From Deltaproteobacteria bacterium (GTDB lineage: Bacteria > Desulfobacterota > Syntrophobacteria > Syntrophobacterales > Syntrophobacteraceae), in assembly GCA_021777755.1 (NCBI GenBank), contig JAJYDE010000001.1:1-64000 (forward strand): a stretch of 64,000 nt of DNA. Direction: 5' to 3'. The position numbers were made by a program, and so were the translations under genes. Numbering within the stretch: position 1 is the first letter of the stretch; the number at the start of each line of letters is the position of its first letter. Of the stretch, positions 1 to 64,000 are shown in pieces. The notes beneath the pieces are model-generated. The model ran no database searches and was not told the origin of the DNA. It saw only the letters and a program-made list of their open reading frames with translations.

Positions 1-335
1 TTGAATCAGGCGGTGGGGTCCTACAGAAAAAGAAGTCCTAAGATAGCGTATTTTCCGGATTTTCTGCCTCTTTCACCCCTCTAACCCCGAAACTCCTGTT
101 CGAGGCACCTGCTACCGGGGGCGGCCAACTGGATCTACCGCGGGCAAACCCGGCGGTCGTGGTCGCTTCAACAGGGGATGAGCGTCATGGGGATTCTCTC
201 AAAGATGTGCTGGTCTAACCGCTTTGCCGGAAGGCCAGGCAAAAGCCAGGGGATGTATGGGCTATGCGGATGGCTGCATTGAGTGTCATGGCCGGTGCGG
301 GGTTGGGCACCCCTTTCCGTGCGGGGGGCGGGACT
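1..335. other. Gap with no recognised gene
   Basis: No convincing gene is visible between the window edge and the Wzi-like gene. Around 158-176 there is a small GC-rich hairpin-like stretch (CCGCGGG, loop CAAA, then CCCGGCGG). I could not match it to a riboswitch class; it lacks the conserved blocks of the c-di-GMP (GEMM) aptamer. A short plus-strand frame starting near 178 is under 40 codons and not recognisable. Confidence 0.5.
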
Positions 336-2069
336 TCAAAACTCGTACTTCACCTGCATCATGAGCAGGTTGTCCTGCTGGTTACTTCCCACCGTAAGGT
401 CGTAGTTCCGAATGTCTCCCCACGCATACCTCATCATGGCAGTAATCTCCGAATTGATATTGTAGGTGAGGTCGGCCCCTATCTGAAATTCATTTTCTAT
501 GGCACGTCCCACGTTGGCCCCTCTTTCCGTGTATCCTCCGTCCAATCCGACCTTGAGGTCGTTATATATATAGCGGGTTAGCCGCGCAAATCCCTGCCTG
601 GCGTCCGGCCCCATGGGGTCCCCCAAAATGAACCCGTAGTAGGTCATGCCGGATCTATAGACGGAGTGGCCATACCAGAAGCCGTTCAATACCGTCCCCG
701 GCCCTCCCTCGTTCACGTTGTCCGTGTACTCGAGTCTCAGGTCGGTCCTGGCGTCCGAGGTTAGCCGCGGGATGTACAAACCAATTTGGTAGCCAATGTC
801 TTGTAAGAAAAATGTCCGAATATTGTCAGGCTTAAACCCGGTGTCTTCACCACCCCACTCTCCGTAGAGTTCGGCGTCCTGGAAGTAAGGCATCCGATAA
901 CGAAAATCGAAGGCGGCTTCGTGGTTTTCGTTCTCGTTGTTGGTTCCTCCCATTTTTAGCATGGAGGCCAGTTCAAACCAGTTCAGAAAGGTTCCCGGCG
1001 ATCCGCTGCCAACCCCGCCGAATTGGAACGTCTGCGAGAAGCCCATCTCGAAGTTCGGGGTCGGCTTGAAGTCGAGTCGCTCCCCGCCGTAGAGGGTGTC
1101 GGAGTAATCGCGGTTGTCTTCGAGACGCGCGAAGAAAAAGGAGTATTTAAAGGGTCCCAGACCCCTTAGAAACCCTGGCAAAATGATCGGAGCGGGGTTG
1201 GAGACCTTTATCATGTCCAGAGGCGGAGCATTGTCTGTAAGGATAAGTGTTCCCGTATACCCCTGCCCCCACCACATCGAATCACGGCCGATTTCGATTT
1301 CAAAGGAATGCGAGCTTGCATACTTCACATACCCGGTGAGAAGAGCGACATCGTTTGTGCCGTAGCTTCCGACGGTGGCGGGCGTCCCTCCGCTCGCTAT
1401 TCCGCTGGAACCGTCCTGACGGAGCAGGAAAAGAGGCTCCACGTAGCCGGAAAACAGCCCCAAAAATTCGAAACTGGATGCAAATTGGAACGCGTAGTTG
1501 CTCCCGTTTCCGTAGACAATTCCCTGGTCGTTTGGCAACAGGGGCGTGCCCGTCCAGCCCACAATGTCGTTGCCCCTGCTTATGGGATACTGGTTCACCC
1601 CGCCGGTGTTTAGAAAATACTGCGGCTGCCCCTTGGAGTAGACGTAGGTCGCCTGGGCTTCGACGATGGGTTTTAGGGCTGTGGCGGAAGTCTCGGGAGT
1701 GCCGTGCCCGTAACGAGCCAGTTCTTCTCGGTATTCCTGCTTGAATCTATCCAGAAAATATGAAATCAGCGAAGGAAGGGCGGCATTCTCCCCCTTTGCG
1801 GCATCGATCGCCTCGCTCACCAGTCTTGCGACTTCCATCCGCGTGTATGGGCGCATTCCTTTTACGTCAGAGTGGATCAGGCCAAAGCCCGCCAGTTTGT
1901 CCAGCCCCTCGTATGCCCAATTATCCAAAGGCACGTTGTTCGAAGGATGAGCCAAGGCCATTTGACCGCCCCCGGTCACACCCACGACGATAGCCAGCAG
2001 GGCGATAGCGCAAAACCGCAATTTGGCCCGAGTCGAACAAATCGGCCCATATTTTCCGTAAAATGGCAT
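336..2069 (-). CDS. Wzi-like capsule assembly outer-membrane protein
   Basis: This is probably a surface beta-barrel that helps attach or assemble capsule-type polysaccharide at the outer membrane (Cap_assemb_Wzi family). From the ATG at 2069 the protein is about 577 residues. It has a signal peptide (hydrophobic CAIALLAIVVGV, cleavage near ALA-H). Next comes the short SLH-like block usual in this family (VPLDNWAYEGLDKLAGFG, then PYTRMEVARLVSEA). A long aromatic, strand-alternating barrel region follows, ending in a C-terminal Phe (KYEF) as in many outer-membrane proteins. A TTG start at 2189 would add 40 basic residues in front of the signal peptide and is less likely. It is divergent from the beta-helix gene and lies outside the main polysaccharide operon on the far side of its terminator. 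Export through Wza plus surface Wzi is a natural pairing, but the link is inferred. Confidence 0.8.
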   Translation of the reverse strand: MPFYGKYGPICSTRAKLRFCAIALLAIVVGVTGGGQMALAHPSNNVPLDNWAYEGLDKLAGFGLIHSDVKGMRPYTRMEVARLVSEAIDAAKGENAALPSLISYFLDRFKQEYREELARYGHGTPETSATALKPIVEAQATYVYSKGQPQYFLNTGGVNQYPISRGNDIVGWTGTPLLPNDQGIVYGNGSNYAFQFASSFEFLGLFSGYVEPLFLLRQDGSSGIASGGTPATVGSYGTNDVALLTGYVKYASSHSFEIEIGRDSMWWGQGYTGTLILTDNAPPLDMIKVSNPAPIILPGFLRGLGPFKYSFFFARLEDNRDYSDTLYGGERLDFKPTPNFEMGFSQTFQFGGVGSGSPGTFLNWFELASMLKMGGTNNENENHEAAFDFRYRMPYFQDAELYGEWGGEDTGFKPDNIRTFFLQDIGYQIGLYIPRLTSDARTDLRLEYTDNVNEGGPGTVLNGFWYGHSVYRSGMTYYGFILGDPMGPDARQGFARLTRYIYNDLKVGLDGGYTERGANVGRAIENEFQIGADLTYNINSEITAMMRYAWGDIRNYDLTVGSNQQDNLLMMQVKYEF

Positions 2070-2333
2070 AAGGTAAACTTTTCTCGGCTGTTTGGTCAGA
2101 AGTCCCTGAGACCTTATATATCGAAAGGCCACATTGTTCAAGGCCGGCTTTTTTCCTCTTCTGGTTTCCTCTTTCGGGTGCCGTTTCAATTGCCGGTTCT
2201 GGTTGCCGTTTGCAAAGCCGGGCGCTTTCCCTTATACCGCTATCTGCCAGACCGAGTTGAGCCGGCCGTTTAAAGCCGGCATTCCGGAGTCCGGAGGCAC
2301 TTGACCCTAAGACCAGCATCCAGGGGAGCAACC
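2070..2333. promoter_or_regulatory. Divergent intergenic region with GCCGGC inverted repeat
   Basis: This region must carry the promoters of both the Wzi-like gene (leftward) and the beta-helix gene (rightward). At 2261-2280 two GCCGGC hexamers flank CGTTTAAA, giving a symmetrical element that could be an operator. No clear -35/-10 pair was assigned. The ribosome site AGGGGAG just before 2334 fixes the beta-helix start. Confidence 0.35.
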
Positions 2334-4508
2334 ATGAAAACAAGAAAAATTTTAATCGCTATCGCTGCGGCGGGGGCGCTCGGGCTTCTGAGCACGGTGG
2401 CTTACTGCGGATGGGGCGGACCTGAGCCGTCCAAAAGCTTGGGGAACTACCGGAGTTTTTCCTTTTATGCGGACCGGCCCGGAAACGCCGCGGCAATTTG
2501 GATGCAGCCGGGCAATTCGCCGGCAAACCCGTGGAATGAGTTCTGGTTCGACCAGTCCGGGAATTTCAACCTGGGGGGGGGCATCATTGCCCCCGGCACG
2601 AGCAATCTCGGTTCCCTGAATATAGGCAATACGAACATCACGACTCAGGGCGTTCAAGCGCCAAACACCCCCGTTACGCCCAAGATGTACGACTCGTTAT
2701 GCGGGACATCCGGCCATGATTGCACCTCCGGCCTTGCGGATGCGTTCGGCACCCTCAACTCGTATGGCCAAGCGTCCAATTTCGATGTGCTTTTACCACA
2801 GGGCTCGAATTCGGCCCAGGCGTATTACGACTTCGGAGCGCAACTCAGTCTGCCCGACGGCATATATTTGCATGGCCCCTCAGGTACGATGAATGTTCGG
2901 ATGAGGTATACGGGATCGGCCAACAGTTCGGCGGCGCTCATTTGGGAAACCGCCGCGGCAAGCGGGTCGAATGCCGGTTGTACGGGCGCGGGCGTACCAT
3001 ACCCCTGGTGCTCCGGCACTGGAACCGCAAACGCGCATCCGTGGGCCTACAATGACATGGAAAATATAGAATTCGACGCCAACAATCTGGCCGGATATGC
3101 CTTCGCCCTCTCGGGCGCTCTCCCGGTTACTGGGAACGCGCAGTACAACAAATGGCAAGGCTGCTCATTCACGAGTGGTACTGTTGCCGCCATGATGCTT
3201 GGAAACAATAACCCCGATGTCTCAGTGTCTTCCAACTATTTGACTAACGATCAATGGCAGCTTTCACCTATAGGGATTATTTTAAACAGTCAAAATAATT
3301 ACAACACTTATATTGACGGTGGAACATTCTATTACAACACGGCTTATGATGTCGTCCAGTTATCCGCAGGGAATACAAATATAACTGATACGGAGTTCTC
3401 CCTGAAACCGGTGACGAGTTCCTCGGCAACTTATACGAACAGCACTCCATATGCCGTCTATATGGTCGATGGCACACTCAATATCCATGGAATCTATATG
3501 GAAGATTTGCGCCTGGCCTATCTCGATCCGTCGGTGAGCGGTAGAACCTATCAACAAGTCACGATCGAAGGCGTCCACACGAATGCGTCCTGGATGACCA
3601 CCACAAACTTTCCCAACGGTGTCTGGTCGATATACAACAAGTCGGCAAGTCTGTTCCTGCGCGATGCCAGCTTTAACTCATACAATGGCAGTAACGCACC
3701 GGCGGCGGCCAATATCTACAGCGCGGGTAAAATTGACATCGCGAATTGCGATCTTGGCCCTTACGGAATGCTGTTCATACCACCCGGAAGCATCGGTGCG
3801 CAGCAGTCGATAGTAGAGGGAAGAGCGGTAGGGCATTACAACAACCTCCTTCCCAACTGGAATTTTGCTTATTGGCTCTCCTCAAGTACGCCAGCCTATT
3901 GGGGTGGTTCCGGTTATGGTACATATACCCTGTCGCAGGATAGTACCTACGCATCCGTAATGCAGACCGGCTCGGCAAACAACCTGCAAATAAATGTGAC
4001 AGCAGCCGCGGCGAGTTATCTTGCCGGGTTGGCGACCAACTTCCCGGTTGGAAATCAGCAATGGGTAACGGCGGTAGCGTTCGGCAGGGCAAGTTCCACA
4101 AGCCTTACCCCAAGGTTTTATGATGCACATGGTAATGGCGGAACTACCTGCGAGTTCTTCACGATAGGCAGCGACTCCAACTATTTCGTGGCAACTTATG
4201 AGATAAATCTGACGGGGCTGGCCGCGGGTAGTTTGGATACCCTGTTTTTCGGCCTTAATGTGGGCCAGACCGGTCAACTATGGGTGGGGTCGATTGTGTT
4301 GATCCCCGGCAGATTTCCCGAAGGGGAGGCCTCCGGTCTTTGGCTTGCGGCCCCGACCACCGTTTTCCCGCCTCTGAGCGGGGCGGGCGCCCCGACGTTC
4401 AACGCCTGGCAGGCCGGGCTGACTTACATTAACACAGCACCAAGTCCGCACACCGTTTACACAAGCGTCCAGACCGGAACCGGTGCGAGCGATTGGGTGC
4501 AGCCCTAA
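2334..4508 (+). CDS. Secreted right-handed beta-helix protein
   Basis: About 724 residues. It starts at the ATG at 2334, preceded by AGGGGAG, with a clear signal peptide (KTRKILIAIAAAGALGLL, cleavage near residue 25). The body is rich in Asn, Gly, Ser, Thr and aromatic residues and poor in Lys. It has repeated short strand-turn units in the middle (about residues 240-420, for example NNYNTYIDGGTFYYN), typical of parallel beta-helices such as pectate-lyase-like and phage tailspike folds. A jelly-roll-like stretch follows (about 500-660), then a C-terminal module (NAWQAGLTYINTAP) seen in structural or tail-like secreted proteins. No catalytic residues can be assigned with confidence. Its position opposite the Wzi-like gene suggests a role in binding, trimming or displaying exported polysaccharide; this is inference. 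Confidence 0.6.
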   Translation: MKTRKILIAIAAAGALGLLSTVAYCGWGGPEPSKSLGNYRSFSFYADRPGNAAAIWMQPGNSPANPWNEFWFDQSGNFNLGGGIIAPGTSNLGSLNIGNTNITTQGVQAPNTPVTPKMYDSLCGTSGHDCTSGLADAFGTLNSYGQASNFDVLLPQGSNSAQAYYDFGAQLSLPDGIYLHGPSGTMNVRMRYTGSANSSAALIWETAAASGSNAGCTGAGVPYPWCSGTGTANAHPWAYNDMENIEFDANNLAGYAFALSGALPVTGNAQYNKWQGCSFTSGTVAAMMLGNNNPDVSVSSNYLTNDQWQLSPIGIILNSQNNYNTYIDGGTFYYNTAYDVVQLSAGNTNITDTEFSLKPVTSSSATYTNSTPYAVYMVDGTLNIHGIYMEDLRLAYLDPSVSGRTYQQVTIEGVHTNASWMTTTNFPNGVWSIYNKSASLFLRDASFNSYNGSNAPAAANIYSAGKIDIANCDLGPYGMLFIPPGSIGAQQSIVEGRAVGHYNNLLPNWNFAYWLSSSTPAYWGGSGYGTYTLSQDSTYASVMQTGSANNLQINVTAAAASYLAGLATNFPVGNQQWVTAVAFGRASSTSLTPRFYDAHGNGGTTCEFFTIGSDSNYFVATYEINLTGLAAGSLDTLFFGLNVGQTGQLWVGSIVLIPGRFPEGEASGLWLAAPTTVFPPLSGAGAPTFNAWQAGLTYINTAPSPHTVYTSVQTGTGASDWVQP

Positions 4509-4553
4509 GTTCTATCAAGATATGGCAATATTTTTCTTCCGGAAAATCGATCG

Positions 4554-4595
4554 AAAAAGGGAGCCCTTGGCCGTAACCGGTCAAGGGCTCCCTGT
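4554..4595 (-). terminator. Strong intrinsic terminator of the polysaccharide operon
   Basis: GGGAGCCCTTG (4559-4569) pairs perfectly with CAAGGGCTCCC (4582-4592). The inner GCC/GGT extends the stem to about 14 bp around a GTAACC loop. Read leftward, the hairpin is followed by CCTTTTTCG, the T-run expected for a minus-strand terminator. It lies about 75 bases past the last minus-strand gene and about 50 bases past the stop of the convergent beta-helix gene, so it may work in both directions. Confidence 0.8.
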
Positions 4596-4668
4596 AAGAA
4601 GCTGGGCCAGCTCCTTCTCGACGGCATGGTCTTCGGCCCAACGTACGGACGACAAACGTGCTCCTTCG

Positions 4669-5436
4669 TCAGTTCAACTTCCGATGAATATAGTACTTCA
4701 CTGTCGCAGCTGTTTCGTAAAAGACCGTTTCCCACTTGTCAATGGATGAACCGCCGGGGATTCCCATACTGGCCTTGCAGCAATGTTTCACGAGGTATCC
4801 GGTGGGAGCGGCGAAAGGATTCATCCCCAATTGAGTGAATATTTTCATGGCGCGCGGCATGTGGCTTGCCGAAGTAACCAGAATGAAACGCCCGTTTTTG
4901 AGTAAGGGCTTCAACAACCGAGCCTCATCCAGGGTGGTCAGCGATTCTCTTTCAAGAATGATGTCGTCAGATTTAACACCGAGTTCCCGTGCAACGACAG
5001 CCATGAGGTCCGCGTCTGTCGAGGAACAGATTCCCGGGCCGCCGGAGAGCACCAATTTGGCTTTTCCGAGCTTGTAATAGAGCCTTACGCCCTCGACCAG
5101 CCGGACAAGGCCCGCGTAATTGAACCGGCTCTCCGGGGGGATGTCGGGGTCTTGGACGTGTCCTGCCGCCAAGACCACTATGAATCCGACATCATTTAGT
5201 CCTCTAATGGAGACCTCATCGAGTTTAAGCTGCCCGTAGCGGTGCTCGATGGGGCCCAAAGCCATGTTGGAAAAAAAAGGGAGACTGAAAAAAAGCAACA
5301 GTAGCGCCCCGAGGGTGGCTAAAACTCTTCCCTGCTTCCGGAACCTTGACGTCCACAAGCAGATAACGCCCGCCATAATAATAGCCGTGCATAACGGGAC
5401 AGGCAGGAGGGAGTATAACAGGTATTCAATCATCAA
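4669..5436 (-). CDS. YdcF/SanA/ElyC-family (DUF218) membrane protein
   Basis: 255 residues. Two N-terminal membrane helices (about residues 5-27 and 38-60) are followed by a DUF218 domain. Family signatures are visible: a VVLAAGH strand, LVLSGGPG, a central ARELGVKSDDIILERES block with TTLDEA, and LVTSASHMPRAMKIF near the C-terminus. Family members affect envelope integrity and the handling of lipid-linked precursors (ElyC, SanA), though biochemical activity is poorly defined. It is the last gene of the minus-strand locus, 11 bases after the preceding glycosyltransferase remnant. A role in polysaccharide carrier recycling is plausible but unproven. Confidence 0.85.
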   Translation of the reverse strand: MMIEYLLYSLLPVPLCTAIIMAGVICLWTSRFRKQGRVLATLGALLLLFFSLPFFSNMALGPIEHRYGQLKLDEVSIRGLNDVGFIVVLAAGHVQDPDIPPESRFNYAGLVRLVEGVRLYYKLGKAKLVLSGGPGICSSTDADLMAVVARELGVKSDDIILERESLTTLDEARLLKPLLKNGRFILVTSASHMPRAMKIFTQLGMNPFAAPTGYLVKHCCKASMGIPGGSSIDKWETVFYETAATVKYYIHRKLN

Positions 5437-5447
5437 AAACGGGTTGA

Positions 5448-6119
5448 TTAAGAAAGCTCGTAGGCTTCGTTGATGATACGGTTGTTTACGATGTCCTGGC
5501 TGAATTCAGTTACCGCTTTAAATCGCGAGTGTCTGCCGAATTCTTCGCGCTTCGGGGCGTCTTCCATGAGTGACTCAAGCCGTAGGATAAAAGACTCACA
5601 ATCCCTGATTGGGACCAAATAGCCGTTTTTGCCTTCATCGACAACTTCCCTGCAACCCGGATGGTCCGTGGTCACCACGGGCTTTCCCATCGCAAGCCCC
5701 TCAAGAAGCGTCTGCGGCACACCCTCGGGATAGTATGAGGGCAGAACAACGATGTCGGACATTGCAACAAATCGCACGATATCGTGTCTGAAATTATTGA
5801 TGACAATAATCCCCTGGTCTTTGAACCTGGTCACGAATGATTGGGGGACGGTATCGGGGCTGCCCGGGTCTTCGGGCGCCACCAGGATAAATGTCCAGCC
5901 GGGATGTTTGAGTTGTAATGTTTGGGCTGCCACGAGGAATTCACGCACCCCTTTGCTCCATACCAGTCTCGCACAAACCATCAATATGCAATGGTTCCCG
6001 GGGGCCATTGCGAATTCTTCGCGCAAATTATCCACAGCCTCGGCATCAACAGATGTGGGCGAGAATTTCTCCGTATCTATTCCGATCCCTCGTATAACAA
6101 TTCCTTTCTTTTCAGGCAC
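5448..6119 (-). pseudogene. Glycosyltransferase family 4, C-terminal half only
   Basis: About 223 residues corresponding to the second Rossmann domain of a GT-B enzyme: VRGIGIDTEKF-type linker, MVCARLVWSKGVREF, and the nucleotide-sugar block YPEGVPQTLLEGLAMGKPVV with NGYLVPIRD. The acceptor-binding N-terminal domain is missing. Upstream, another frame encodes a short stretch (KKQEAIRKM) that fits the end of the first domain, so a deletion plus frameshift is likely. It is clearly related to the next gene upstream (shared PxNPDxVPxS-type and NGYLVPIRD segments), suggesting an old duplication. If translated from the GTG at 6119 it would not be a complete GT-B enzyme. Confidence 0.7.
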
Positions 6120-6208
6120 ATCTTTCTGATTGCCTCCTGTTTTTTGCGCATCTAAAGGTGACGATTACTTTCTTTCTCGTCGGCTCGATGACCGAGTTTC
6201 CTATTCGT

Positions 6209-7360
6209 CTATACTAACCGTGCAACAGCGTATTGAACAATTTTCCTTTCGTCGAACTTCTCTTTCGCCTTCAACCTGGAATACGAACCAAATCGTTTCA
6301 TCTTTTCGGGATTATCTATCAAATCTTCTATGGATTTTGCAAGGGCCTTGGAATCTCTGATCGGAACAAGATACCCATTCTGTCCCTCTTCCACTGCGGA
6401 TTTGCAATCAATACTGTCCGCGGAAATAAGCGGCTTACCCATGGACATTGGTTCCAGCAGCGACCTAGGGTAACCACCTTCCTTGTAGTACGTGGGCGCC
6501 ACGGCTAAATCAGATACGGCGTAGAGTTCCCTTATATCATTTCTGAACCCCAGCCATTTGAGCCGAGCCTTTTTTTCCATTTCCCTGATATAGCTCTCCG
6601 GAACAAAATCAGGATTACCGGGCTCGAGGGGGGCAACGAGAACAAACGTGACGTCAGTGCGCTTGCTACTAATAAGCTCAGCTGCTTCGGCATATTCTCT
6701 TATGCCTTTGGACCAAATCATCCTCGCGACCATCATTACGGTCTTATCGTTCTCTCCTATCCCCAGCTCTCGTTTTAGATCTGCAATCACGCGATCACTT
6801 ACCATAGATGGGGAATAAAAGTCAGTGTCAAGATAGTTTCTCGTCAAGATAGTCTTCTGGGTGCTCACAATTTTCTTGCGGATAAAAAAGGACATATCGT
6901 TAGGATTGGTGAACCATACCCGGTCACTTAAGAAACAGGAAACTCTATAGAGCAGTAGAAAAACGAACTGCTTAAGCTTTGTTTTGAAACCGGGAGGTAG
7001 CGTAAAAACCCCTCCCAGGCCCACAACATGGATGGCAATTTTTCGGGCCCCTGCCATCGCGGCAGCAATTGTGCCGTAAATGTTGGCTTTTGTAGAAAAA
7101 GTGAGGACCAGATCGAATCGTTTCGACCTGAAAACACGATACAAGCCGAACAAATATATCAAGTCTTTGGAAAAACTAGTATATCTATCAATGTCGACAT
7201 CCTGGACATGAACACCCAGGTTTGTGAGCTCCTGCCTGTAATCTCCTGCTGAGCAAATCACATAGACTTCAGAATCCTTTACGGATTTAAGCTCTTTAAT
7301 GATACCCTTGCAGAACAGTACAATGGATAGGTCGTCTGGACAAACCAATGCAATATTCAT
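6209..7360 (-). CDS. Glycosyltransferase family 4
   Basis: 383 residues from the ATG at 7360, which has GGAAGGTG just upstream; a longer start at 7432 adds 24 non-homologous residues. The N-terminus MNIALVCPDD opens the first Rossmann fold, and GLGGVFTLPPGF is the acceptor-side loop. Near residue 210 VMMVARMIWSKGIREYAEA starts the donor domain, which ends with the GT4 signature GGYPRSLLEPMSMGKPLI and NGYLVPIRD. It should transfer a sugar from a nucleotide donor onto the lipid-linked repeat unit at the cytoplasmic face. It lies immediately upstream of its truncated paralogue. Confidence 0.85.
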   Translation of the reverse strand: MNIALVCPDDLSIVLFCKGIIKELKSVKDSEVYVICSAGDYRQELTNLGVHVQDVDIDRYTSFSKDLIYLFGLYRVFRSKRFDLVLTFSTKANIYGTIAAAMAGARKIAIHVVGLGGVFTLPPGFKTKLKQFVFLLLYRVSCFLSDRVWFTNPNDMSFFIRKKIVSTQKTILTRNYLDTDFYSPSMVSDRVIADLKRELGIGENDKTVMMVARMIWSKGIREYAEAAELISSKRTDVTFVLVAPLEPGNPDFVPESYIREMEKKARLKWLGFRNDIRELYAVSDLAVAPTYYKEGGYPRSLLEPMSMGKPLISADSIDCKSAVEEGQNGYLVPIRDSKALAKSIEDLIDNPEKMKRFGSYSRLKAKEKFDERKIVQYAVARLV

Positions 7361-7504
7361 GTACACCTTCCGTAGTGAAATTGTCAATATTAGGCTGGTT
7401 CGGAAAATAAAACGAAACTTTCCTGTCGCCATCTCGGAATGAGCGAATGCACAGATAATCGAACAAGGCGGCTAAAACATAGAGTAACCGTTCACCGGGG
7501 AGTT

Positions 7505-8157
7505 TCATTTGAGAAGTGAGGGCGACGGCTCCTGCCGGAAGAACGCGGCCATAAGGTGAGAGAGGAACCGAAAAGAATTTTTCTGCTGCATCTGGTAGGT
7601 TCGAGTAACGGTGAGGATTCTTTCAGTGAAACGCTCTCCTTCGGGGGACTGATTCCCGAAGCTTATTTTTCGCCATTGAACGGCAGGCCGGATGGCCCGT
7701 TCAGCCACGTTGTTAGTTGGCTCGATACCCCCAACGCGCAAGAAGGTGAAAAGAATGTCCCGGTTTTTGAGGAAACCGGTTGCCCGCCTCCGGACGTCTT
7801 TATCCGAGCTTTCGTGGTAGCGCGGGCACGAGCTTTTCATGCGGCCCCGGATGAGGGCGCTCGTCTGCCACAACTCTTCGCGGGTGCAACCGGCTTCCGT
7901 GAAGGCGTACCAATAGCTAAAGAGCGTTCCGACTTCCTTTAGCATATGCTTGGCAAACTGATATGCATCCGGACTCGCGCTGTGTCCTTGAGACATTTTA
8001 ACTTGCGTATAAGGTGCGCCCGGCAGAGTTGGCGAACCCCGGATTTATGATATTTGTTATACGCTGAGTGGTCGTCGCTCGTGATCACCCCTGAAAAGGA
8101 TGCGCCAGGGACGGATTCCAGGACCTTCGATGCCCTGCTGGAGGCGACTTGGAAGAA
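7505..8157 (-). pseudogene. IS66-family transposase remnant
   Basis: The C-terminal two thirds of an IS66 DDE transposase. In one frame from about 8157 down to 7985 it reads GVITSDDHSAYNKYHKSG and RQLCRAHLIRKLKCLKD. After a frameshift near 7980 it continues in the frame ending at 7505 with EPTNNVAERAIRPAVQWRK, SFGNQSPEGERF and LTVTRTYQMQ, all hallmarks of IS66 TnpC. The N-terminal part, tnpA/tnpB and both IS ends are absent. Its upstream edge is joined directly to a truncated methyltransferase gene, so this is a deletion junction rather than an intact insertion. Confidence 0.85.
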
Positions 8158-8378
8158 TATTCATCCAACTGAGTGCGCGAATGGATCTTCCACTGGAATC
8201 CGAAATTGTCGGCATAGTTTTCTGAAGGGACGAAACGGGGTATGCTCTGTCTTATGGCGAACTGAGCTGAACATGGTTGGCATTGCAGATAGCCCCCGCA
8301 TGGCGACAAAGATAGCTGGGTGCTCTTTTGGCAGTCGGGGCAGCGCAGCGCGGCCAGAAGTTCGGATTTCGTCAACAA
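8152..8378 (-). pseudogene. Methyltransferase N-terminal fragment with zinc ribbon
   Basis: A short frame from a TTG at 8378 (GGAG just upstream). It encodes the Trm112-like zinc ribbon found at the start of many polysaccharide-locus methyltransferases: LRCPDCQK then LQCQPCSAQ (CxxC...CxxC). The usual linker IPRFVPSENYADNFGFQW follows. It stops being methyltransferase-like after QLDEYS, exactly where the IS66 frame begins, so the SAM-binding domain has been lost. It lies downstream of the AsnB-like gene. Confidence 0.75.
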
Positions 8379-8435
8379 ACTCCTTCAGTTTTCCTCTATA
8401 TGTTTGATCAGCAAAAACGGCAGAGGCTAACACAA

Positions 8436-10376
8436 TCAATTCGAGAACATCCATCTCTCGGCCCACATCTGCACATTCAGGAGCATCCAGATCCTTTCGG
8501 CCCGCCCCCCCTCCTGCCCGTAGAACCGCTTCAACTCGTCGGCAACGAATTTCGGGTCGAAAAGCCCCGTCCGAATCACCCTGTGGGGAGCGAGAGTGTC
8601 TAGCGCCACTGGTTTCCACGCGCCGCGCAGCCAGTAGTAGAGCGGAATAACGAAGCCGCGCTTGGGCTTGTCGAGAACTTCGCGATCGATCCACCTCTGC
8701 GCCAAGGTGCGAAGCAATTTCTTATGCTCGCCGCCGCTGTAAAGAAAGTCAACGGGCAGCCTGAATGCGAATTCCGCAATTCGATGGTCGAGCATAGGGT
8801 CACGACATTCCAGAGAGGCCGCCATAGACGCACGGTCGACCTTGACCAGAATGTCGTCTCTGAGGTATGTGGTGAAATCGGTACGCATCATCGCATCGAG
8901 CAACCCGTTATCGCGCCTCATGAAATTGCTGGCTGCCAGCTTTGTGCCGGAAATCGGATCACCCTGGGAGCCGGGCAGTGCGGCCGCGATTTCTTCCGGT
9001 TGGAAGGCAAACTCATGCATGCGTTGCAGAACATCGGCTGCCGAAGTGGACCCAAGGACCCGGATCATTTTTTCGTAACGAGCCGTGACCTGCGGGGCAT
9101 AAGAATTGCCCGACTCTCGGATCGACTTGAAATATAGGAGCGGACGATAAAGTGGCAGCCTGCGCAGCACCGAGGCCAGCAAGTGTCGAGCCGTGAACGG
9201 AATGCCCTCGACGAGGGCCGCTCGACCAGCATAGGAGCCATAGCTTTCGTAGCCGCAAAACTGTTCGTCTCCGCCGTCGGCCGAAAGGGCGACCTTGACG
9301 TTTTGGCGCGCCAACCGTGACAAAATGAAGGTTGGAATGCCCGATGTATCGCCAAAGGGCTCATCGAAGATTTCTACAAACTTTGCCAGGATATCCTGGG
9401 CTTCCAGGGGACTGACGTAATGAGACAAGTGGCGCACGCCCAGCGACTCGGCGATGGCTCGGGCCCTTGGGGCCTCGTCGTATTCCTTATCCGAAAAACC
9501 AATCGTGATACTCTGGACATCGGCGCCGATGCGCTTTTTTAACACCGCGGCCACCAGCGACGAATCGACTCCCCCGGATTGGAAAAGTCCAACTGGCACA
9601 TCGGCGACCAGACGATATCCGAACGCGCTTTCGCAAATGGAGAGCAGTTCCTCGACGGCTTCGTCGAAATTACCCTGGTACGAACCACGTTCGATTTCGT
9701 CGAGGCTCCAGTACCTGTGAAGCTCTGATGCTCCCGAGGCCCGGACCGTCAGGTAATGCCCGGCCGGGAGCCGAAGAGCATCTGCGAAGGGAGTCTCCGT
9801 GCCTATGGCATATCCGGTTACCATCGCCTGGCCGATTCCCCTCAAATTCACTTTTCTTATGAAGTCGGGGTTGGCAAGCAGACCCTTCAGTTCCGAGGCA
9901 AACAACAGCCGCGAAGAATTTAGTGAATAATAGAGCGGCTTGATTCCGATTCGGTCCCTGCAGAGCGTGACCCTATGTTCCCGCTCATCCCAAAGGACGA
10001 AGGCGAACATTCCGATGAATTGTTTTAAGGCTTTTTCGATCCCCCACGCATCAACGGCTTCAACGAGGACCTCGGTATCTGTCTCCGTGCGAAACACCCG
10101 CCCTTCGGACTGGAGTTGCGCGCGGATCTCCCGGTAGTTGTAGATCTCGCCGTTGTAGACCACGGCCAATGAGCCGGCGGCATTCCAGATAGGCTGCCTT
10201 CCGGCCTCCGACAAATCTATTATGGACAACCGGCGATGACCGAGCCCTATAGTTCCGCTACAGTACAGGCCTTCGGCATCTGGGCCCCGGTGTGCGATGG
10301 CGTCGGTCATTTTCACCACATGCGCGGCATCGACCAACCGGCCATCGAACCTAAACTCTCCTGCGATACCGCACAT
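8436..10376 (-). CDS. asnB: AsnB-like glutamine-dependent amidotransferase
   Basis: 646 residues starting at MCGIAGEF, which places the catalytic Cys of the class II glutaminase domain at position 2 after Met removal. AHRGPDAEG and NGEIYNYRE complete the glutaminase site. The ATP-pyrophosphatase motif SGGVDSS is at residues 267-273, followed by SADGGDEQFCGY and a C-terminal KVDRASMAASLECRDP segment. Asparagine synthase B converts aspartate and glutamine to asparagine. Homologues inside O-antigen/capsule loci are often thought to amidate sugar carboxylates such as uronic acids, which I consider likely here. It overlaps the upstream glycosyltransferase gene by 26 bases, indicating translational coupling. 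Confidence 0.88.
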   Translation of the reverse strand: MCGIAGEFRFDGRLVDAAHVVKMTDAIAHRGPDAEGLYCSGTIGLGHRRLSIIDLSEAGRQPIWNAAGSLAVVYNGEIYNYREIRAQLQSEGRVFRTETDTEVLVEAVDAWGIEKALKQFIGMFAFVLWDEREHRVTLCRDRIGIKPLYYSLNSSRLLFASELKGLLANPDFIRKVNLRGIGQAMVTGYAIGTETPFADALRLPAGHYLTVRASGASELHRYWSLDEIERGSYQGNFDEAVEELLSICESAFGYRLVADVPVGLFQSGGVDSSLVAAVLKKRIGADVQSITIGFSDKEYDEAPRARAIAESLGVRHLSHYVSPLEAQDILAKFVEIFDEPFGDTSGIPTFILSRLARQNVKVALSADGGDEQFCGYESYGSYAGRAALVEGIPFTARHLLASVLRRLPLYRPLLYFKSIRESGNSYAPQVTARYEKMIRVLGSTSAADVLQRMHEFAFQPEEIAAALPGSQGDPISGTKLAASNFMRRDNGLLDAMMRTDFTTYLRDDILVKVDRASMAASLECRDPMLDHRIAEFAFRLPVDFLYSGGEHKKLLRTLAQRWIDREVLDKPKRGFVIPLYYWLRGAWKPVALDTLAPHRVIRTGLFDPKFVADELKRFYGQEGGRAERIWMLLNVQMWAERWMFSN

Positions 10377-11586
10377 TGCCGCCCTCCGCCGTTTTGCGCT
10401 CACCGGAGCGAACCATGCCCGCCAGCATCTGCTCCAGCTCAAAAACTTTGTCCTCGACGACGTACTCGTTTGCGATGGTTTCAGCCGCGGCTTTTCCCAA
10501 TGAACTGCGCAGGGATTCATCTTCAAGCAGGCGGTCGAGCGCGGCCGCAAGCTCTTCAACATCTCCCGGCTCAACGAGAAGACCGTTTAGGCCATGTCGT
10601 ATAACTTCGCGTGAGCACCCCACGCGGGAAGCTATTACCGGTTTCCCCAGAGCCATGGCTTCCAGCACGACCCTTGGCATGCCCTCGGTCAAGGAGGGAT
10701 GCACAAGCACATCCATGGCGCTCAGCAACCTCAGGGCATCAGTGCGATAGCCGGTAAAGCGCACATTGTCCGCCATGCCCCGTTGGGTTACGAGCGATTC
10801 CAGATGTTTTCGATAATTGCTGAAATCATCCGTAAGCTGATCGCCGACAATCCACAAACGCACATTGGCGAGATTGCCGGAAAGGCGCGCGAGGGCCTCG
10901 ATGACCAGATGCACACCTTTTTCAGGGTTCAAAAAGCCGAGCACGATGATATTGACCTTGGTAACGTCGATACCCAGAGATTCGGTCGATACCGATTGGG
11001 TTTGCAAATTGCGAAATATTGGTAAATCCACTCCGCTCTGCACAACCCCGAGTTTTCGCCGGAAAATGCGTCGCAGGACAGGATACCTGTCGTCCCGGTT
11101 TGCGCCGCATTGGAAGACGATGCGGGTGGCCAAGGTGAAAGCCATGGCGTCGAGGACAGGGTTATTAAGCCTGCCGTTGACGAAGAAAAGAACTGGCCGC
11201 CGACACAGACGCGCGGCCAAACCAATCGACAGCATGGCCCTCAGGGAGCAGCAGTAGACCGCGTCAATATTTCTGGAGCGCATAAAACGATTGAGATCAA
11301 AGCTCTGCAAAATCAAATCGCACACCGCCCGGAGGCGGCCTAACGGACCTCTTTTGAGCAGCGCGCCTCCGTAGGCGCGCAAAGATTGTCGTGGTTCGAT
11401 TACCTCGACCCGGATGTCGGGATTTACTTCGGCGTTAAGCGCTTCGACCTTGTGGGGCAGGACCAGCAGAGGCGTGAAGCGCGACCGGTCAAGATACTTG
11501 AGCAAGTAGAGTATGGTTCGGACTTCGCCTCCAAATTTCTCAAACACGTAACTTTCATAAATCATCAAACGGATAGGTGAACTCAT
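10351..11586 (-). CDS. Glycosyltransferase family 4
   Basis: About 411 residues. The start at 11586 (MSSPIRLMIYES) has GAGAGG just upstream; a start at 11610 is also possible. The N-terminal domain opens with a KFGGEVRTILYLLKYL donor/acceptor loop. The C-terminal domain carries IIVLGFLNPEKGVHLVIEAL and the GT4 signature SLTEGMPRVVLEAMALGKPVIAS with GLLVEPGD. It should add one sugar of the repeat unit. It is 7 bases downstream of the GT2 gene and overlaps the AsnB-like gene. Confidence 0.87.
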   Translation of the reverse strand: MSSPIRLMIYESYVFEKFGGEVRTILYLLKYLDRSRFTPLLVLPHKVEALNAEVNPDIRVEVIEPRQSLRAYGGALLKRGPLGRLRAVCDLILQSFDLNRFMRSRNIDAVYCCSLRAMLSIGLAARLCRRPVLFFVNGRLNNPVLDAMAFTLATRIVFQCGANRDDRYPVLRRIFRRKLGVVQSGVDLPIFRNLQTQSVSTESLGIDVTKVNIIVLGFLNPEKGVHLVIEALARLSGNLANVRLWIVGDQLTDDFSNYRKHLESLVTQRGMADNVRFTGYRTDALRLLSAMDVLVHPSLTEGMPRVVLEAMALGKPVIASRVGCSREVIRHGLNGLLVEPGDVEELAAALDRLLEDESLRSSLGKAAAETIANEYVVEDKVFELEQMLAGMVRSGERKTAEGGNVRYRRRV

Positions 11587-11593
11587 AGGCCTC

Positions 11594-12559
11594 TCATACA
11601 TATTCCACAAAACCCTGAATCACTTTCCCGCGCAAAATGCAAGCGAGACGGGGAAAATGACGCTGGGCAAATCGATAGACAGTCCCGTTGGCCCAAAGCA
11701 CCGTAGGGTCGCTAAAGACCCCCCTCAGCACCGATTTTACACCCTCAGGAATCGAGCCGGTTCTCATCGTTCCGATTCCATGTTCAATTCTAGATATCGA
11801 CCGCACCCGCCGGTTCAAACGACGGGCTTTCGAACTGAGCGGCAGCGTTTGCGCGGCATGCTCAAAATGAGCAAGAGCTTCTCCGCCAAAGACGCTGCTA
11901 TACTTCTTGTCGCGGGTCATGCTTGTTGACACGACCCGCATATCACAGAGAAAGTCGTCGATTATCGCCAAGCTAGAACGTCGGGCCAGTTCAATTATCA
12001 ATCCGAAATCCTGTGAATAGATCACATGCTCGGGATACCCGCCAGCCTCCAGGGCCCTCAGTCTGCGGTACATCACCGAAGAATGCACCATCGGGTTGGT
12101 CCATCCAAGACTGTCACGCAAGGCGACAGGATCGACCGGAGGTTTCCATTTGGCGATTACACTCGATTTTTCATCAATGTATTTGACCCATGAACCGACA
12201 AGGGCGACTTCAGGGTGCTTGTCAAGAAAGGACGACTGTCGCTCCAGGCGAGGTGGGTGTGAGATATCGTCTGCATCGAGCACCGCGACGTATTCCCCTC
12301 TGGCCTGGCTGAACGCGTAGCGAAGCGCGGGGGTGCGACCGATGTTTTTCTGAAATAGGAATGTCCGAACCCTGGGATCGGAATATTTTCTCAAGATAGA
12401 CAAGGATTGATCCGTCGAACCATTTTCTATTGCAATCAACTCCCAATCGGAGAAAGTCTGGGCGAAAAGGCTGTCGATGCTTTCCCTGAGGTATGGAGCC
12501 GCATTGAAAATTGTCATCAGGACTGACACGTGAGGACCGGAAGATAAAGTCATATTCAT
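11594..12559 (-). CDS. Glycosyltransferase family 2
   Basis: About 321 residues with a GT-A fold: VSVLMTIFNAAPYLRESI at the N-terminus, ENGSTDQS nucleotide-binding loop, and the metal-binding AVLDADDISHPPRLERQ (DxD-type). WTNPMVHSSVMYRR is near the acceptor region. It transfers a sugar to the growing oligosaccharide. It is the only intact member of a small family: decayed copies occur at 15966-16363 and 18300-18405. Confidence 0.88.
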   Translation of the reverse strand: MNMTLSSGPHVSVLMTIFNAAPYLRESIDSLFAQTFSDWELIAIENGSTDQSLSILRKYSDPRVRTFLFQKNIGRTPALRYAFSQARGEYVAVLDADDISHPPRLERQSSFLDKHPEVALVGSWVKYIDEKSSVIAKWKPPVDPVALRDSLGWTNPMVHSSVMYRRLRALEAGGYPEHVIYSQDFGLIIELARRSSLAIIDDFLCDMRVVSTSMTRDKKYSSVFGGEALAHFEHAAQTLPLSSKARRLNRRVRSISRIEHGIGTMRTGSIPEGVKSVLRGVFSDPTVLWANGTVYRFAQRHFPRLACILRGKVIQGFVEYV

Positions 12560-12634
12560 ATTGGAGCCTAAGTGTTGGTGTTGATGAACTGAAACGCTTG
12601 AAGAATGAAAAATCTGAGCATGCTTCCTGGGAGG

Positions 12635-13576
12635 CTAGCAAAACCACTGTTTAGAGCATAAAAGCAACTGATCGATTTCCGCCAAAGGATCCGCATCGGA
12701 CCGAAAGCCAGTTTGAAGGAGTCTGTCAATACAGTAGTCAAGTCCGGCAGTAATTTCACAGTTCGCAGGCATCACTCTGCTAAGTTCCGGCTTAAACCCC
12801 ATGGAGGCTTCACATCGGCTCCGGACAAGACACGCCATCTCCCACACTGTCGGCGCCCACCGACCGCCAACGTTGAACATATCTTCACCCAGCCGCTCTG
12901 CGGGTAAATGAAGCAAATGGCTGATAGCGTTGCAGGCATCTGCCATGGAGATAAAATCCCTCCTCTGCAGCCCCGAGGAATTGAGCACCATCTTTGAAGT
13001 CGTCAACGCCTGCCGACAGAGATCGTTGACCAGTAACGTCCAGCAGTCGGCGCTCTTGTGCGCCGGTGCTCCAAAAGAATTGGAAAGCCGGATAACAACC
13101 CCTTCTATTATGCCGCGCCGATTTGAGAACCGTACTGCGTCCTCCCCTGCTCGGTGGCTTGCGGCATATGGATGCAGATTCTTCGGGCAGGTTTTTTCCG
13201 TGATGGCGCCAGTCAAAGGGCTATCATATACATGAGCGGTGGAAACGTAGATGAACCGTAATGCCCTTTGCAGGCAAGCCGCTTCCAATAAGCGCGATGT
13301 GGCCACACCGTTGAATGCCAGCGCCGCAACCGGATCAGCCGCGCAAGCTTGGGCATTCATGCCGGCCGTGTGTATTACCGCGTCCATACCGTCACATATG
13401 TCTCTCAAAGCCTCGCGGCTATCCCACTGGCACCTGACAACACCAGCCTGGGGCAACCAATCCGGAGGACCGGTCTTGCGTCGAGTTCCCAACACAACCG
13501 TGTGGCCCAACCCGCAGAGATGCTGCGCCAAGCGACCTCCCACATAGCCCAGTCCGCCGGTAACAAGAATGTTCAT
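12635..13576 (-). CDS. NAD-dependent sugar epimerase/dehydratase (extended SDR) with YxxxH
   Basis: 313 residues from MNILVTGGLGYVGGR at 13576, four bases after the RfbF stop. TGGxGYxG is the NAD(P)-binding loop, YVSTAHVYDS the Ser/Thr catalytic region, and QRRDFISMADAC a substrate-side segment. The catalytic motif reads PYAASHRAGE: the usual YxxxK Lys is His (codon CAC), which is unusual and could change or abolish oxidoreductase chemistry. Directly after RfbF/RfbG, it is the natural candidate for the 4-keto-reductase of a CDP-6-deoxyhexose branch; an epimerase is the alternative. Confidence 0.78.
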   Translation of the reverse strand: MNILVTGGLGYVGGRLAQHLCGLGHTVVLGTRRKTGPPDWLPQAGVVRCQWDSREALRDICDGMDAVIHTAGMNAQACAADPVAALAFNGVATSRLLEAACLQRALRFIYVSTAHVYDSPLTGAITEKTCPKNLHPYAASHRAGEDAVRFSNRRGIIEGVVIRLSNSFGAPAHKSADCWTLLVNDLCRQALTTSKMVLNSSGLQRRDFISMADACNAISHLLHLPAERLGEDMFNVGGRWAPTVWEMACLVRSRCEASMGFKPELSRVMPANCEITAGLDYCIDRLLQTGFRSDADPLAEIDQLLLCSKQWFC

Positions 13577-13580
13577 GGCA

Positions 13581-14351
13581 TCAGTCCGGTTTTTTCCAAG
13601 GCGCATTGCCTTTGGCCCACATCGACTCCAGCAGATTATGGTCCCGCTTGGTATCCATGCACTGCCAGAAGCCGTCATGTTTGTAAGCCATCAATTGTTT
13701 CATCGATACGGCCCGCTCCAGTGGTTCTCGCTCCAACATAGTGGCGTCGCCATCAATCAGATCAAAGAAACCGGGTTCGATCACGAAGTAGCCGCCGTTT
13801 ATCCATCCTTGACCCAGTTGCGGCTTTTCCTGGAAGGCGGTGACAAAGTCGCCGTTCATCTGCAATTCACCAAATCGCGCACTGGGATGCACCGCGGTGA
13901 CCGTCACCAGCTTGCCGTGACTTTTGTGGAACGAAAGCAGGGCTTCGAGATCAATATCGGCCACCCCGTCTCCGTAGGTGAGCATACAGGTCTCATCGCC
14001 GATAAAGGGTTGCATGCGCTTCACCCGCCCTCCTGTCATGGAGTTGAGGCCCGTATCCACCAGCGTCACACGCCAGTCATTCGAGTGAGTATAGTGGTTG
14101 ATTAATTTCCCGGAACCGAGTTCTACGGTGAAGCTTGAATTTATGGCATGGTAATGCAAGAAAAATTCCTTCACCACCTCCGCCTTGTAACCCAAGGCGA
14201 TTAAAAAATCCTTATGACCGAAATACGAGTAGGTGTTCATGATATGCCAAAGAATAGGCTTGCCGCCCACCGGCACCATGGGCTTGGGAATCGAGTCGGT
14301 ATATTCGGCGATGCGCGTGCCAAGGCCGCCGGCAAGTAGGATTACTTTCAT
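13581..14351 (-). CDS. rfbF: Glucose-1-phosphate cytidylyltransferase
   Basis: 256 residues. Makes CDP-glucose from CTP and glucose-1-phosphate, the first step of CDP-6-deoxyhexose synthesis. MKVILLAGGLGTRIAEYT is the nucleotide-binding signature, with PKPMVPVGGKPILWHIM right after, then the family-typical YSYFGHKDFLIALGYKAEV. LTYGDGVADIDLEALL is the metal/sugar site. The ATG overlaps the stop of the RmlC-like gene (ATGA). RfbG lies two genes upstream, confirming the pathway. Confidence 0.93.
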   Translation of the reverse strand: MKVILLAGGLGTRIAEYTDSIPKPMVPVGGKPILWHIMNTYSYFGHKDFLIALGYKAEVVKEFFLHYHAINSSFTVELGSGKLINHYTHSNDWRVTLVDTGLNSMTGGRVKRMQPFIGDETCMLTYGDGVADIDLEALLSFHKSHGKLVTVTAVHPSARFGELQMNGDFVTAFQEKPQLGQGWINGGYFVIEPGFFDLIDGDATMLEREPLERAVSMKQLMAYKHDGFWQCMDTKRDHNLLESMWAKGNAPWKKPD

Positions 14352-14791
14352 GTTGGTCGCTGACTCCAATCAAAAGGGACCTCGTTTATTTCTCTACGGG
14401 CTACTTCACCAGGGTCGTGGGCAATGTTCGCCAAATTAAGCAGAAGACTGTGCGGCTCCGCCAATCCTTGAAAACCGAACCATATCCCCGGCGGTACGGT
14501 TATCCTCCCGTAGTGAGAAGCGCCTATCACTTCTTCACGAAATGACGGTTGCGAAGCAGGTGCAAAGAATACGAACCGCACTTCCCCCAAGGGTACAATC
14601 AAATTGAGAGTCATTTGGCTGTGTTGTTTCCACGCCTTCACCGCCCCGGATTCCACCAAAGAAAAATAGGCTTCGCCAAAGCCATTATAGCCGATGTCGC
14701 CAGCTTTCATTGCGTGCATAACATCCCCCCCGGCTGTGGGGATTCGCGCCAGCAAAGTCACCTGGATTTGATTCAGGATATTTGTGCCCAT
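14348..14791 (-). CDS. RmlC-like (dTDP-4-dehydrorhamnose 3,5-epimerase family) cupin
   Basis: About 147 residues from the ATG at 14791, overlapping the end of rfbG by 19 bases. It resembles the RmlC-type sugar epimerase cupins: GEAYFSLVESGAVKAWKQH, then NLIVPLGEVRFVFFAP, and the rim segment ITVPPGIWFGFQGL. RmlC-type enzymes epimerise C3 and/or C5 of 4-keto-6-deoxy sugars. Between RfbG and RfbF it probably acts on CDP-4-keto-6-deoxyglucose. The RmlC RGLHY catalytic segment is not conserved, so specificity is uncertain. Confidence 0.75.
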   Translation of the reverse strand: MGTNILNQIQVTLLARIPTAGGDVMHAMKAGDIGYNGFGEAYFSLVESGAVKAWKQHSQMTLNLIVPLGEVRFVFFAPASQPSFREEVIGASHYGRITVPPGIWFGFQGLAEPHSLLLNLANIAHDPGEVARREINEVPFDWSQRPT

Positions 14792-15900
14792 TTTAGCCCT
14801 TTCTTTCTCGCGAATGCAGTGTAATCTGCAATCTGCGACTTTGTGAAATCCAGGATTGAGGGACACTCCTGTTGGTAATAGTATCTATACCATTCTGTAG
14901 TGAACTGTACGGTCTGATCGAAATTCAAAGCCGCCTGCCACTGTAGCTGGTGTAGAGCTTTATCGCAATTGAGCATGAGCAAACTGGACTCGTAGGGTCC
15001 ATTGTACTCATCAGAGATATCCCGCCATTGAACCTGCTCCCAATATCGACTCATGTTCTGCACCAACTCCAGGACTGTGTGGTTCTGTTGGGTGGGCGGT
15101 CCGAAGTTGAAGGTTTCCCCATGCAGCTCCGGCCTCATATCCAACTGTGCCCCCAACAGGAGGTACCCGCTCAAAGGTTCAAGGACATGCTGCCAAGGGC
15201 GAATTGCCTGTGGACTGCGCAGTTCGACAATTTCATTGCGTGACCAAGCCCGCATGCAATCGGGTATGATTCGATCAAGTGCCCAATCCCCACCGCCAAT
15301 CACATTGCCAGCGCGCGCCACCCCTATACGAACCTGCGACTCGTCATCATTGAAATAGGATTTGACATAGGAACGAATGGCAATTTCGGCCGCGCCTTTG
15401 GATGCACTGTAGGGATCGGGCCCTCCCAACGCGTCGGTTTCGCGGTAACCCCAAACCCACTCAAGATTGTCATAGCACTTGTCGCTGGTGATCAGTACGG
15501 CCCTACACGGCTTGGTCATCGTCCGCAACGCCTCGAGCAAATGGATTGTCCCCATGATATTGGTTTCGTAAGTTTCCACCGGATTTTGGTAAGCTCTTCG
15601 TACCAGCGGCTGCGCTGCAAGGTGAAAGACAAAGTCGGGCTGTATGTCCCGCATCGCCTCTTGCAGTTCTTGGCGATCGCGGATGTCCATACGATGATCG
15701 TCAACCACGCCTGCAAGACCGGCCGCCTCAAAAAATGAGGGCTGCGAGGGCGGGTCCATGGCTATTCCCGCCACCTTCGCCCCCAAGGCCGACAACCAAG
15801 TCGCAAGCCAGCTGCCCTTGAAGCCTGTATGGCCGGTGATTAGGACGTTTTTTCCACTATAGAGCTTGAACATGTAATCAACCCCAAACCCATCGTGCAT
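14773..15900 (-). CDS. rfbG: CDP-glucose 4,6-dehydratase
   Basis: 375 residues from the ATG at 15900, chosen because GGAGG lies five bases upstream. The protein has NVLITGHTGFKGSWLATWL (NAD-binding, characteristic of RfbG), HLAAQPLVRRAYQNP, VLITSDKCYDN and the catalytic PYSASKGAAE (YxxxK). It converts CDP-glucose to CDP-4-keto-6-deoxyglucose. It starts the CDP-sugar block RfbG, RmlC-like, RfbF, SDR, all overlapping or within four bases. No RfbH dehydrase is present in this block. Confidence 0.93.
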   Translation of the reverse strand: MHDGFGVDYMFKLYSGKNVLITGHTGFKGSWLATWLSALGAKVAGIAMDPPSQPSFFEAAGLAGVVDDHRMDIRDRQELQEAMRDIQPDFVFHLAAQPLVRRAYQNPVETYETNIMGTIHLLEALRTMTKPCRAVLITSDKCYDNLEWVWGYRETDALGGPDPYSASKGAAEIAIRSYVKSYFNDDESQVRIGVARAGNVIGGGDWALDRIIPDCMRAWSRNEIVELRSPQAIRPWQHVLEPLSGYLLLGAQLDMRPELHGETFNFGPPTQQNHTVLELVQNMSRYWEQVQWRDISDEYNGPYESSLLMLNCDKALHQLQWQAALNFDQTVQFTTEWYRYYYQQECPSILDFTKSQIADYTAFARKKGLKWAQIS

Positions 15901-15965
15901 CGGATCCTCCATTTCGGAACAATCACGTGAACCGGATCAACGATCAGGAAATTACCTTCCCAATG

Positions 15966-16363
15966 TTACAGCTTCAAGTACATTTGCCGGATTTGCGCGG
16001 CCAATTTCTCTTGCCTGATCCAGGCCAGGGGTTCCTGCGTTTTTTCAATTATCAATCCCAAATCCGGCGAACAGACAATATGTTCGGGATACCCGCCAGC
16101 CATGACCTGAGGTTTCCATTTGGCGACCATATATGACCCATGGGCAGACAAGGGCGACTTCAGGGTGTTTGTCAAAAAAGGACGACTGCCGCTCCAGGCG
16201 CGCGGTGGGTGGGAGATATCGTCGGCATCGAGCAACGCCGCGCATCTAAATCTGAGTAGGTCTGGGCGATAACGGAATTGATGATGTCGCGCAGATAGGA
16301 CTGTGCGTTGTAGACCCTCATGATCACGGAAACGCGAGGATTGGACAGCAATTCTTGATTCAT
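15966..16363 (-). pseudogene. Decayed glycosyltransferase family 2 gene
   Basis: A broken copy of the GT2 gene at 11594-12559. It begins MNQELLSNPRVSVIMRVYNA and QSYLRDIINSVIAQTYSD, then jumps straight to a DADDISHPPR segment in another frame. A second jump follows from VAKWKP to AGGYPEHIV...LGLIIE. Thus at least two internal deletions and a frameshift separate it from the intact paralogue. Confidence 0.85.
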
Positions 16364-16437
16364 GATCTCATCAAGACCTGCCAAAAGTTCTCAAACAGAC
16401 CCCGGTATTTAGGATAGCTCAGAAACCGCCGATGCGG

Positions 16438-17145
16438 TTAAATATCTTCCGTCCCCTGGGTGCAAACATTCTCGGTGGGGCTAACTTCACCGGTGGTGTA
16501 GAATTTTATGACACGGGCGGGATTCCCCGCGGCCAGGCAATTTGGTGGAATTGATCTGTTCACAACGCTCCCCGCTCCGATAACCGAATTGTCCCCGATA
16601 TGGACACTCTTAAAAATGATGCAGCCATTACAGACCCACACATTCTTCCCAATCTTGACCGGGCTGTCTCGTTCTTTGGGTATGTAACTCTGTCTTTGCC
16701 CAGGGGGCCAGGGGACATGGAAATCGGAATCTGAAATAGTGCCATGGGGCGCCACCTTCGTATTGTCCCCAATCTCGATTAGTGTCGACCGGCAGGTAAT
16801 TGAAGTTCAATAAATCCCCACGTTGGAGCCGATCCTGACTTGGGCTTCTTGGTAATGTGTGGGCAGTCTTATCGGGTGGTTCAGAGCTGCCGATGTGCTT
16901 TTCCGTGAAGATGAAATAAGACTAACCCCGTGACCAATCACGATGCGCCCGGCGGGAGAGCGAATCAACACCTTTCCATAGACCTGCCGGTTGCTTCCGC
17001 ACCTGCACCCGTGAAACTTGCACTATATCCGAAACCGCACCGTCGAAATGAACGTAATTACATGCATCCGGGCTTGATCAAGGGCCAAACGAACGGCACC
17101 CCCAAATCCGTACCCGGAGATCAGCTCCGGAATCCAATTAGGCAC
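16438..17145 (-). pseudogene. Nonsense-mutated hexapeptide acyltransferase copy
   Basis: A duplicate of the acyltransferase at 19652-20317, collinear over nearly its full length. Reading from the GTG at 17145, the frame is interrupted by TAG at 17025-17023, where the intact copy has CAG in a RIQCK context. It is interrupted again by TGA at 16809-16807, where the intact copy has GGA in NVGLNGTS. The last third remains open ([42 protein letters not shown]). Two point nonsense mutations make this a clear recent pseudogene. Confidence 0.92.
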
Positions 17146-17177
17146 AAATTAAATCCCCCGTGTTCCCTTTCAGGCCG

Positions 17178-18158
17178 TTAGCTTCCAAGTACGGCCATAT
17201 GAGCTATCTTGTTCTTTTGCAGTATTTGCTTATCCAAGAATACCGGCGCCGCTATCCCGAGCAGCAGTGCAACGGGAATCCCGATCAGTAGAAGAGCGCC
17301 GGATAAGCCTAATTTGTTGTGCCCCAGGAACGGGATCAGCCAAACAAAAGGCTGGTGAAGCAGATAAATCGATGGGGAGTAAATTCCTATCGACAGTAGT
17401 ATCGATCTGATTTGTCTGGTTCTGGCATACCTGTCGATCAAGACGGAGGCAGACCAACACATTAGAGTTCCGGACAAGCTTTCCACTAAATAAATAAATT
17501 GTCTATAATCTACTAATCGTTTTTCATTCAAAAGTGTAATTATCATAAATATCGATATAGACAGCACAAAGGCTAAAATAGGGTTAATATTTTTATAAAA
17601 AGAATGTCTATGAAACAAGTATCCGATTGTAAAAAGTGGCAAGGCCATGATTATCTGGTTCAAGCTGAGCCACGCAGGCGCGCTAAACAGTAACATGGGA
17701 GCAAGTGCCACAACCAACAAAAACGTGTCATTAACAAAAAGCCGTCTAAGTATAGCAAATATTATGAATATTAAAAAAAGAGTATAGATGAACCAAAGAA
17801 GTGAAGCCGGGCCTTGATCTGGCAAAACAAAAAAATCTAATAGTGTTATAAATGAGATGGGATGATAGCTAAAAAAAGGCTGACCGACAGTCTTGAGTAT
17901 TATATATCCAATTGATATAGTGCAGTATGGCAATAACAGTCTTCTACTCTTCTTCTTAATAAAAAGCCATAAGTCTGTATTCCTGGATTCGGTATACGAA
18001 TACAAATACCCTGATAAAAAGAAAAACAGGGGCATATGAAATTCATAGATAATTCTTACAAATGATGTATAGGCGCCGTTCCACCAAAAGGCAGGGCCGT
18101 AATGGCCCAGCAGAACCAAAATTATTCCTATTCCCTTGCATATGTCGACAATTTCCAT
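17178..18158 (-). CDS. Acyltransferase family 3 membrane protein
   Basis: 326 residues with about ten membrane helices. The N-terminus has the family motif DICKGIGIILVLLGHYG with the expected His, and EFHMPLFFFLSGYLYS follows. Members (OafA/NodX-like) transfer acyl groups, usually acetyl, to sugars of O-antigen, capsule or exopolysaccharide at the inner membrane. It is the only apparently intact gene within a stretch of broken genes (15.9-19.6 kb), so it may still decorate the polymer. Start at 18158; no strong alternative start is visible. Confidence 0.85.
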   Translation of the reverse strand: MEIVDICKGIGIILVLLGHYGPAFWWNGAYTSFVRIIYEFHMPLFFFLSGYLYSYTESRNTDLWLFIKKKSRRLLLPYCTISIGYIILKTVGQPFFSYHPISFITLLDFFVLPDQGPASLLWFIYTLFLIFIIFAILRRLFVNDTFLLVVALAPMLLFSAPAWLSLNQIIMALPLFTIGYLFHRHSFYKNINPILAFVLSISIFMIITLLNEKRLVDYRQFIYLVESLSGTLMCWSASVLIDRYARTRQIRSILLSIGIYSPSIYLLHQPFVWLIPFLGHNKLGLSGALLLIGIPVALLLGIAAPVFLDKQILQKNKIAHMAVLGS

Positions 18159-18299
18159 GATTGGGTTATCTCCAATAAGTACAGCGGGATTTTCGGCAAA
18201 GTGAAACGAATGAGATATCTTGCCTTTAGCCCTCGGTCGGATTCAGAACCGCCCCACAAGACTTATTGCCCCCCGCAACGCCCCGAGCGAATGGATTGT

Positions 18300-18405
18300 C
18301 CCCTATCAACTCCCGATTGAAGAAAGTCTGGGAGATGACGCTATCGATGCTTTCGCGGAGATAGGACTCTGCGTTGTGGACCGTCATGAGCACGGATAAG
18401 CATGG
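18300..18405 (-). pseudogene. Glycosyltransferase family 2 N-terminal scrap
   Basis: A third copy of the GT2 N-terminus: CLSVLMTVHNAESYLRESI, then DSVISQTFFNRELIGDN, after which homology ends. Only about 35 codons are recognisable inside a 90-codon open frame (18226-18498). DNA similarity to 12425-12530 is obvious by eye. Confidence 0.75.
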
Positions 18406-18578
18406 GGGGATTGGCAATTCGATACACCTATTCCTGATACCGGTTGTTCCCGGCCAGCTTGGAGCTGGCAATTTCAAACAGAGTTCAATATAGCCCACAG
18501 CTTATCAGCAATGTACATGGCTCTTCCAGTATCAAAAACCTGATGGTGTACTCGAAACCCCATGCTGGCAAACAGGAA

Positions 18579-19252
18579 TTAGTAGTCGGAACGCCTATAA
18601 TAATGGTCTCCAGGCTTTTCATCCGGTTCGAAGAGCTTGTAAAAATCGGTATAAAATTTCTTCTGCTTGACCAGCACGCTCAACATTTTTCGTAAATGCA
18701 GCTTCTTACCTATAAAATGTTCACCCAGTAGTATGATTCTGCCACCTTTTTTCAATATTCGATCACATTTAACTAGTAAACAGAGAGGCTTATCGGCATG
18801 GTGGAATGCTTGCGCCAGGAAGATAATATCCATGCTCGAATCGTCGAACTTCAAATCATAAAAGCTGCCAAGATAGCGAAATATCTTTTGATGTCGGCAA
18901 AAAGCATTCTTGAACTGTGTTCGAAAAGCTTGCCCAGTCGATGTTCGGACATTTCAACCGCATGGACTTCACCGACATGAGGCAGCTTTGAAATCTATGC
19001 GGAAGCCCATCCCGTGCCAGCTGCCAAATCCGCTACTTTCAGGGGCATTCCCAAATGAGACATGATATGTTGTTCCGCAGCCTTGTATTCATCGAACAAC
19101 CCGGACTTTCGTAAAAAATCCAGACATTTTTGATAATTTCCGTTGGCGATCCACCATTCCTTTTTCTTCTCTTCCTCAAGGTCATTCCAATATTTGGAAG
19201 AGTATATGGATGCCAACTGGTTATCTGTGATCCATCTTTCAATAGGTCTCAT
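18579..19252 (-). pseudogene. SAM-dependent methyltransferase, nonsense plus frameshift
   Basis: A class I methyltransferase of about 220 codons in two frames. The start MRPIERWITDN at 19252 leads to VADLAAGTGWASA, the SAM-binding motif I. A TAG at 18997-18995 interrupts it, but the same frame continues meaningfully (LPHVGEVHAVEMSEHRLGKL). Near 18880 a frameshift moves to the frame that ends at 18579 (DDSSMDIIFLAQAFHHADKP, ILKKGGRIILLGEHF). The two lesions separate motif I from the catalytic region. Confidence 0.85.
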
Positions 19253-19330
19253 TGTTCTACGAGTTCCTCGCTAATACATAAAAATGAAGAGTAACGCGGG
19301 GAGTTCCTTATCCTGTGCCGCTCTCATTAG

Positions 19331-19567
19331 TTAATTGAAATCAGGGCTCCGGCGTCTTCGCACGAATAACAAAAGCGCGATAGATCGTCTGGCATTGGCT
19401 TCGGGGATCAAATTCCGTGGCAGTCCATCTCGCCCGGCAACGACAATTACCGGGATCGCCCTGGCGACTGCGTCCAGGCAGGCGCTTGATGCGCCGTTGA
19501 CCACAACGTCCGCCTGCTCGGCGTATTCCACGAAATCGCTGTCGACGACGCTGAACCGAAAGGGCAA
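19331..19567 (-). pseudogene. Fragment of a surface-carbohydrate glycosyltransferase-like protein
   Basis: A 78-codon open frame with DSDFVEYAEQADVVVNGASS, then CLDAVARAIPVIVVAGRDGL. This layout is like the C-terminal nucleotide-sugar-binding part of the intact protein encoded at 20399-22324 (ACDVVFTSNVTSAAVDAYLAG). No upstream part is present. Most likely a remnant of a related GT-B-like gene. Confidence 0.5.
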
Positions 19568-19651
19568 CGTAAGTCCGGCATGAATTATGATCCGTGTAAA
19601 TCCAAGCTAGATACCCTCTGAGCAGTTGCGGGCCCCGCTTTGGGGCGCCCT

Positions 19652-20317
19652 TTACCTTTGTCGTATGTCGTAGAATTTTATGACACGGGCGGGATTCCCC
19701 GCGGCCAGGCAATTTGGTGGAATTGATCTGTTCACAACGCTCCCCGCTCCGATAACCGAATTGTCCCCGATGCTGACGCCCTTAAAAATGATGCAGCCCG
19801 TACAAATCAACACCTTCCTTCCAATCTCGACCGGGGCGTCGCGTTCTATTCCCATGTAACACAGTCTTTCCTCTGGAGGCCAGGGGACATGAAAATCGGA
19901 ATCGACAATAGTGACGTTCGGCGCAATCATCGCATTGTCTCCAATGTCTATGAGTGTCGACCGGCAGGTAATTGAAGTTCCATTAAGCCCCACATTTGAG
20001 CCGATCCTGATCCGGGCCTCTCTAAAGTGGGTGCGAAGCCTTATCGGGTGATTGAGCGCAGCGTATGTGCTTCTCCAGGAGGAGGAAACAAAATTGGCTC
20101 CGTCGCCAATCTCAATATGGCCGGCCGGGGAACGGATCAACACTTTCCCATAGACTTGGGGGTTATGTCCGCATCTACAACCATGAATCTTGCACTGTAT
20201 CCGGAACAGCGCCGTGGAAATGACCGTGATTGTATTCAGCCAGACTTTGTCCAGAACCAGTCTGATGACGCCCGCAGTACCGTACGTCGAAAGTAGTTCC
20301 CGCCAACGATTAAACAT
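19652..20317 (-). CDS. Hexapeptide-repeat (LbetaH) acyltransferase
   Basis: About 221 residues from the ATG at 20317, which has GGGGAG eight bases upstream. The left-handed beta-helix repeats run from about residue 60 ([20 protein letters not shown]) to the C-terminal [20 protein letters not shown] and [12 protein letters not shown]. The WbbJ/LacA-type insert [14 protein letters not shown] carries the catalytic His. Likely O- or N-acetylates a sugar precursor or repeat unit. A dead duplicate lies at 16438-17145. Confidence 0.85.
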
Positions 20318-20398
20318 CAGTTGCACTCCCCTTGTTAATATGTTTTCCGCAAGCTCAAGTCAAATTTTCTCAGGGGGGACAAATCGTGCGAGCGAACT

Positions 20399-22324
20399 TC
20401 AGGGCTCGATGCTCAATAATTTCCTCCAGCGCGGCAGTCCACTGTCAAGGCAGAAATAAGGTTTGGCTGTAGGTATATCTTTTCTCTTATCGTGTTGCAA
20501 GGCAAGCGCGAGTTCGTTCGGACCGGTAACATACACTACGCTACTCAGTCCACGTAATGGGCTTAAATTAAAACTGTTTACGTCCAGAACCGATATAACG
20601 TGGAGGCCGGCGAGGTAGGCGTCGACAGCCGCCGAGGTTACATTGCTGGTGAAAACCACATCGCAGGCAACCAGCAATTCCCGAAGAGGGGCGACCGTAA
20701 TTTCCAGTTTAATCGAGGGATAGTCATCAGCTCTTATCGTGCAGGCTGGGTGGGGTTTGACAACATAGCGCGAATCTGACGGCAGACTCTTAGAGGCGGT
20801 CTCGAGCCACTCCATCATCTGGTGGCTCACTTCGGGGAGGTAATCGCCACAGATAAGGATATGGAGTGCACCTTCCCGATATGGAACCGCAACTGGCCAC
20901 TCTTTCAAGTAAAGATACCGCAGAGCTTCGACCTCGATTAGCTGGTCTTCCGGATAGCCACCACCCTGGTAGGCCGCCCATGGGACCGGACCATTCACCG
21001 CAACCCGATCGGGCATGGGCAAGTCATTGAGACCCGGGCGTTCATAGTTTCTGGGATCGTAAAAGTAGCGAAGATCCCAATACCTGACCGTCGTATGGGG
21101 CACGCCGATCAAGGTGCCATGACCTGATGTCTTCCAGGCATGTACGAAGGCCATTTCCCAGCTCTGATTCTCCTGTAGGTAGACTCCAATTTCCTGGTAC
21201 GGCATCTTCTCGAGGGTCGTCTCAAAAAGGTTCAAGAACATACAATTCAGGACTGCGCTGGCTCCAAATATGGAATCGCACCATTCTTGCTTAAAAAGCG
21301 GCCATAAGTCTAATTTTGAGCCCGCTGCGGAGAAATGGCGTTTGGCTGCTCGAATTCCAGGGGCCCGGAAAACAAGACGGACGTAGTCTCGCAAGGCAGC
21401 CAGCACCACGGGGATGTCGAGCGCCCCACCGAAGCATGCGTGAAGCTGTCCCCCTTTGGCATTGTCTCTGAACCGGTCCATCAGGCTTCGTGCCTTCGGG
21501 GCAGAGGGGACGTCCTCGCACTCGACGAAATGGTGCAGCCAGTTGGTCTTGAGTGCCGCACGATTGAGAACCTCAGGTAAGTCTGTCCAATAATTGGAGG
21601 CAAACTCTCCCGTCGAATTGATCTTTGGACCAAGATGGACCAAGTAATCGACAAAAGTTATCCGAGTTCCCGAAGCCTCGGCCTTTTGCCGCAGTGGCCA
21701 ACGTTTCCAAAGATAGCGCATGATGGTGACAAACGCCCTGATGGGATGCGGCATGCCGTTGTAGAAACGTCTTGTAAAGGATAGCTCTCGGTTTTGAGAT
21801 TTAAGGCGCCGCCACTCGAATGATCTGCCCACATTGCCACACCATAGCCGGCACACCGTGGCAAGGGTTCGATCACTGCTCGCCAAAGCCATTCGACCGG
21901 GTTGGATTGAATCAATTAGATCTTCCAGTGCCATTAACCGGAAGGCGTCATAGATTCTCTTGGAGTTTGCGTAGTTTTTTTCCACCAGCAGGGTCATCCA
22001 CCAGTAGCTGAACCCCGGTCTGAGTTGAAGTCGATCAACGAGGCGGATGCTTCCAAGATGCGTCTGCCCCAGTTCATAAATCCATTCCAAATAGCGCTTT
22101 CGCAGAGCTTCCGCGTTTTCTTCGACCAACTGGGGCAGAGATAGTGTATCCTCGGCTGTCTCTTTGGCAAAACCAGCCCACAGAACTGTCCGCCAGGGTC
22201 CTTTGGGCGGCGGCGCTTCGGAATCCCACAGTAGCAAGGTGTGGCCTGAGCCTGTTTCTTCCTTTGCATCGATATGCCAGATACTCAATTTGGCAGGGCG
22301 ACTTGAGGAGCGGGCAATTTTCAT
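20399..22324 (-). CDS. TIGR04326-family surface carbohydrate biosynthesis protein
   Basis: 641 residues, close to the usual length for this poorly characterised family found in LPS/capsule loci. Recognisable blocks are LRKRYLEWIYELG, RPGFSYWWMTLLVEKN and KRIYDAFRLMALEDLI near the N-terminus. The middle has GTLIGVPHTTVRYWDLRYF. The C-terminal GT-B-like half has YVVKPHPACT and CDVVFTSNVTSAAVDAYLAG, reminiscent of nucleotide-sugar or CDP-glycerol type transferases. The ATG overlaps the stop of the upstream acyltransferase (ATGA). Enzymatic role is unknown; glycosyltransfer is the best guess. Confidence 0.82.
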   Translation of the reverse strand: MKIARSSSRPAKLSIWHIDAKEETGSGHTLLLWDSEAPPPKGPWRTVLWAGFAKETAEDTLSLPQLVEENAEALRKRYLEWIYELGQTHLGSIRLVDRLQLRPGFSYWWMTLLVEKNYANSKRIYDAFRLMALEDLIDSIQPGRMALASSDRTLATVCRLWCGNVGRSFEWRRLKSQNRELSFTRRFYNGMPHPIRAFVTIMRYLWKRWPLRQKAEASGTRITFVDYLVHLGPKINSTGEFASNYWTDLPEVLNRAALKTNWLHHFVECEDVPSAPKARSLMDRFRDNAKGGQLHACFGGALDIPVVLAALRDYVRLVFRAPGIRAAKRHFSAAGSKLDLWPLFKQEWCDSIFGASAVLNCMFLNLFETTLEKMPYQEIGVYLQENQSWEMAFVHAWKTSGHGTLIGVPHTTVRYWDLRYFYDPRNYERPGLNDLPMPDRVAVNGPVPWAAYQGGGYPEDQLIEVEALRYLYLKEWPVAVPYREGALHILICGDYLPEVSHQMMEWLETASKSLPSDSRYVVKPHPACTIRADDYPSIKLEITVAPLRELLVACDVVFTSNVTSAAVDAYLAGLHVISVLDVNSFNLSPLRGLSSVVYVTGPNELALALQHDKRKDIPTAKPYFCLDSGLPRWRKLLSIEP

Positions 22325-22935
22325 TTTCCTTCTCCGCGAGAAGCCATTTCAGGATCGCGCCACTTTAGAACTCTCGCAGGCACTCCGCCAACGACGGAGT
22401 ACGGGGGAACATCCTTTGTAACAACTGCCCCAGCACCCACCACGGCGCCGTCACCAATAGTGACATCTTTGGTTATTACACAATGAGAGGAGATCCAAAC
22501 ATCGTTGCCGATAACAATGCTCCCCGGTTGGTGCCCCTGGTTTCTTATCGGCACATCGAGGCGAGCGAACCGATGGTCAGCCGAGCGCACAACACAATAA
22601 GGACCAATGAGGACATCATTGCCAATTTGGATGGAACCGTTTCCCGAAGCATCCAGGATGGAGCCGATGTTCACCGCCAGGTTGCTGCCCGTAGTGAGTT
22701 CTCCATCTATTGCGATCAACGAGCAACGATCCGCTATTGAATTATTGGGCCCTAGAGAGATATTTCCCGGTGCACGAAGCTCAACTCCTTTCCCCATATA
22801 GAAGGTAGTTGCCTGCCGGAATAGCGGACGGAGTGCGAACTGCCTGATCTTGACGCCCAAAGCGGTAGGCAGCAGGCCCAACAGCCAACAGTAGAGTTCA
22901 GTTAGTTCGCCGAACAATCTTGAAGCAAGCATCAC
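22321..22935 (-). CDS. Hexapeptide-repeat (LbetaH) acyltransferase
   Basis: 204 residues. Hexapeptide repeats run from about residue 55 (LRAPGNISLGPNNSIADRCS) through IGNDVLIGPYCVV to VTIGDGAVVGAGAVVTKDVP, ending YSVVGGVPARVLKWR. SADHRFARLDVP contains the catalytic-type His. Probably an O-acetyltransferase acting on the polymer or a precursor. Coupled by ATGA to the TIGR04326 gene. A 425-base gap separates it from the HAD gene upstream, so a local promoter is possible. Confidence 0.85.
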   Translation of the reverse strand: MMLASRLFGELTELYCWLLGLLPTALGVKIRQFALRPLFRQATTFYMGKGVELRAPGNISLGPNNSIADRCSLIAIDGELTTGSNLAVNIGSILDASGNGSIQIGNDVLIGPYCVVRSADHRFARLDVPIRNQGHQPGSIVIGNDVWISSHCVITKDVTIGDGAVVGAGAVVTKDVPPYSVVGGVPARVLKWRDPEMASRGEGK

Positions 22936-23360
22936 GAAAGCCTTGTTCTATTCCACTACGTTAAGGAGACCATTGCTCGCATAGACTTCCCTGGGGTCCG
23001 TGCCGTGAGCTTGAAAGTTTCCACCGGCCTCGTTAACGAGGGCCAAGCCAGGATGAAGCAGCGGGAAAGCTTGTGGCATAATTGCCTCACGCGTTTGATA
23101 AAGCCATCTTTATCCGTGCAAAGTCGCGAGAAGATTCTCTACGATGTCGAGTTCCATTTTTTTTGTCACTCAAAGGTACACGAGCCAACTTGGGGGGTGA
23201 AAAGGACATTGGAAAAGCCGAATAGCGGCCAGTCACTCCACTACTTCAGAACTTTTGCACCAGTTTTGCCGGACGGTTGAGGAAGAGCCGAAAAACTACC
23301 ACTGCCAGCCTTGCGCGAAGGCGAATTAGGCGGAAAGAGCGTCTTTGACCGTGAGCACTG
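22936..23360. other. Gap between HAD and acyltransferase genes
   Basis: The only open frame worth noting is a minus-strand one from ATG 23079 to TAG 22948 (43 codons; it includes NEAGGNFQAHGTDPREV). It resembles protein sequence but I do not recognise it, and a TAA stops the same frame upstream. It could be the tail of a lost gene. No promoter or terminator could be assigned. Confidence 0.4.
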
Positions 23361-24035
23361 TTAGGTCATAATGCAAAGAATTTCGGAAAAATCTCTTATC
23401 CATGCAATCTCGGGAGCAGCTTTGAGCAACGGTGCGCATGGACCCGGCAAAACTCCAATGAAGGGCACCCCGCAGGCCTTCGCCGCCTGGTAATCGCTTT
23501 CGGCGTCTCCGAAAAAACAGCACCTCGTAGGGGCAAACCCATGATCGCGGAGCAATTTCGCCAAATGATCTTTTTTACTGACCGGGGCGCCCAAAACATC
23601 TCTGAAGTATTTCGACCAACTCCTGCGGGAGACGATGTCCCTGATTTCGGTCTCGGGGGTTGCGGAAACGATAAAGCAGGGCGCATCTTGGCAGCACCTC
23701 CGCACGAAAAGCGAACTGGAAGGGATTTCGGGGGCGGCGACAACTTCATCGACAACGATGGCGGCAAACCTGGCACACAACTGGCTAAGTTCGGTCTCAT
23801 CAAGGGGCAGGTCCAAAAACTCGCGGTAGTAACACTTGAACTTGTCAGTGCGGGTCATACCCCCGTTTTTTCGGTGATGATCGACCACCGCGTCTTCGAT
23901 CGAAGGTCCGAAATGCTCGAACAGTTTTGCGAAAGCGCGGGTTTTTACTTCGACCGAATCCACCAAAACGCCGTCAAAATCGAAGAAATATGCATCGCAG
24001 TTTTTAAGGTCCATGACCTTTAACCTCGTTTTCAT
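23361..24035 (-). CDS. HAD-superfamily phosphatase
   Basis: 224 residues. AYFFDFDGVLVDSVEVKTRAF holds motif I (DxD nucleophile), FIVSATPETEI the motif II Ser/Thr region, KKDHLAKLL the motif III Lys, and RCCFFGDAESDYQAA motif IV with acidic residues. It should dephosphorylate a small phosphate ester. Its start overlaps the upstream SDR stop (ATGA). In this context it is the likely counterpart of KdsC: removing phosphate from a keto-deoxy sugar acid before CMP activation. Confidence 0.85.
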   Translation of the reverse strand: MKTRLKVMDLKNCDAYFFDFDGVLVDSVEVKTRAFAKLFEHFGPSIEDAVVDHHRKNGGMTRTDKFKCYYREFLDLPLDETELSQLCARFAAIVVDEVVAAPEIPSSSLFVRRCCQDAPCFIVSATPETEIRDIVSRRSWSKYFRDVLGAPVSKKDHLAKLLRDHGFAPTRCCFFGDAESDYQAAKACGVPFIGVLPGPCAPLLKAAPEIAWIRDFSEILCIMT

Positions 24036-24964
24036 CTGGCCCGGCCCTTACCGAGTTCGACAGGGCTGGGCAGCGATGCTCCAGAGTGGTCGTTTTCGCG
24101 GTAGACCTCCTCCACGAGGTCCAGTATACCCTGTCCGATGTCCACAAAAACACTGGGCACCATCTTATGGGCGACCTTGGGGGTAAAACGGTAAGGAGTG
24201 ATCATGTAATGGGCGGCATCTCGCATCTCGGGTCTGAACTCCAGATCGACATTTCCCCCCATGATTTCCCGGATCATCCCGAGCAGATCGTTGGAATCGA
24301 GAACCTGTGTTCCCGTAACGGTAAGACACTGATTTGCGAAGCGTTGGTCGAGGGCTTCGATGCTCATTCTGGAGGCATCCTTGACATGTATGTACTCGCG
24401 ACGCTCCTCTCCGCTTCCCGGATAGACGATCCGGCCCTGGCGCACCGCCTGGGTTACGTAATTTTTGAGGCCGTTCCAGGCCTGAGACCTCGGACCATAA
24501 AGGGAGCCGTAGCGCAGGATGGTGTATTCCAAACCGAACCGCTCGTTGTAGGCTTCAATAAGAAGTTCGACAGCCTGCTTGCTTACCCGGTAAAAGGACC
24601 CATGCTGGCTGTAGACATACACGGTGGAGGCGAACAGGACTCTTTCGATTTTTTTCTTGAGGCAATTTTCAAGGACAAGGGTGCTGCCAATAATATTACG
24701 TTCCACCGTGGCCCTTGGCGAGGCGGCCGCCTCCCCGATATCGGCTATGCCGGCCAGGTGAAATACAAACCGTGCCCCATCGAGGCAGTTGCCAAGGGCG
24801 GTCTCATCGAGAATGTCGCCAACGTGCATCTGCTGGCCCTGCTTGAGCCACCGCGAAGGATGGAGATCGTAAAGGCAGACCTCATAGCCGGCATCTGTGG
24901 CCGCATCCGCTATATGGCTTCCCAAAAACCCCGAGCCGCCAATTACAACGACTTTGTCTTTCAT
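24032..24964 (-). CDS. NAD-dependent sugar epimerase/dehydratase (extended SDR)
   Basis: 310 residues. VVVIGGSGFLGSHIADAA binds NAD(P); VLFASTVYVYSQHGSFYRVSKQAVE contains the catalytic Thr/Ser and an intact YxxxK; ILRYGSLYGPRSQAW and SGEERREYIHVKDA are family hallmarks. It would oxidise, reduce or epimerise a sugar, probably nucleotide-bound. Coupled by ATGA overlaps to the dehydrogenase gene upstream and the HAD gene downstream, making the three one translational unit. Confidence 0.85.
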   Translation of the reverse strand: MKDKVVVIGGSGFLGSHIADAATDAGYEVCLYDLHPSRWLKQGQQMHVGDILDETALGNCLDGARFVFHLAGIADIGEAAASPRATVERNIIGSTLVLENCLKKKIERVLFASTVYVYSQHGSFYRVSKQAVELLIEAYNERFGLEYTILRYGSLYGPRSQAWNGLKNYVTQAVRQGRIVYPGSGEERREYIHVKDASRMSIEALDQRFANQCLTVTGTQVLDSNDLLGMIREIMGGNVDLEFRPEMRDAAHYMITPYRFTPKVAHKMVPSVFVDIGQGILDLVEEVYRENDHSGASLPSPVELGKGRAR

Positions 24965-25893
24965 AGTACCCCCGCCTTGCGCAGACCGTCCAAAAGATTC
25001 TCAACGGCGGTTTGTTCCATCAAGACCCTTGCTTCCCTTGCATAGGAGCCAATGTGCGGAGTAAGAACGACGTTTTCCAGGCTGCACAACGGGCCGTTGT
25101 AGGGCTCATTTTCGAAAACATCGAGGCAGGCGAACCGTACGCGCCCGTTCAGCAGACAATCATGGAGAGCGTTCTCATCGACAAGGCCACCCCTGGCCGT
25201 GTTGAGCACGATCGAGCCTTTTTTCAGGCTCCTTAGTTCTGCCTGGCCAAGAACTCTGTTCTGGCCGCTTGCATGGAGGGTGACAATATCCGATTCACAG
25301 AGCAGTTCGCCAAGTGATACTGCCCTTGCCCACGGAAAATCGAATAACTGGAGATCATGGAAGATTACTTTGGCCCCGAATGCATCCGCAAGTTTGCCAA
25401 CCCGCTGTCCGATTTGACCGAACCCGACCACCCCGACGGTTTTGCCAAGCAGCAGGCTACCCATCTGTTTTTGCCAGACGCCAGAGCGCAATTTGCGGTC
25501 AGCCGAGGAAACAGATCTGAGAGCCAGGAGAACCAGACCGATAGTAAGCTCGGCAACCGCGTCGGTCAGCACGCCGGATGTGCGATAGACGAGGATTCCC
25601 AACTTGCCCGCCGCTTCCCTGTCCACGTTGTCCCAGCCGACTCCCACCCTGGAGATTACCCGCAGATATTGTGCCGATTGTTCAAGGACGGCACAGGTAA
25701 CCGGTTCGGTGCCTGCCAGCAATCCAACCGGCTTATGTAATTGGAGCAGGTCTTGCAATTCTCTTTCGCTCAATTTCCGCCCCGTTGGATTGGTTATCAA
25801 GCTGAGTCCATGTTCTGAGAAAACAGATGGTATCTCGGGCGATTCGGCCCCGAAAGACGAAGTGGTTGCAATAACTGTTTTTGACGAAATCAT
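24961..25893 (-). CDS. D-2-hydroxyacid dehydrogenase (phosphoglycerate dehydrogenase-like)
   Basis: 310 residues, the short catalytic type without ACT domains. VGVVGFGQIGQRVGKLADAF is the NAD loop. The catalytic Arg lies in the NTARGGLVDE block, Glu in DVFENEP and His in LTPHIGSYA. The N-terminal RVISRVGVGWDNVDREAA is family-typical. It interconverts a 2-keto acid and a D-2-hydroxyacid. Next to an aldolase and a KdsB-like enzyme, it may provide or reduce a 2-keto acid intermediate of an unusual sugar acid rather than serve serine synthesis; this is inference. Confidence 0.87.
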   Translation of the reverse strand: MISSKTVIATTSSFGAESPEIPSVFSEHGLSLITNPTGRKLSERELQDLLQLHKPVGLLAGTEPVTCAVLEQSAQYLRVISRVGVGWDNVDREAAGKLGILVYRTSGVLTDAVAELTIGLVLLALRSVSSADRKLRSGVWQKQMGSLLLGKTVGVVGFGQIGQRVGKLADAFGAKVIFHDLQLFDFPWARAVSLGELLCESDIVTLHASGQNRVLGQAELRSLKKGSIVLNTARGGLVDENALHDCLLNGRVRFACLDVFENEPYNGPLCSLENVVLTPHIGSYAREARVLMEQTAVENLLDGLRKAGVL

Positions 25894-26069
25894 TGGAGCA
25901 CCTTATCCTCATTTACCTCAGCACAACGGTAGTCCCGCCAGCCTTCAGCCTTGTGGAAATTATGCAAAAGAAAATAACCGCCGGGCAAGACAAATATGTC
26001 GGCATCGGGAATGCCGAGCCTCTTAGACCCGTAAAGGACTGCCTGTAAAGCGATGCCCGCTGCAAGAAA
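25890..26069 (-). other. In-frame 59-codon continuation after the methyltransferase stop
   Basis: Directly after the TAA of the methyltransferase (26072-26070) the same frame stays open for 59 codons. It ends in a TGA that overlaps the next gene's ATG (ATGA, 25893-25890). The translation is protein-like: AGIALQAVLYGSKRLGIPD, then ADIFVLPGGYFLLHNFHKAE. It has no obvious in-frame start of its own. It may be the end of an ancestral longer methyltransferase cut by a nonsense mutation, or the tail of a lost gene. Confidence 0.5.
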
Positions 26070-27044
26070 TTACCTTCTCGCGCACACCACCATCATATGG
26101 GAGCTGAGAAGGTGTGAGGCGAGATATTCCTGTAGATCCTGCCTGTCGGTTTCCGTGGTGATACGGAAAAAAGTATGCCAAAATCTGTCTGATACGCTAT
26201 CGATGTTGTTATGGACGATGTCTACGTCCAGTTTGCCGGGAGTGCTGATTTCCAATGGCTCAAAACCGCATGAATCGAGCAACAGCTTAATGGAGCGCGG
26301 GTTGAAAAAATTGAGATGATGGGGCGGCGAGACAGATTTCGAATTCTCCCACAGAACTTGTATGTCAGCCCCGGCGCTGCTGAGTGTCGTGAAGATGAAG
26401 ATATCCTGCTCGCTCATGAGGCCCCTAAGGCTGCCAAGAAACAGTGCGGGGTCATGAAGGTGCTCGAACAGCTCGAAGCTTACAAAACAGCGTTTCTTTT
26501 CATCGAGATCGGCCTCGCGAAGATCTTCAAGAAATTTTTCCACAACGATGAAGCCTTTGGCCCTGCATACTTGTGCCAAACATTTCGACGGTTCGACAAT
26601 GGTGACCTTATGATTGGAAATCCTGCGAATCTCTTCGGCAAAGGTCCCGTAGCCACCTCCTATGTCAATGAGCTGTTCAATGTTTGGAAACCTCGACAGA
26701 ATATCCATGATTGATTTGGCCTTCGGTTTCCATAACTTTTCGCGCCTGGCGGGTTCGGTCTGCCTGTAGAAAGTGGTCGCCCAATACCGGGTGGACGGTG
26801 AGTCGGTATAGTAGTTTTCGAAGGCGCTTCGCACCGGACGCGGATTAACGAACAACGTTAGGCAGTTCGGGCATTGCGCGTAGGCAAAACCATTTTTTTC
26901 AAACGCGGCCTCTCCGTCAGCCCCGCAAGCGGGACAGGGCTGTCCGGTACGAGGAGCATCGGCGAAATAAGTCTGAGTATCTATGGCGGTCAGGCGAAGG
27001 TATTCGTCGAATATGTCCTGCGGCCGGATCTCATGCTCTTTCAT
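26070..27044 (-). CDS. Class I SAM-dependent methyltransferase with zinc ribbon
   Basis: 324 residues. The N-terminal zinc ribbon has PCPACGADG and AQCPNCLTLFVNPRP (residues about 35-70). SAM motif I is QLIDIGGGYGTFAEEI, and VSFELFEHLHDPALFL and FNPRSIKLLLDSCGFEPLE are the usual later blocks. Such proteins often C- or O-methylate nucleotide sugars or related acids. Its start overlaps the KdsB-like gene by 14 bases, so it belongs to the same biosynthetic unit. Confidence 0.87.
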   Translation of the reverse strand: MKEHEIRPQDIFDEYLRLTAIDTQTYFADAPRTGQPCPACGADGEAAFEKNGFAYAQCPNCLTLFVNPRPVRSAFENYYTDSPSTRYWATTFYRQTEPARREKLWKPKAKSIMDILSRFPNIEQLIDIGGGYGTFAEEIRRISNHKVTIVEPSKCLAQVCRAKGFIVVEKFLEDLREADLDEKKRCFVSFELFEHLHDPALFLGSLRGLMSEQDIFIFTTLSSAGADIQVLWENSKSVSPPHHLNFFNPRSIKLLLDSCGFEPLEISTPGKLDVDIVHNNIDSVSDRFWHTFFRITTETDRQDLQEYLASHLLSSHMMVVCARR

Positions 27045-27804
27045 AGAGTCTCACAAGTTGGTCGTTTTCCATGAGCGCCTCGACGTGTTTCAGATCCTCG
27101 GCCGTATCGACGGCATGAGTCGAAAAACGGGTTTTGATCATCCGGATTTTCATGCCATTCTCAAGAATGCGGAGCATGTCGACAGATTCGATGATTTCCA
27201 GGGGGGTCTGCTCCATGCTGTTATAAGTCAAAAGGAAATCGCGCCTGAACGGAATAATCGGAACTTGCTTGAACATTGGCGGCCGGCCCGAATATTTTTT
27301 GCGTGAAGGAACAGGTTCCCTGGAAAAAAAGAGTGCGTTGTCGTACTTATCCAAGACAACCTTGACCTGGTTGGGATCTTCGAATTCCTCCCGCGACTCA
27401 ATTAGCCCCATCAGGTTGGTAACTAAAACGGCCGGATCTTCCAGCATGGGCTGGAGGGCTTCACCGATCATTTCAGGGTGCACCATTGGCTCGTCGCCCT
27501 GTATCATCGCCAGAATATCAATGGGCTTTCCGGTCAGTTCCTCGATTTTGAGCATGGCCTCGGCGCATCGGTCGCTGGCCCTTTCGTGGGTATCGGCCGT
27601 CATTACAGCCTTCCCCCCCACCGATTCGACGTAGTCGTAGACCTCCTTGTCGCAGGTGGCCACGAAAACATCGTTTAGCAAAGAACACATCGCGCATCTA
27701 TGATAGACGTGACCAATCATGGGAATGCCCCTGATTTTGGCCATCGGTTTATTTGGAAATCGAGTCGATGCCATCCTGGCAGGTATGACTCCAACAATTT
27801 GCAT
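27031..27804 (-). CDS. KdsB-like CMP-3-deoxy-sugar-acid cytidylyltransferase
   Basis: 257 residues with the CMP-Kdo synthetase signatures: VIPARMASTRFPNKPMAKI, VATCDKEVYDYV, VMTADTHERASDRCAEA, and MIQGDEPMVHPEMI. The C-terminal RFSTHAVDTAEDLKHVEAL also fits. It should transfer CMP from CTP onto the anomeric OH of a 3-deoxy-ulosonic acid. The partner genes are not those of Kdo synthesis (no KdsA/KdsD nearby) but an HpcH/HpaI aldolase and dehydrogenases, so the substrate may be a different, shorter or modified keto-sugar acid. Confidence 0.85.
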   Translation of the reverse strand: MQIVGVIPARMASTRFPNKPMAKIRGIPMIGHVYHRCAMCSLLNDVFVATCDKEVYDYVESVGGKAVMTADTHERASDRCAEAMLKIEELTGKPIDILAMIQGDEPMVHPEMIGEALQPMLEDPAVLVTNLMGLIESREEFEDPNQVKVVLDKYDNALFFSREPVPSRKKYSGRPPMFKQVPIIPFRRDFLLTYNSMEQTPLEIIESVDMLRILENGMKIRMIKTRFSTHAVDTAEDLKHVEALMENDQLVRLYERA

Positions 27805-27854
27805 TTTAGACTCCTGGGTTCAGTGGAAGCAAGACAAATTATCGACTGCGGGCT

Positions 27855-28607
27855 TCACAGGCTCGGTCGACCGGCGCCCCGGCAGAGAAATACGGTATCA
27901 ACCCCGTAGGCGATGAAGACATAGCCTTGGGCGATCCTCTCGGCTAGTTCGCCGGGGTCAGGCTGGACTACATGAATTCCAACGGCAACACCGCTGTCGA
28001 AGGCTTTGCGTGTGATGGTTTCGAGCATGGCCTTGAAATCAGGATGATCGAGTTGCCCGGTCAATCCCATGGAGCCCGAAAGATCGTAAGGACCTACCAT
28101 GATGGCGTCGAGGCGGGGGTGTGCCAGGATTTCCCCTAGGTTATCGAGGGCACGGATGTGCTCGATCTGCGCGCAAAAAAGGGTATCCGCGTTTGAGGCA
28201 AGCCCCCGCACAAATTCCTCCCCGAAAGAATTGGCCCGACAAAAACCCACCCCGCGCATGCCTGCCGGAGGGTAGAGCGAAAGAGCGATGGCTTTGTCCA
28301 ATTGCTCCCGGGATTCGATCATCGGGAAAATGAGTCCTCCGGCCCCGGAGTCCAGGGCACCCTTGATGGAAGTCATTGTGCAATCGGCCACCCTGGCGAA
28401 AGGAACAGCTCCGCCCGACTCGATTGCCCGGAAAATACCAGGCAAATCGCTTCTTGTAAAGGCACCGTGCTCCAAGTCGACCGCAACCCAGTCATAACCG
28501 GCCCGCCCCATTATTTCCGCTACGTCGGGACTTGGTATCTGCAGCCAGGAACCAATGGATGCTTTCTTAGCCTTGATCGTATTCTTGATATCGACTACCG
28601 AAGACAT
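27855..28607 (-). CDS. HpcH/HpaI-family aldolase
   Basis: 250 residues from the ATG at 28607 (GGGAG eight bases upstream). Class II metal-dependent pyruvate aldolase: WVAVDLEHGAF, GGLIFPMIESREQL, and a metal-site Glu in CAQIEHIRAL. The metal Asp is in MVGPYDLSGSMGL, and YPPAGMRGVGF is typical. These enzymes join or cleave pyruvate and an aldehyde to form 4-hydroxy-2-keto acids. Between Wzx and a KdsB-like gene, it probably builds a 3-deoxy-2-keto sugar acid for CMP activation, replacing the PEP-dependent KdsA/NeuB reaction. The very C-terminus diverges from common homologues. Confidence 0.87.
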   Translation of the reverse strand: MSSVVDIKNTIKAKKASIGSWLQIPSPDVAEIMGRAGYDWVAVDLEHGAFTRSDLPGIFRAIESGGAVPFARVADCTMTSIKGALDSGAGGLIFPMIESREQLDKAIALSLYPPAGMRGVGFCRANSFGEEFVRGLASNADTLFCAQIEHIRALDNLGEILAHPRLDAIMVGPYDLSGSMGLTGQLDHPDFKAMLETITRKAFDSGVAVGIHVVQPDPGELAERIAQGYVFIAYGVDTVFLCRGAGRPSL

Positions 28608-28623
28608 TTGCAGACTCCCTTTT

Positions 28624-30174
28624 TCATGCAGCGCCGCCAAACCGCTTTAGGGAACTCAGGTAAGGCAGGCTCCCGTCTATAAATGACGCAATATCCCCCC
28701 GACTTAGTCCGAAGATGACCGGCCACAAATAGGCCAGAGTCATTACAAATCCGGTATAAAGAAGCCCGGAGGCAACAAAATGAAATATGACATTGCCTTT
28801 CAAAGTGACAATTTGTAAAATAATAGCTTCAGAGAACAAAGCGGCAGCGCCAAGGCAACCCATACAAACTACTTGGTGTCCTAAATATTTAATGAATGAA
28901 AGCTTGAGCAAACGAGTGCTAAAAAACAATAACGAGTTAACGCTTAAAAATTGAAGAATAACAAATTTGATAGCAAGCCCCGTAGCAGCTTGTCTGAATC
29001 CGAACCATTCCGAATGAGCAAGTATCACATATGAAAAGGGAAGCCCTAGTGAATTGAAGAAAATCAGTATATTCCGATATAATTTAGTCTCCCCAGAGGC
29101 AAAGAAAATCGCCCCGACAAGCTGGCCATAGGTTTGATGGATAGGGTAAAGCGCCATTATCATTACCGGCAAAAAAGCGCCGGCAAACTGCCTGCCGCCG
29201 AAAATACGCGTTATTATATCGGCCTGAACGGAGGCGAAGCAGGCGAAAAAGGCCGCGACGCTGAAGAACAACGGTAAATAACGCCGAAAAAGGCTCGCCA
29301 CGCTCGCCATATCATTTTTCCCGTAGGCAATTGAAAACTCCCTGGTGATCAATGACGTCATGGCCGAAGTAAATAGAAAGCAGACGGTGGCAATTTGGAA
29401 TGAAAGACCAAAAAAACCTTGTTGCACACTGCCACCGAATTTCTGGAGCATCCAGCGATCGAGAATACCGAGAACCATACCAATCACAGTATAAACAAAA
29501 AGTGGGTGCGTATATTTATAAAATTCTGAAAGATAGTTCTTCATTTGATGCCGACTCAGCTTCCAATGCTGATAAAACAACCTTCTGTCGCGATTGATCA
29601 CAAATAAAAAACCGATAACGATAACAATTCTTATCCCACATTCATACCCGAAAAAAGAGGTCAGCGTCAAATGATTGGTGAAAAAAATGAACACGATGGC
29701 GCATAACCCAATGGATCTGATTATGATCCTTGATATTTCAATTGATACTGTTAGACAATACGCATCACCTATCATTGTTAACATATTAATAAGCATGTTA
29801 AGAACGCCCCACCCGGCCGCAAAACATACGAAGAAAATGGTCTGGTGTATCCACAAGGTATGCGATGCTCCGGTAAATTCGCTAATGGCAACAAAAGTAA
29901 ATATGCCCGCAATGGACATGGCAATCACTCGGGCATAAAAGCTGAGAAGCTCGAATTCATCCTGGCGTTGGCATAGTTTGGTATAAAAAGCCGTATCTGT
30001 ACCCAGTGTGAAAAGTGGCAGAACCTGCGAGAAAAAATTCGACAGAAAGGAAAAATCGCCATAAGCTGTCGGTCCCAATCCGCGCGGAATTATACTTTGC
30101 GTCAGAACGCCGATAATCATACCAACAAGGTTGGTCGACAGCTTGGCGGCGTACCGCTTTTTAAGAGAAGACAT
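28624..30174 (-). CDS. Wzx-type oligosaccharide flippase
   Basis: 516 residues with about 12-14 membrane helices; N-terminal KLSTNLVGMIIGVLTQSIIP and LGPTAYGDFSFLSNFF are typical of the polysaccharide biosynthesis (MATE/MOP) family. It should flip undecaprenyl-linked repeat units to the periplasm. It is noticeably more AT-rich than flanking genes, as is usual for flippases and suggestive of transfer. It sits 15 bases after the Wzy stop and 16 bases before the aldolase start. Confidence 0.87.
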   Translation of the reverse strand: MSSLKKRYAAKLSTNLVGMIIGVLTQSIIPRGLGPTAYGDFSFLSNFFSQVLPLFTLGTDTAFYTKLCQRQDEFELLSFYARVIAMSIAGIFTFVAISEFTGASHTLWIHQTIFFVCFAAGWGVLNMLINMLTMIGDAYCLTVSIEISRIIIRSIGLCAIVFIFFTNHLTLTSFFGYECGIRIVIVIGFLFVINRDRRLFYQHWKLSRHQMKNYLSEFYKYTHPLFVYTVIGMVLGILDRWMLQKFGGSVQQGFFGLSFQIATVCFLFTSAMTSLITREFSIAYGKNDMASVASLFRRYLPLFFSVAAFFACFASVQADIITRIFGGRQFAGAFLPVMIMALYPIHQTYGQLVGAIFFASGETKLYRNILIFFNSLGLPFSYVILAHSEWFGFRQAATGLAIKFVILQFLSVNSLLFFSTRLLKLSFIKYLGHQVVCMGCLGAAALFSEAIILQIVTLKGNVIFHFVASGLLYTGFVMTLAYLWPVIFGLSRGDIASFIDGSLPYLSSLKRFGGAA

Positions 30175-30189
30175 AATAGCTTGCCATTG

Positions 30190-31728
30190 TCAATCGACGG
30201 CCCGTATTGAATTCGCTATTGAGATTTTTTCCGCGTCCCACATACGATAATCGCGAATGCCGTTAAATGCGTTCAAAATTCCATAGTATAAACCGATTAC
30301 AAGAAGGTTTCTTATGATCGCCGTTATGAAAAGGGACGCACCCATATTAATGAGAAGTTCCCAATAGGCTTCACAAAACCACACAATTATAAAGGGTTTG
30401 AAAACGCTCTTCCCGTAGGCGATTTTCCTCCACACATAAGATATCAATAAAGCGTATATATAGAGAATGGGCAGTGCCGCGACATAACCGAAAAATAAGT
30501 ATATGTATTCATAAATACCGAAATACTCGGTATTGTAAATTGTAGGGTCTGTCAGCCCAAGATAGACGAATGAGTAAACCGCCGGCCCACGAATGACATC
30601 ATCGAAAGGCTTTCCGATGACTTGAGGTACACACCCATTTATAGAATCTTCCAAAATAGTTTTAAGATTAATATATTTCTCCGGAGGCACTTTCCAACGG
30701 TCATTCATAATTGCAAGCGATGGCGGCAGATTGGTGACTCTTAATAACACATCCGTTGCCAATAAAGCAAAAGCCGAATCATGGCGTTGATTATTATTAA
30801 AGTAAAGCCATTTGACAGAATTAATAACCGATTTGAATGATAATCTGTTATGTATGGCATATCGTATTCCGGATGTCACGCCAAATAAGAGAATTGCTGA
30901 AAAAGCCACTAATGCGAATATAGGTATGCTGCGCACTGGTATTGTGGGAGATCTAAATTTGACGAAAAACAGAAATACCGTCAAAAGAGATAGGGAATAA
31001 ATAAAAGACCTGGAGCCGGACAAATAGCTGACAACAGAGCACAGACATAAAATAACGACGCATATTCGAAAATCAGACCGAATGAGTGATTTGTATTTCA
31101 GTATAATGTATCCTAAAGAAAGCCAGATAAACGGACTCGGATTAATAAATAGTGAAAGGAAGTTAGCATTGGAATTTGCATTTGCTGAAGATGATCCCTG
31201 ATACACATCATAAACAAAAGTATTGTATAGAAACCTGATGCCAAGCAAAAAAATCACCATGATTAACAGCGTTTTCGGTTTTATCGGCAGCATCGACTTC
31301 GTGGATGATATGTCGTCATTGGAACGGTCCATATTGCGTGCATCATCGTCCGAAAACCTACATAGCGCAGATACAAACATGAATGTAGAGAAAATGGCAT
31401 ATATCATGACGTGATTGACGTCATGATGGGTAAAAGATTCGAAGGATGAAAATCGCCATCCTCCGTTGACACGTGGAATTATTAGCATTCCAACCACGGA
31501 TCCACAATATTTTTCGAGCACATAAATAGCAAGAAAAACCAGGAGGGGATAATTAATTCCTTTATAAAAAGCAAGAGGGATAATTATGATGATGGAAAGG
31601 CAAAGCATATACAAAATGGTATTTGAATTCACCAGGTCCTGAAGGGGTCCCGTGGCGAAAAGCGCCATACAAATAATAGCGTTAAAGATGAATGCGATGA
31701 TCAGGAGAGTCGAAACACGGACCGTCAT
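30190..31728 (-). CDS. Wzy-type O-antigen/capsule repeat-unit polymerase
   Basis: 512 residues with about 11-13 membrane helices, AT-rich codon use, and a large periplasmic loop after VVSYLSGSRSFIYSLSLL (the SGSR-type motif is common in OligoSac polymerases). A second soluble region (about 285-400) contains DDVIRGPAVYSF. Sequence identity in this family is low, so the call rests on topology, size and the Wzx neighbour. Likely polymerises flipped repeat units in the periplasm. Confidence 0.8.
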   Translation of the reverse strand: MTVRVSTLLIIAFIFNAIICMALFATGPLQDLVNSNTILYMLCLSIIIIIPLAFYKGINYPLLVFLAIYVLEKYCGSVVGMLIIPRVNGGWRFSSFESFTHHDVNHVMIYAIFSTFMFVSALCRFSDDDARNMDRSNDDISSTKSMLPIKPKTLLIMVIFLLGIRFLYNTFVYDVYQGSSSANANSNANFLSLFINPSPFIWLSLGYIILKYKSLIRSDFRICVVILCLCSVVSYLSGSRSFIYSLSLLTVFLFFVKFRSPTIPVRSIPIFALVAFSAILLFGVTSGIRYAIHNRLSFKSVINSVKWLYFNNNQRHDSAFALLATDVLLRVTNLPPSLAIMNDRWKVPPEKYINLKTILEDSINGCVPQVIGKPFDDVIRGPAVYSFVYLGLTDPTIYNTEYFGIYEYIYLFFGYVAALPILYIYALLISYVWRKIAYGKSVFKPFIIVWFCEAYWELLINMGASLFITAIIRNLLVIGLYYGILNAFNGIRDYRMWDAEKISIANSIRAVD

Positions 31729-31839
31729 ATTGTTTAGTCAATCTCGCAAATGATATATTCGACTGTGGAGGTGAAAAAACAGGTTTACGGAAGGAAGATT
31801 GTAAGGTGGTATTCATGCATCGTTTTGATGCGTAATCGA

Positions 31840-32505
31840 TTAAAACAATGCCTTCACAACATCTGTGAAGGTGTCCTTTCCAATGTAGCGAGCGAGTTCA
31901 TTGCGTTTTAATACATAGTCATCATCTATATAAAGCTTATTCTCTTTATACGTTAGGCCTGGAACCGTATCGTATATAGTGGCATGATGAAGTAGGGCCT
32001 CAAATAACTGAAAGTGTTCTGGATTAAGTGGGGCAACCTCGTTTGTGCCATAGACGATACTCTTTTTGGCTACGTCTTTTGTTACTATTGCGCCAGCGGC
32101 TACCAGACTGCAGTCGCCGATGTGAATTCTGCCTGATATAATAGCTCCGGGGTAAATCCTCACGATGGAACCGATTCGCGGTTTAAAACCATCAGTGGTG
32201 TCGTCCAGTTTCATTCCTCGTCCGTTGGTTCCGATAGTTACGTTCTGGCCTATTGAACAATCGCACCCTATTTCATCAATGCTCAAGGTTATGCCATACG
32301 GATGCGGAATCATCATGCCAAAGCGGGTAAAAAACAATGGCGGTTCGAGCATGCATGCAATATTCATCTGATCTTCAACCGAAAATCGCCCGCTTACTCT
32401 GCAGGCCATCTTGTATATTGGTCTCAATGCGGATTTTAGCCGACCACCGCGCTTTGCGAGTTCTAGAGATCGAATTTCCTCTTTCGTCAGTTCTCTCAAT
32501 GCCAT
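31840..32505 (-). CDS. CysE-like hexapeptide acyltransferase
   Basis: 221 residues; the LbetaH part runs from about residue 75 (HPYGITLSIDEIGCDCSIG, QNVTIGTNG) to IHIGDCSLVAAGAIVTKDV. The order and the PHPYGI entry resemble serine acetyltransferase. A distinct C-terminal tail of about 60 residues follows. In this locus it more likely acetylates a sugar than serine. It is separated by about 100 bases from genes on both sides. Confidence 0.8.
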   Translation of the reverse strand: MALRELTKEEIRSLELAKRGGRLKSALRPIYKMACRVSGRFSVEDQMNIACMLEPPLFFTRFGMMIPHPYGITLSIDEIGCDCSIGQNVTIGTNGRGMKLDDTTDGFKPRIGSIVRIYPGAIISGRIHIGDCSLVAAGAIVTKDVAKKSIVYGTNEVAPLNPEHFQLFEALLHHATIYDTVPGLTYKENKLYIDDDYVLKRNELARYIGKDTFTDVVKALF

Positions 32506-32607
32506 TGTTCTCCCAAATACTGAATTTTTGCAAATTTAGACTATAAAAAGATCTTGCTCGAGTCACATCTGCAAAGGTTCAGTCATGACGCCCTCCAAAA
32601 TGCAACC

Positions 32608-34368
32608 TCACTTTGCGCCAAGCCAACCCCGATGGCCTTGCGGCCGAAGTAGCTTACTGAATTCTTCCGCCCAATCTTTTTTCCAATTGGTGCTCTTTTT
32701 TGCAAACTGGCGGCAAAATTCGTCCCTTGCACCTTTGACATCAGGCGTATTCCACCAACTGGCAGGATCGCCTGAAATTTCGTTAAGTTTGAAGGCCGCG
32801 CCCTGGGATGAATCGTGCAATATGCCCGCTTGACGCAAAGAGTGGAAATATGGTTCAGCCGATTCGCGCAGCTCCCAATGTAAGGGATTCCAGAACAAGA
32901 TGGTGGGTTTTCCGCTTGCCAATGCTTGTAGCATGGTAGTTACCGGATGATCGATTATCAGTAAGGTACTTTCGCTCAGGCGGTTTTCGAAGGCTATTTG
33001 ATGTGTATCGAAATGCAATTCCGGAAATTCTTTTAATAACGCGTCCTTTTCGTTTCTGCGGTAATCGCTAAAATACATGCGCATGAGAACGTAATCTCTA
33101 TTGTAGTCAGATAATGCGTTTAAAAATGAAGACCTCCAACGAATGTATTCCTGAAAAGAGTCAGAAACGGGGGTGCTGGTAAATCGGTACAGGTAGCGTG
33201 GGTGAGAGGTTGTTACGAACAGGTACAATGCTTTCAGAGGCCCCGACGTCTTAACGCTGCCGTTTGTCTTTGGATTGGGTAAAGACCGTATTAAAGGTGA
33301 ACCGGTGGAATTGCACCCCCATGTGTAATACAGATCGGTTATATCCCTCTCATGTCGTTCAACCGGCATCCATTTGGCTGAGCGATATAGTCCGCCATGT
33401 TGCATGCCACACAGCAGCCCTCCATTTTCCGCGAATGTGGCCGCATAGAATTTCAATCTTTCATTTGCAAAAAGACCTCCGGTGGTGACCAGAACCGAAT
33501 TGTGCCTGGAGGCGGGCATGCAACGTCGAAGATGCTCGAAACCTTCAAGGTAGAGGGTTGGGAAATTGACAGGCAAGCTGGCAACAAGCGCCCTCGTAAA
33601 ATCGTCGATGCAGGGCAAATTCGCAAGGCCCGATCTATTCTCGGAGATAATTTTTTCATAACAGGGCAAGTTTTCGTGAGTGTAAACCGGGACAGCACGG
33701 AAACGGCTCACGAGCGCAATGTGCAATAAATCACGAATGGGCAGATTAACATCCAATAGGGCAATTGAAAATTTGGAAGCCAGCAAGCTTGTGAGCCTGA
33801 AGGCGGTTTGTTGCGGAAGACTCTTGGATTTCGCCCGCACACGCCCGGATAGCATTGCAATGTCCGCTCCTTTAACCGGACATTGAATGCCAAGAAAATT
33901 CATGACCTGGCTGTATTGTTGGAGAGCGCAGAAATCATCATAAGAAAAAGTGGCAAAGTGAGCCATATCGTGGGGGGTGATGAAACTCCCGGGATCGAGC
34001 AAAATCGTCTCGACTTCGCCGTAGCTGTCGAGAGCCTTTAAAATAGAGCGGTATCTATCATAGAAAGTCTCGATCAGCGAAAGCAGCCATGGTCCCAGAA
34101 TTATTTGCCAGAAACGTTTGGAATGATTTGTATGGTGAACTGCGTTCAGGTATTCGGTGAGGTTATCTAAAAGCTTATGATAAATTTCGTAGGTGTATTT
34201 GCCGGCCAGGTAGTATTGCTCGCGATCGAGCCAAAGGCTGGGCATTACCTCGTATTCAAGATTCTTCAATGCAGGCTCGTTCGAGGGCAAGAGGCACCAC
34301 GACCCCAGAAAGACCGTCTTCTTTCGAGTGTCCCAGAAGGAGTCGATTGCAGTGGTTGCCAGAAACAT
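32608..34368 (-). CDS. LIC12162-family putative transferase
   Basis: 586 residues. The opening FLATTAIDSFWDTRKKTVFL with GSWCLLPSN, and later LNAVHHTNHSKRFWQIILGP, are characteristic of the LIC12162 (TIGR04331) family, first named from the Leptospira LPS locus and present in surface polysaccharide clusters. The C-terminal part (LLIIDHPVTTMLQALASGKP) looks like a GT-B donor site. Reaction unknown. The ATG immediately precedes the NeuB-type gene's end (adjacent, no gap), so the two are likely linked functionally. Confidence 0.85.
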   Translation of the reverse strand: MFLATTAIDSFWDTRKKTVFLGSWCLLPSNEPALKNLEYEVMPSLWLDREQYYLAGKYTYEIYHKLLDNLTEYLNAVHHTNHSKRFWQIILGPWLLSLIETFYDRYRSILKALDSYGEVETILLDPGSFITPHDMAHFATFSYDDFCALQQYSQVMNFLGIQCPVKGADIAMLSGRVRAKSKSLPQQTAFRLTSLLASKFSIALLDVNLPIRDLLHIALVSRFRAVPVYTHENLPCYEKIISENRSGLANLPCIDDFTRALVASLPVNFPTLYLEGFEHLRRCMPASRHNSVLVTTGGLFANERLKFYAATFAENGGLLCGMQHGGLYRSAKWMPVERHERDITDLYYTWGCNSTGSPLIRSLPNPKTNGSVKTSGPLKALYLFVTTSHPRYLYRFTSTPVSDSFQEYIRWRSSFLNALSDYNRDYVLMRMYFSDYRRNEKDALLKEFPELHFDTHQIAFENRLSESTLLIIDHPVTTMLQALASGKPTILFWNPLHWELRESAEPYFHSLRQAGILHDSSQGAAFKLNEISGDPASWWNTPDVKGARDEFCRQFAKKSTNWKKDWAEEFSKLLRPQGHRGWLGAK

Positions 34369-35427
34369 CTATCTCAACATCTCCCAGTGGAGCACGTCAT
34401 CTTCGGAAATATCGGAAGCTGCTCTTTTGCCGATAACATCGGGGAAAAATCTCGGGCTGACGCCCGTGGCCGGCCGTTTCCAGGTCAAATCGGCCTCTGC
34501 CAGGATTTTTCCCGCAGGGATCGACTTCGCGGCCACCAGACTGCGCCTTGCATTTTTCCGCGCAGGTTCTTCAGAAGGAAGGGGCGCCTTTCTAAAATCG
34601 CCAAGCAATTCAAAAGTCCGCTCGATATTGGCTTTAAACATCTTAAGATCGTGTCTGTCCATTGCATGATAGTGATCATTGCCGGGCAGCGACTTGTCGA
34701 AGGTAAAATGCTTCTCCAAAATGGAGGCGCCGAGCAGTGTGGCTATTTCCAGCACTTTCATGTCATTGGGTAAAGTATGATCGGAATAGCCAATAAGGGT
34801 GCGAGGAAATTTTTCACGCAGGTGCAAAATCATTCCTAAATTGGCGTTGTGGTCCTCGGTGGGGTAATTGAGTACGCAGTGAAGCAATGCCAGGGAATTT
34901 CCGCACTTCTCAATCCAACTGACGGCCTCCTCGATTTCATGGAGATAGGATGCTCCGGTCGATAAAATGATTGGTTTGCCAAACCGGCAGATATACTCGA
35001 TGAAGGGCCTGTTGGTGATGTCGGAAGAGGATATCTTGAAGACATCCATCAAATCGTTTAAGAAATCCGCCGACTCCAGATCGAACGGCGTGCTCAGGAA
35101 TTCGATTCCCTCCCTGTCGCAGCGGTTTTTGAGCTGGACGTATTCATCCTTCCAGAAGCGGTCGTATTTTTTGAAAAGTTGGAACTGACTGGGTGTGGGC
35201 TCCTTGTTGAGGTCCCAATAAGCCGGTGAGTTCTTTGAAGCGATTGTATGCGCTTTGTAGGTTTGGAATTTGATGGCGTCGGCGCCGCCTTCGGCGGCTT
35301 CGGCGATGAGTCGCATCGCCAGGTCCATGCTCCCCTCGTGGTTCACTCCAGCCTCGGCAATAACGACAGGTTTGTAGAGCCTGGGTTTTCCCGGATGAAA
35401 CTCTTTGGAAACATCAAAAAGCCTCAT
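34369..35427 (-). CDS. NeuB/SpsE-family sialic-acid-type synthase
   Basis: 352 residues. Condenses PEP with a hexosamine-type aldose to give a nonulosonic-acid-like product. The TIM barrel has VIAEAGVNHEGSMDLAMRLI, GADAIKFQTYKAHT, FLSTPFDLESADFL, FKISSSDITNRP and EKHFTFDKSLPGNDH. The C-terminal SAF (antifreeze-like) domain starts near residue 285 with ARRSLVAAKSIPAGKI. It overlaps SpsF by ATGA. The set SpsC/E/F/G-like parallels the Bacillus spore-coat polysaccharide operon, so the product may be an SpsE-type sugar acid rather than Neu5Ac. Confidence 0.9.
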   Translation of the reverse strand: MRLFDVSKEFHPGKPRLYKPVVIAEAGVNHEGSMDLAMRLIAEAAEGGADAIKFQTYKAHTIASKNSPAYWDLNKEPTPSQFQLFKKYDRFWKDEYVQLKNRCDREGIEFLSTPFDLESADFLNDLMDVFKISSSDITNRPFIEYICRFGKPIILSTGASYLHEIEEAVSWIEKCGNSLALLHCVLNYPTEDHNANLGMILHLREKFPRTLIGYSDHTLPNDMKVLEIATLLGASILEKHFTFDKSLPGNDHYHAMDRHDLKMFKANIERTFELLGDFRKAPLPSEEPARKNARRSLVAAKSIPAGKILAEADLTWKRPATGVSPRFFPDVIGKRAASDISEDDVLHWEMLR

Positions 35428-36116
35428 TTTTGTCCTCCGAATATGTCAACGAGCTCAAGGGCTGTTGCTTCCAGATTGAAAGCCTTAAGCGCCAGTTTCC
35501 GATAGTCTTCAAACGTGTCTATGTCCAGTTTGATCCCGGGGTTGGCAACACGCGGCTCCGGGGGATCGAACGTCTTCATGACGAAGTCCCCGGGATGGTC
35601 GGCGATGTAGGAAAGGCAGTGTTCCCTGTGCCGGGGCAGTGTCGCTAATCGATCCAATTGTTTTAGCAGTTCAAACGAAACGATCTCGGCCCCCAGGCCG
35701 TCCGGATATGAATTTCCAATCGGGCTTTGATTGAACGCGTAGTCGCAGGGATTGTCGCGGTAAAAAAGGATGAGATTATCGATCTCATCGCCGCAGATAA
35801 GCGGGTTGTCGGCGCAGATCCTCACGACGTGAGTCGCCCTTTTCCCTTCTGCTGCCAGCACGAACCTTCTCAGCACGTCCTGTTCGGGTCCGCGAAAGCA
35901 CTCGACTCTCAATCTTTTGAGTTCGGCCTCCAGGATATCGTTTTGGGGCGTATCGGGTATGGCCACAATCATCGAGTCGAGCAGGCGGGAGGCCGAGGTC
36001 CTTCTGACAACCCATTCTATTATGGGGCGCCCGTGAAGACAGAGCAACATTTTGTTCGGGAGCCGGGTCGAACCGAGTCTGGCCTGGATTACGCCGACAA
36101 TGAAATCTTGGTTCAT
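35424..36116 (-). CDS. SpsF-like cytidylyltransferase
   Basis: 230 residues. VGVIQARLGSTRLPNKMLL is the nucleotide-binding signature with the RLGSTRLP variant typical of SpsF; GRPIIEWVVRR, VVRICADNPLICG and YPDGLGAEIVS follow. It should activate a sugar acid with CMP. It is the second of three probable CMP-transferases in the locus and is flanked without spacing by the PseG fusion and the NeuB-type synthase. Confidence 0.88.
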   Translation of the reverse strand: MNQDFIVGVIQARLGSTRLPNKMLLCLHGRPIIEWVVRRTSASRLLDSMIVAIPDTPQNDILEAELKRLRVECFRGPEQDVLRRFVLAAEGKRATHVVRICADNPLICGDEIDNLILFYRDNPCDYAFNQSPIGNSYPDGLGAEIVSFELLKQLDRLATLPRHREHCLSYIADHPGDFVMKTFDPPEPRVANPGIKLDIDTFEDYRKLALKAFNLEATALELVDIFGGQK

Positions 36117-37736
36117 CTACTCCACCAATTTTTGTATCATGGAAACTACTGTGGACTTGTTTTTAAGGAAATCAAACCGGACCATCCGGTCGAAAAGCGC
36201 TCTGCGATAGTCTATATCCAGCACGAGGTGTTTTAGCTGCGCTTCAACGGCAGTCTGGACGCAGCCGTCCTCAACACAGCCTGCGGAAAGAAAGCCGTTA
36301 TCAGCGCAAGCAAAGCCGTGGGTTTCCTCACGTTTGTGCTGGGAGATGACGATTGAGGGGATGTTCATGTGCGCCAGCTCATAGACCGTCCTGCCATTGG
36401 AGCACACGGCGATATCCGCGGCCTCCATGAGCTTGGAGATGATACCGGTGGCGAAAGTAAAATCAACTTCCTCATACCCGCAGTTCCGGATGAATTCGGC
36501 GAGATCGTTTTTATGGGAATAGCCTGGCCCTGTCACGATTTGAACGAATATGGAGTGTTGTTTGCAAATCGGCAGTATTCGTGACAGGACTTTCTGTGTC
36601 AGATTATGCTGGTCCGTGCCTCCGAAGGTGACGAGAATGTTGCGCACCATCGGTTGGAACGAACGAGGAACGGCATAGAGAAATTCTTCCCGCAGGAAGA
36701 AGTATTCATGGCCCCAGAAAATGTTGCCGCTTTCATCGGTTGCCGACTCCGCGTAGAGCTCGTTGAATGTGATATTGCTGTGGCAGGCGCCCGAGCCGAG
36801 GTCTTCGAAATTGACCACCCGAATGCCGTTGTCTCTTAGCCTGCGGACATAGGATGCGTCGGTGTCGAGAATGTCATTTATTACCAGATGCGGTTCCAGC
36901 GCAACAATCTGATCCGCTATCTCCTCGTCGGGGAAAACGTGAATGAGGTAATCACTTCCGGTGATCCGATTTACGGCGAGCATGCTCGACTTGTCGGACA
37001 CGAAGATAATCTCGTGGTCCGTTATTTCGTGGGCCAAAGTCAGGCAACGGTAGATGTGGCCCATGCCGACGTTGCGGTTTCCTATGACTCTGAAGACTAT
37101 CCGCCTTCTTTTGAGCAGTTTTTCGCAAACCCACCAATCCCGGTAACTGGTTATCTCACAACTCTCTTTTTCCAGTATAAACGGCTCGACAGATGGATTC
37201 GTATTTTTCTCTCGAATAAGATTAGACCTTAGAAGTACGAAACCTTTCACCTCGACCATTATCTGGCTGTGATTATCCGCCAGAAAGGTCTGGCCTAAGC
37301 TTGCGTGATTGGCCCCATATACTCTCAGTCTTTGCTTTTTGACCGAAACGAGCACATCGGGGCGCTTATCTTTGAATACGTTATATGCATCACAAATTAC
37401 ATCCGGAGAGATTAAAGGAGCGTAAGGGTACATTATCAGAAGATAGGGGTATTCTCTGTAAAGCTTGAGTGTTTGGACTCGAAGGTTTTGGAGGATGTTG
37501 TCCCCCTTAAGTCTCAACTCCGGATTATAAAAGCATCGCACCCCATTCTTTTCGCATACGAGGCCTATTTCCTGAGAATCGGTCGCAACGACAATGTTAT
37601 CGGCTGATGTTATTGATTTTCCGGTGTCGATTATTCGTTGAATGAGGGGCGTTCCGCCAAGCTTCTTGATCAGATCGTCAGGAAACGCTACATTCTTCTT
37701 AATCGCAGGTATGAGGATGCACAGTTCGCTTTTCAT
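36117..37736 (-). CDS. Cytidylyltransferase-PseG (SpsG) fusion protein
   Basis: 539 residues with two domains. Residues 1 to about 210 resemble CMP-sugar-acid cytidylyltransferases (CILIPAIKKNVAFPDD, KKLGGTPLIQRIID, NIVVATDSQEIG), but the usual RGGSKG loop is replaced by AIKKNVAF. Residues about 212-539 resemble PseG, the UDP-sugar hydrolase of pseudaminic acid synthesis. These include GNRNVGMGHIYRCLTLA with the family His, NFEDLGSGACHSNI, ILVTFGGTDQHNLT and ADIAVCSNGRTVYELA. It would release UDP from an amino-sugar and perhaps help activate the product. It overlaps the DegT stop by four bases. Confidence 0.85.
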   Translation of the reverse strand: MKSELCILIPAIKKNVAFPDDLIKKLGGTPLIQRIIDTGKSITSADNIVVATDSQEIGLVCEKNGVRCFYNPELRLKGDNILQNLRVQTLKLYREYPYLLIMYPYAPLISPDVICDAYNVFKDKRPDVLVSVKKQRLRVYGANHASLGQTFLADNHSQIMVEVKGFVLLRSNLIREKNTNPSVEPFILEKESCEITSYRDWWVCEKLLKRRRIVFRVIGNRNVGMGHIYRCLTLAHEITDHEIIFVSDKSSMLAVNRITGSDYLIHVFPDEEIADQIVALEPHLVINDILDTDASYVRRLRDNGIRVVNFEDLGSGACHSNITFNELYAESATDESGNIFWGHEYFFLREEFLYAVPRSFQPMVRNILVTFGGTDQHNLTQKVLSRILPICKQHSIFVQIVTGPGYSHKNDLAEFIRNCGYEEVDFTFATGIISKLMEAADIAVCSNGRTVYELAHMNIPSIVISQHKREETHGFACADNGFLSAGCVEDGCVQTAVEAQLKHLVLDIDYRRALFDRMVRFDFLKNKSTVVSMIQKLVE

Positions 37737-38917
37737 GCCTGCAATCGCAGTTGAGTCAAGACAGACCTCGAAGCTTCGAGCATGTATTCCAGGTCGGCCT
37801 CGCTCATCCAGTGATGAAAGGGAAAGGAAATCATGTTGTCAAAAAACAGATCCGCGTTGGGGCAATCGGCTGCGCCGAAACCGGCTTTTTGGTACATGTC
37901 ATACCGATTTAACGGGTAATACTGCACCACGCATTGAACGCCCTTTTGCAAAGCCATCTTCCTGATAAAGGCGTCTCTTTTCCCGTTGGTCATTCGCGCA
38001 GGCAACAGGTGGTAGTTGTGCCGCCTGGTGTCAACCCGGTGGAATTCGAGTTCTGGGAAATCCGCGAGAGCGTCGATAAACCACATGGCCCGCTCGCGTT
38101 TCTTGTCGTTAATTGAATCGATGCGGTCGAGCAATTTGATTCCCAAGGCACACTCGATCTCCCCAAGACAATAGTTGTTGGGCCAGAGATCCTGGCCGTT
38201 TAAAATTGGGAAATCCACGTTGCCCATCGCCGGAATCCAGTAGTCTTCCCTTGGATAATCGAAAGCGCAATGTCCGTTATGGCGTAGCATCGGGACAATT
38301 CCGGCATATTCCGGGTTTTTGACCACGAGCATGCCGCCTTCGCCAAGAGTGGTGATATTCTTGTGCGAATGAAATGAAAAAACCCCGAAATCGCCGAACG
38401 CCCCGGCCTTGCGCCCCTCGATCTCGGTTCCAATCGCTTGCGCGGCATCCTCGATAACGATCAGTCCGTGTTCGCGCGCCAACTCCATGATCGCGGGCAT
38501 ATCAGCGATAAATCCATACAGATGGACCACCACGATGGCCTTTGATCTGGCTGTCAGGCATTTCCTTATGCTTTCGGCCGTAATAACTCTGGTAGTGAGG
38601 TCGATATCAGCCCAGATCGGCCGTGCCCCCTTTTTTAAGAACGGGTAGGCCGAAGCGGTGAAGGTGTGAGATGGTATTATAATGTCGTCGCCATGGCTGA
38701 ACTGACATAATTGAGCCGCCATTTCGAGGGAGGCGGTCGCATTGCATGTAGTGTAGGCGAACTCTACGCCGTTGTAGTCGCAGAACTTCCTTTCAAACTC
38801 GGTGCGATATTTCCCCTGAGTAAGCGGGTCGGCATCCCGCATTGCCGTCGCGACCGCGCTGATTTCCTCTTCACAATACTGGTGGGATCGCCCGCTGAAT
38901 GGCAGTATGAATTTCAT
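37733..38917 (-). CDS. DegT/DnrJ/EryC1/StrS aminotransferase (SpsC-like)
   Basis: About 394 residues; a start at 38929 is possible. PLP-dependent sugar aminotransferase: YTTCNATASLEMAAQL, IIIPSHTFTASAYPF, IVIEDAAQAIGTEI, and the PLP-Lys in FSFHSHKNITTLGEGGM. Adds an amino group from glutamate to a keto-sugar. Four-base overlap with the PseG fusion and a NeuB-type synthase downstream place it as the SpsC/PseC/LegC-like step. No matching 4,6-dehydratase lies in this part of the locus. Confidence 0.9.
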   Translation of the reverse strand: MKFILPFSGRSHQYCEEEISAVATAMRDADPLTQGKYRTEFERKFCDYNGVEFAYTTCNATASLEMAAQLCQFSHGDDIIIPSHTFTASAYPFLKKGARPIWADIDLTTRVITAESIRKCLTARSKAIVVVHLYGFIADMPAIMELAREHGLIVIEDAAQAIGTEIEGRKAGAFGDFGVFSFHSHKNITTLGEGGMLVVKNPEYAGIVPMLRHNGHCAFDYPREDYWIPAMGNVDFPILNGQDLWPNNYCLGEIECALGIKLLDRIDSINDKKRERAMWFIDALADFPELEFHRVDTRRHNYHLLPARMTNGKRDAFIRKMALQKGVQCVVQYYPLNRYDMYQKAGFGAADCPNADLFFDNMISFPFHHWMSEADLEYMLEASRSVLTQLRLQA

Positions 38918-38950
38918 CGCTGTTTCCATCTTTGGTGATGCGGATAGTAA

Positions 38951-40108
38951 TCAGTTATTGGACGTATCGATTAGCGTTCTCAACGCACCCTCGATTTCAT
39001 TTCTTCCGAACGGAACAGGGTTTTGGTCAAGGGCGCCGCCCAATTCCAACGTCTCCTCGACAAATTGATCAATGGCGTATTGGTCAAAACCGCAGCGAAG
39101 GATGTTTTCGCCCGGTATACCTACGCCATGCAACAAAGCCGAGAGTCCTTCAACCAGTTGTTCCGCTTTTTGCCGGCTTGACAGAGCCGCATTTGGTTCT
39201 GTCAGTAAATCGGCGTAGTCAAGAACGTCCTGGCGGATGTTATTAGCGATCACGAGCGGAAGAAAAATCCCGCCGGCGATTCCATGCGGGACCCCGTAGC
39301 GCACTCCGAGAGGATATGACATTGCGGCAGCCGGGCCAGTTCCCGAATGCATGAGGGCGACTCCTGAGAAAAAGGCTCCCAACATTACTTCCGTACGAAG
39401 GTGGAGATTTTGAGGGTCATCGAACAATTTGGGTAGGGAAACAAATACCCTGGCGAAGCCCTCCTTAGCGAATAGGCGTGCAATGGCGTTGGTTTTCTTC
39501 GCCACGTAAGCTTCCGATGCATGGACTAGGCTGTCAACGGCTGCGGAAACCGTTGGGCCTATGGGGCATGACAGGGTAAGCTCGGGATCTAGAAAGGCGT
39601 ACTTGGGCCTCACGACCTCGCCGTTTATGCCCATCTTTCTTTTTTCGACAGTATCAACGAATGAAGCGTTCGGGGTCACTTCACTGCCGGTTCCGGCGGT
39701 GGTCGGGATGGCTATGATGGGCAGAACCGGGGCCGTGGTCTTGTCGAAACCACGGTAGGAAATGGCCGGCTTTGTATTATGGACAAGCACGGCCATGGCT
39801 TTGGCCATATCTATGGCGCTGCCCCCCCCTATACCGATTATAGCCTGCAATGAGGGATCCCTGAAATCTTGCCTGACCTTTTCGAGTGAATCATAGGTCG
39901 GTTCGGATATGGAACATTTCGATATGACGGTTAATTTGACCGCCGCCCGGATTTCATTCAGCAGTTTTTCGATCCCTGGAGTATTTGCGAGATTGTGGTC
40001 GACAACACAGCCGACCCGCTCCCACCCTTCTTTGGATAAAAGCTGAGGTAATTTTTCCCGTACTCCGCAACCGAACTGAACGTTGGTGCTCACGCAAAAT
40101 TGAAACAT
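38951..40108 (-). CDS. Iron-containing alcohol dehydrogenase family protein
   Basis: 385 residues. Group III dehydrogenase fold: IIGIGGGSAIDMAKAMAVLV (NAD loop), PIIAIPTTAGTGSEVTPNAS, and DSLVHASEAYV with Asp and His ligands. GVPHGIAGGIFLP has the His ligand near residue 270. The HxxxH pair that normally precedes the last motif reads AAAMSY here, so a canonical metal ligand and a neighbouring His are replaced. It probably reduces or oxidises a small aldehyde or ketone used in sugar synthesis. It is 21-33 bases upstream of the DegT gene, so it likely serves the same pathway. Confidence 0.85.
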   Translation of the reverse strand: MFQFCVSTNVQFGCGVREKLPQLLSKEGWERVGCVVDHNLANTPGIEKLLNEIRAAVKLTVISKCSISEPTYDSLEKVRQDFRDPSLQAIIGIGGGSAIDMAKAMAVLVHNTKPAISYRGFDKTTAPVLPIIAIPTTAGTGSEVTPNASFVDTVEKRKMGINGEVVRPKYAFLDPELTLSCPIGPTVSAAVDSLVHASEAYVAKKTNAIARLFAKEGFARVFVSLPKLFDDPQNLHLRTEVMLGAFFSGVALMHSGTGPAAAMSYPLGVRYGVPHGIAGGIFLPLVIANNIRQDVLDYADLLTEPNAALSSRQKAEQLVEGLSALLHGVGIPGENILRCGFDQYAIDQFVEETLELGGALDQNPVPFGRNEIEGALRTLIDTSNN

Positions 40109-40245
40109 CTTTCAGCCTCTCTGAACACTGGAATAATTCTATGATTTTTTTGGGTGTGAAGCCTGATGGTTAAGCAAGAAATTAGGGGTCAAAAACAAAA
40201 CCTGCCGGCAAATTCAGCGATCGCCACCTCAATTCCCAATTGTTT

Positions 40246-41502
40246 TCAAGATAGGGTTGCTTTCCGTCCGTTCCGCAATAACTCCGCAATAGTTCGGACC
40301 GTTTTGTATTCAAACAGCGATTGCTTAATTTTTGATATTGCCGCTTGCTTCGAAGGATCGGTCATGAACTTTTTGAAGTACTCGGACGCAAATACAAATT
40401 GCACCGCCAAAAAGCACCCCAAAAATGTCCATGTAATAACTATTTTCCGGCGGATGGGGGCTATTTTAGTTTCGGGCTTTTTCGCAGCGTCAATGACCTG
40501 AATAGAAACTGGCTCTTTGGCCTCTTTCATCTTGGCGGCCTCATACTGCTTTAACAGAATCTCATAGAGAGTTTCCTTAAACTTGAACTTACGGAATTTA
40601 CGCAGATAATCAATGCTCTTAACAGGTATCTGTTCCGTTGGAATTATGCCATCTTGGAAATGAGCATTTCCCGTGGTCTGCAATTTTTGGAGTTGCTCTT
40701 CAAGTCCACCCAGCTCCGCTTCAACCGTGTGAATATCCACATTATAAGGGGTCTCGTAGGTCTTCATCACCTTGAGTCGAATCTCTTTTGCCGCAACCTC
40801 GGCCTGCAACTTCGCAATTCTCTCCAAAACAGTTTTTGCCTGTTCATCAATCTTGATTACTCCGGATTTTTCCTCGAATTTGCTCATGGCGATCTCGGCG
40901 TCAGTAAGCGATTCGTAGGCCCCCTTGAGCTGTTTTTCGAAAAAAAGTCGCTGCCGGGAGGCGGAAGTGATGGCAAGATCTTGAAGGGCCTTGGCAAGTT
41001 CGTCCGAATAGCCATTAGCCATATCCGCCGCCCTCTGAGGGTTTCTATCCCGAACACTGATGGATATGATCCCGGTTTTGTCATCAACGGAAACAGTGGT
41101 GTTCGAAGCAAGATTTTCCCGGGCAGTTTCACGTAATTTGGCCTTGTACACAGACATGAGTTTAAAACGGTCGATGATCCTGTCGGCGATGGTCGGCCCC
41201 TTGAGAATTCCTGCGTACAAATCGGCAGGGCCCGAAAGGTTTGCCATGACGATGTCTCCCAGGGCTGATCCCCCACCCTGCATTTGCGCCAACAAAGCCC
41301 CCATCCCGGCGTGGCCTTTGGGGGGAGGGAGTATTCGCACGGTGCTTTGGTAAATGTTGGGAGTGAGCAGGCTGTAGATGATAGCTACCAAAGCGAACCC
41401 GAAGGTTACCCAGGAGATCAGCTTTATTCGTTTGAGGACGATCAGAATGGAATTGAGCAATCTCGATTCATTGCCGGTTTTTAGCTCTTCACTGTTTTCC
41501 AT
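40246..41502 (-). CDS. Wzz/GNVR-type chain-length determinant
   Basis: About 418 residues from the ATG at 41502; a TTG at 41541 is an alternative. Membrane helices flank a large periplasmic domain: LISWVTFGFALVAIIYSLL near residue 30 and VITWTFLGCFLAVQFVF near 370. In between are YQSTVRILPPPKG, a long coiled coil (LERIAKLQAEVAAKEIRLKV) and the GNVR-type PVSIQVIDAAKKPETK. There is no cytoplasmic kinase domain, and no separate Wzc-like BY-kinase gene lies in the window. It should set polymer length with Wza and Wzy. Confidence 0.87.
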   Translation of the reverse strand: MENSEELKTGNESRLLNSILIVLKRIKLISWVTFGFALVAIIYSLLTPNIYQSTVRILPPPKGHAGMGALLAQMQGGGSALGDIVMANLSGPADLYAGILKGPTIADRIIDRFKLMSVYKAKLRETARENLASNTTVSVDDKTGIISISVRDRNPQRAADMANGYSDELAKALQDLAITSASRQRLFFEKQLKGAYESLTDAEIAMSKFEEKSGVIKIDEQAKTVLERIAKLQAEVAAKEIRLKVMKTYETPYNVDIHTVEAELGGLEEQLQKLQTTGNAHFQDGIIPTEQIPVKSIDYLRKFRKFKFKETLYEILLKQYEAAKMKEAKEPVSIQVIDAAKKPETKIAPIRRKIVITWTFLGCFLAVQFVFASEYFKKFMTDPSKQAAISKIKQSLFEYKTVRTIAELLRNGRKATLS

Positions 41503-41769
41503 TTGCACACTCTGTCTATCCGGAAAAGTTCTGTGGTTCAATGGCCGGGGAATGCGTTGAGTCCGCAGAAAAGCAAACGAATTCGAGACTCATTACCCCC
41601 AATAGGGCTGTGAGGACTTTGGGAGCCGCACGGAAGCCCAAGAGGTGCCCATCACTAAGCGCACAAAGCACCAGGAAGAAAGACCATGAGGTCTAAATAC
41701 CGGTACAAGCCGAGAATCGGAGTGTTGGTGATTTTCGCGTTCTTCCTGTTAAAATCCCTCTATTCGTTT

Positions 41770-44745
41770 CTATCTAATCCCTGCAGCGAGGGCGATACCA
41801 GCCGCGGTAGCTATGTTGAACACGATTGAGGCTATATCAGTTACCCCACGCAACCAGGGCACCTTTTCGAGCTTATCCGGAACGACGATGGTATCGCCCG
41901 GTTCCACCGCGCCGTAGCCGACTCTCCACTCGTGAAAAAGCCGATCCCAGAAAAAATTAGCCTTGGGCCGCAACGCGCTGCCGTCAGCCCTGAGTATGTA
42001 GACGGCTTTCTTGTTGGCGTTATCCGTATATCCTCCGGCCATCGATATGTAAAAGCTGCTGTCCTTGCCGGCTTGATACAGAATGCCGGTTTGGTTGTAA
42101 ACAGCGCCTATGACCTGTACTGTATGTGGATTGGTGGGAACGAATATCGAATCCTTGTTCTCAAGTTCGACGTCGTATTTAGACTGTTCGAGTTTGGGGA
42201 TCTGCTCGAGGTGGACAATCATTCTCCCATTGGCCTTGACCGACTTTAAAGACGCGAGGAACGCCTCTTTCTGCTTCGCCTGCTGCTGCATCATTTTGGC
42301 GTCATCGGCGCTTTGAGCGGTGGACATATTGGCCGCTCCACTGGCCATGAGTTCATGTTGCAGGCGCGCGACCATCCGATTTATCTCTACCTGCTGGGAC
42401 TTCTGGACACTTTGCCTGTAAAAAACGGTTCCCCTGATATATGCGTTTGAAGTATACCCGCCTGCACGAATCAGCACAGAGGAAAGCCTTTCCCCCTGTT
42501 TGAACGTGTAGATCCCCGGGAACCTGACTTGCCCCGCAATTTTCACTGTCTTGTAGAGTTCCCAATCGGGAATGGTGCGTACAAAAAGAAAATCGTTTTG
42601 CTTCAGCAAAATGTCGGCTCTGGGGTTTCCCGCACATGCGCTTGCAGGATCAACGATTATTCTCTTCGTTACGGGACCGTTGGGAGTAGGGGTGATGCGT
42701 GTGAGTTCCGCCCTGTGGGGTAGGGCGAAGTACTCAAGCCCGCCCGAGAGCGCGATGAGGTCGGAAAGTTTCATATTCTCCCGATACTCAAACCTGCCGG
42801 GTCTGTTGAGCGCTCCCGCGGAACGGATCTCAGGCATTAGCACTCTTTGCCGTTTATTGAAAACATGGATGACGTCCCATGGCTTCAGGACCAAATCCTC
42901 GCTTTCATCGTGATCGAAAAGCACCTTGCCCAGATTGAAAGTCCTGTATTCCATGTGGTAATCAGGTGGAACCACACGATCGATCTGTACGTTTTCCAGA
43001 TAGGACTCGGGGAGCAGATCTTTGGAGGACCGGATCACGTCACTGACCCTCATGCCCGGCCGCCATTGGTATTCTCCGGGCCGCCAGACATTTCCGGTCA
43101 GTGCGACCTTATTGATAACCTTCGGGGTTACGGGAAAAACCTTCACTATGTCGCCGTCTTGCAGGCGGATGTCCTCTTTCCCCTTGAGCTTGGCAAGATT
43201 CAGGTCGATGATTACACGAGAAGATTTATTGGATATCCTTTCAACCTGCACCCTCTGCATGTAGGCTTCCGCAGTGGAGCCGCCCGCAAGCTTTATCAGC
43301 TCCGAGATTCTCGTCGGCCCTTTGAGTTCGTAGATGGCCGGCACCTTCACGTTCCCCGCAATTCCCACCATGGGGCCGATTGTGGGAATAAAAATCACGT
43401 CTCCGGGCATCAAGCGGACATCGCCCTCCCTGCTCCCGGTAAGAAGAAAATTATAAAGATCGAGCTGAGTGATGGTCTTTCCATTTCTCTTCAACTCGAT
43501 ATTGCGCATCGAGCCCACTTTGCTGGGACCGCCGCACAGCTGGAGCGCGCCGATTAGCGTGGCAAGCGACGAAACCGTGTACGCACCGACCTTTTTCGCC
43601 TTACCGACCACGTAAACCCTGATGGTCCTGAGCTGTCCCATGCTGACGTTCATTTGGAAACCGGTGTAGTTCTTCGAATAGGCCTTTTCGAGAACCTCTT
43701 TTACCTCCTTAAAAGAGAGTCCCGTAACGCCCAAAGTCCCGATCTTCGGCAAAGTTACGCTTCCATCCCGGTCTACCGTGACAGTCCAATGCCCCTCGAT
43801 ACTCCCCCAGACATTTATGGAAAGTTGGTCGCCGGGGCCGATCACGTAATCGGGCCCCACTGGCACGTCCTTTTGAACCGCAATGTTGCCGGGACCGAGG
43901 ACATGATCGGGCACAACAGGCACGTTCTTTTGAACCGGAGTGACGCTGGATTGCGGCCCATGGAACAGATCGTACCCGAACTGCTTGATGTCGAAATCCA
44001 GCTTGAGGGATGACTTGCCGGCCACATATTTTTCAAAATCAGATGATTCTTCCCGCGGGGCCGCGGAGGGTGCGGGAATGGTGCGGAACGGAGCCCCCTC
44101 ATGCGGATACAGGGCAGCGGGTCCGTGCTGGGACATGAGCGCCTTTTTGAAAGCCCCGGCAGTGGGCGTAAAACCGGATTGCCATGGAGACTGCTGGGTA
44201 CCACCAGCTTGGTTGTAACCTTGTGTCTGACCGGCTTGGTTGTAGCCTTGTGGCTGACCTGCTTGGTTGTAGCCTTGTGTCTGACCTGCTTGGTTGTAGC
44301 CTTGTGTCTGACCTGCTTGGTTGTAGCCTTGTGTCTGACCTGCTTGGTTGTAGCCTTGTGGCTGACCTGCTTGGTTGTAGCCTTGTGGCTGACCTGCTTG
44401 GTTGTAGCCTTGTGGCTGACCGGCTTGGTTGTAGCCTTGCTGAGTTCCGTCTTGGGTAGAAGGCTGCTGACCGTTTGCCTCGGCGGAGCCTGTTCCGTAC
44501 TGCCCTTCCAGTGGACCGGGTTCATAGATATATGGCGGAATATTTTCGGGAGGTTCTCCCTGATCCGGCTGTTGTGCTTGTTGTGGTTGCTGCGCGGATT
44601 GCTGGGTTGTCGGCTCAGGTTGATTTTCCTGTTGATCCGTACCCGGAGTTGGAATTGGCTGGAAAACGATATTCTGAGCAAAAACAAAATTGCTGTTAAA
44701 AAGCAACAACCCCAACAAGAAGCAACAAATGAACTTTCGAAACAT
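41770..44745 (-). CDS. Wza-like polysaccharide export protein with SLBB domains and Gln-rich repeats
   Basis: 991 residues, much longer than E. coli Wza (about 380). Signal peptide 1-23 (cleavage VFA-Q) without a lipobox Cys. A Gln/Pro-rich low-complexity region (25-200) contains nine 9-residue GYNQAGQPQ/TQ repeats. The Poly_export domain (about 285-370; YVIGPGDQLSINVWGSIEG, GFQMNVSMGQLRTIRVYVVG) is followed by some six SLBB-like beta-grasp units (for example GNVKVPAIYELKGPTRISEL, GNVWRPGEYQWRPGMRV, AGQVRFPGIYTFKQGERL). A C-terminal helix (IASIVFNIATAAGIALA) should line the outer-membrane pore. Long multi-SLBB exporters are typical of deltaproteobacteria. Confidence 0.9.
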   Translation of the reverse strand: MFRKFICCFLLGLLLFNSNFVFAQNIVFQPIPTPGTDQQENQPEPTTQQSAQQPQQAQQPDQGEPPENIPPYIYEPGPLEGQYGTGSAEANGQQPSTQDGTQQGYNQAGQPQGYNQAGQPQGYNQAGQPQGYNQAGQTQGYNQAGQTQGYNQAGQTQGYNQAGQPQGYNQAGQTQGYNQAGGTQQSPWQSGFTPTAGAFKKALMSQHGPAALYPHEGAPFRTIPAPSAAPREESSDFEKYVAGKSSLKLDFDIKQFGYDLFHGPQSSVTPVQKNVPVVPDHVLGPGNIAVQKDVPVGPDYVIGPGDQLSINVWGSIEGHWTVTVDRDGSVTLPKIGTLGVTGLSFKEVKEVLEKAYSKNYTGFQMNVSMGQLRTIRVYVVGKAKKVGAYTVSSLATLIGALQLCGGPSKVGSMRNIELKRNGKTITQLDLYNFLLTGSREGDVRLMPGDVIFIPTIGPMVGIAGNVKVPAIYELKGPTRISELIKLAGGSTAEAYMQRVQVERISNKSSRVIIDLNLAKLKGKEDIRLQDGDIVKVFPVTPKVINKVALTGNVWRPGEYQWRPGMRVSDVIRSSKDLLPESYLENVQIDRVVPPDYHMEYRTFNLGKVLFDHDESEDLVLKPWDVIHVFNKRQRVLMPEIRSAGALNRPGRFEYRENMKLSDLIALSGGLEYFALPHRAELTRITPTPNGPVTKRIIVDPASACAGNPRADILLKQNDFLFVRTIPDWELYKTVKIAGQVRFPGIYTFKQGERLSSVLIRAGGYTSNAYIRGTVFYRQSVQKSQQVEINRMVARLQHELMASGAANMSTAQSADDAKMMQQQAKQKEAFLASLKSVKANGRMIVHLEQIPKLEQSKYDVELENKDSIFVPTNPHTVQVIGAVYNQTGILYQAGKDSSFYISMAGGYTDNANKKAVYILRADGSALRPKANFFWDRLFHEWRVGYGAVEPGDTIVVPDKLEKVPWLRGVTDIASIVFNIATAAGIALAAGIR
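44194..44436 (-). repeat. Nine 27-bp tandem repeats in the exporter gene
   Basis: Nine near-identical 27-base units encode GYNQAGQPQ or GYNQAGQTQ (last unit GYNQAGGTQ). Units differ mainly at the Pro/Thr codon. The repeats keep the frame, so copy number could change by slippage or recombination without breaking the gene. Confidence 0.93.
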
Positions 44746-44921
44746 CCCGCGACCTCATTTCCAACTTATGGTTTAAAGATGTCCGCTCTGGGAAGCGCAA
44801 CGCTATTTCCACCATATTGAGCCATCTGCCTTGGCTGGGACGGCATCAGGTCAGCCTTCGCCGAAAGCTCCCTTGATCCGCCACGCCCTGTGTTTAACCT
44901 CGTAAACCGCCAAGAGTTCTT

Positions 44922-45231
44922 TCAGCCAATCACCTCTTTTATTACAGAAACAATATCGGCGGCGATCAGATAATAAGCCTTTTCAAGAGATAAACTGGTG
45001 GGGGCTGGACAGTCTGGGAGCGTAGGTCTCCCGACAGGGGCTTCGAGGTGATCGAACGCTTTTTGCCGCAACCAAAGCCGCATCCTCAGCAGCCAACCCG
45101 CAGGTTTTCCAACCTGCGTCGACAACGATGAGCCTGCCTGTTTTTCTTGGCGAATTCAGGATGAGTTCTTCCTCGATAGGCTTGGCGGTCCGAAGGTCGA
45201 TCAATTCAACGTCCATTCCGTGTTTCAACAA
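44922..45231 (-). pseudogene. C-terminal scrap of an E1-beta/transketolase-type subunit
   Basis: Encodes the C-terminal domain of a 2-oxoacid dehydrogenase E1-beta subunit in two frames: MLKHGMDVELIDLRTAKPIE and RLIVVDAGWKTCGLAAEDAA, then after a frameshift near 45060 AFDHLEAPVGRPTLPDCPAP and LEKAYYLIAADIVSVIKEV. A TAG interrupts the frame just upstream of 45231 and the N-terminal TPP-interface part is gone. It lies between the exporter and an aminotransferase gene. Confidence 0.82.
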
Positions 45232-45307
45232 TTGCTAAGCCGCGCCTTGCGCCCCGGGGGCGGGCCCTTTCCGGATAAAACAGACAAAAGTCCCGGTCAA
45301 CCGGGTG

Positions 45308-46474
45308 TTACAACTTCAGCCGGTCGATCCTAAGACAAGCCTCGTCCAAGATCCCATCTCTTTTGGCATAACAGAAACGAGCGAGATCCTCGCCCGTCTG
45401 GTCGTGATAGAATGCCTCTCCAGGAACACAGGCGACTCCGGTTTTTTCCAGGAGCCACATGGCGCGGTCCTTGCCCTTTTTCCCTGGAAGTCTGGATATG
45501 TCCGCCAGGATGTAATAGGCCCCCGTGGGTTTGTAGGGCTCAAGGCCTGCTTTGGATAAGGCGGCACACAGATTGTCTCGCTTAGTCGCATATTCGGTCG
45601 CAAGTCCCTGGTAGTAGCTGACGGGCAAGGAAAGAAGGCCCCTTGCGACGCCCATTTGTAGTGGGGCGGGGGCGCAGACATAGACCAAGTCATTAAAATA
45701 ACCGATTGCCTGGGTCCATCGGGAATTGCAGATGCTATACCCGATTCTCCAGCCGGTTATGCTGAAAGTTTTGGAAAGACCTGAAATCGTTATGGTTCGC
45801 TCAGCCATGCCTTGCAGGGTTGCCGGGGGAATGTGCGTTAATCCGTCGTAGATAAAATGCTCATAGATTTCATCTGTGAATACGAATAGATCATGGTTGG
45901 TTGCAAACTGCGCGACCAATTCCAGCTCCGAGCGACTGAACACTTTCCCTGAGGGGTTTGACGGGGTATTGAGTAAAATTGCTCTTGTTCGAGGCGTTAA
46001 AACCTTCTCCAACTCCTCGATAGAGAAACTCCAGTCGGGAGGGGAGGTCCGGACATAAACCGGCACGGCCTCGGTAGCGATCAATGTGCTGACGTGATAT
46101 CCGTAATAGGGTTCGAACAAGATAACTTCATCACCGGGATTCAGGAGGGCCAGGCAGACACAGTACAGCGCCCCGGTCGCCCCCGCGCTGACTACGATCT
46201 CCTTTTGGGGATCGACCTTCATGCCCGTGAATAGCTCCTGCTTGAAGGCAATGGCCTCGCGCAGTTCATCCAGGCCGTCGTAGCGGGTGTATGTGTTGAC
46301 ACCGTTATCCATAGCTTCGCTGGCTGCTTGGCGGACTATGGGAGGGACTTCCGTGTCGCACACTCCCTGGGAGAGGTTTATACCGCCAATCCTGTCACAC
46401 TCGATGGACATGTTCCGGATTTCGGACTGCATGACCCATTCAGTGCGATTGCTCAATTCCAAAGCCATTTTCAT
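45308..46474 (-). CDS. Class I/II PLP-dependent aminotransferase (AspC-like)
   Basis: 388 residues. INLSQGVCDTEVPP, SAGATGALYCVCLALLNPGD, LLNTPSNPSGKVFS, FTDEIYEHFIYDG, and the PLP-Lys motif ISGLSKTFSITGWRIGY give a confident aminotransferase I/II call. It transfers amino groups between amino acids and 2-keto acids. Its place between a DegT aminotransferase/split transketolase group and the exporter suggests it supplies or converts a precursor for the polymer, but a general amino-acid role cannot be excluded. Confidence 0.88.
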   Translation of the reverse strand: MKMALELSNRTEWVMQSEIRNMSIECDRIGGINLSQGVCDTEVPPIVRQAASEAMDNGVNTYTRYDGLDELREAIAFKQELFTGMKVDPQKEIVVSAGATGALYCVCLALLNPGDEVILFEPYYGYHVSTLIATEAVPVYVRTSPPDWSFSIEELEKVLTPRTRAILLNTPSNPSGKVFSRSELELVAQFATNHDLFVFTDEIYEHFIYDGLTHIPPATLQGMAERTITISGLSKTFSITGWRIGYSICNSRWTQAIGYFNDLVYVCAPAPLQMGVARGLLSLPVSYYQGLATEYATKRDNLCAALSKAGLEPYKPTGAYYILADISRLPGKKGKDRAMWLLEKTGVACVPGEAFYHDQTGEDLARFCYAKRDGILDEACLRIDRLKL

Positions 46475-46554
46475 CCCTCAAAATATTGGCCGTAGCGAAC
46501 ACACGCATAAACCGACCACTATTTATGCATGCGAACGTGCGGGTCGGTCTTGAG

Positions 46555-47667
46555 TCAATCGACTTTGCCAAAAAACCGTCGAACCACCGATATTACGTAA
46601 TCGACATCCTCGTCAAGGATCTCCACGTTCATCGGCAGTGAACAAACTTCCCTGCTCAGGGCCTCGGTCTCAGGAAAACCACGGTCCTCGAGCTTGAGCG
46701 CCTCATGTCTGTAATAGGGTTTTCTAAATTGGGTCAGGACCTCGACCCCGTTTGCCTTCAGGTATTCCGAGAAATCGTTGCCCTGTTTTGCGCGAACCGT
46801 ATAGTTTTGGTAGACGTGATCTCGCCGGGGATCCTCATAATGGGGCAGCAGCAGACCGGCGATGTCCGCAAGCCCTGCCTGGTAACGTCGTGCGATTTGC
46901 TTCCTTCTCACGATCCATTCGGGCAAATGTCTCAGCTTCACATCGAGAAAAGCCGCCTGGAGATTATCGAGCAAACAGGTGAAGCCGTGGCCGTGATACT
47001 CGCCCGTCAGCCTGTCCTCGCCATTGTAACGCATCCTGGCGGCGAACATCGCCACGTCGGGATCATTGGTCGTGATAGCCCCCCCGTCACCGTAGCCGCC
47101 AAGTATTTTGAAAGGATAGAAGCTCCAGCACCCCGTGAGTCCCCAAGCGCCGGCCATTTTGCCGTTCATGGCAGCCCCGAGGCTCTGGCAGGCGTCCTCC
47201 ACTACGATGAGGCCGTGCTTATCGGCTATCTCCATCACTCGGGGCATGTCCGCCATCCAGCCGCTCAGATGAACCGGAATCATAGCCTTTGTCCGAGGAG
47301 TAACGGCTGCTTCGATCTTGTCACAATCGATGTCGAAATCTTTTCCCACATCCACGAGTACGGGGCTGGCCCCGACATTCACCACCGCGGAGCAGGTTGC
47401 AACGAAGGTATGGGCCGGGACAATGACCTCGTCTCCTTCTCCAATCCCCGCGGCGCGAAGCGACATATGGAGCGCATCGTAGCCGCTGTTGAGGCCCACG
47501 GCATATTTTACGCCGACAAAACGGGCAAGGTTGTTTTCGAACTCCCGCAACTGCCCCCGGTCTATCAGGTCGCCTTTGGACATAACCTCAAAATAGGCGG
47601 CGTCTATCTCATCCTTTATCATCTGGTAGTTGATGGCCGGGTTTACGAATCTAACTTTGTAAGACAT
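46555..47667 (-). CDS. DegT/DnrJ/EryC1/StrS sugar aminotransferase
   Basis: 370 residues. VGLNSGYDALHMSLRAAGIG, VIVPAHTFVATCSAVVNVGA, IVVEDACQSLGAAMNGKMAG, and the PLP-Lys in SFYPFKILGGYGDGGAI. It should aminate a keto-sugar. It overlaps the transketolase C-terminal subunit gene by 17 bases, which ties the two reactions together: a transketolase-made ketose-type product followed by transamination. Confidence 0.9.
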   Translation of the reverse strand: MSYKVRFVNPAINYQMIKDEIDAAYFEVMSKGDLIDRGQLREFENNLARFVGVKYAVGLNSGYDALHMSLRAAGIGEGDEVIVPAHTFVATCSAVVNVGASPVLVDVGKDFDIDCDKIEAAVTPRTKAMIPVHLSGWMADMPRVMEIADKHGLIVVEDACQSLGAAMNGKMAGAWGLTGCWSFYPFKILGGYGDGGAITTNDPDVAMFAARMRYNGEDRLTGEYHGHGFTCLLDNLQAAFLDVKLRHLPEWIVRRKQIARRYQAGLADIAGLLLPHYEDPRRDHVYQNYTVRAKQGNDFSEYLKANGVEVLTQFRKPYYRHEALKLEDRGFPETEALSREVCSLPMNVEILDEDVDYVISVVRRFFGKVD

Positions 47668-48604
47668 GTGCGGCGCCCTCCGATTCCTGTTTCAACATCT
47701 TCATGAGACGAGAGTATATTTTTTGAGCGGACAGGCCGTAATGATCCCACAGGTAGTCGGCATGCCCGATAACGGTATCGAGTTTCTCAGGGATACCGAT
47801 TCTGGCAAACCTGCCCGTGTATGGGGCTTCGGCAAGAACCTCCGCCACAGCGGAGCCAAGACCGCCGGTAATGCTGTGTTCCTCGGCCGTCACGATTATC
47901 GGATGCTCCGCGGCGCACCGCCGCACCATCTCGGAATCAAAAGGCCTGATCGTATGCATATTTACAAGTGTGGCGGCGATTCCATCACGGGCGAGCTGTC
48001 CGGCCACGACATCGCAAACCGGGACCATGTTACCGGTTGCAATGATGGCCAAATGGCGTCCCTCACGCACTACCGATGCCTCACCAATCCGGCGGATGGA
48101 TGGCTGTGCGTCAGGGGAGTGAACGCCTGCTCGTCCCAGGCGGATATAAAGCGGGAAAGGATGACTGTAGCTGAGCTCAGCAACTTTTACCGCATTTTCC
48201 ACAGTGTCGGGCGCAACGATATGTAGCTCGGGCAGCGCCCGCATGAGAGCGAGATCTTCTATCCCGAAGTGAGTGAAACCTTCAAGTCCGTATGTGAACC
48301 CTGCCCCCATTCCGACAAGCTTGACTTTGAGGCCGTGATAGCAGACATCCACCCGCACCTGCTCGTAAGCGCGCATCGTGAGGAAAGGAATTATCGAATA
48401 GCAGTACACATTTTTGCCGCAGGTGGACATGCCTGCAGCCAAGCTTATCATATTCGCCTCGGCCACTCCCACGTCAAGGAACTGTTCAGAACAAGTGCTT
48501 CGTATTCGATCCAAGAACCTGAAACCGAGATTGGCTGTCAATATGTAGAGGTTTTTGTCAGAACGGGCTATTTGTTCAAGTCTGTCGTAAAAGGCCTGCC
48601 TCAT
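47651..48604 (-). CDS. Transketolase, C-terminal (pyrimidine-binding) subunit
   Basis: 317 residues. LDVGVAEANMISLAAGMS carries the Glu that activates thiamine diphosphate; MGAGFTYGLEGFTHFGIEDL, LHIVAPDTVENAV and the swivel domain VVREGRHLAIIATGN complete it. The start overlaps the stop of the N-terminal subunit gene by one base (TAATG), so the two make one split enzyme. Transketolases move two-carbon units between sugars. Confidence 0.92.
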   Translation of the reverse strand: MRQAFYDRLEQIARSDKNLYILTANLGFRFLDRIRSTCSEQFLDVGVAEANMISLAAGMSTCGKNVYCYSIIPFLTMRAYEQVRVDVCYHGLKVKLVGMGAGFTYGLEGFTHFGIEDLALMRALPELHIVAPDTVENAVKVAELSYSHPFPLYIRLGRAGVHSPDAQPSIRRIGEASVVREGRHLAIIATGNMVPVCDVVAGQLARDGIAATLVNMHTIRPFDSEMVRRCAAEHPIIVTAEEHSITGGLGSAVAEVLAEAPYTGRFARIGIPEKLDTVIGHADYLWDHYGLSAQKIYSRLMKMLKQESEGAAHVLQS

Positions 48605-49419
48605 TATTCAATCTCCCCGCACGCCAAGGCATATTGGTCGCTATTGGGACAATCGTAATGCCACTGCAGGTTATTCTCCATGAAGGACACTCCCTTGCCC
48701 TTCACAGTCTCGGCTATTACGACACTGGGCTTGCTGTCTTCTCGCGATGCGAGGTCTAACGAACTCAATATAGCCTGAAAATTGTGGCCGTCGATTGTCT
48801 GCGGGGCCCAGTTGAAAGCTTCGAACTTGGCCGCCAGCGGATCCAGCTGTAAGGTGTCATGGGTGAAACCCAGTGCCTGCATACGATTGTAGTCGATTAT
48901 GAGCACCAGATTGTTCAACTTGTGATGGGCTGCAAAAAGGACCGCTTCCCAAGTAGAGCCTTCGTTCAACTCCCCGTCGCTTAGCATTACGAAGACACGC
49001 GCGGGGCTGTTGTCTTTTTTCAAGGCATAGGCCATCCCTGCCCCGACGGAGAGACCATGGCCTAGCGAGCCTGTCGAAAATTCGATACCGCATCCAAGAT
49101 TATAGTCGGGATGCTGTTGCATTGTTCCACCGTTTACGGCAAATCCCTGCATGCGCTCTCGGGATATGAAACCCCGCTCGAAGAGAACAGAGTAAAGTGC
49201 GGGACAGGCATGCCCTTTACTGAAAATGAAACGATCACGTTCCGGATCCTCGGGATGTTCCGGACAGGTCTTGAGCGTATTGAAGTACAAAGACACCAGC
49301 AACTCAATGCATGAAAACGCCGGACCTATATGAGGGCACCTGGTCCGACATACGATGTCAAGAGTATGAAGTCTGACCTTTTTAGCTAAGGCGACCAGAC
49401 GTTCGCAGTCAACTTCCAT
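48604..49419 (-). CDS. Transketolase, N-terminal (diphosphate-binding) subunit
   Basis: About 271 residues from the ATG at 49419, which has GGGAGAT upstream; the frame stays open further upstream only by overlap. GPAFSCIELLVSLYF, FSKGHACPALYSVLFERGF, EFSTGSLGHGLSVGAGMAYA, and the TPP-metal motif LSDGELNEGSTWEAV with NLVLIIDYNRMQ are all present. With the C-terminal subunit it forms a heteromeric transketolase probably dedicated to an unusual sugar, because it is embedded among polysaccharide genes and linked to a sugar aminotransferase. Confidence 0.92.
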   Translation of the reverse strand: MEVDCERLVALAKKVRLHTLDIVCRTRCPHIGPAFSCIELLVSLYFNTLKTCPEHPEDPERDRFIFSKGHACPALYSVLFERGFISRERMQGFAVNGGTMQQHPDYNLGCGIEFSTGSLGHGLSVGAGMAYALKKDNSPARVFVMLSDGELNEGSTWEAVLFAAHHKLNNLVLIIDYNRMQALGFTHDTLQLDPLAAKFEAFNWAPQTIDGHNFQAILSSLDLASREDSKPSVVIAETVKGKGVSFMENNLQWHYDCPNSDQYALACGEIE

Positions 49420-49484
49420 TGATGATCTCCCGGTGGAAAACGAATTCCAACCTTCATGTAGCCCTTGGTCGGACCAATGCAAAT

Positions 49485-50123
49485 TCAATTTATTTTCGCC
49501 AGCTCTTGCCTGATCTTCAGTATGACGGGATCTGCGGGCTTGATAATTGCCAAAAGGGTCAAACAAATGATTTTTAAATCGGATACAAATGAAACTTCCC
49601 TGGCGTATTTGAGTTGAAGCTTCAACTTGGTTGGACGGATAATCTCCATGTAAGTCCGGTCAGGGTCTTTGGCGCCTGCCAAAATAGAGCCTTCGTCGGA
49701 ATTCCAGATGGACGCCCAGTCTGTGATACCAGGCCGGATCGTGAGGATGGTTTTTTCCTCCTCGGTATACATATCCGTAAACTGCTTTACCTCGGGGCGT
49801 GGTCCCACAAAACTCATCTGCCCCAAAAGCACGTTGAATAATTGAGGAAGTTCGTCCAACTTATATTTCCTCAAGATCTTGCCAATCCGCGTTATTCTGG
49901 GGTCTTCATTGGCAGTTGACGCAGGGCCGATTTTCTCAGCGTTTACGATCATGGTGCGAAATTTGAAAATACGAAACATCTTGCCGTGGAGACCCACTCG
50001 CAACCCGCGATAAAACACGGGGCCGCGGTCCTCGCGCTTGATTATGATCGCAATAGCGGCAAGAAGGGGGCCAAGAGCCAGCAAGCCGGCTGCCGAACAT
50101 AAGATATCGAAGATGCGCTTCAT
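49485..50123 (-). CDS. Initiating sugar-phosphate transferase (WbaP/PglC-type)
   Basis: 212 residues. Starts the repeat unit by transferring a sugar-1-phosphate to undecaprenyl phosphate. An N-terminal re-entrant helix (FDILCSAAGLLALGPLLAA) is followed by VFYRGLRVGLHGKMFRIFKFRTM, LRKYKLDELPQLFNVL and GQMSFVGPRPEVKQF, the core motifs of monotopic phosphoglycosyl transferases. It lacks the extra N-terminal helices of full-length WbaP. Coupled by ATGA to the first gene of the locus. Confidence 0.92.
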   Translation of the reverse strand: MKRIFDILCSAAGLLALGPLLAAIAIIIKREDRGPVFYRGLRVGLHGKMFRIFKFRTMIVNAEKIGPASTANEDPRITRIGKILRKYKLDELPQLFNVLLGQMSFVGPRPEVKQFTDMYTEEEKTILTIRPGITDWASIWNSDEGSILAGAKDPDRTYMEIIRPTKLKLQLKYAREVSFVSDLKIICLTLLAIIKPADPVILKIRQELAKIN

Positions 50124-50908
50124 TTCCTCGCCACCGCATATATGATTTTGTGGAGACTATTCTCTTTATCCGCTGTGATTGGGACAGGGGCGGTGTATTC
50201 AGTCATCCCGTCATAAATTTGCTCAGGCAGAGAAACGAGTTTTCCCATGAAGATACGTTTAAGGTAAGCTCTGCTTTTCAGTGTGCCGGGAATGAGATCA
50301 AGCGAAACCGCAGCCCGCTTTAACATTGATATGGCCTTCTCCAACGGCCTTGAGTTGTCTGCCGGAAACCCCCCATAAAACTCAACCGTACTGAAATCGC
50401 CTCGCAGTAAGTGATGGAGTTCCGGTACGGAAAAGTACTTGAAGGTGTAAGGCGAAGGATGGAAATCCACCCAGTTTTTGTTAACGGTGCACAACAGAAG
50501 CTCTCCGCCCGGTCTCAGCACTCTGGCAGCTTCGCCGATAAACTTCTGGGGATGCTCCAGGTAGTAGAGGGCCTCGAACAAAATCGCCAAGTCCACACTT
50601 TCGTCGCAAAGGTCCAGGTTTTGAGCATCAAGGAACCTGACCTCTATTCCAGACTCAGGTCCCAGATACATGTGGACGGATTTCAGATTTTGCTGATCGA
50701 TATCTCCAGCAGTGACATTTCGAGCACTTTGGGCAAGATACCTCAAGCCAATTCCTGTCCCGCAGGCAACTTCCAGCACGTCTTTCCCCACCGCGCGATC
50801 TCTTGCAAATCTATAGCGCTGATAAAGTCGTCCAAGCTGCTCGACGGAAGCCCTGTGGCCAGGCGACTCAGTGATTAGCGAGAAGTCAAAACGCTGTTCT
50901 ACCTCCAC
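50120..50908 (-). CDS. Class I SAM-dependent methyltransferase
   Basis: 262 residues from a GTG at 50908 with AAGGA eight bases upstream. KDVLEVACGTGIGLRYLA is SAM motif I; VDLAILFEALYYLEHPQKFI and VLRPGGELLLCTVNKNW follow (Methyltransf_11 type). As first gene of the minus-strand locus it may methylate a sugar, a chain end or the lipid carrier product. Its promoter should lie upstream, within 50.9-51.2 kb. Confidence 0.85.
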   Translation of the reverse strand: MEVEQRFDFSLITESPGHRASVEQLGRLYQRYRFARDRAVGKDVLEVACGTGIGLRYLAQSARNVTAGDIDQQNLKSVHMYLGPESGIEVRFLDAQNLDLCDESVDLAILFEALYYLEHPQKFIGEAARVLRPGGELLLCTVNKNWVDFHPSPYTFKYFSVPELHHLLRGDFSTVEFYGGFPADNSRPLEKAISMLKRAAVSLDLIPGTLKSRAYLKRIFMGKLVSLPEQIYDGMTEYTAPVPITADKENSLHKIIYAVARK

Positions 50909-50951
50909 TTAACAAATCCTTCTTCGTGGTTTGCGGGAAGAACTAACAAAC

Positions 50952-50989
50952 AGTGTGCATTCGGTGACATTCCTGTGACATCGCACACT
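50952..50989. repeat. Inverted repeat with internal GTGACAT direct repeats
   Basis: AGTGTGC (50952-50958) and GCACACT (50983-50989) are exact inverted copies. Between them GGTGACAT and TGTGACAT repeat. The region precedes the first gene of the locus, so this may be an operator or promoter element. It also resembles the multiple short repeats at ends of IS21-type elements. Confidence 0.45.
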
Positions 50990-51793
50990 TTTGCCAGACT
51001 TGGGCGGAGACGGCATCAAACGGCCTCGACTTAGCGGGAGAATACCTAATACTGGGCGAAAAGACTCGGAGAAGCGACTGGCACGGCGATCATTACCTGT
51101 ACAGGCTGGATTTTTCACAACCATCCTACTGTTTCCGACCACCCGAAAATCTCCCCTATCCTTTGCGTTTCCGCATGCTGACGGCATAAGCCTTATGGCG
51201 GGTCGTCCGAGCATGGGTGGCTGAGTGCATTGTCTAGCTAGGTGGGGAACTGCATTGATTTGCCCGTTGAGCTGCCGGAGCTATTGTGGGAGCGCGAATA
51301 ACCGAATAAACAGCTCCGCCAACTCGATTACATGACCATCGAGTGTCCGAAATAAAAGGGGGTGGTGGAAACCGGCCAAGTCGGAATAAAAACGATCCCT
51401 GAACTCAGCTCAAGGCTGCATAACCTCGATTCGCCGCCGTTAAGGATGAAAGTCTAAGCTACCTACCCGGAGATTGCACCACTATCCTGCTCGGCCTCCC
51501 CACGCCAGCAAGGAAAAAGCATCTAACCAAATGTTTGGACCCAAACGCCGTAATAGCGAATTTAGTAAGAATTGCGAATTATTATGGCCGTGACTCGATC
51601 CTCTCCTCTGCCGCGACATAACGCCCAAACCCCGTCCCCTCGCCAACGCAAACGGGCAGGCGGCATCCCACTTAGGCATATAGATCCGCAAATGTTCATT
51701 TACATGAATATTCTTAAAGGCTTATGGCCCTTGGAATTATTTCGTTAACTCATCTTTCAGTAAAGTGAAGCCTACTGAACCTTGCCCGGAAAC
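50990..51793. other. Gap with no intact gene
   Basis: No convincing gene is visible. Several short frames are interrupted by many stops, for example near 51250-51420 a broken frame reading LPVELPELLWERE. The stretch joins the IS5 remnant and is probably eroded mobile DNA plus the promoter region of the polysaccharide locus. Confidence 0.4.
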
Positions 51794-52338
51794 TCAACAA
51801 AATTGATTAAGGTCTGTTACGTACATAACGCCGCACTTTCTGAGCACAATTATTGCCGCAACAAGGTGTGGCAGCCCTTCGTACGATTCGGTGGATTTCT
51901 CGTATCTAACGAGTAGCCTTCTGAAACAATTGAACCAGGAATGAGCGGCTTCAACAACCCGGCGGCGGGCTTTGAAATTTAAGTTGGCCCTCTTTTCCCG
52001 AATCGCCTCCCCTCGCTGCCTTACCTACTGAACATAATTCAGTGTTTTTCCAGCCTATTCAAACTGACTGGCCAAGCATAATCCTTCTCGCCACAAAAAT
52101 GTTGTTCCGTGTCGTCTGGACGGTATATCATAATTTCGTCTTCAAGTTGTATGTGACGTCAGGTCTGTTCGCCCCTGTTACGGTAATCGAAAGCGGGACA
52201 CCACGGCCGTCCAGCAGGAAATGACACTTGGTTCCTTTTTCCCCCTATCCGTTCGCGATGTTATAAGTTTTCAGCCGCCACCCGGCTTGCGAGGACAAAT
52301 TTGCGCAAGAAGCCCAAAGTCCTTTGTGCCGGACTGGT
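51794..52338 (-). pseudogene. IS5-family transposase remnant
   Basis: Read leftward, it encodes broken pieces of an IS5-type DDE transposase: GTKCHFLLDGRGVPLSITV with VTGANRPDV, then FKARRRVVEAAHSWFNCFRR and LLVRYEKSTESYEGLPHL, ending at the TGA at 51796-51794. Frameshifts and an in-frame TAG near the upstream end show it is dead. Terminal inverted repeats could not be identified. Confidence 0.8.
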
Positions 52339-52480
52339 CCACTTCTACACGTCTGCTTTGAGAAAGTCAATTATGACTTTCCTGAAGTTTGGACATTTTG
52401 AGTAGGCTGTTACATCCATGTTTGACAGACATACCTTGTAATGATATCCTCCAGTGCACCTCGGGAAGGAGGATAGAGCC

Positions 52481-52810
52481 ATGGACAAAGACGAAATACG
52501 CGACATTATTCTTAATGCAATCGAAGAGTCTCTTGATGCGCAACTGCGCGCGATCCGACGGATCAGAAAACCCATCGCCAAAAAAGAATCCAAGGAAAAG
52601 AGTATGTCTCGAATCGATATGGTTCATGACATACTCAAAAGAAGGCAGCCCCTCCACGTCACCGAGATCATCGACCAGATTGAAATGATCCATGGCGTTC
52701 GGCCTGACCGAGAATCGCTCGTCTCCGCAATCACAAAAAAAGTTGCGAGAGACGAACGCTTCGTGCGCACCGGTAAAAACACCTTTGCGCTGAAGGGGGA
52801 AAATCCATGA
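52481..52810 (+). CDS. Small HARE-HTH domain protein
   Basis: 109 residues from the ATG at 52481, which has GGAGGA upstream. The C-terminal two thirds (MSRIDMVHDILKRRQPLHVT and the EIIDQIEMIHGVRPDRESLV block, then FVRTGKNTFAL) match the HARE-HTH winged helix found in HB1/ASXL and restriction or modification proteins. The N-terminal 35 residues are a charged helix. It may bind DNA. It stands alone next to an IS5 remnant, and a 23-codon frame (52807-52878) overlaps its stop by ATGA. Confidence 0.75.
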   Translation: MDKDEIRDIILNAIEESLDAQLRAIRRIRKPIAKKESKEKSMSRIDMVHDILKRRQPLHVTEIIDQIEMIHGVRPDRESLVSAITKKVARDERFVRTGKNTFALKGENP

Positions 52811-52878
52811 CTATTTTCGATCCGTTTGGCCGTCTTTTCCGGGATGTCTTTTCGCGGGTATTCGTTCGGGAAACGTAG
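52807..52878 (+). CDS. Possible 23-residue peptide coupled to the HARE-HTH gene
   Basis: ATGA overlap with the preceding gene and a short frame MTIFDPFGRLFRDVFSRVF ending at TAG. It may be a leader or the head of a truncated gene. I do not recognise it; support is only the overlap and hydrophobic-aromatic composition. Confidence 0.25.
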   Translation: MTIFDPFGRLFRDVFSRVFVRET

Positions 52879-53398
52879 TCAAGGGCGGCCGTGCAACTCG
52901 GCATGGAATGGCTCTGCTCCACCGGACAACGCACTATATCCTGCGGAGGATTTTGTTTGCATTAAGTGGAAGTCTTTACAATAGAAGGATTTTCAAATCC
53001 CTGGTGGACCGGGTCGATCCGGTCCAGCCCCCGCCAAATTCGTGGTGGCGAACGCGAAAAAACCGGAATTGGGTATAATCTAATCATTTCGACGTGTTGG
53101 GAATTGGTGCGCAGCCTGTGCGCCTTGCAGTGGGGAAGAAGTCTCCCGCAAAGCCCGGTCGCATGAAGGTGGCTCCGGTCTCCTTGACCGAAATAGCCGA
53201 TGCCCGGCTAGTGTCCGACCGGAAACTCGTTTAAGTCGGAGACCAGGTATGGTTTTTCCGCCTTTAAAAAAGGGGGGCAGGGATTTGCGGATGTATCAAT
53301 CCGGTTTATTTGCAAAAATCCCCTAAATCAGACCTCGGTTAAGGGGGAATCGAGTTCTAAGCGCCCTCCGAATCCTGCGGTTTTCGGACGGACACAAG
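52879..53398. other. Gap with nested inverted repeat
   Basis: No gene seen. GGTCTCC (53177-53183) is matched by GGAGACC (53238-53244), enclosing TCCGAC (53214-53219) and GTCGGA (53235-53240). This is a compact palindromic element that could be a small non-autonomous repeat. Confidence 0.4.
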
Positions 53399-54520
53399 CT
53401 AGCCGCCAATTTTCTTGCGGGCCATTTCCGAGATCCGGTCCACTCTTGAGTCCATCCGTCCTTGGGTGAACAGGTCGCCTCGGGCGACATCTCTACAAAT
53501 TATCTCTGTCGCAAAGCTCAACCTCTCCCTGTTTTCCTGGCCCCAATCAGGCCGAAAGTCCGCGTATCGGGCAATGGCTTCTCGGGCTGCCACCGCTGAG
53601 GACAATTGGGGATATTTCTGCAAAACCTGGTCAAACGACGAGCTGCTGGACTCATTTCGTGCCGCCTCTCGCAGTGCCTGGGCGAGTTCAGGCGGCGAAG
53701 CGGTTCTTCTGCGCTGTTCCTCCGCGCGAGCTTGAGCGAGAGCCATCCCGGCCCGGATATCCACGGGCTGCTGTGACCTACCCCGGATCATTTCCTCTCT
53801 GTGCTGCATATAAGCATTACGCATAGCGACGTAGGGATCCAGGGAACCTTTTTTCATCGTTTCGTATTGATCGATATGTTCGGAGGCCTTGTTGACATAT
53901 TTGACGAAATCAACTGGGTAAGTGAGCCAGAAAGGTCCGGGCACCCAGTAGAGTGGGTCCATGAACGAATCGGCCGCCAACCCCGTTAGATCTCTTGTGT
54001 TCGAGGGGCCAAGCACCGGGACCACCAGGTAGGGCCCTGGTGCAACGCACCACGTGCCCAAGGTCTGGCCGAAATCAGCATCGCGCTCATGAACCCCGAA
54101 AGTATTTTGAGCGATATCGAACATGCCACCGACTCCGAGGGTGGAATTTATTACGAAACGTTCCATCTCTTCACCGGCCCGGTGAGGCTTTCCCTGCAGG
54201 ACGAGATTAACAACCCGCGAAGGGGCATCCAAATTTTGGAAACCGTTGTGGAAGACCTTGCGGGCGGGTGGGGGCAGTTGATCATAAACGACGGTCAAAG
54301 GTTTCACGACATCGGTGTAGAGCAGATCGTTAAAGGAGAAGACTTTCCTGTTGGAACGTTCGAGAGGGTCCCAGACTTTTTGTTCAACCGCGTCCGGTGG
54401 AGTAGCGACGGATTGTTCCTGATTGCTGAAAATCTGAGCACCGACCAGCCTTGGAAAGGATAAAGGGCTGAAAATAAAAAGAAGAAAAAACACCATTGCC
54501 AAGCGGACGATCTTTTTCAC
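53399..54520 (-). CDS. mlaA: MlaA (VacJ)-family protein
   Basis: 373 residues. MlaA is an outer-membrane component of the phospholipid-trafficking Mla system. The core is clear: DPLERSNRKVFSFNDLLYT, PPPARKVFHNGFQNLDAPSR, RFVINSTLGVGGMFD, and FGQTLGTWCVAPGPYLVVPV with GPSNTRDL. The signal peptide (VFFLLFIFSPLSFPRLVGAQ) has no Cys at its end, so it seems not to be a lipoprotein as typical MlaA is. An extra C-terminal region of about 110 residues (from about 265) is helical, with SSSSSFDQVLQKYPQLSSAV. No mlaBCDEF genes lie in the window. Confidence 0.85.
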   Translation of the reverse strand: MKKIVRLAMVFFLLFIFSPLSFPRLVGAQIFSNQEQSVATPPDAVEQKVWDPLERSNRKVFSFNDLLYTDVVKPLTVVYDQLPPPARKVFHNGFQNLDAPSRVVNLVLQGKPHRAGEEMERFVINSTLGVGGMFDIAQNTFGVHERDADFGQTLGTWCVAPGPYLVVPVLGPSNTRDLTGLAADSFMDPLYWVPGPFWLTYPVDFVKYVNKASEHIDQYETMKKGSLDPYVAMRNAYMQHREEMIRGRSQQPVDIRAGMALAQARAEEQRRRTASPPELAQALREAARNESSSSSFDQVLQKYPQLSSAVAAREAIARYADFRPDWGQENRERLSFATEIICRDVARGDLFTQGRMDSRVDRISEMARKKIGG

Positions 54521-55051
54521 CGATTGCTCCTGGTTGAGTGAACGGCCATCGATACGCTTCTTATATTAAAAGCGAAGATATGTGTCAAGTTCTACAAATT
54601 TGTTCAGAAATACGGGCTGGATTGAGCCTTCCGGCTTTCCCGAAGAGACGGGGTTGGGGCGGATGGCTCAATAAGATTCATCCGACAACTAATTTTTTTG
54701 CCACGCCTGCGTGAAGCGTTCCGGCGCCTGGTTGGTCGTCTCATCAGGGAACGCCATGCCGCGGTCAGGTTGGCGGTCAGGTTGAACGATCTACAATGGA
54801 ACCTTCGACCGGGCTTTTCAAAACACATGGTGGAATGGCCAGTAACCTTCAACAACCGGGGTATGCTCCCTGTTAAACGGTCTAAGGACCGTTTCGGGGG
54901 ATTGTCATTCCGCGAAAAATTGCTGGCTTGGATTTGCGATCTGCGGTAGATATTTTACTCATTACCCGCTCGGCTCACCGCAAAACCGACTCCGGTTCTG
55001 CTATGGAATTACCTGACTCCGAACACCATTTCTCACAGGGAGGAAAATCCC
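54521..55051. other. Gap upstream of SAM hydroxide adenosyltransferase gene
   Basis: Mostly unassigned. A tandem GCGGTCAGGTTG-like duplication lies at about 54762-54786. A plus-strand open frame with a TTG at 54698 (83 codons, ends at 54949) is not recognised and has weak support. The GGGAGG before 55052 marks the next gene's start. Divergent promoters for the MlaA-like gene and the next gene should lie here. Confidence 0.35.
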
Positions 55052-55834
55052 TTGCATTTACCGGTGATAACCCTTTTGAGCGATTTCGGGCTCCGGGACG
55101 AATACGTGGCCGTGATGAAAGGGGTGATCCTTGAGATTTGCCCGGCCGCCCGCCTCATCGACATCTCTCATCTCATCGCCGCGCAGGATATAAGGGAGGC
55201 CGCTTTCGTTCTGTTTGCCGCCTGCGGCTATTTTCCCCGGGGGACAATACACCTTGCGGTGGTGGACCCGGGGGTGGGGACGGATCGAAAGGCGGTGGCG
55301 GTAAGGGCGGGGTCCTCTTTTTTCGTCGGACCGGATAACGGCCTTTTTTCCCTTGTTTTGAAAAAAGAATCGGTCTGGGAGGCAAGACTTCTGGAAAATC
55401 GGCGACTGCGGCGGACCCCGGTTGGCAGCACCTTTCACGGGCGTGACATTTTCGCGCCGGCGGCGGCCCACTTGGCCGCCGGTGTTGAATTCGAGGCCCT
55501 GGGGGCCTCCTGCGGCCTCATATCCGCCCCCTGGTGCGAACCGGTGGCGGGAAAGGATTTGGTGACGGGCGAGGTGATACACATAGATCGCTTCGGAAAC
55601 GGTGTCACCAACGTGGAGATAGGCTTACTGGAAAAATTGGCCCCGGCGGGGAAATGGACGGTGTGGACGGGGAAGGCGGCGGTTTCGATCCGGAAGACCT
55701 ACGGGATGGCTCTGGCCGGGGAAGCTTTGGCCCTGGCCGGGAGTACCGGGTTTATCGAAATAGCGGTCAACCGGGGAAGTGCTGCTCAAGCTCTTGAACT
55801 GCGTCCTGGAACCGAGGTGATCTTCAGGCTTTAG
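55052..55834 (+). CDS. SAM hydroxide adenosyltransferase (DUF62)
   Basis: 260 residues from a TTG at 55052, with GGGAGG eight bases upstream. VITLLSDFGLRDEYVAVMKG at the N-terminus, AVVDPGVGTDRKAVAV, FVGPDNGLFS, GSTFHGRDIFAPAAAHLA, and HIDRFGNGVTNVEIG are the family hallmarks (fluorinase/chlorinase fold). Most family members use water to cleave S-adenosylmethionine to adenosine and methionine. It lies just upstream of the gap operon with a 254-base gap, so it may be transcribed separately. Confidence 0.9.
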   Translation: MHLPVITLLSDFGLRDEYVAVMKGVILEICPAARLIDISHLIAAQDIREAAFVLFAACGYFPRGTIHLAVVDPGVGTDRKAVAVRAGSSFFVGPDNGLFSLVLKKESVWEARLLENRRLRRTPVGSTFHGRDIFAPAAAHLAAGVEFEALGASCGLISAPWCEPVAGKDLVTGEVIHIDRFGNGVTNVEIGLLEKLAPAGKWTVWTGKAAVSIRKTYGMALAGEALALAGSTGFIEIAVNRGSAAQALELRPGTEVIFRL

Positions 55835-56014
55835 AGCCGGACCGCTTTACTTTGCCTTGATTCAATCTTAACTTGGCGGCCAATTCCGGTTTTTCCAAGT
55901 GGATATGAAATCTTTGATAAAGGAAGGATTTTTTTGAATTTGTCCAATAATTCGCTACAGGGCAAAGTTTTCAGGCCGTGGGCCGGGTTTATTTCTTCCG
56001 GAATCCTGTTAAGT

Positions 56015-56020
56015 TATAAT
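56015..56020 (+). promoter_or_regulatory. Putative -10 element of the gap promoter
   Basis: A perfect TATAAT with a weak TTTCTT -35 (55992-55997) 17 bases upstream. It lies about 65 bases before the gap start, the only sigma70-like pair I could see in this gap. The -35 is poor, so strength and identity are uncertain. Confidence 0.45.
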
Positions 56021-56088
56021 GAGTTATCGAATCATCCGCTTTTTTTGAACTGATGGTTTGACTTGGCGAACTTCAAAGGAGAAATCTT

Positions 56089-57099
56089 ATGGCAACTCGC
56101 ATAGCTCTGAACGGGTTTGGACGCATCGGACGTACGATTTTCAAAATCATCAAAGACAGGAAGCTACCCTTGGAAGTAGTTGCCCTGAACGATCTGGCGA
56201 CCCCGTCCGAGCTGGCTTACCTTCTCAAGTACGACTCGGTTCACGGCGTCTGGCCGACCGAGGTCGTGGGAACCGAAGACGAATTGATCGTCGAGGGCAG
56301 TGCGATCAAATGTTTGAAGATCGGAGACCCGGCCCAAATGCCGTGGCGGGAGTTGAAAATCGACGTGGTTTTGGAAGGCACGGGCCGATTCACCAATCGC
56401 GACGACGCGCAGAAGCACCTGGACGCGGGGGCTCGAAAAGTGATCATCACCGCTCCGGGCAAGGGCATGGACGCGACTTTCGTCATCGGGGTAAACGAGC
56501 AGAGCTATGATCCCCGGACCCATAACATCGTTTCCAACGCCTCGTGCACAACGAACTGTCTTGCTCCCGTCGCGGCCCTTCTGCACGACAGGTTCATTAT
56601 CGAGCACGGGCTCATGACGACCATTCACGCCTACACGATGGACCAGCGGTTGCACGATTCGATGCACAAAGACCGCAGGAGGTCGCGGGCCGCGACCTTG
56701 TCGATGATTCCAACCACTACCGGTGCGGCCCGGGCGGTGGCCGAGGTGATCCCGGATCTCAAGGGCAAACTCGACGGCCTGGCCATCCGCGTTCCTACAC
56801 CCAACGTTTCCCTGGTCGACCTGGTGTGCAGGCTCGGGCGCGATGTCACCAAAGAGGAAGTCAACAAGGTGATGGAAGATGCCGCAAACGGTCCGCTCAA
56901 GGGGATTTTGCGGTATGTGACCGAAGAACTCGTATCGGTGGATTTCAATCACACCTACTATTCGTCCAATTTCGATTCCAAGCTCACCACCGTCATGGCC
57001 GGCCGCATGGTCAAAGTGTTTAGCTGGTATGATAACGAGTATGGATATTCGAGCAGGGCGGCCGACCTGGCTGTGATGCTCGGACAGTCGCTGGATTGA
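56089..57099 (+). CDS. gap: Glyceraldehyde-3-phosphate dehydrogenase, type I
   Basis: 336 residues with AAAGGAG before the ATG. Oxidises and phosphorylates glyceraldehyde-3-phosphate to 1,3-bisphosphoglycerate. RIALNGFGRIGRTIFKI binds NAD; the Asp in VALNDL fits NAD preference. The catalytic Cys153 is in SNASCTTNCLAP. TLSMIPTTTGAARAV and WYDNEYGYSSRA complete the catalytic domain. First gene of a glycolytic cluster with pgk, tpiA and secG. Confidence 0.96.
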   Translation: MATRIALNGFGRIGRTIFKIIKDRKLPLEVVALNDLATPSELAYLLKYDSVHGVWPTEVVGTEDELIVEGSAIKCLKIGDPAQMPWRELKIDVVLEGTGRFTNRDDAQKHLDAGARKVIITAPGKGMDATFVIGVNEQSYDPRTHNIVSNASCTTNCLAPVAALLHDRFIIEHGLMTTIHAYTMDQRLHDSMHKDRRRSRAATLSMIPTTTGAARAVAEVIPDLKGKLDGLAIRVPTPNVSLVDLVCRLGRDVTKEEVNKVMEDAANGPLKGILRYVTEELVSVDFNHTYYSSNFDSKLTTVMAGRMVKVFSWYDNEYGYSSRAADLAVMLGQSLD

Positions 57100-57145
57100 T
57101 TTCTCCTCTTTTTCAGTAGTGAGTGCCGACATAAGGAGGGTAGCG

Positions 57146-58351
57146 GTGAAAACCCTTGATGACGTTGATCTCAGCGGCAAGCGCGTGTTCATGCGGGTCG
57201 ATTTCAATGTGCCTCTCGATAAGCAACAGCGGGTAAAAGACGATCTGCGTATTCGAGCGGTGCTACCCGGCATCCGAAAGGTTCTGGACTCCGGGGGCAG
57301 GCTGCTTCTTGCTTCCCATCTCGGAAGACCCAAGGGCAAGGTCGCCCGGGAGTTCTCGCTTGCCCCCGCGGCCGAGCGTCTCGGCAACCTCTTGGGTGGA
57401 CCCGTGACTCTTGCGCCCGACTGCATTGGACCGGAAGTGGAGAGTATGGCGGGCAAACTGAAAGAGGGCGAACTGCTGCTTTTGGAAAACCTGCGCTTCC
57501 ATCCGGAGGAGGAAAAAAACGATCCGGGGTTTTCAAAGCTTCTCGCGGACCTGGCCGACGTTTACATTAACGATGCCTTTGCCGCCTCTCACCGCGCCCA
57601 CGCCTCGGTGGAAGGCATAACGCATTTTATGTCCGTGTGCGCCGCGGGCTACCAGCTCCAAAAGGAGATCGACTATTTCCACAAGGCGATGGACCATCCG
57701 CAGCGGCCCCTGGCGATCATAGTCGGCGGGGCCAAGGTTTCCACCAAGCTCGGGCTGCTTGAAAACCTGATTTCCCGGACCGATTACCTGCTGATCGGCG
57801 GAGCGATGGCCAATACCTTCTTTAAAGCCAAGGGCCTTCAAACGGGCCGCTCCCTGGTTGAAGACGACTTTACCCAAAAGGCCGCCTCGCTGCTCCATGC
57901 CGCAGATAAAAGAGGGGTGAAGATCCTTTTGCCCGTCGATGTCGTCGTTGCGCCAAACGAGTCCGAGGGGGGGCGGGCCAGGCAGGTCCCCGTGGAAAGC
58001 GTCCCGGAGGATATGAGCATTCTCGACATCGGCGACAGGTCGGTTGAAGCCTTCCAAGCTGCCCTGAGGGGCTGCCGGACTATCATTTGGAATGGCCCGA
58101 TGGGTGTTTTCGAATCACCTCCTTTTAACAAGGGCACCTTCGCGCTCGCCGAATTCATGGGATCTCTCGATGCCCTGACGGTGGTCGGGGGTGGGGATTC
58201 GGCTTCGGCGGTCAGGCAGGCGAAGGCCGAAGACAAGGTGAGCTATATTTCCACGGGAGGTGGCGCTTTTCTGGAGATGCTGGAGGGAAAAGAGCTTCCC
58301 GGCGTTTTAGCCCTGGAGAAATGTTCAGAGAAAAGGCCTTGTTCGATATAA
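57146..58351 (+). CDS. pgk: Phosphoglycerate kinase
   Basis: 401 residues starting at the GTG at 57146, because AAGGAGGG sits six bases upstream and homology begins at KTLDDVDLSGKRV; a GTG at 57119 is in frame but has no ribosome site. RVFMRVDFNVPLDK, LLLASHLGRPKG, VLNRAH-like NDAFAASHRAHAS, and GGGDSASAVRQAKAEDK show both lobes. Transfers phosphate from 1,3-bisphosphoglycerate to ADP. It lies 46 bases after gap. Confidence 0.95.
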   Translation: MKTLDDVDLSGKRVFMRVDFNVPLDKQQRVKDDLRIRAVLPGIRKVLDSGGRLLLASHLGRPKGKVAREFSLAPAAERLGNLLGGPVTLAPDCIGPEVESMAGKLKEGELLLLENLRFHPEEEKNDPGFSKLLADLADVYINDAFAASHRAHASVEGITHFMSVCAAGYQLQKEIDYFHKAMDHPQRPLAIIVGGAKVSTKLGLLENLISRTDYLLIGGAMANTFFKAKGLQTGRSLVEDDFTQKAASLLHAADKRGVKILLPVDVVVAPNESEGGRARQVPVESVPEDMSILDIGDRSVEAFQAALRGCRTIIWNGPMGVFESPPFNKGTFALAEFMGSLDALTVVGGGDSASAVRQAKAEDKVSYISTGGGAFLEMLEGKELPGVLALEKCSEKRPCSI

Positions 58352-58375
58352 GAACAACTACCGCAGGAGATAACG

Positions 58376-59140
58376 ATGAATCCGGACAGAAGGCCGCTCA
58401 TCGCGGCCAACTGGAAGATGCACAAGACCTTGGGGGAAGCGGTTGCCTTCGTGGAGTCCATCCAGGAGCAAACGGGTCCGTGCGCCGACCGTGAAGTGCT
58501 GATTGCACCGCCTTTTACCGCACTGCGGGGGATAAGCGGTAAACTGAGCCTGCACGGATACTCTCTGGGAGCACAGAACTGCCATTGGGAGCAAAAGGGG
58601 GCCTTCACGGGCGAAATTTCCGCGGCGATGTTAAAGGATATGGGATGCGCCTACGTGATCGTGGGCCATTCGGAGCGCCGCCAGTTGTTCGGAGAAACCG
58701 ATGAAACGGTGAGGCTTAAGACCTCGGCGGCCATCGGAGCCGGGCTGGCTCCCGTTGTGTGCGTGGGGGAAGCCCTGGAGGAGCGCGAGCGGGGAGATGC
58801 TTTCGAGGTTATCGGCAGACAGCTGGAGGGGGCGTTTCAAGGTCTTGGCCCGGAGCGGATGAACGGAGTGGTCATCGCCTACGAGCCTGTGTGGGCGATC
58901 GGCACGGGCAGGACCGCCACGCCCGGCCAGGCGCAGGAGGTCCATGCCTTCATCCGGTCGAGGATTTCCTCGATTTTCGGTAAAGCCATTGAAAAAAGCG
59001 TGAGAATATTGTATGGTGGCTCGGTTAAACCGTCTAATGTGGACGCACTGATGGCCGAACCGGATATCGACGGGGCGCTGGTGGGTGGGGCGAGCCTGGA
59101 GGTCGGTTCATTTAAAAGCCTCATTCAATTTAACGTCTAG
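58376..59140 (+). CDS. tpiA: Triosephosphate isomerase
   Basis: 254 residues, start with CAGGAG upstream. Interconverts dihydroxyacetone phosphate and glyceraldehyde-3-phosphate. Catalytic Lys in AANWKMHK, His in VIVGHSERRQLFGE, Glu in AYEPVWAIGTGRTA, and the phosphate-binding ILYGGSVKPSN are all present. Follows pgk by 24 bases and precedes secG by 18, as in many bacteria. Confidence 0.96.
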   Translation: MNPDRRPLIAANWKMHKTLGEAVAFVESIQEQTGPCADREVLIAPPFTALRGISGKLSLHGYSLGAQNCHWEQKGAFTGEISAAMLKDMGCAYVIVGHSERRQLFGETDETVRLKTSAAIGAGLAPVVCVGEALEERERGDAFEVIGRQLEGAFQGLGPERMNGVVIAYEPVWAIGTGRTATPGQAQEVHAFIRSRISSIFGKAIEKSVRILYGGSVKPSNVDALMAEPDIDGALVGGASLEVGSFKSLIQFNV

Positions 59141-59158
59141 GCGAAAGAGAATTTCAAT

Positions 59159-59512
59159 TTGGCTACTACACTCATAATAATTTTTCACGTCATAGTCTGC
59201 ATTGCCCTGATGGTGATCGTGCTGCTCCAGACCGGCAAGGGGGCCGAAATGGGAGCCGCATTCGGGGGGGCGTCCCAAACACTGTTCGGAGGCTCGGGCG
59301 GCAGTTCTTTCATGAGCAAGCTGACCACGGGTGCCGCGGTGGCGTTCATGATAACCTGCATACTTCTGTCCATGGCGTCGCGGCACCTGATGCGATCGAG
59401 CAAGTCGATAATGGACGTCCAGCCTCCCGTGACACAGCAGCAGACAAAGGCGCCGGCGCAGCCCGAAGTTCCTGATGCCCGCCCGGTGAGCCCCGCCCCT
59501 TCAAACAAGTAA
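59159..59512 (+). CDS. secG: Protein translocase subunit SecG
   Basis: 117 residues from a TTG. Two membrane helices (about 4-22 and 57-77: LIIIFHVIVCIALMVIVLL and AAVAFMITCILLSMAS) flank the conserved loop LLQTGKGAEMGAAFGGASQT. A Pro/Gln-rich cytoplasmic tail follows. It assists SecYE in protein export. The tpiA-secG order is common across bacteria and supports the assignment. Confidence 0.9.
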   Translation: MATTLIIIFHVIVCIALMVIVLLQTGKGAEMGAAFGGASQTLFGGSGGSSFMSKLTTGAAVAFMITCILLSMASRHLMRSSKSIMDVQPPVTQQQTKAPAQPEVPDARPVSPAPSNK

Positions 59513-59533
59513 GGGCATAATCCGAATCGTATT

Positions 59534-59573
59534 TTCACGGGCCGGCCGGCAAATCGCCGTGCCGGCCCGTGAA
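59534..59573 (+). terminator. Hairpin at the end of the gap-pgk-tpiA-secG cluster
   Basis: TTCACGGGCCGGC (59534-59546) pairs with GCCGGCCCGTGAA (59561-59573) around a 14-base loop. The 13-bp GC-rich stem is strong but has no long T-run after it, so it may be a terminator or an mRNA-stabilising 3' structure. Confidence 0.65.
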
Positions 59574-59659
59574 TTCTTCCAGCCCTCGGGTCTCCGAGCC
59601 CGGTCACGGCTCTCGCCGGGACACCCTCTTATTTCGACTACCTCGGAAAGGAGAAAAGA

Positions 59660-60193
59660 ATGAAAGACCAAAGAGCGCAACTGCTCGATAATATGTGCGC
59701 CGCCCTGGAAATTAAGGAAAAGATGAAATCATTCTATTCCGATGCGGCGGGCAAATGTAGCGACCGCGTTGGGACCGAGACCTTCGAGATGCTGCGCGAC
59801 ATGGAAGAAAAGCACCTCGCGAGGCTCCAGCAGATGTATGCCGATCTCTTGAAGGGCGAAAGCGGGGTGGATGCGTGCCGCTTTTACGATATCGATGCTC
59901 CCGACAGAGCCGAGGTCCTGCGCAAGCTCAAGCAAAAGCGCCAGGCCGTGCCCGAGGCCTGCCTGGACGATGTGGCGGCCATCGAAGCCGGCATGGATCT
60001 GGAAAACAAGGGCATAGAAATGTTTGTCGCCAGGCTCAAAGAGACCTCCGGGTCCTCGGAGCGTGAATTTCTAAACTACATGATAGCCGAGGAAAGGTCG
60101 CACTATATTCTTCTGGCCGATCTGAAGTTCTATTATCTGGACACGGAGCACTGGCTGATGGAAAAATCTAAATCCGGCCTGGACGGCGCATAA
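59660..60193 (+). CDS. Ferritin-like/rubrerythrin-family protein
   Basis: 177 residues with AAAGGAG at the right distance. Four-helix pattern with carboxylate-rich sites: ALEIKEKMKSFYSDAA, LRDMEEKHLARLQQMYADLL (ExxH), AIEAGMDLENKGIEMFVARL, and MIAEERSHYILLADLKFYYL (ExxH). The di-iron ligands of rubrerythrins fit, but there is no rubredoxin CxxC domain. Probably protects against peroxide or stores iron in an anaerobe. Stands alone between secG and uvrB. Confidence 0.85.
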   Translation: MKDQRAQLLDNMCAALEIKEKMKSFYSDAAGKCSDRVGTETFEMLRDMEEKHLARLQQMYADLLKGESGVDACRFYDIDAPDRAEVLRKLKQKRQAVPEACLDDVAAIEAGMDLENKGIEMFVARLKETSGSSEREFLNYMIAEERSHYILLADLKFYYLDTEHWLMEKSKSGLDGA

Positions 60194-60204
60194 GGCCAGG
60201 GAGG

Positions 60205-60220
60205 CGAGGATTGCTCCTCG
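60205..60220 (+). terminator. Weak hairpin after the ferritin-like gene
   Basis: CGAGGA (60205-60210), loop TTGC, TCCTCG (60215-60220). Six-bp stem without a T-run, so only a possible terminator. Confidence 0.35.
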
Positions 60221-60283
60221 TGCCCCGGGCAAAAGTGGGGATTACAGACTTGCCGCGGGCTTTTTATAACCGGCGGGGCGGTT

Positions 60284-60289
60284 TATAAT
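60284..60289 (+). promoter_or_regulatory. Putative -10 element of uvrB
   Basis: TATAAT about 40 bases before the uvrB ATG. The matching -35 (TTTTTA at 60261-60266, 17-base spacer) is weak. No LexA-box could be recognised with confidence. Confidence 0.4.
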
Positions 60290-60329
60290 GTAATCGACTT
60301 TTACTGCACTTTTTCCCGGGGCCTTGTCT

Positions 60330-62324
60330 ATGACATTCACGTTGAAAAGCCAGTTCGAGCCGACCGGCGATCAGCCGGGGGCAATTGAAAAACTGGCGGC
60401 CAATATCGCCGGGGGAGCCGGGGAGCAGACCCTTCTGGGGGTCACGGGGTCGGGCAAGACTTTCACGATGGCCCACGTCATCGCAAGAGTCCAAAGACCC
60501 AGCTTGGTGATTGCGCCCAACAAGACCCTGGCGGCACAGCTCTACGGCGAATTCAAGTCGTTTTTCCCGGAAAACGCGGTCGAGTACTTCGTATCCTATT
60601 ACGATTATTACCAGCCCGAAGCCTACATCCCTCAATCAGACACCTATATCGCCAAGGATTCGTCCATAAACGAAACCATCGACAAGATGCGCCACTCGGC
60701 AACCCGCTCCCTGCTGGAGCGGCGGGATGTGATCATCGTTGCGAGCGTATCCTGCATATACGGCCTGGGTTCGCCACAGAGCTACCGGGAGATGCTCTTG
60801 CAGCTCAAAACCGGCCAGGAAATCCCCAGGGAAGACGTGCTGCGAAAGCTCGTCGATATTCAGTACGAAAGAAACGACTATGATTTCCATAGAGGTGTTT
60901 TCCGAGTCCGGGGCGACGTCATCGAGGTTTTCCCGGCCTACGAGGAAGACCGGGCGATACGCATCGAGTTTTTCGGCGACGAGGTCGATTCGATAAAGGA
61001 AATCGACCCTCTGACCGGCAGGACCCTTCGGCGGACAAACAGGACGGACATTTATCCTGGGACCCATTACGTCACTTCCGAAAAGACACTGGAGCGGGCG
61101 GTAAAATCAATCAAACTCGAGCTGAGCGAAAGGCTGGAATACTTCCACCGGGAAGGAAAACTTCTCGAGGCGCAGCGCATCGAGGAACGCACCCGTTTCG
61201 ACCTCGAAATGCTCATGGAACTGGGATTTTGCCACGGGATAGAAAATTATTCCAGACATCTCGACGGCCGCTCCGCCGGTTCACCTCCCTACACGCTGCT
61301 CGACTATTTCCCTGCCGATTGGCTCCTGTTCGTCGATGAAAGCCACATTTCGATCCCCCAGATCCGGGGCATGTACAACGGCGACCGGGCGAGAAAGGAG
61401 ACCCTTGTGCGCTACGGTTTCCGCCTCCCCTCGGCGCTCGACAATCGGCCCCTTGATTTCGGCGAATTCGAAAAGCGCGTTCAGCAGGCGGTCTATGTTT
61501 CCGCCACTCCCGGGCCCTATGAGCTGGCCAACACGAAAGGACGGGTGGTCGAACAGATCATCAGGCCAACAGGCCTTGTAGACCCGCCAATCGAAGTGCG
61601 GCGCGCGGACTTCCAGGTCGATAACCTGATAGGAGAAATAGGAAAGCGGATAAAGGAGGGCCACCGGGTCCTGGTGACCACCCTTACCAAGCGCATGGCC
61701 GAAGATCTCACGGAATACCTCTCCGAACTCGACATTCGGGTGCGCTACATGCACTCGGATATCGACACGATCAACCGAATCGAGACGGTTCGGGACTTGA
61801 GGCTTGGAAACTTTGACGTTCTCATCGGGATAAACCTGCTGCGTGAAGGCCTCGATATTCCGGAAGTCGCCCTCGTGGCGGTTCTTGACGCCGATAACGA
61901 GGGCTTTCTGAGATCCGAGCGCTCCCTTATCCAGACTGCGGGCCGGGCGGCCCGAAATGTCATGGGAACGGTGATACTCTATGCCAACAAGATCACCGAT
62001 TCCATGCGCCGGGCCATACAGGAGACCGACCGGCGGAGGCAAAAGCAGCTCGAATACAATGCCGCAAACAACATCGTCCCCAAATCGGTGGAAAAGGACA
62101 TTACGGACATCCTGGCCGAATACCGGATGAAGCCGCGCGACTCCGAATTTGTTTTCGAAGCGCAGGCCGATTTCGATTCGGAGGGCGAGGTCTCAGCCGA
62201 CCAGAAGATCGCCGCCCTCGAAAAGGAGATGAAAGAGGCCGCCTCGCGGCTCGAATTCGAACGAGCGGCCGCCCTTCGAGATGAAATAAAACGGCTCAGG
62301 GAAAAACAGCTGATACTGCAATAG
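60330..62324 (+). CDS. uvrB: Excinuclease ABC subunit B
   Basis: 664 residues from the ATG at 60330; an in-frame TTG six bases earlier is less likely. The damage-verifying helicase of nucleotide excision repair. Walker A is GVTGSGKT (residues 37-44), the beta-hairpin [12 protein letters not shown] is near 90-101, [11 protein letters not shown] is the DEAD-like motif II, and QTAGRAARN is motif VI. The C-terminal UVR motif ([20 protein letters not shown]) contacts UvrC. Confidence 0.97.
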
Positions 62325-62376
62325 GCAGCGGTTATGCGAGGCTCATCGGCTCTAACTTAGTGCGAGGAGGAGAAAC

Positions 62377-64000
62377 ATGGGTTTGCAATTGATCAGAGGT
62401 TTTCCGGCCACAACGGGGGATGATTACCAACTGAACACCATCTCTGTTCTAAGATTTGCATCCGAGGTCTATCCGGAGGTGGAAGTCGCATCGAGACGAG
62501 ATGACGGGACGCTTTTCAGGTATTCTTACCAGGCGGCTTACGAGAGGGTATGCAGGCTGGCAAACGCACTCGACCGGTTGGGCATCAGGCCCGGCGACCG
62601 GGTAGGCGTCATGGACTGGAACACCTACCGCCATTTCGAACTGTATATGGCCATATCGGGGATCGGGGCGGTGATACTGCAGATGAACCCCAGGCTTGCG
62701 GCCGAAGATATCGCCTATGTTGTGGGCCATAGCGAGGCGAGGTTCATTTTCGTAGCCGATTCGCTGATGCCGGTAATCGAATCGATCGCGGGCAAAGTCG
62801 GTAGGGTGGAAGGATTCATCGTTATTACCGACAAGGCCTCGGGGACGATCGAAACCACGCTCTCTCCCCTCGCGAGCTATGAAGAACTCCTCGGGGTCGA
62901 AAAACCCGATTACCCTTGGCGGATGATAGACGAAAAGTCGGCCTACAGCGCCTGTTACACTTCCGGAACGACCGGCAGGCCCAAGGGGGTGTACTATTCC
63001 CACCGATCGGTCTACCTTCACACAACGGCGGTTGCTCTGACCTTTGGCATAAACGTTGCGGACGTACTGCTCCAGATGGTTCCCATGTTCCACGCCCAGG
63101 GGTGGGGCTTCTGGCTGGCGGGTCCAATGACCGGGGCGAAGCTGGTCTTTAGCGGCCGATATACCTTGGAGACCACCCGCGCTCTGGTGGATTTGATCGT
63201 GGCCGAAAAAGCCACAGTGACGGCCGGGGCACCCGCGCTTTTCATGCCCATGCTCCAATATATCCGGACGATGGAGAAAAAGCCCGACTTGAGTGGGCTG
63301 CGGATAGCTTCGGGTGCCACCGAGCCTCCCTTGGCAATGATGAGAGAATTCTGGGAGCTTTGCGGGGCCGAATTCATCCATGCCTATGGCGCCACGGAGA
63401 CCTCTCCCGTAGTGACGGCAAACCGATTGAAGCCTTCGCTTCTTTCCTGGCCGAAAGAGCGGCAGTGGGAGAATCAAAAAAAACAGGGACTCCCGGTGGC
63501 GGGAATCGAAATACGGATCCTGGGGGCGGACGGCAAGGAGACGGCCCGTGACGGCAAGAGCGTGGGCGAGGTGCTGATAAGGGGACCGTGGATCGCCACG
63601 AGCTATTACAACGACCCGCGCACGGCCGATTGTTTCCGCGATGGCTACTGGATCAGCGGAGACGCCGGGGTTATCGACGAGCATGGCTACATAAAGATAA
63701 CCGACAGGGTGAAGGACATGATCAAGAGCGGGGGGGAGTGGATATCTTCGATCGATCTTGAAAACGCCATCATGGCCCACCCGGAGGTTGTGGAGGCAAG
63801 CGTGGTCGGCCTGCCCCATCCGAAGTGGCAGGAGAGGCCACTGGCGCTTGTGGTCCTCAGGCCGGAGGCGAAGGGCAAGACCAGCGGGAAGGACATCCTG
63901 GAATTTATCGGGACAAAGTTCGCCAGATGGCAACTGCCCGACGAAGTGCTCTTCGTCGCTTCCATTCCGAAAACGAGCGTTGGAAAATTCAGCAAGAAGA
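62377..64000 (+). CDS. Long-chain acyl-CoA ligase (AMP-forming), cut by window edge
   Basis: Begins at the ATG at 62377 with GAGGAGGAG upstream and stays open to the end of the window (541 codons), so the C-terminus is missing. YTSGTTGRPKGVYYS is the AMP-binding P-loop; AYGATETSP, SGDAGVIDEHGYIKI and TDRVKDMIKSGGEW are the later adenylate-forming motifs. Activates fatty acids or related carboxylates to acyl-CoA. The type with QLIRGFPATTGDDYQLNTIS at its start is FadD-like; the exact substrate is unknown. Confidence 0.93.
   Translation, partial: MGLQLIRGFPATTGDDYQLNTISVLRFASEVYPEVEVASRRDDGTLFRYSYQAAYERVCRLANALDRLGIRPGDRVGVMDWNTYRHFELYMAISGIGAVILQMNPRLAAEDIAYVVGHSEARFIFVADSLMPVIESIAGKVGRVEGFIVITDKASGTIETTLSPLASYEELLGVEKPDYPWRMIDEKSAYSACYTSGTTGRPKGVYYSHRSVYLHTTAVALTFGINVADVLLQMVPMFHAQGWGFWLAGPMTGAKLVFSGRYTLETTRALVDLIVAEKATVTAGAPALFMPMLQYIRTMEKKPDLSGLRIASGATEPPLAMMREFWELCGAEFIHAYGATETSPVVTANRLKPSLLSWPKERQWENQKKQGLPVAGIEIRILGADGKETARDGKSVGEVLIRGPWIATSYYNDPRTADCFRDGYWISGDAGVIDEHGYIKITDRVKDMIKSGGEWISSIDLENAIMAHPEVVEASVVGLPHPKWQERPLALVVLRPEAKGKTSGKDILEFIGTKFARWQLPDEVLFVASIPKTSVGKFSKK

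Follow-up and report, generated by a model that had tools for sequence, protein, structure and literature searches.

Six open reading frames are found at positions 23361–28607 on the minus strand of the stretch of DNA analysed here (64,000 nucleotides, hereafter the window), encoding an aldolase, a KdsB-like protein, a methyltransferase, a 2-hydroxyacid dehydrogenase, an SDR and a HAD protein. The first-pass annotation had given these genes with the right coordinates, and the families it assigned are confirmed by Pfam. Its gene set was incomplete, as a hexapeptide acetyltransferase and a TIGR04326 GT-B protein also belong and were missed. The genes of the region are the following:

30190..31728, minus strand: oligosaccharide repeat polymerase-like membrane protein, 512 aa (TIGR04370 30.6 bits, under the 40-bit cut-off)
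28624..30174, minus strand: flippase-like membrane protein, 516 aa, directly upstream of the aldolase (assigned by length and resemblance)
27855..28607, minus strand: HpcH/HpaI class II pyruvate aldolase, 250 aa (PF03328 HpcH_HpaI, 106 bits); proposed carbon-joining step
27031..27804, minus strand: KdsB-like cytidylyltransferase of a distinct clade, 257 aa (CTP_transf_3, 152 bits); proposed CMP activation
26070..27044, minus strand: zinc-ribbon SAM methyltransferase, 324 aa (PF13489 Methyltransf_23, 55 bits); proposed optional tailoring
24961..25893, minus strand: D-isomer 2-hydroxyacid dehydrogenase, 310 aa (PF02826 2-Hacid_dh_C, 153 bits); candidate redox step
24032..24964, minus strand: extended SDR, 310 aa (PF01370 Epimerase, 135 bits); proposed epimerase or oxidoreductase
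23361..24035, minus strand: HAD-IA phosphatase, 224 aa (PF13419 HAD_2, 53 bits); proposed dephosphorylation (KdsC-like role)
22321..22935, minus strand: left-handed beta-helix (hexapeptide) acetyltransferase, 204 aa (PF00132)
20399..22324, minus strand: TIGR04326 family GT-B protein, 641 aa (TIGR04326, 534 bits); candidate CMP-sugar transferase

Overlaps had been described at four junctions; the sequence gives them at three of the five internal ones, namely KdsB-like/methyltransferase (14 nt), dehydrogenase/SDR (ATGA) and SDR/HAD (ATGA). The aldolase and KdsB-like genes are separated by 50 nt, and the methyltransferase and dehydrogenase genes by 176 nt. A 4-nt overlap between the acetyltransferase and TIGR04326 genes lies outside 23361–28607. 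Concerning the flippase-like protein, the Pfam/NCBIfam search gave no match; its relatives (34–42% identity) precede the aldolase in loci L011–L013, L015, L072 and L119.

Based on its score, the KdsB-like protein belongs to the KdsB branch and not to the PseF/NeuA branch. It matches NF009905/PRK13368 with 309 bits and falls under the KdsB equivalog cut-offs (TIGR00466: 153.3 vs 155.2 bits; NF003948: 177 vs 281). Its subtype forms one clade apart from canonical KdsB (SH-aLRT 100). The CTP-binding loop and the two Mg-binding Asp residues are kept (motifs IPARMxSxRxPxKP, QGDEP and VDT; CTP-binding and metal residues of KdsB as in PMC3149649). The substrate motif (R/K)HxGxYAYR (RHIGVYAYR is named as the substrate-binding motif in PMC7717453) becomes KQVxIIPFRR in 103–104 of the 104 sequences of the subtype, and LEQLR becomes VDMxR in equally many; the exchanges His to Gln and Tyr to Ile, both within the substrate motif, and Glu-Gln to Asp-Met are each seen in 103–104 of 104. 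The canonical KdsBs and KpsU all retain the motif, and its replacement, like the scores under the cut-offs, argues against the protein being an additional CMP-Kdo synthetase, comparable to the capsule enzyme KpsU, that would use KdsA-made Kdo while the aldolase and the other enzymes serve unrelated sugars. Such a role would fit the subfamily models, which call the protein KdsB, and the window's own genome, in which KdsA and a canonical KdsB are present elsewhere, unlinked to the locus. We consider it improbable, also given the tight linkage of the subtype to the aldolase and the presence of the gene in Desulfovibrio without KdsA, both described below.

Loci of the KdsB subtype were gathered by KdsB similarity alone (35 loci, 20 genera), and same-strand genes no more than 6.5 kb away were taken as neighbours. 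The searches extended to 857 genomes. Canonical KdsBs of the same genomes were used as a control, which is a small set (9 loci, 8 genera). The co-occurrence of the genes, proposed earlier as a check, is conserved: an HpcH/HpaI aldolase neighbours the KdsB subtype in 32 of the 35 loci and 18 of the 20 genera, against 0/9 loci and 0/8 genera for canonical KdsB, which is far above chance (Fisher test on genera, p ~1e-5). Recurrent neighbours are also the HAD (27/35 loci, 13/20 genera), the SDR (26/35 loci, 13/20 genera), the 2-hydroxyacid dehydrogenase (19/35 loci, 14/20 genera) and the hexapeptide acetyltransferase (22/35 loci, 9/20 genera). The methyltransferase is rare (3/20 genera) and not part of the core, and methylation, which had been claimed as a step, would be an occasional addition. 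The window's order aldolase–KdsB–dehydrogenase–SDR–HAD recurs in loci L111 and L112, and most Desulfovibrionaceae loci have an orthologue of the acetyltransferase between KdsB and HAD. In the reciprocal search, by aldolase alone, a KdsB homologue was found in 65 of 79 loci, many of them on incomplete contigs. For three of the 35 loci of the KdsB subtype (g150, g55), no aldolase lies inside the 6.5-kb range, so that the product of KdsB may at times come from elsewhere. Scans of viral contigs with the KdsB-like and aldolase queries gave no relatives, and the plasmid search gave distant KdsBs only (at most 41% identity among the matches listed).

Looking at Desulfovibrio (genus g73), an aldolase–SDR–KdsB–acetyltransferase–HAD operon is present in all ten genomes, and KdsA was detected in just one of these. 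In the other nine the KdsB-like enzyme therefore cannot use KdsA-made Kdo, which counters the possibility, raised in the first-pass annotation, that this enzyme is fed only from KdsA. WaaA was found in none of seven Desulfovibrio genomes and LpxC was not detected in the genus. A reading of the operon as a strict replacement of a lost Kdo pathway is weakened: in the KdsA-less genera g208, g209 and g224 the operon is mostly absent, Desulfovibrio is without LpxC and WaaA too, and the operon also occurs in many genera that have KdsA.

Concerning the aldolase, the best phmmer match is YfaU (2vws, 9e-37). In the alignment with it the metal-binding Glu/Asp and the catalytic His and Arg are kept, within the motifs EH, Arg, QIE and GPYDLS (GPxDLS in its general form), and these motifs are conserved across 74 relatives. 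Arg70 and His45 are catalytic (PMC8560999). The protein scores far under all equivalog cut-offs (HpaI: 154 of 369 bits), and the aldolases of these loci comprise at least two subtypes, those of L111–L113 and L119 being 36–45% identical to the window protein. The catabolic aldolases HpaI, GarL and YfaU (RhmA) share the fold, the catalytic residues and, as predicted here, the pyruvate aldol chemistry; unlike them, the window aldolase lies in a glycan locus and the synthetic direction is proposed. A donor other than pyruvate, e.g. hydroxypyruvate from the 2-hydroxyacid dehydrogenase, would give a 3-hydroxy and not a 3-deoxy ulosonic acid. The solved HpcH/HpaI relative 6r62 is annotated as a hydroxyketoacid aldolase, and kin of the dehydrogenase include glyoxylate/hydroxypyruvate reductases; however, the Desulfovibrio operon has no dehydrogenase nearby, and we give this donor a low probability.

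The dehydrogenase, proposed for a redox step, is missing from the minimal Desulfovibrio operon. Nine aligned cluster SDRs have an invariant Ser113 and YxxxK (Tyr125/Lys129); the loop ahead of YxxxK in the SDR is unusually short, judged by inspection. The FDxDGV motif of the HAD is conserved among its relatives. Methyltransferase orthologues in L009, L084, L113 and L119 have in common an MKExDIRP start and CxxC pairs; truncation of the gene by its TAA was rejected, since homologues stop at the same position.

The protein at 20399–22324 belongs by score (250-bit cut-off) to the TIGR04326/Leptospira LIC13510 family, for which the library searched describes no function, and it co-occurs with the KdsB subtype. 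In its AlphaFold model (pLDDT 84.8) residues 218–640 are predicted to be GT-B-like; structure comparison gave NeuC/MurG-type matches (Z 12–13; VIA, Z about 13) and is neutral on a specific known Kdo transferase fold. A near-invariant KPHP (K523-H525-P526) of the TIGR04326 relatives corresponds to the HP motif, which is common to beta-Kdo and sialic acid glycosyltransferases (PMC10148158). The sequence search of solved structures returned none, and the literature search for TIGR04326/LIC13510 nothing relevant. From sequence and model, the protein is probably a transferase of the CMP-sugar, with predicted use of a CMP donor.

Co-occurrence of this GT-B protein with its HP motif also speaks against a non-sugar role of the locus, in which the aldolase, dehydrogenase and KdsB would yield a short hydroxy or keto acid and activate it with CMP, in the way that phosphonates are activated by PntC-type nucleotidyltransferases. 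The CTP-transferase fold does activate non-sugars (PMC6697681), locus L124 consists of dehydrogenase and KdsB without an aldolase, and the short SDR loop would fit. The nearest kin are sugar-acid KdsBs, however, and GmhA-like sugar isomerases are found in the variant loci L084 and L125; we regard a non-sugar product as unlikely.

The reading that we favour, and hold to be reasonably probable from the gene sequences, is a KdsA-independent pathway, encoded by this locus, that starts with the aldolase and leads to a CMP-activated non-Kdo ulosonic acid for a surface glycan. The gene logic is well supported by gene content, neighbourhood, the KdsB clade, intact catalytic motifs and KdsA independence in Desulfovibrio. 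The core of the earlier proposal, a predicted chemistry with a pyruvate aldolase in place of KdsA followed by dephosphorylation, redox tailoring and CMP activation, withstands both refuting conditions set with it, given gene conservation across 20 genera and Desulfovibrio without KdsA. We infer the substrates, reaction order, product and role of every enzyme; the HpcH aldolase, HAD, SDR and 2-hydroxyacid dehydrogenase families are promiscuous, so substrates are not readable from sequence. The aldolase would join pyruvate and an aldehyde, probably an aldose phosphate, to a 2-keto-3-deoxy acid, and the HAD phosphatase would strip the phosphate (the role of KdsC). The SDR, plus the dehydrogenase in larger loci, may then oxidise, reduce or epimerise the product, the acetyltransferase and sometimes the methyltransferase may decorate it, and the KdsB-like enzyme would form the CMP-sugar, with the TIGR04326 protein as a candidate for its transfer. 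An aldolase-based route probably stands in place of the PEP route in many sulfate-reducing bacteria.

The CMP-ulosonic acid pathways established in bacteria (those of Kdo and of sialic, pseudaminic and legionaminic acid) start with a PEP-dependent synthase. If true, the conserved route from an aldolase would be a second way of building CMP-ulosonic acids and would account for KdsB-annotated genes in bacteria without KdsA. More tentatively, in Desulfovibrio (no detectable LpxC, KdsA or WaaA) the operon might make the cell's only KdsB-activated keto-sugar acid, and this acid could be what was reported as Kdo from the endotoxin of D. desulfuricans. An aldolase would then have taken the place of the PEP-dependent synthase throughout the genus, and TIGR04326 would be a new family of glycosyltransferases for CMP-ulosonates. 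In gut Desulfovibrio, both the automatic annotation of genes as 'KdsB' and the detection of 'Kdo' by periodate-thiobarbiturate assay may mislead. The five-gene operon and the candidate glycosyltransferase family are defined objects for testing.

No description of the pathway was found in the literature searched, and searching it for glycan pathways that combine an HpcH aldolase and a cytidylyltransferase gave nothing relevant. The Kdo pathway (KdsD-KdsA-KdsC-KdsB) is alike in its 2-keto sugar acid, HAD-family phosphatase step and KdsB-fold CMP activation. It differs in that here the C–C bond would be formed by an HpcH/HpaI aldolase and not by PEP-dependent KdsA, the KdsB substrate motif is replaced, and an SDR, an acetyltransferase and a dehydrogenase are added. 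The NeuB/PseI/LegI pathways with NeuA/PseF/LegF likewise provide a CMP-activated ulosonic acid for surface glycans, but use PEP-dependent synthases, whereas the window protein is in the KdsB branch. A nonulosonic acid gene set of this type is also found upstream in the window, at 34369–38929.

The cluster in the window is best read, from its gene content and relatives, as a predicted KdsA-independent route to a CMP-activated ulosonic acid that would be initiated by an aldolase; no earlier description of such a route was found in the open-licence papers searched. The six ORFs run in a single direction and Pfam upholds the family of each; the last two genes listed here were missed by the first-pass annotation.

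27855-28607, minus strand, HpcH/HpaI aldolase (Pfam)
27031-27804, minus strand, KdsB-like protein (Pfam)
26070-27044, minus strand, methyltransferase, MT (Pfam)
24961-25893, minus strand, 2-hydroxyacid dehydrogenase, DH (Pfam)
24032-24964, minus strand, SDR (Pfam)
23361-24035, minus strand, HAD (Pfam)
22321-22935, downstream of HAD, hexapeptide acetyltransferase
20399-22324, 4-nt overlap with the acetyltransferase gene, TIGR04326 protein of 641 aa (534 bits)

The acetyltransferase and the TIGR04326 protein are members of the conserved set. Overlaps had been claimed at four junctions; three of the five internal junctions do overlap (14 nt, ATGA and ATGA), and the fourth falls away since gaps of 50 nt and 176 nt separate aldolase from KdsB and MT from DH. 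The MT frame stays open for 59 codons past its TAA stop (25891-26069, minus strand) and closes in an ATGA overlap with the DH start; a search for relatives of this frame, possibly a gene remnant, found none. The setting is a surface-polysaccharide region that also has several acetyltransferases, with flippase-like and polymerase-like membrane proteins directly upstream of the cluster and a NeuB/PseF-PseG/PseC-like nonulosonate set further upstream. This nonulosonic acid set (32608-38929: NeuB-type synthase, SpsF-like protein, PseF-PseG fusion, PseC-like aminotransferase and TIGR04331 transferase) is arranged in the same way in two relatives' loci, L012 and L072. Concerning catalytic motifs, the aldolase, aligned with YfaU, retains EH, Arg, QIE and GPYDLS (in HpaI, Arg70 and His45 have catalytic roles; PMC8560999), the SDR retains Ser and YxxxK, and the HAD retains FDxDGV.

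When GTDB species genomes were scanned with the window aldolase, 79 loci came up, mainly in Desulfovibrionaceae. The usual order among these loci is aldolase, SDR, KdsB-like, acetyltransferase, HAD, in some cases with DH. A KdsB homologue was recovered in 65/79, SDR in 67/79, HAD in 56/79 and acetyltransferase in 55/79, many contigs being incomplete. Because selection for the aldolase was to be avoided, the KdsB-like protein was also used as sole query (hits at 1e-60 in 20 of the 297 genomes from the phylum, and at 1e-70 in 47 of the 159 from the Desulfovibrio family), and the fetched flanks were scored with HMMs made from the families of the aldolase-scan loci. The aldolase lies within 6.5 kb of the KdsB subtype, on the same strand, in 32 of 35 loci (18 of 20 genera), whereas none of the nine canonical KdsB loci of the same genomes has any of the six partner families (Fisher p 3e-7 by locus, 1.4e-5 by genus), so the proposed joint conservation holds for this pair. 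The other partners in the 35 loci are HAD (27), SDR (26), acetyltransferase (22), DH (19) and MT (3). Two loci (L111 and L112) show the window order without MT, aldolase-KdsB-DH-SDR-HAD, to which L113 adds MT and TIGR04326.

Cluster proteins and canonical KdsB split along one branch (SH-aLRT 100, length 1.34) of a 67-row tree that contains long branches. The CTP and metal residues are retained. Canonical-invariant columns that are fixed differently in 104 cluster proteins include three within RHIGVYAYR, where Gln replaces His, Cys replaces Gly (the window protein has Pro) and Ile replaces Tyr. Val-Asp-Met likewise stands for Leu-Glu-Gln, and the nucleotide motif has Met instead of Asn. RHIGVYAYR has been described as a substrate-binding motif (PMC7717453), and the domain holding it has been assigned to Kdo binding (PMC3149649). 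Since this motif is changed and the window protein scores below the KdsB equivalog cut-offs, the product is likely to be other than Kdo.

In a less likely reading, the KdsB-like enzyme would be supplied with Kdo by a KdsA elsewhere. The window's genome does encode KdsA INDEPENDENCE (C55) and canonical KdsB (C21), both away from the cluster, whose KdsB-like protein is therefore a second, divergent copy. The operon is present in all ten Desulfovibrio genomes sampled (genus g73: G076, G109, G138, G165, G190, G235, G256, G424, G433 and G441; the genus was tied to Desulfovibrio sp. ZJ369 by an identical 31,880-base contig, L039/L118). KdsA was not found at 1e-60 in nine of these ten, and thus cannot feed the enzyme there. 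Canonical KdsB was not found in the first seven tested, WaaA was absent in 7 of 7, and LpxC in all ten. The operon is also not a simple Kdo substitute, because it is mostly missing from the other genera without KdsA and present in many that have KdsA. In Desulfovibrio (e.g. D. piger ATCC 29098, L044) it is compact, lies outside any obvious O-antigen locus and has a conserved lipoprotein-like gene behind it (44 loci).

3-Deoxy-2-keto acids as a class react in the thiobarbiturate assay. Kdo, at first reported to be absent from D. desulfuricans endotoxin, was later reported there by this assay and GC-MS (PMC3354558). That Kdo, from a strain outside the genomes studied here, could conceivably be the operon product. 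The lack of detectable LpxC, WaaA (seven tested) and, with one exception, KdsA in Desulfovibrio conflicts with what has been published on the chemistry of lipid A and Kdo in D. desulfuricans.

The TIGR04326 protein is a candidate CMP-sugar transferase, based on its structure, motif and co-occurrence. Residues 218-640 of its AlphaFold model (pLDDT 84.8) are GT-B-like, and KPHP is near-invariant; an HP motif is common to beta-Kdo and CMP-sialic acid glycosyltransferases (PMC10148158). The KdsB subtype is found in 23 of 27 TIGR04326-bearing genomes of the family sample (p 4e-11, uncorrected for phylogeny), with a weaker association by genus (about 4-5 of 6). In one genus (g236), as in the window, TIGR04326 lies next to the operon; in 10/10 Desulfovibrio genomes it is present but not adjacent.

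Some loci depart from the usual arrangement. KdsB lies beside a Gfo/Idh dehydrogenase and a GmhA-like SIS isomerase in L084 and L125, and also with an inositol-phosphatase-like protein in L084; these two loci hint at an aldose phosphate as the aldolase acceptor. The proteobacterial variant cluster of L084 (2757-12411) comprises KdsB, MT, Gfo/Idh, GmhA-like SIS, inositol-phosphatase-like protein, DH, aldolase, a second MT and TIGR04326; its aldolase carries Met where QIE has Gln. Two genera (g150 and g55) have the KdsB subtype without a nearby aldolase. Loci L115 and L117 have the subtype without aldolase; an N-acetyl sugar amidotransferase (WbuX) adjoins it in L115, so another pathway may feed the enzyme there. 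In Kiritimatiellia (L074, 7365-10467), the neighbours of a 59% identical aldolase are a 2-hydroxyacid dehydrogenase and a CTP-transferase of a different type (78 bits to PF02348).
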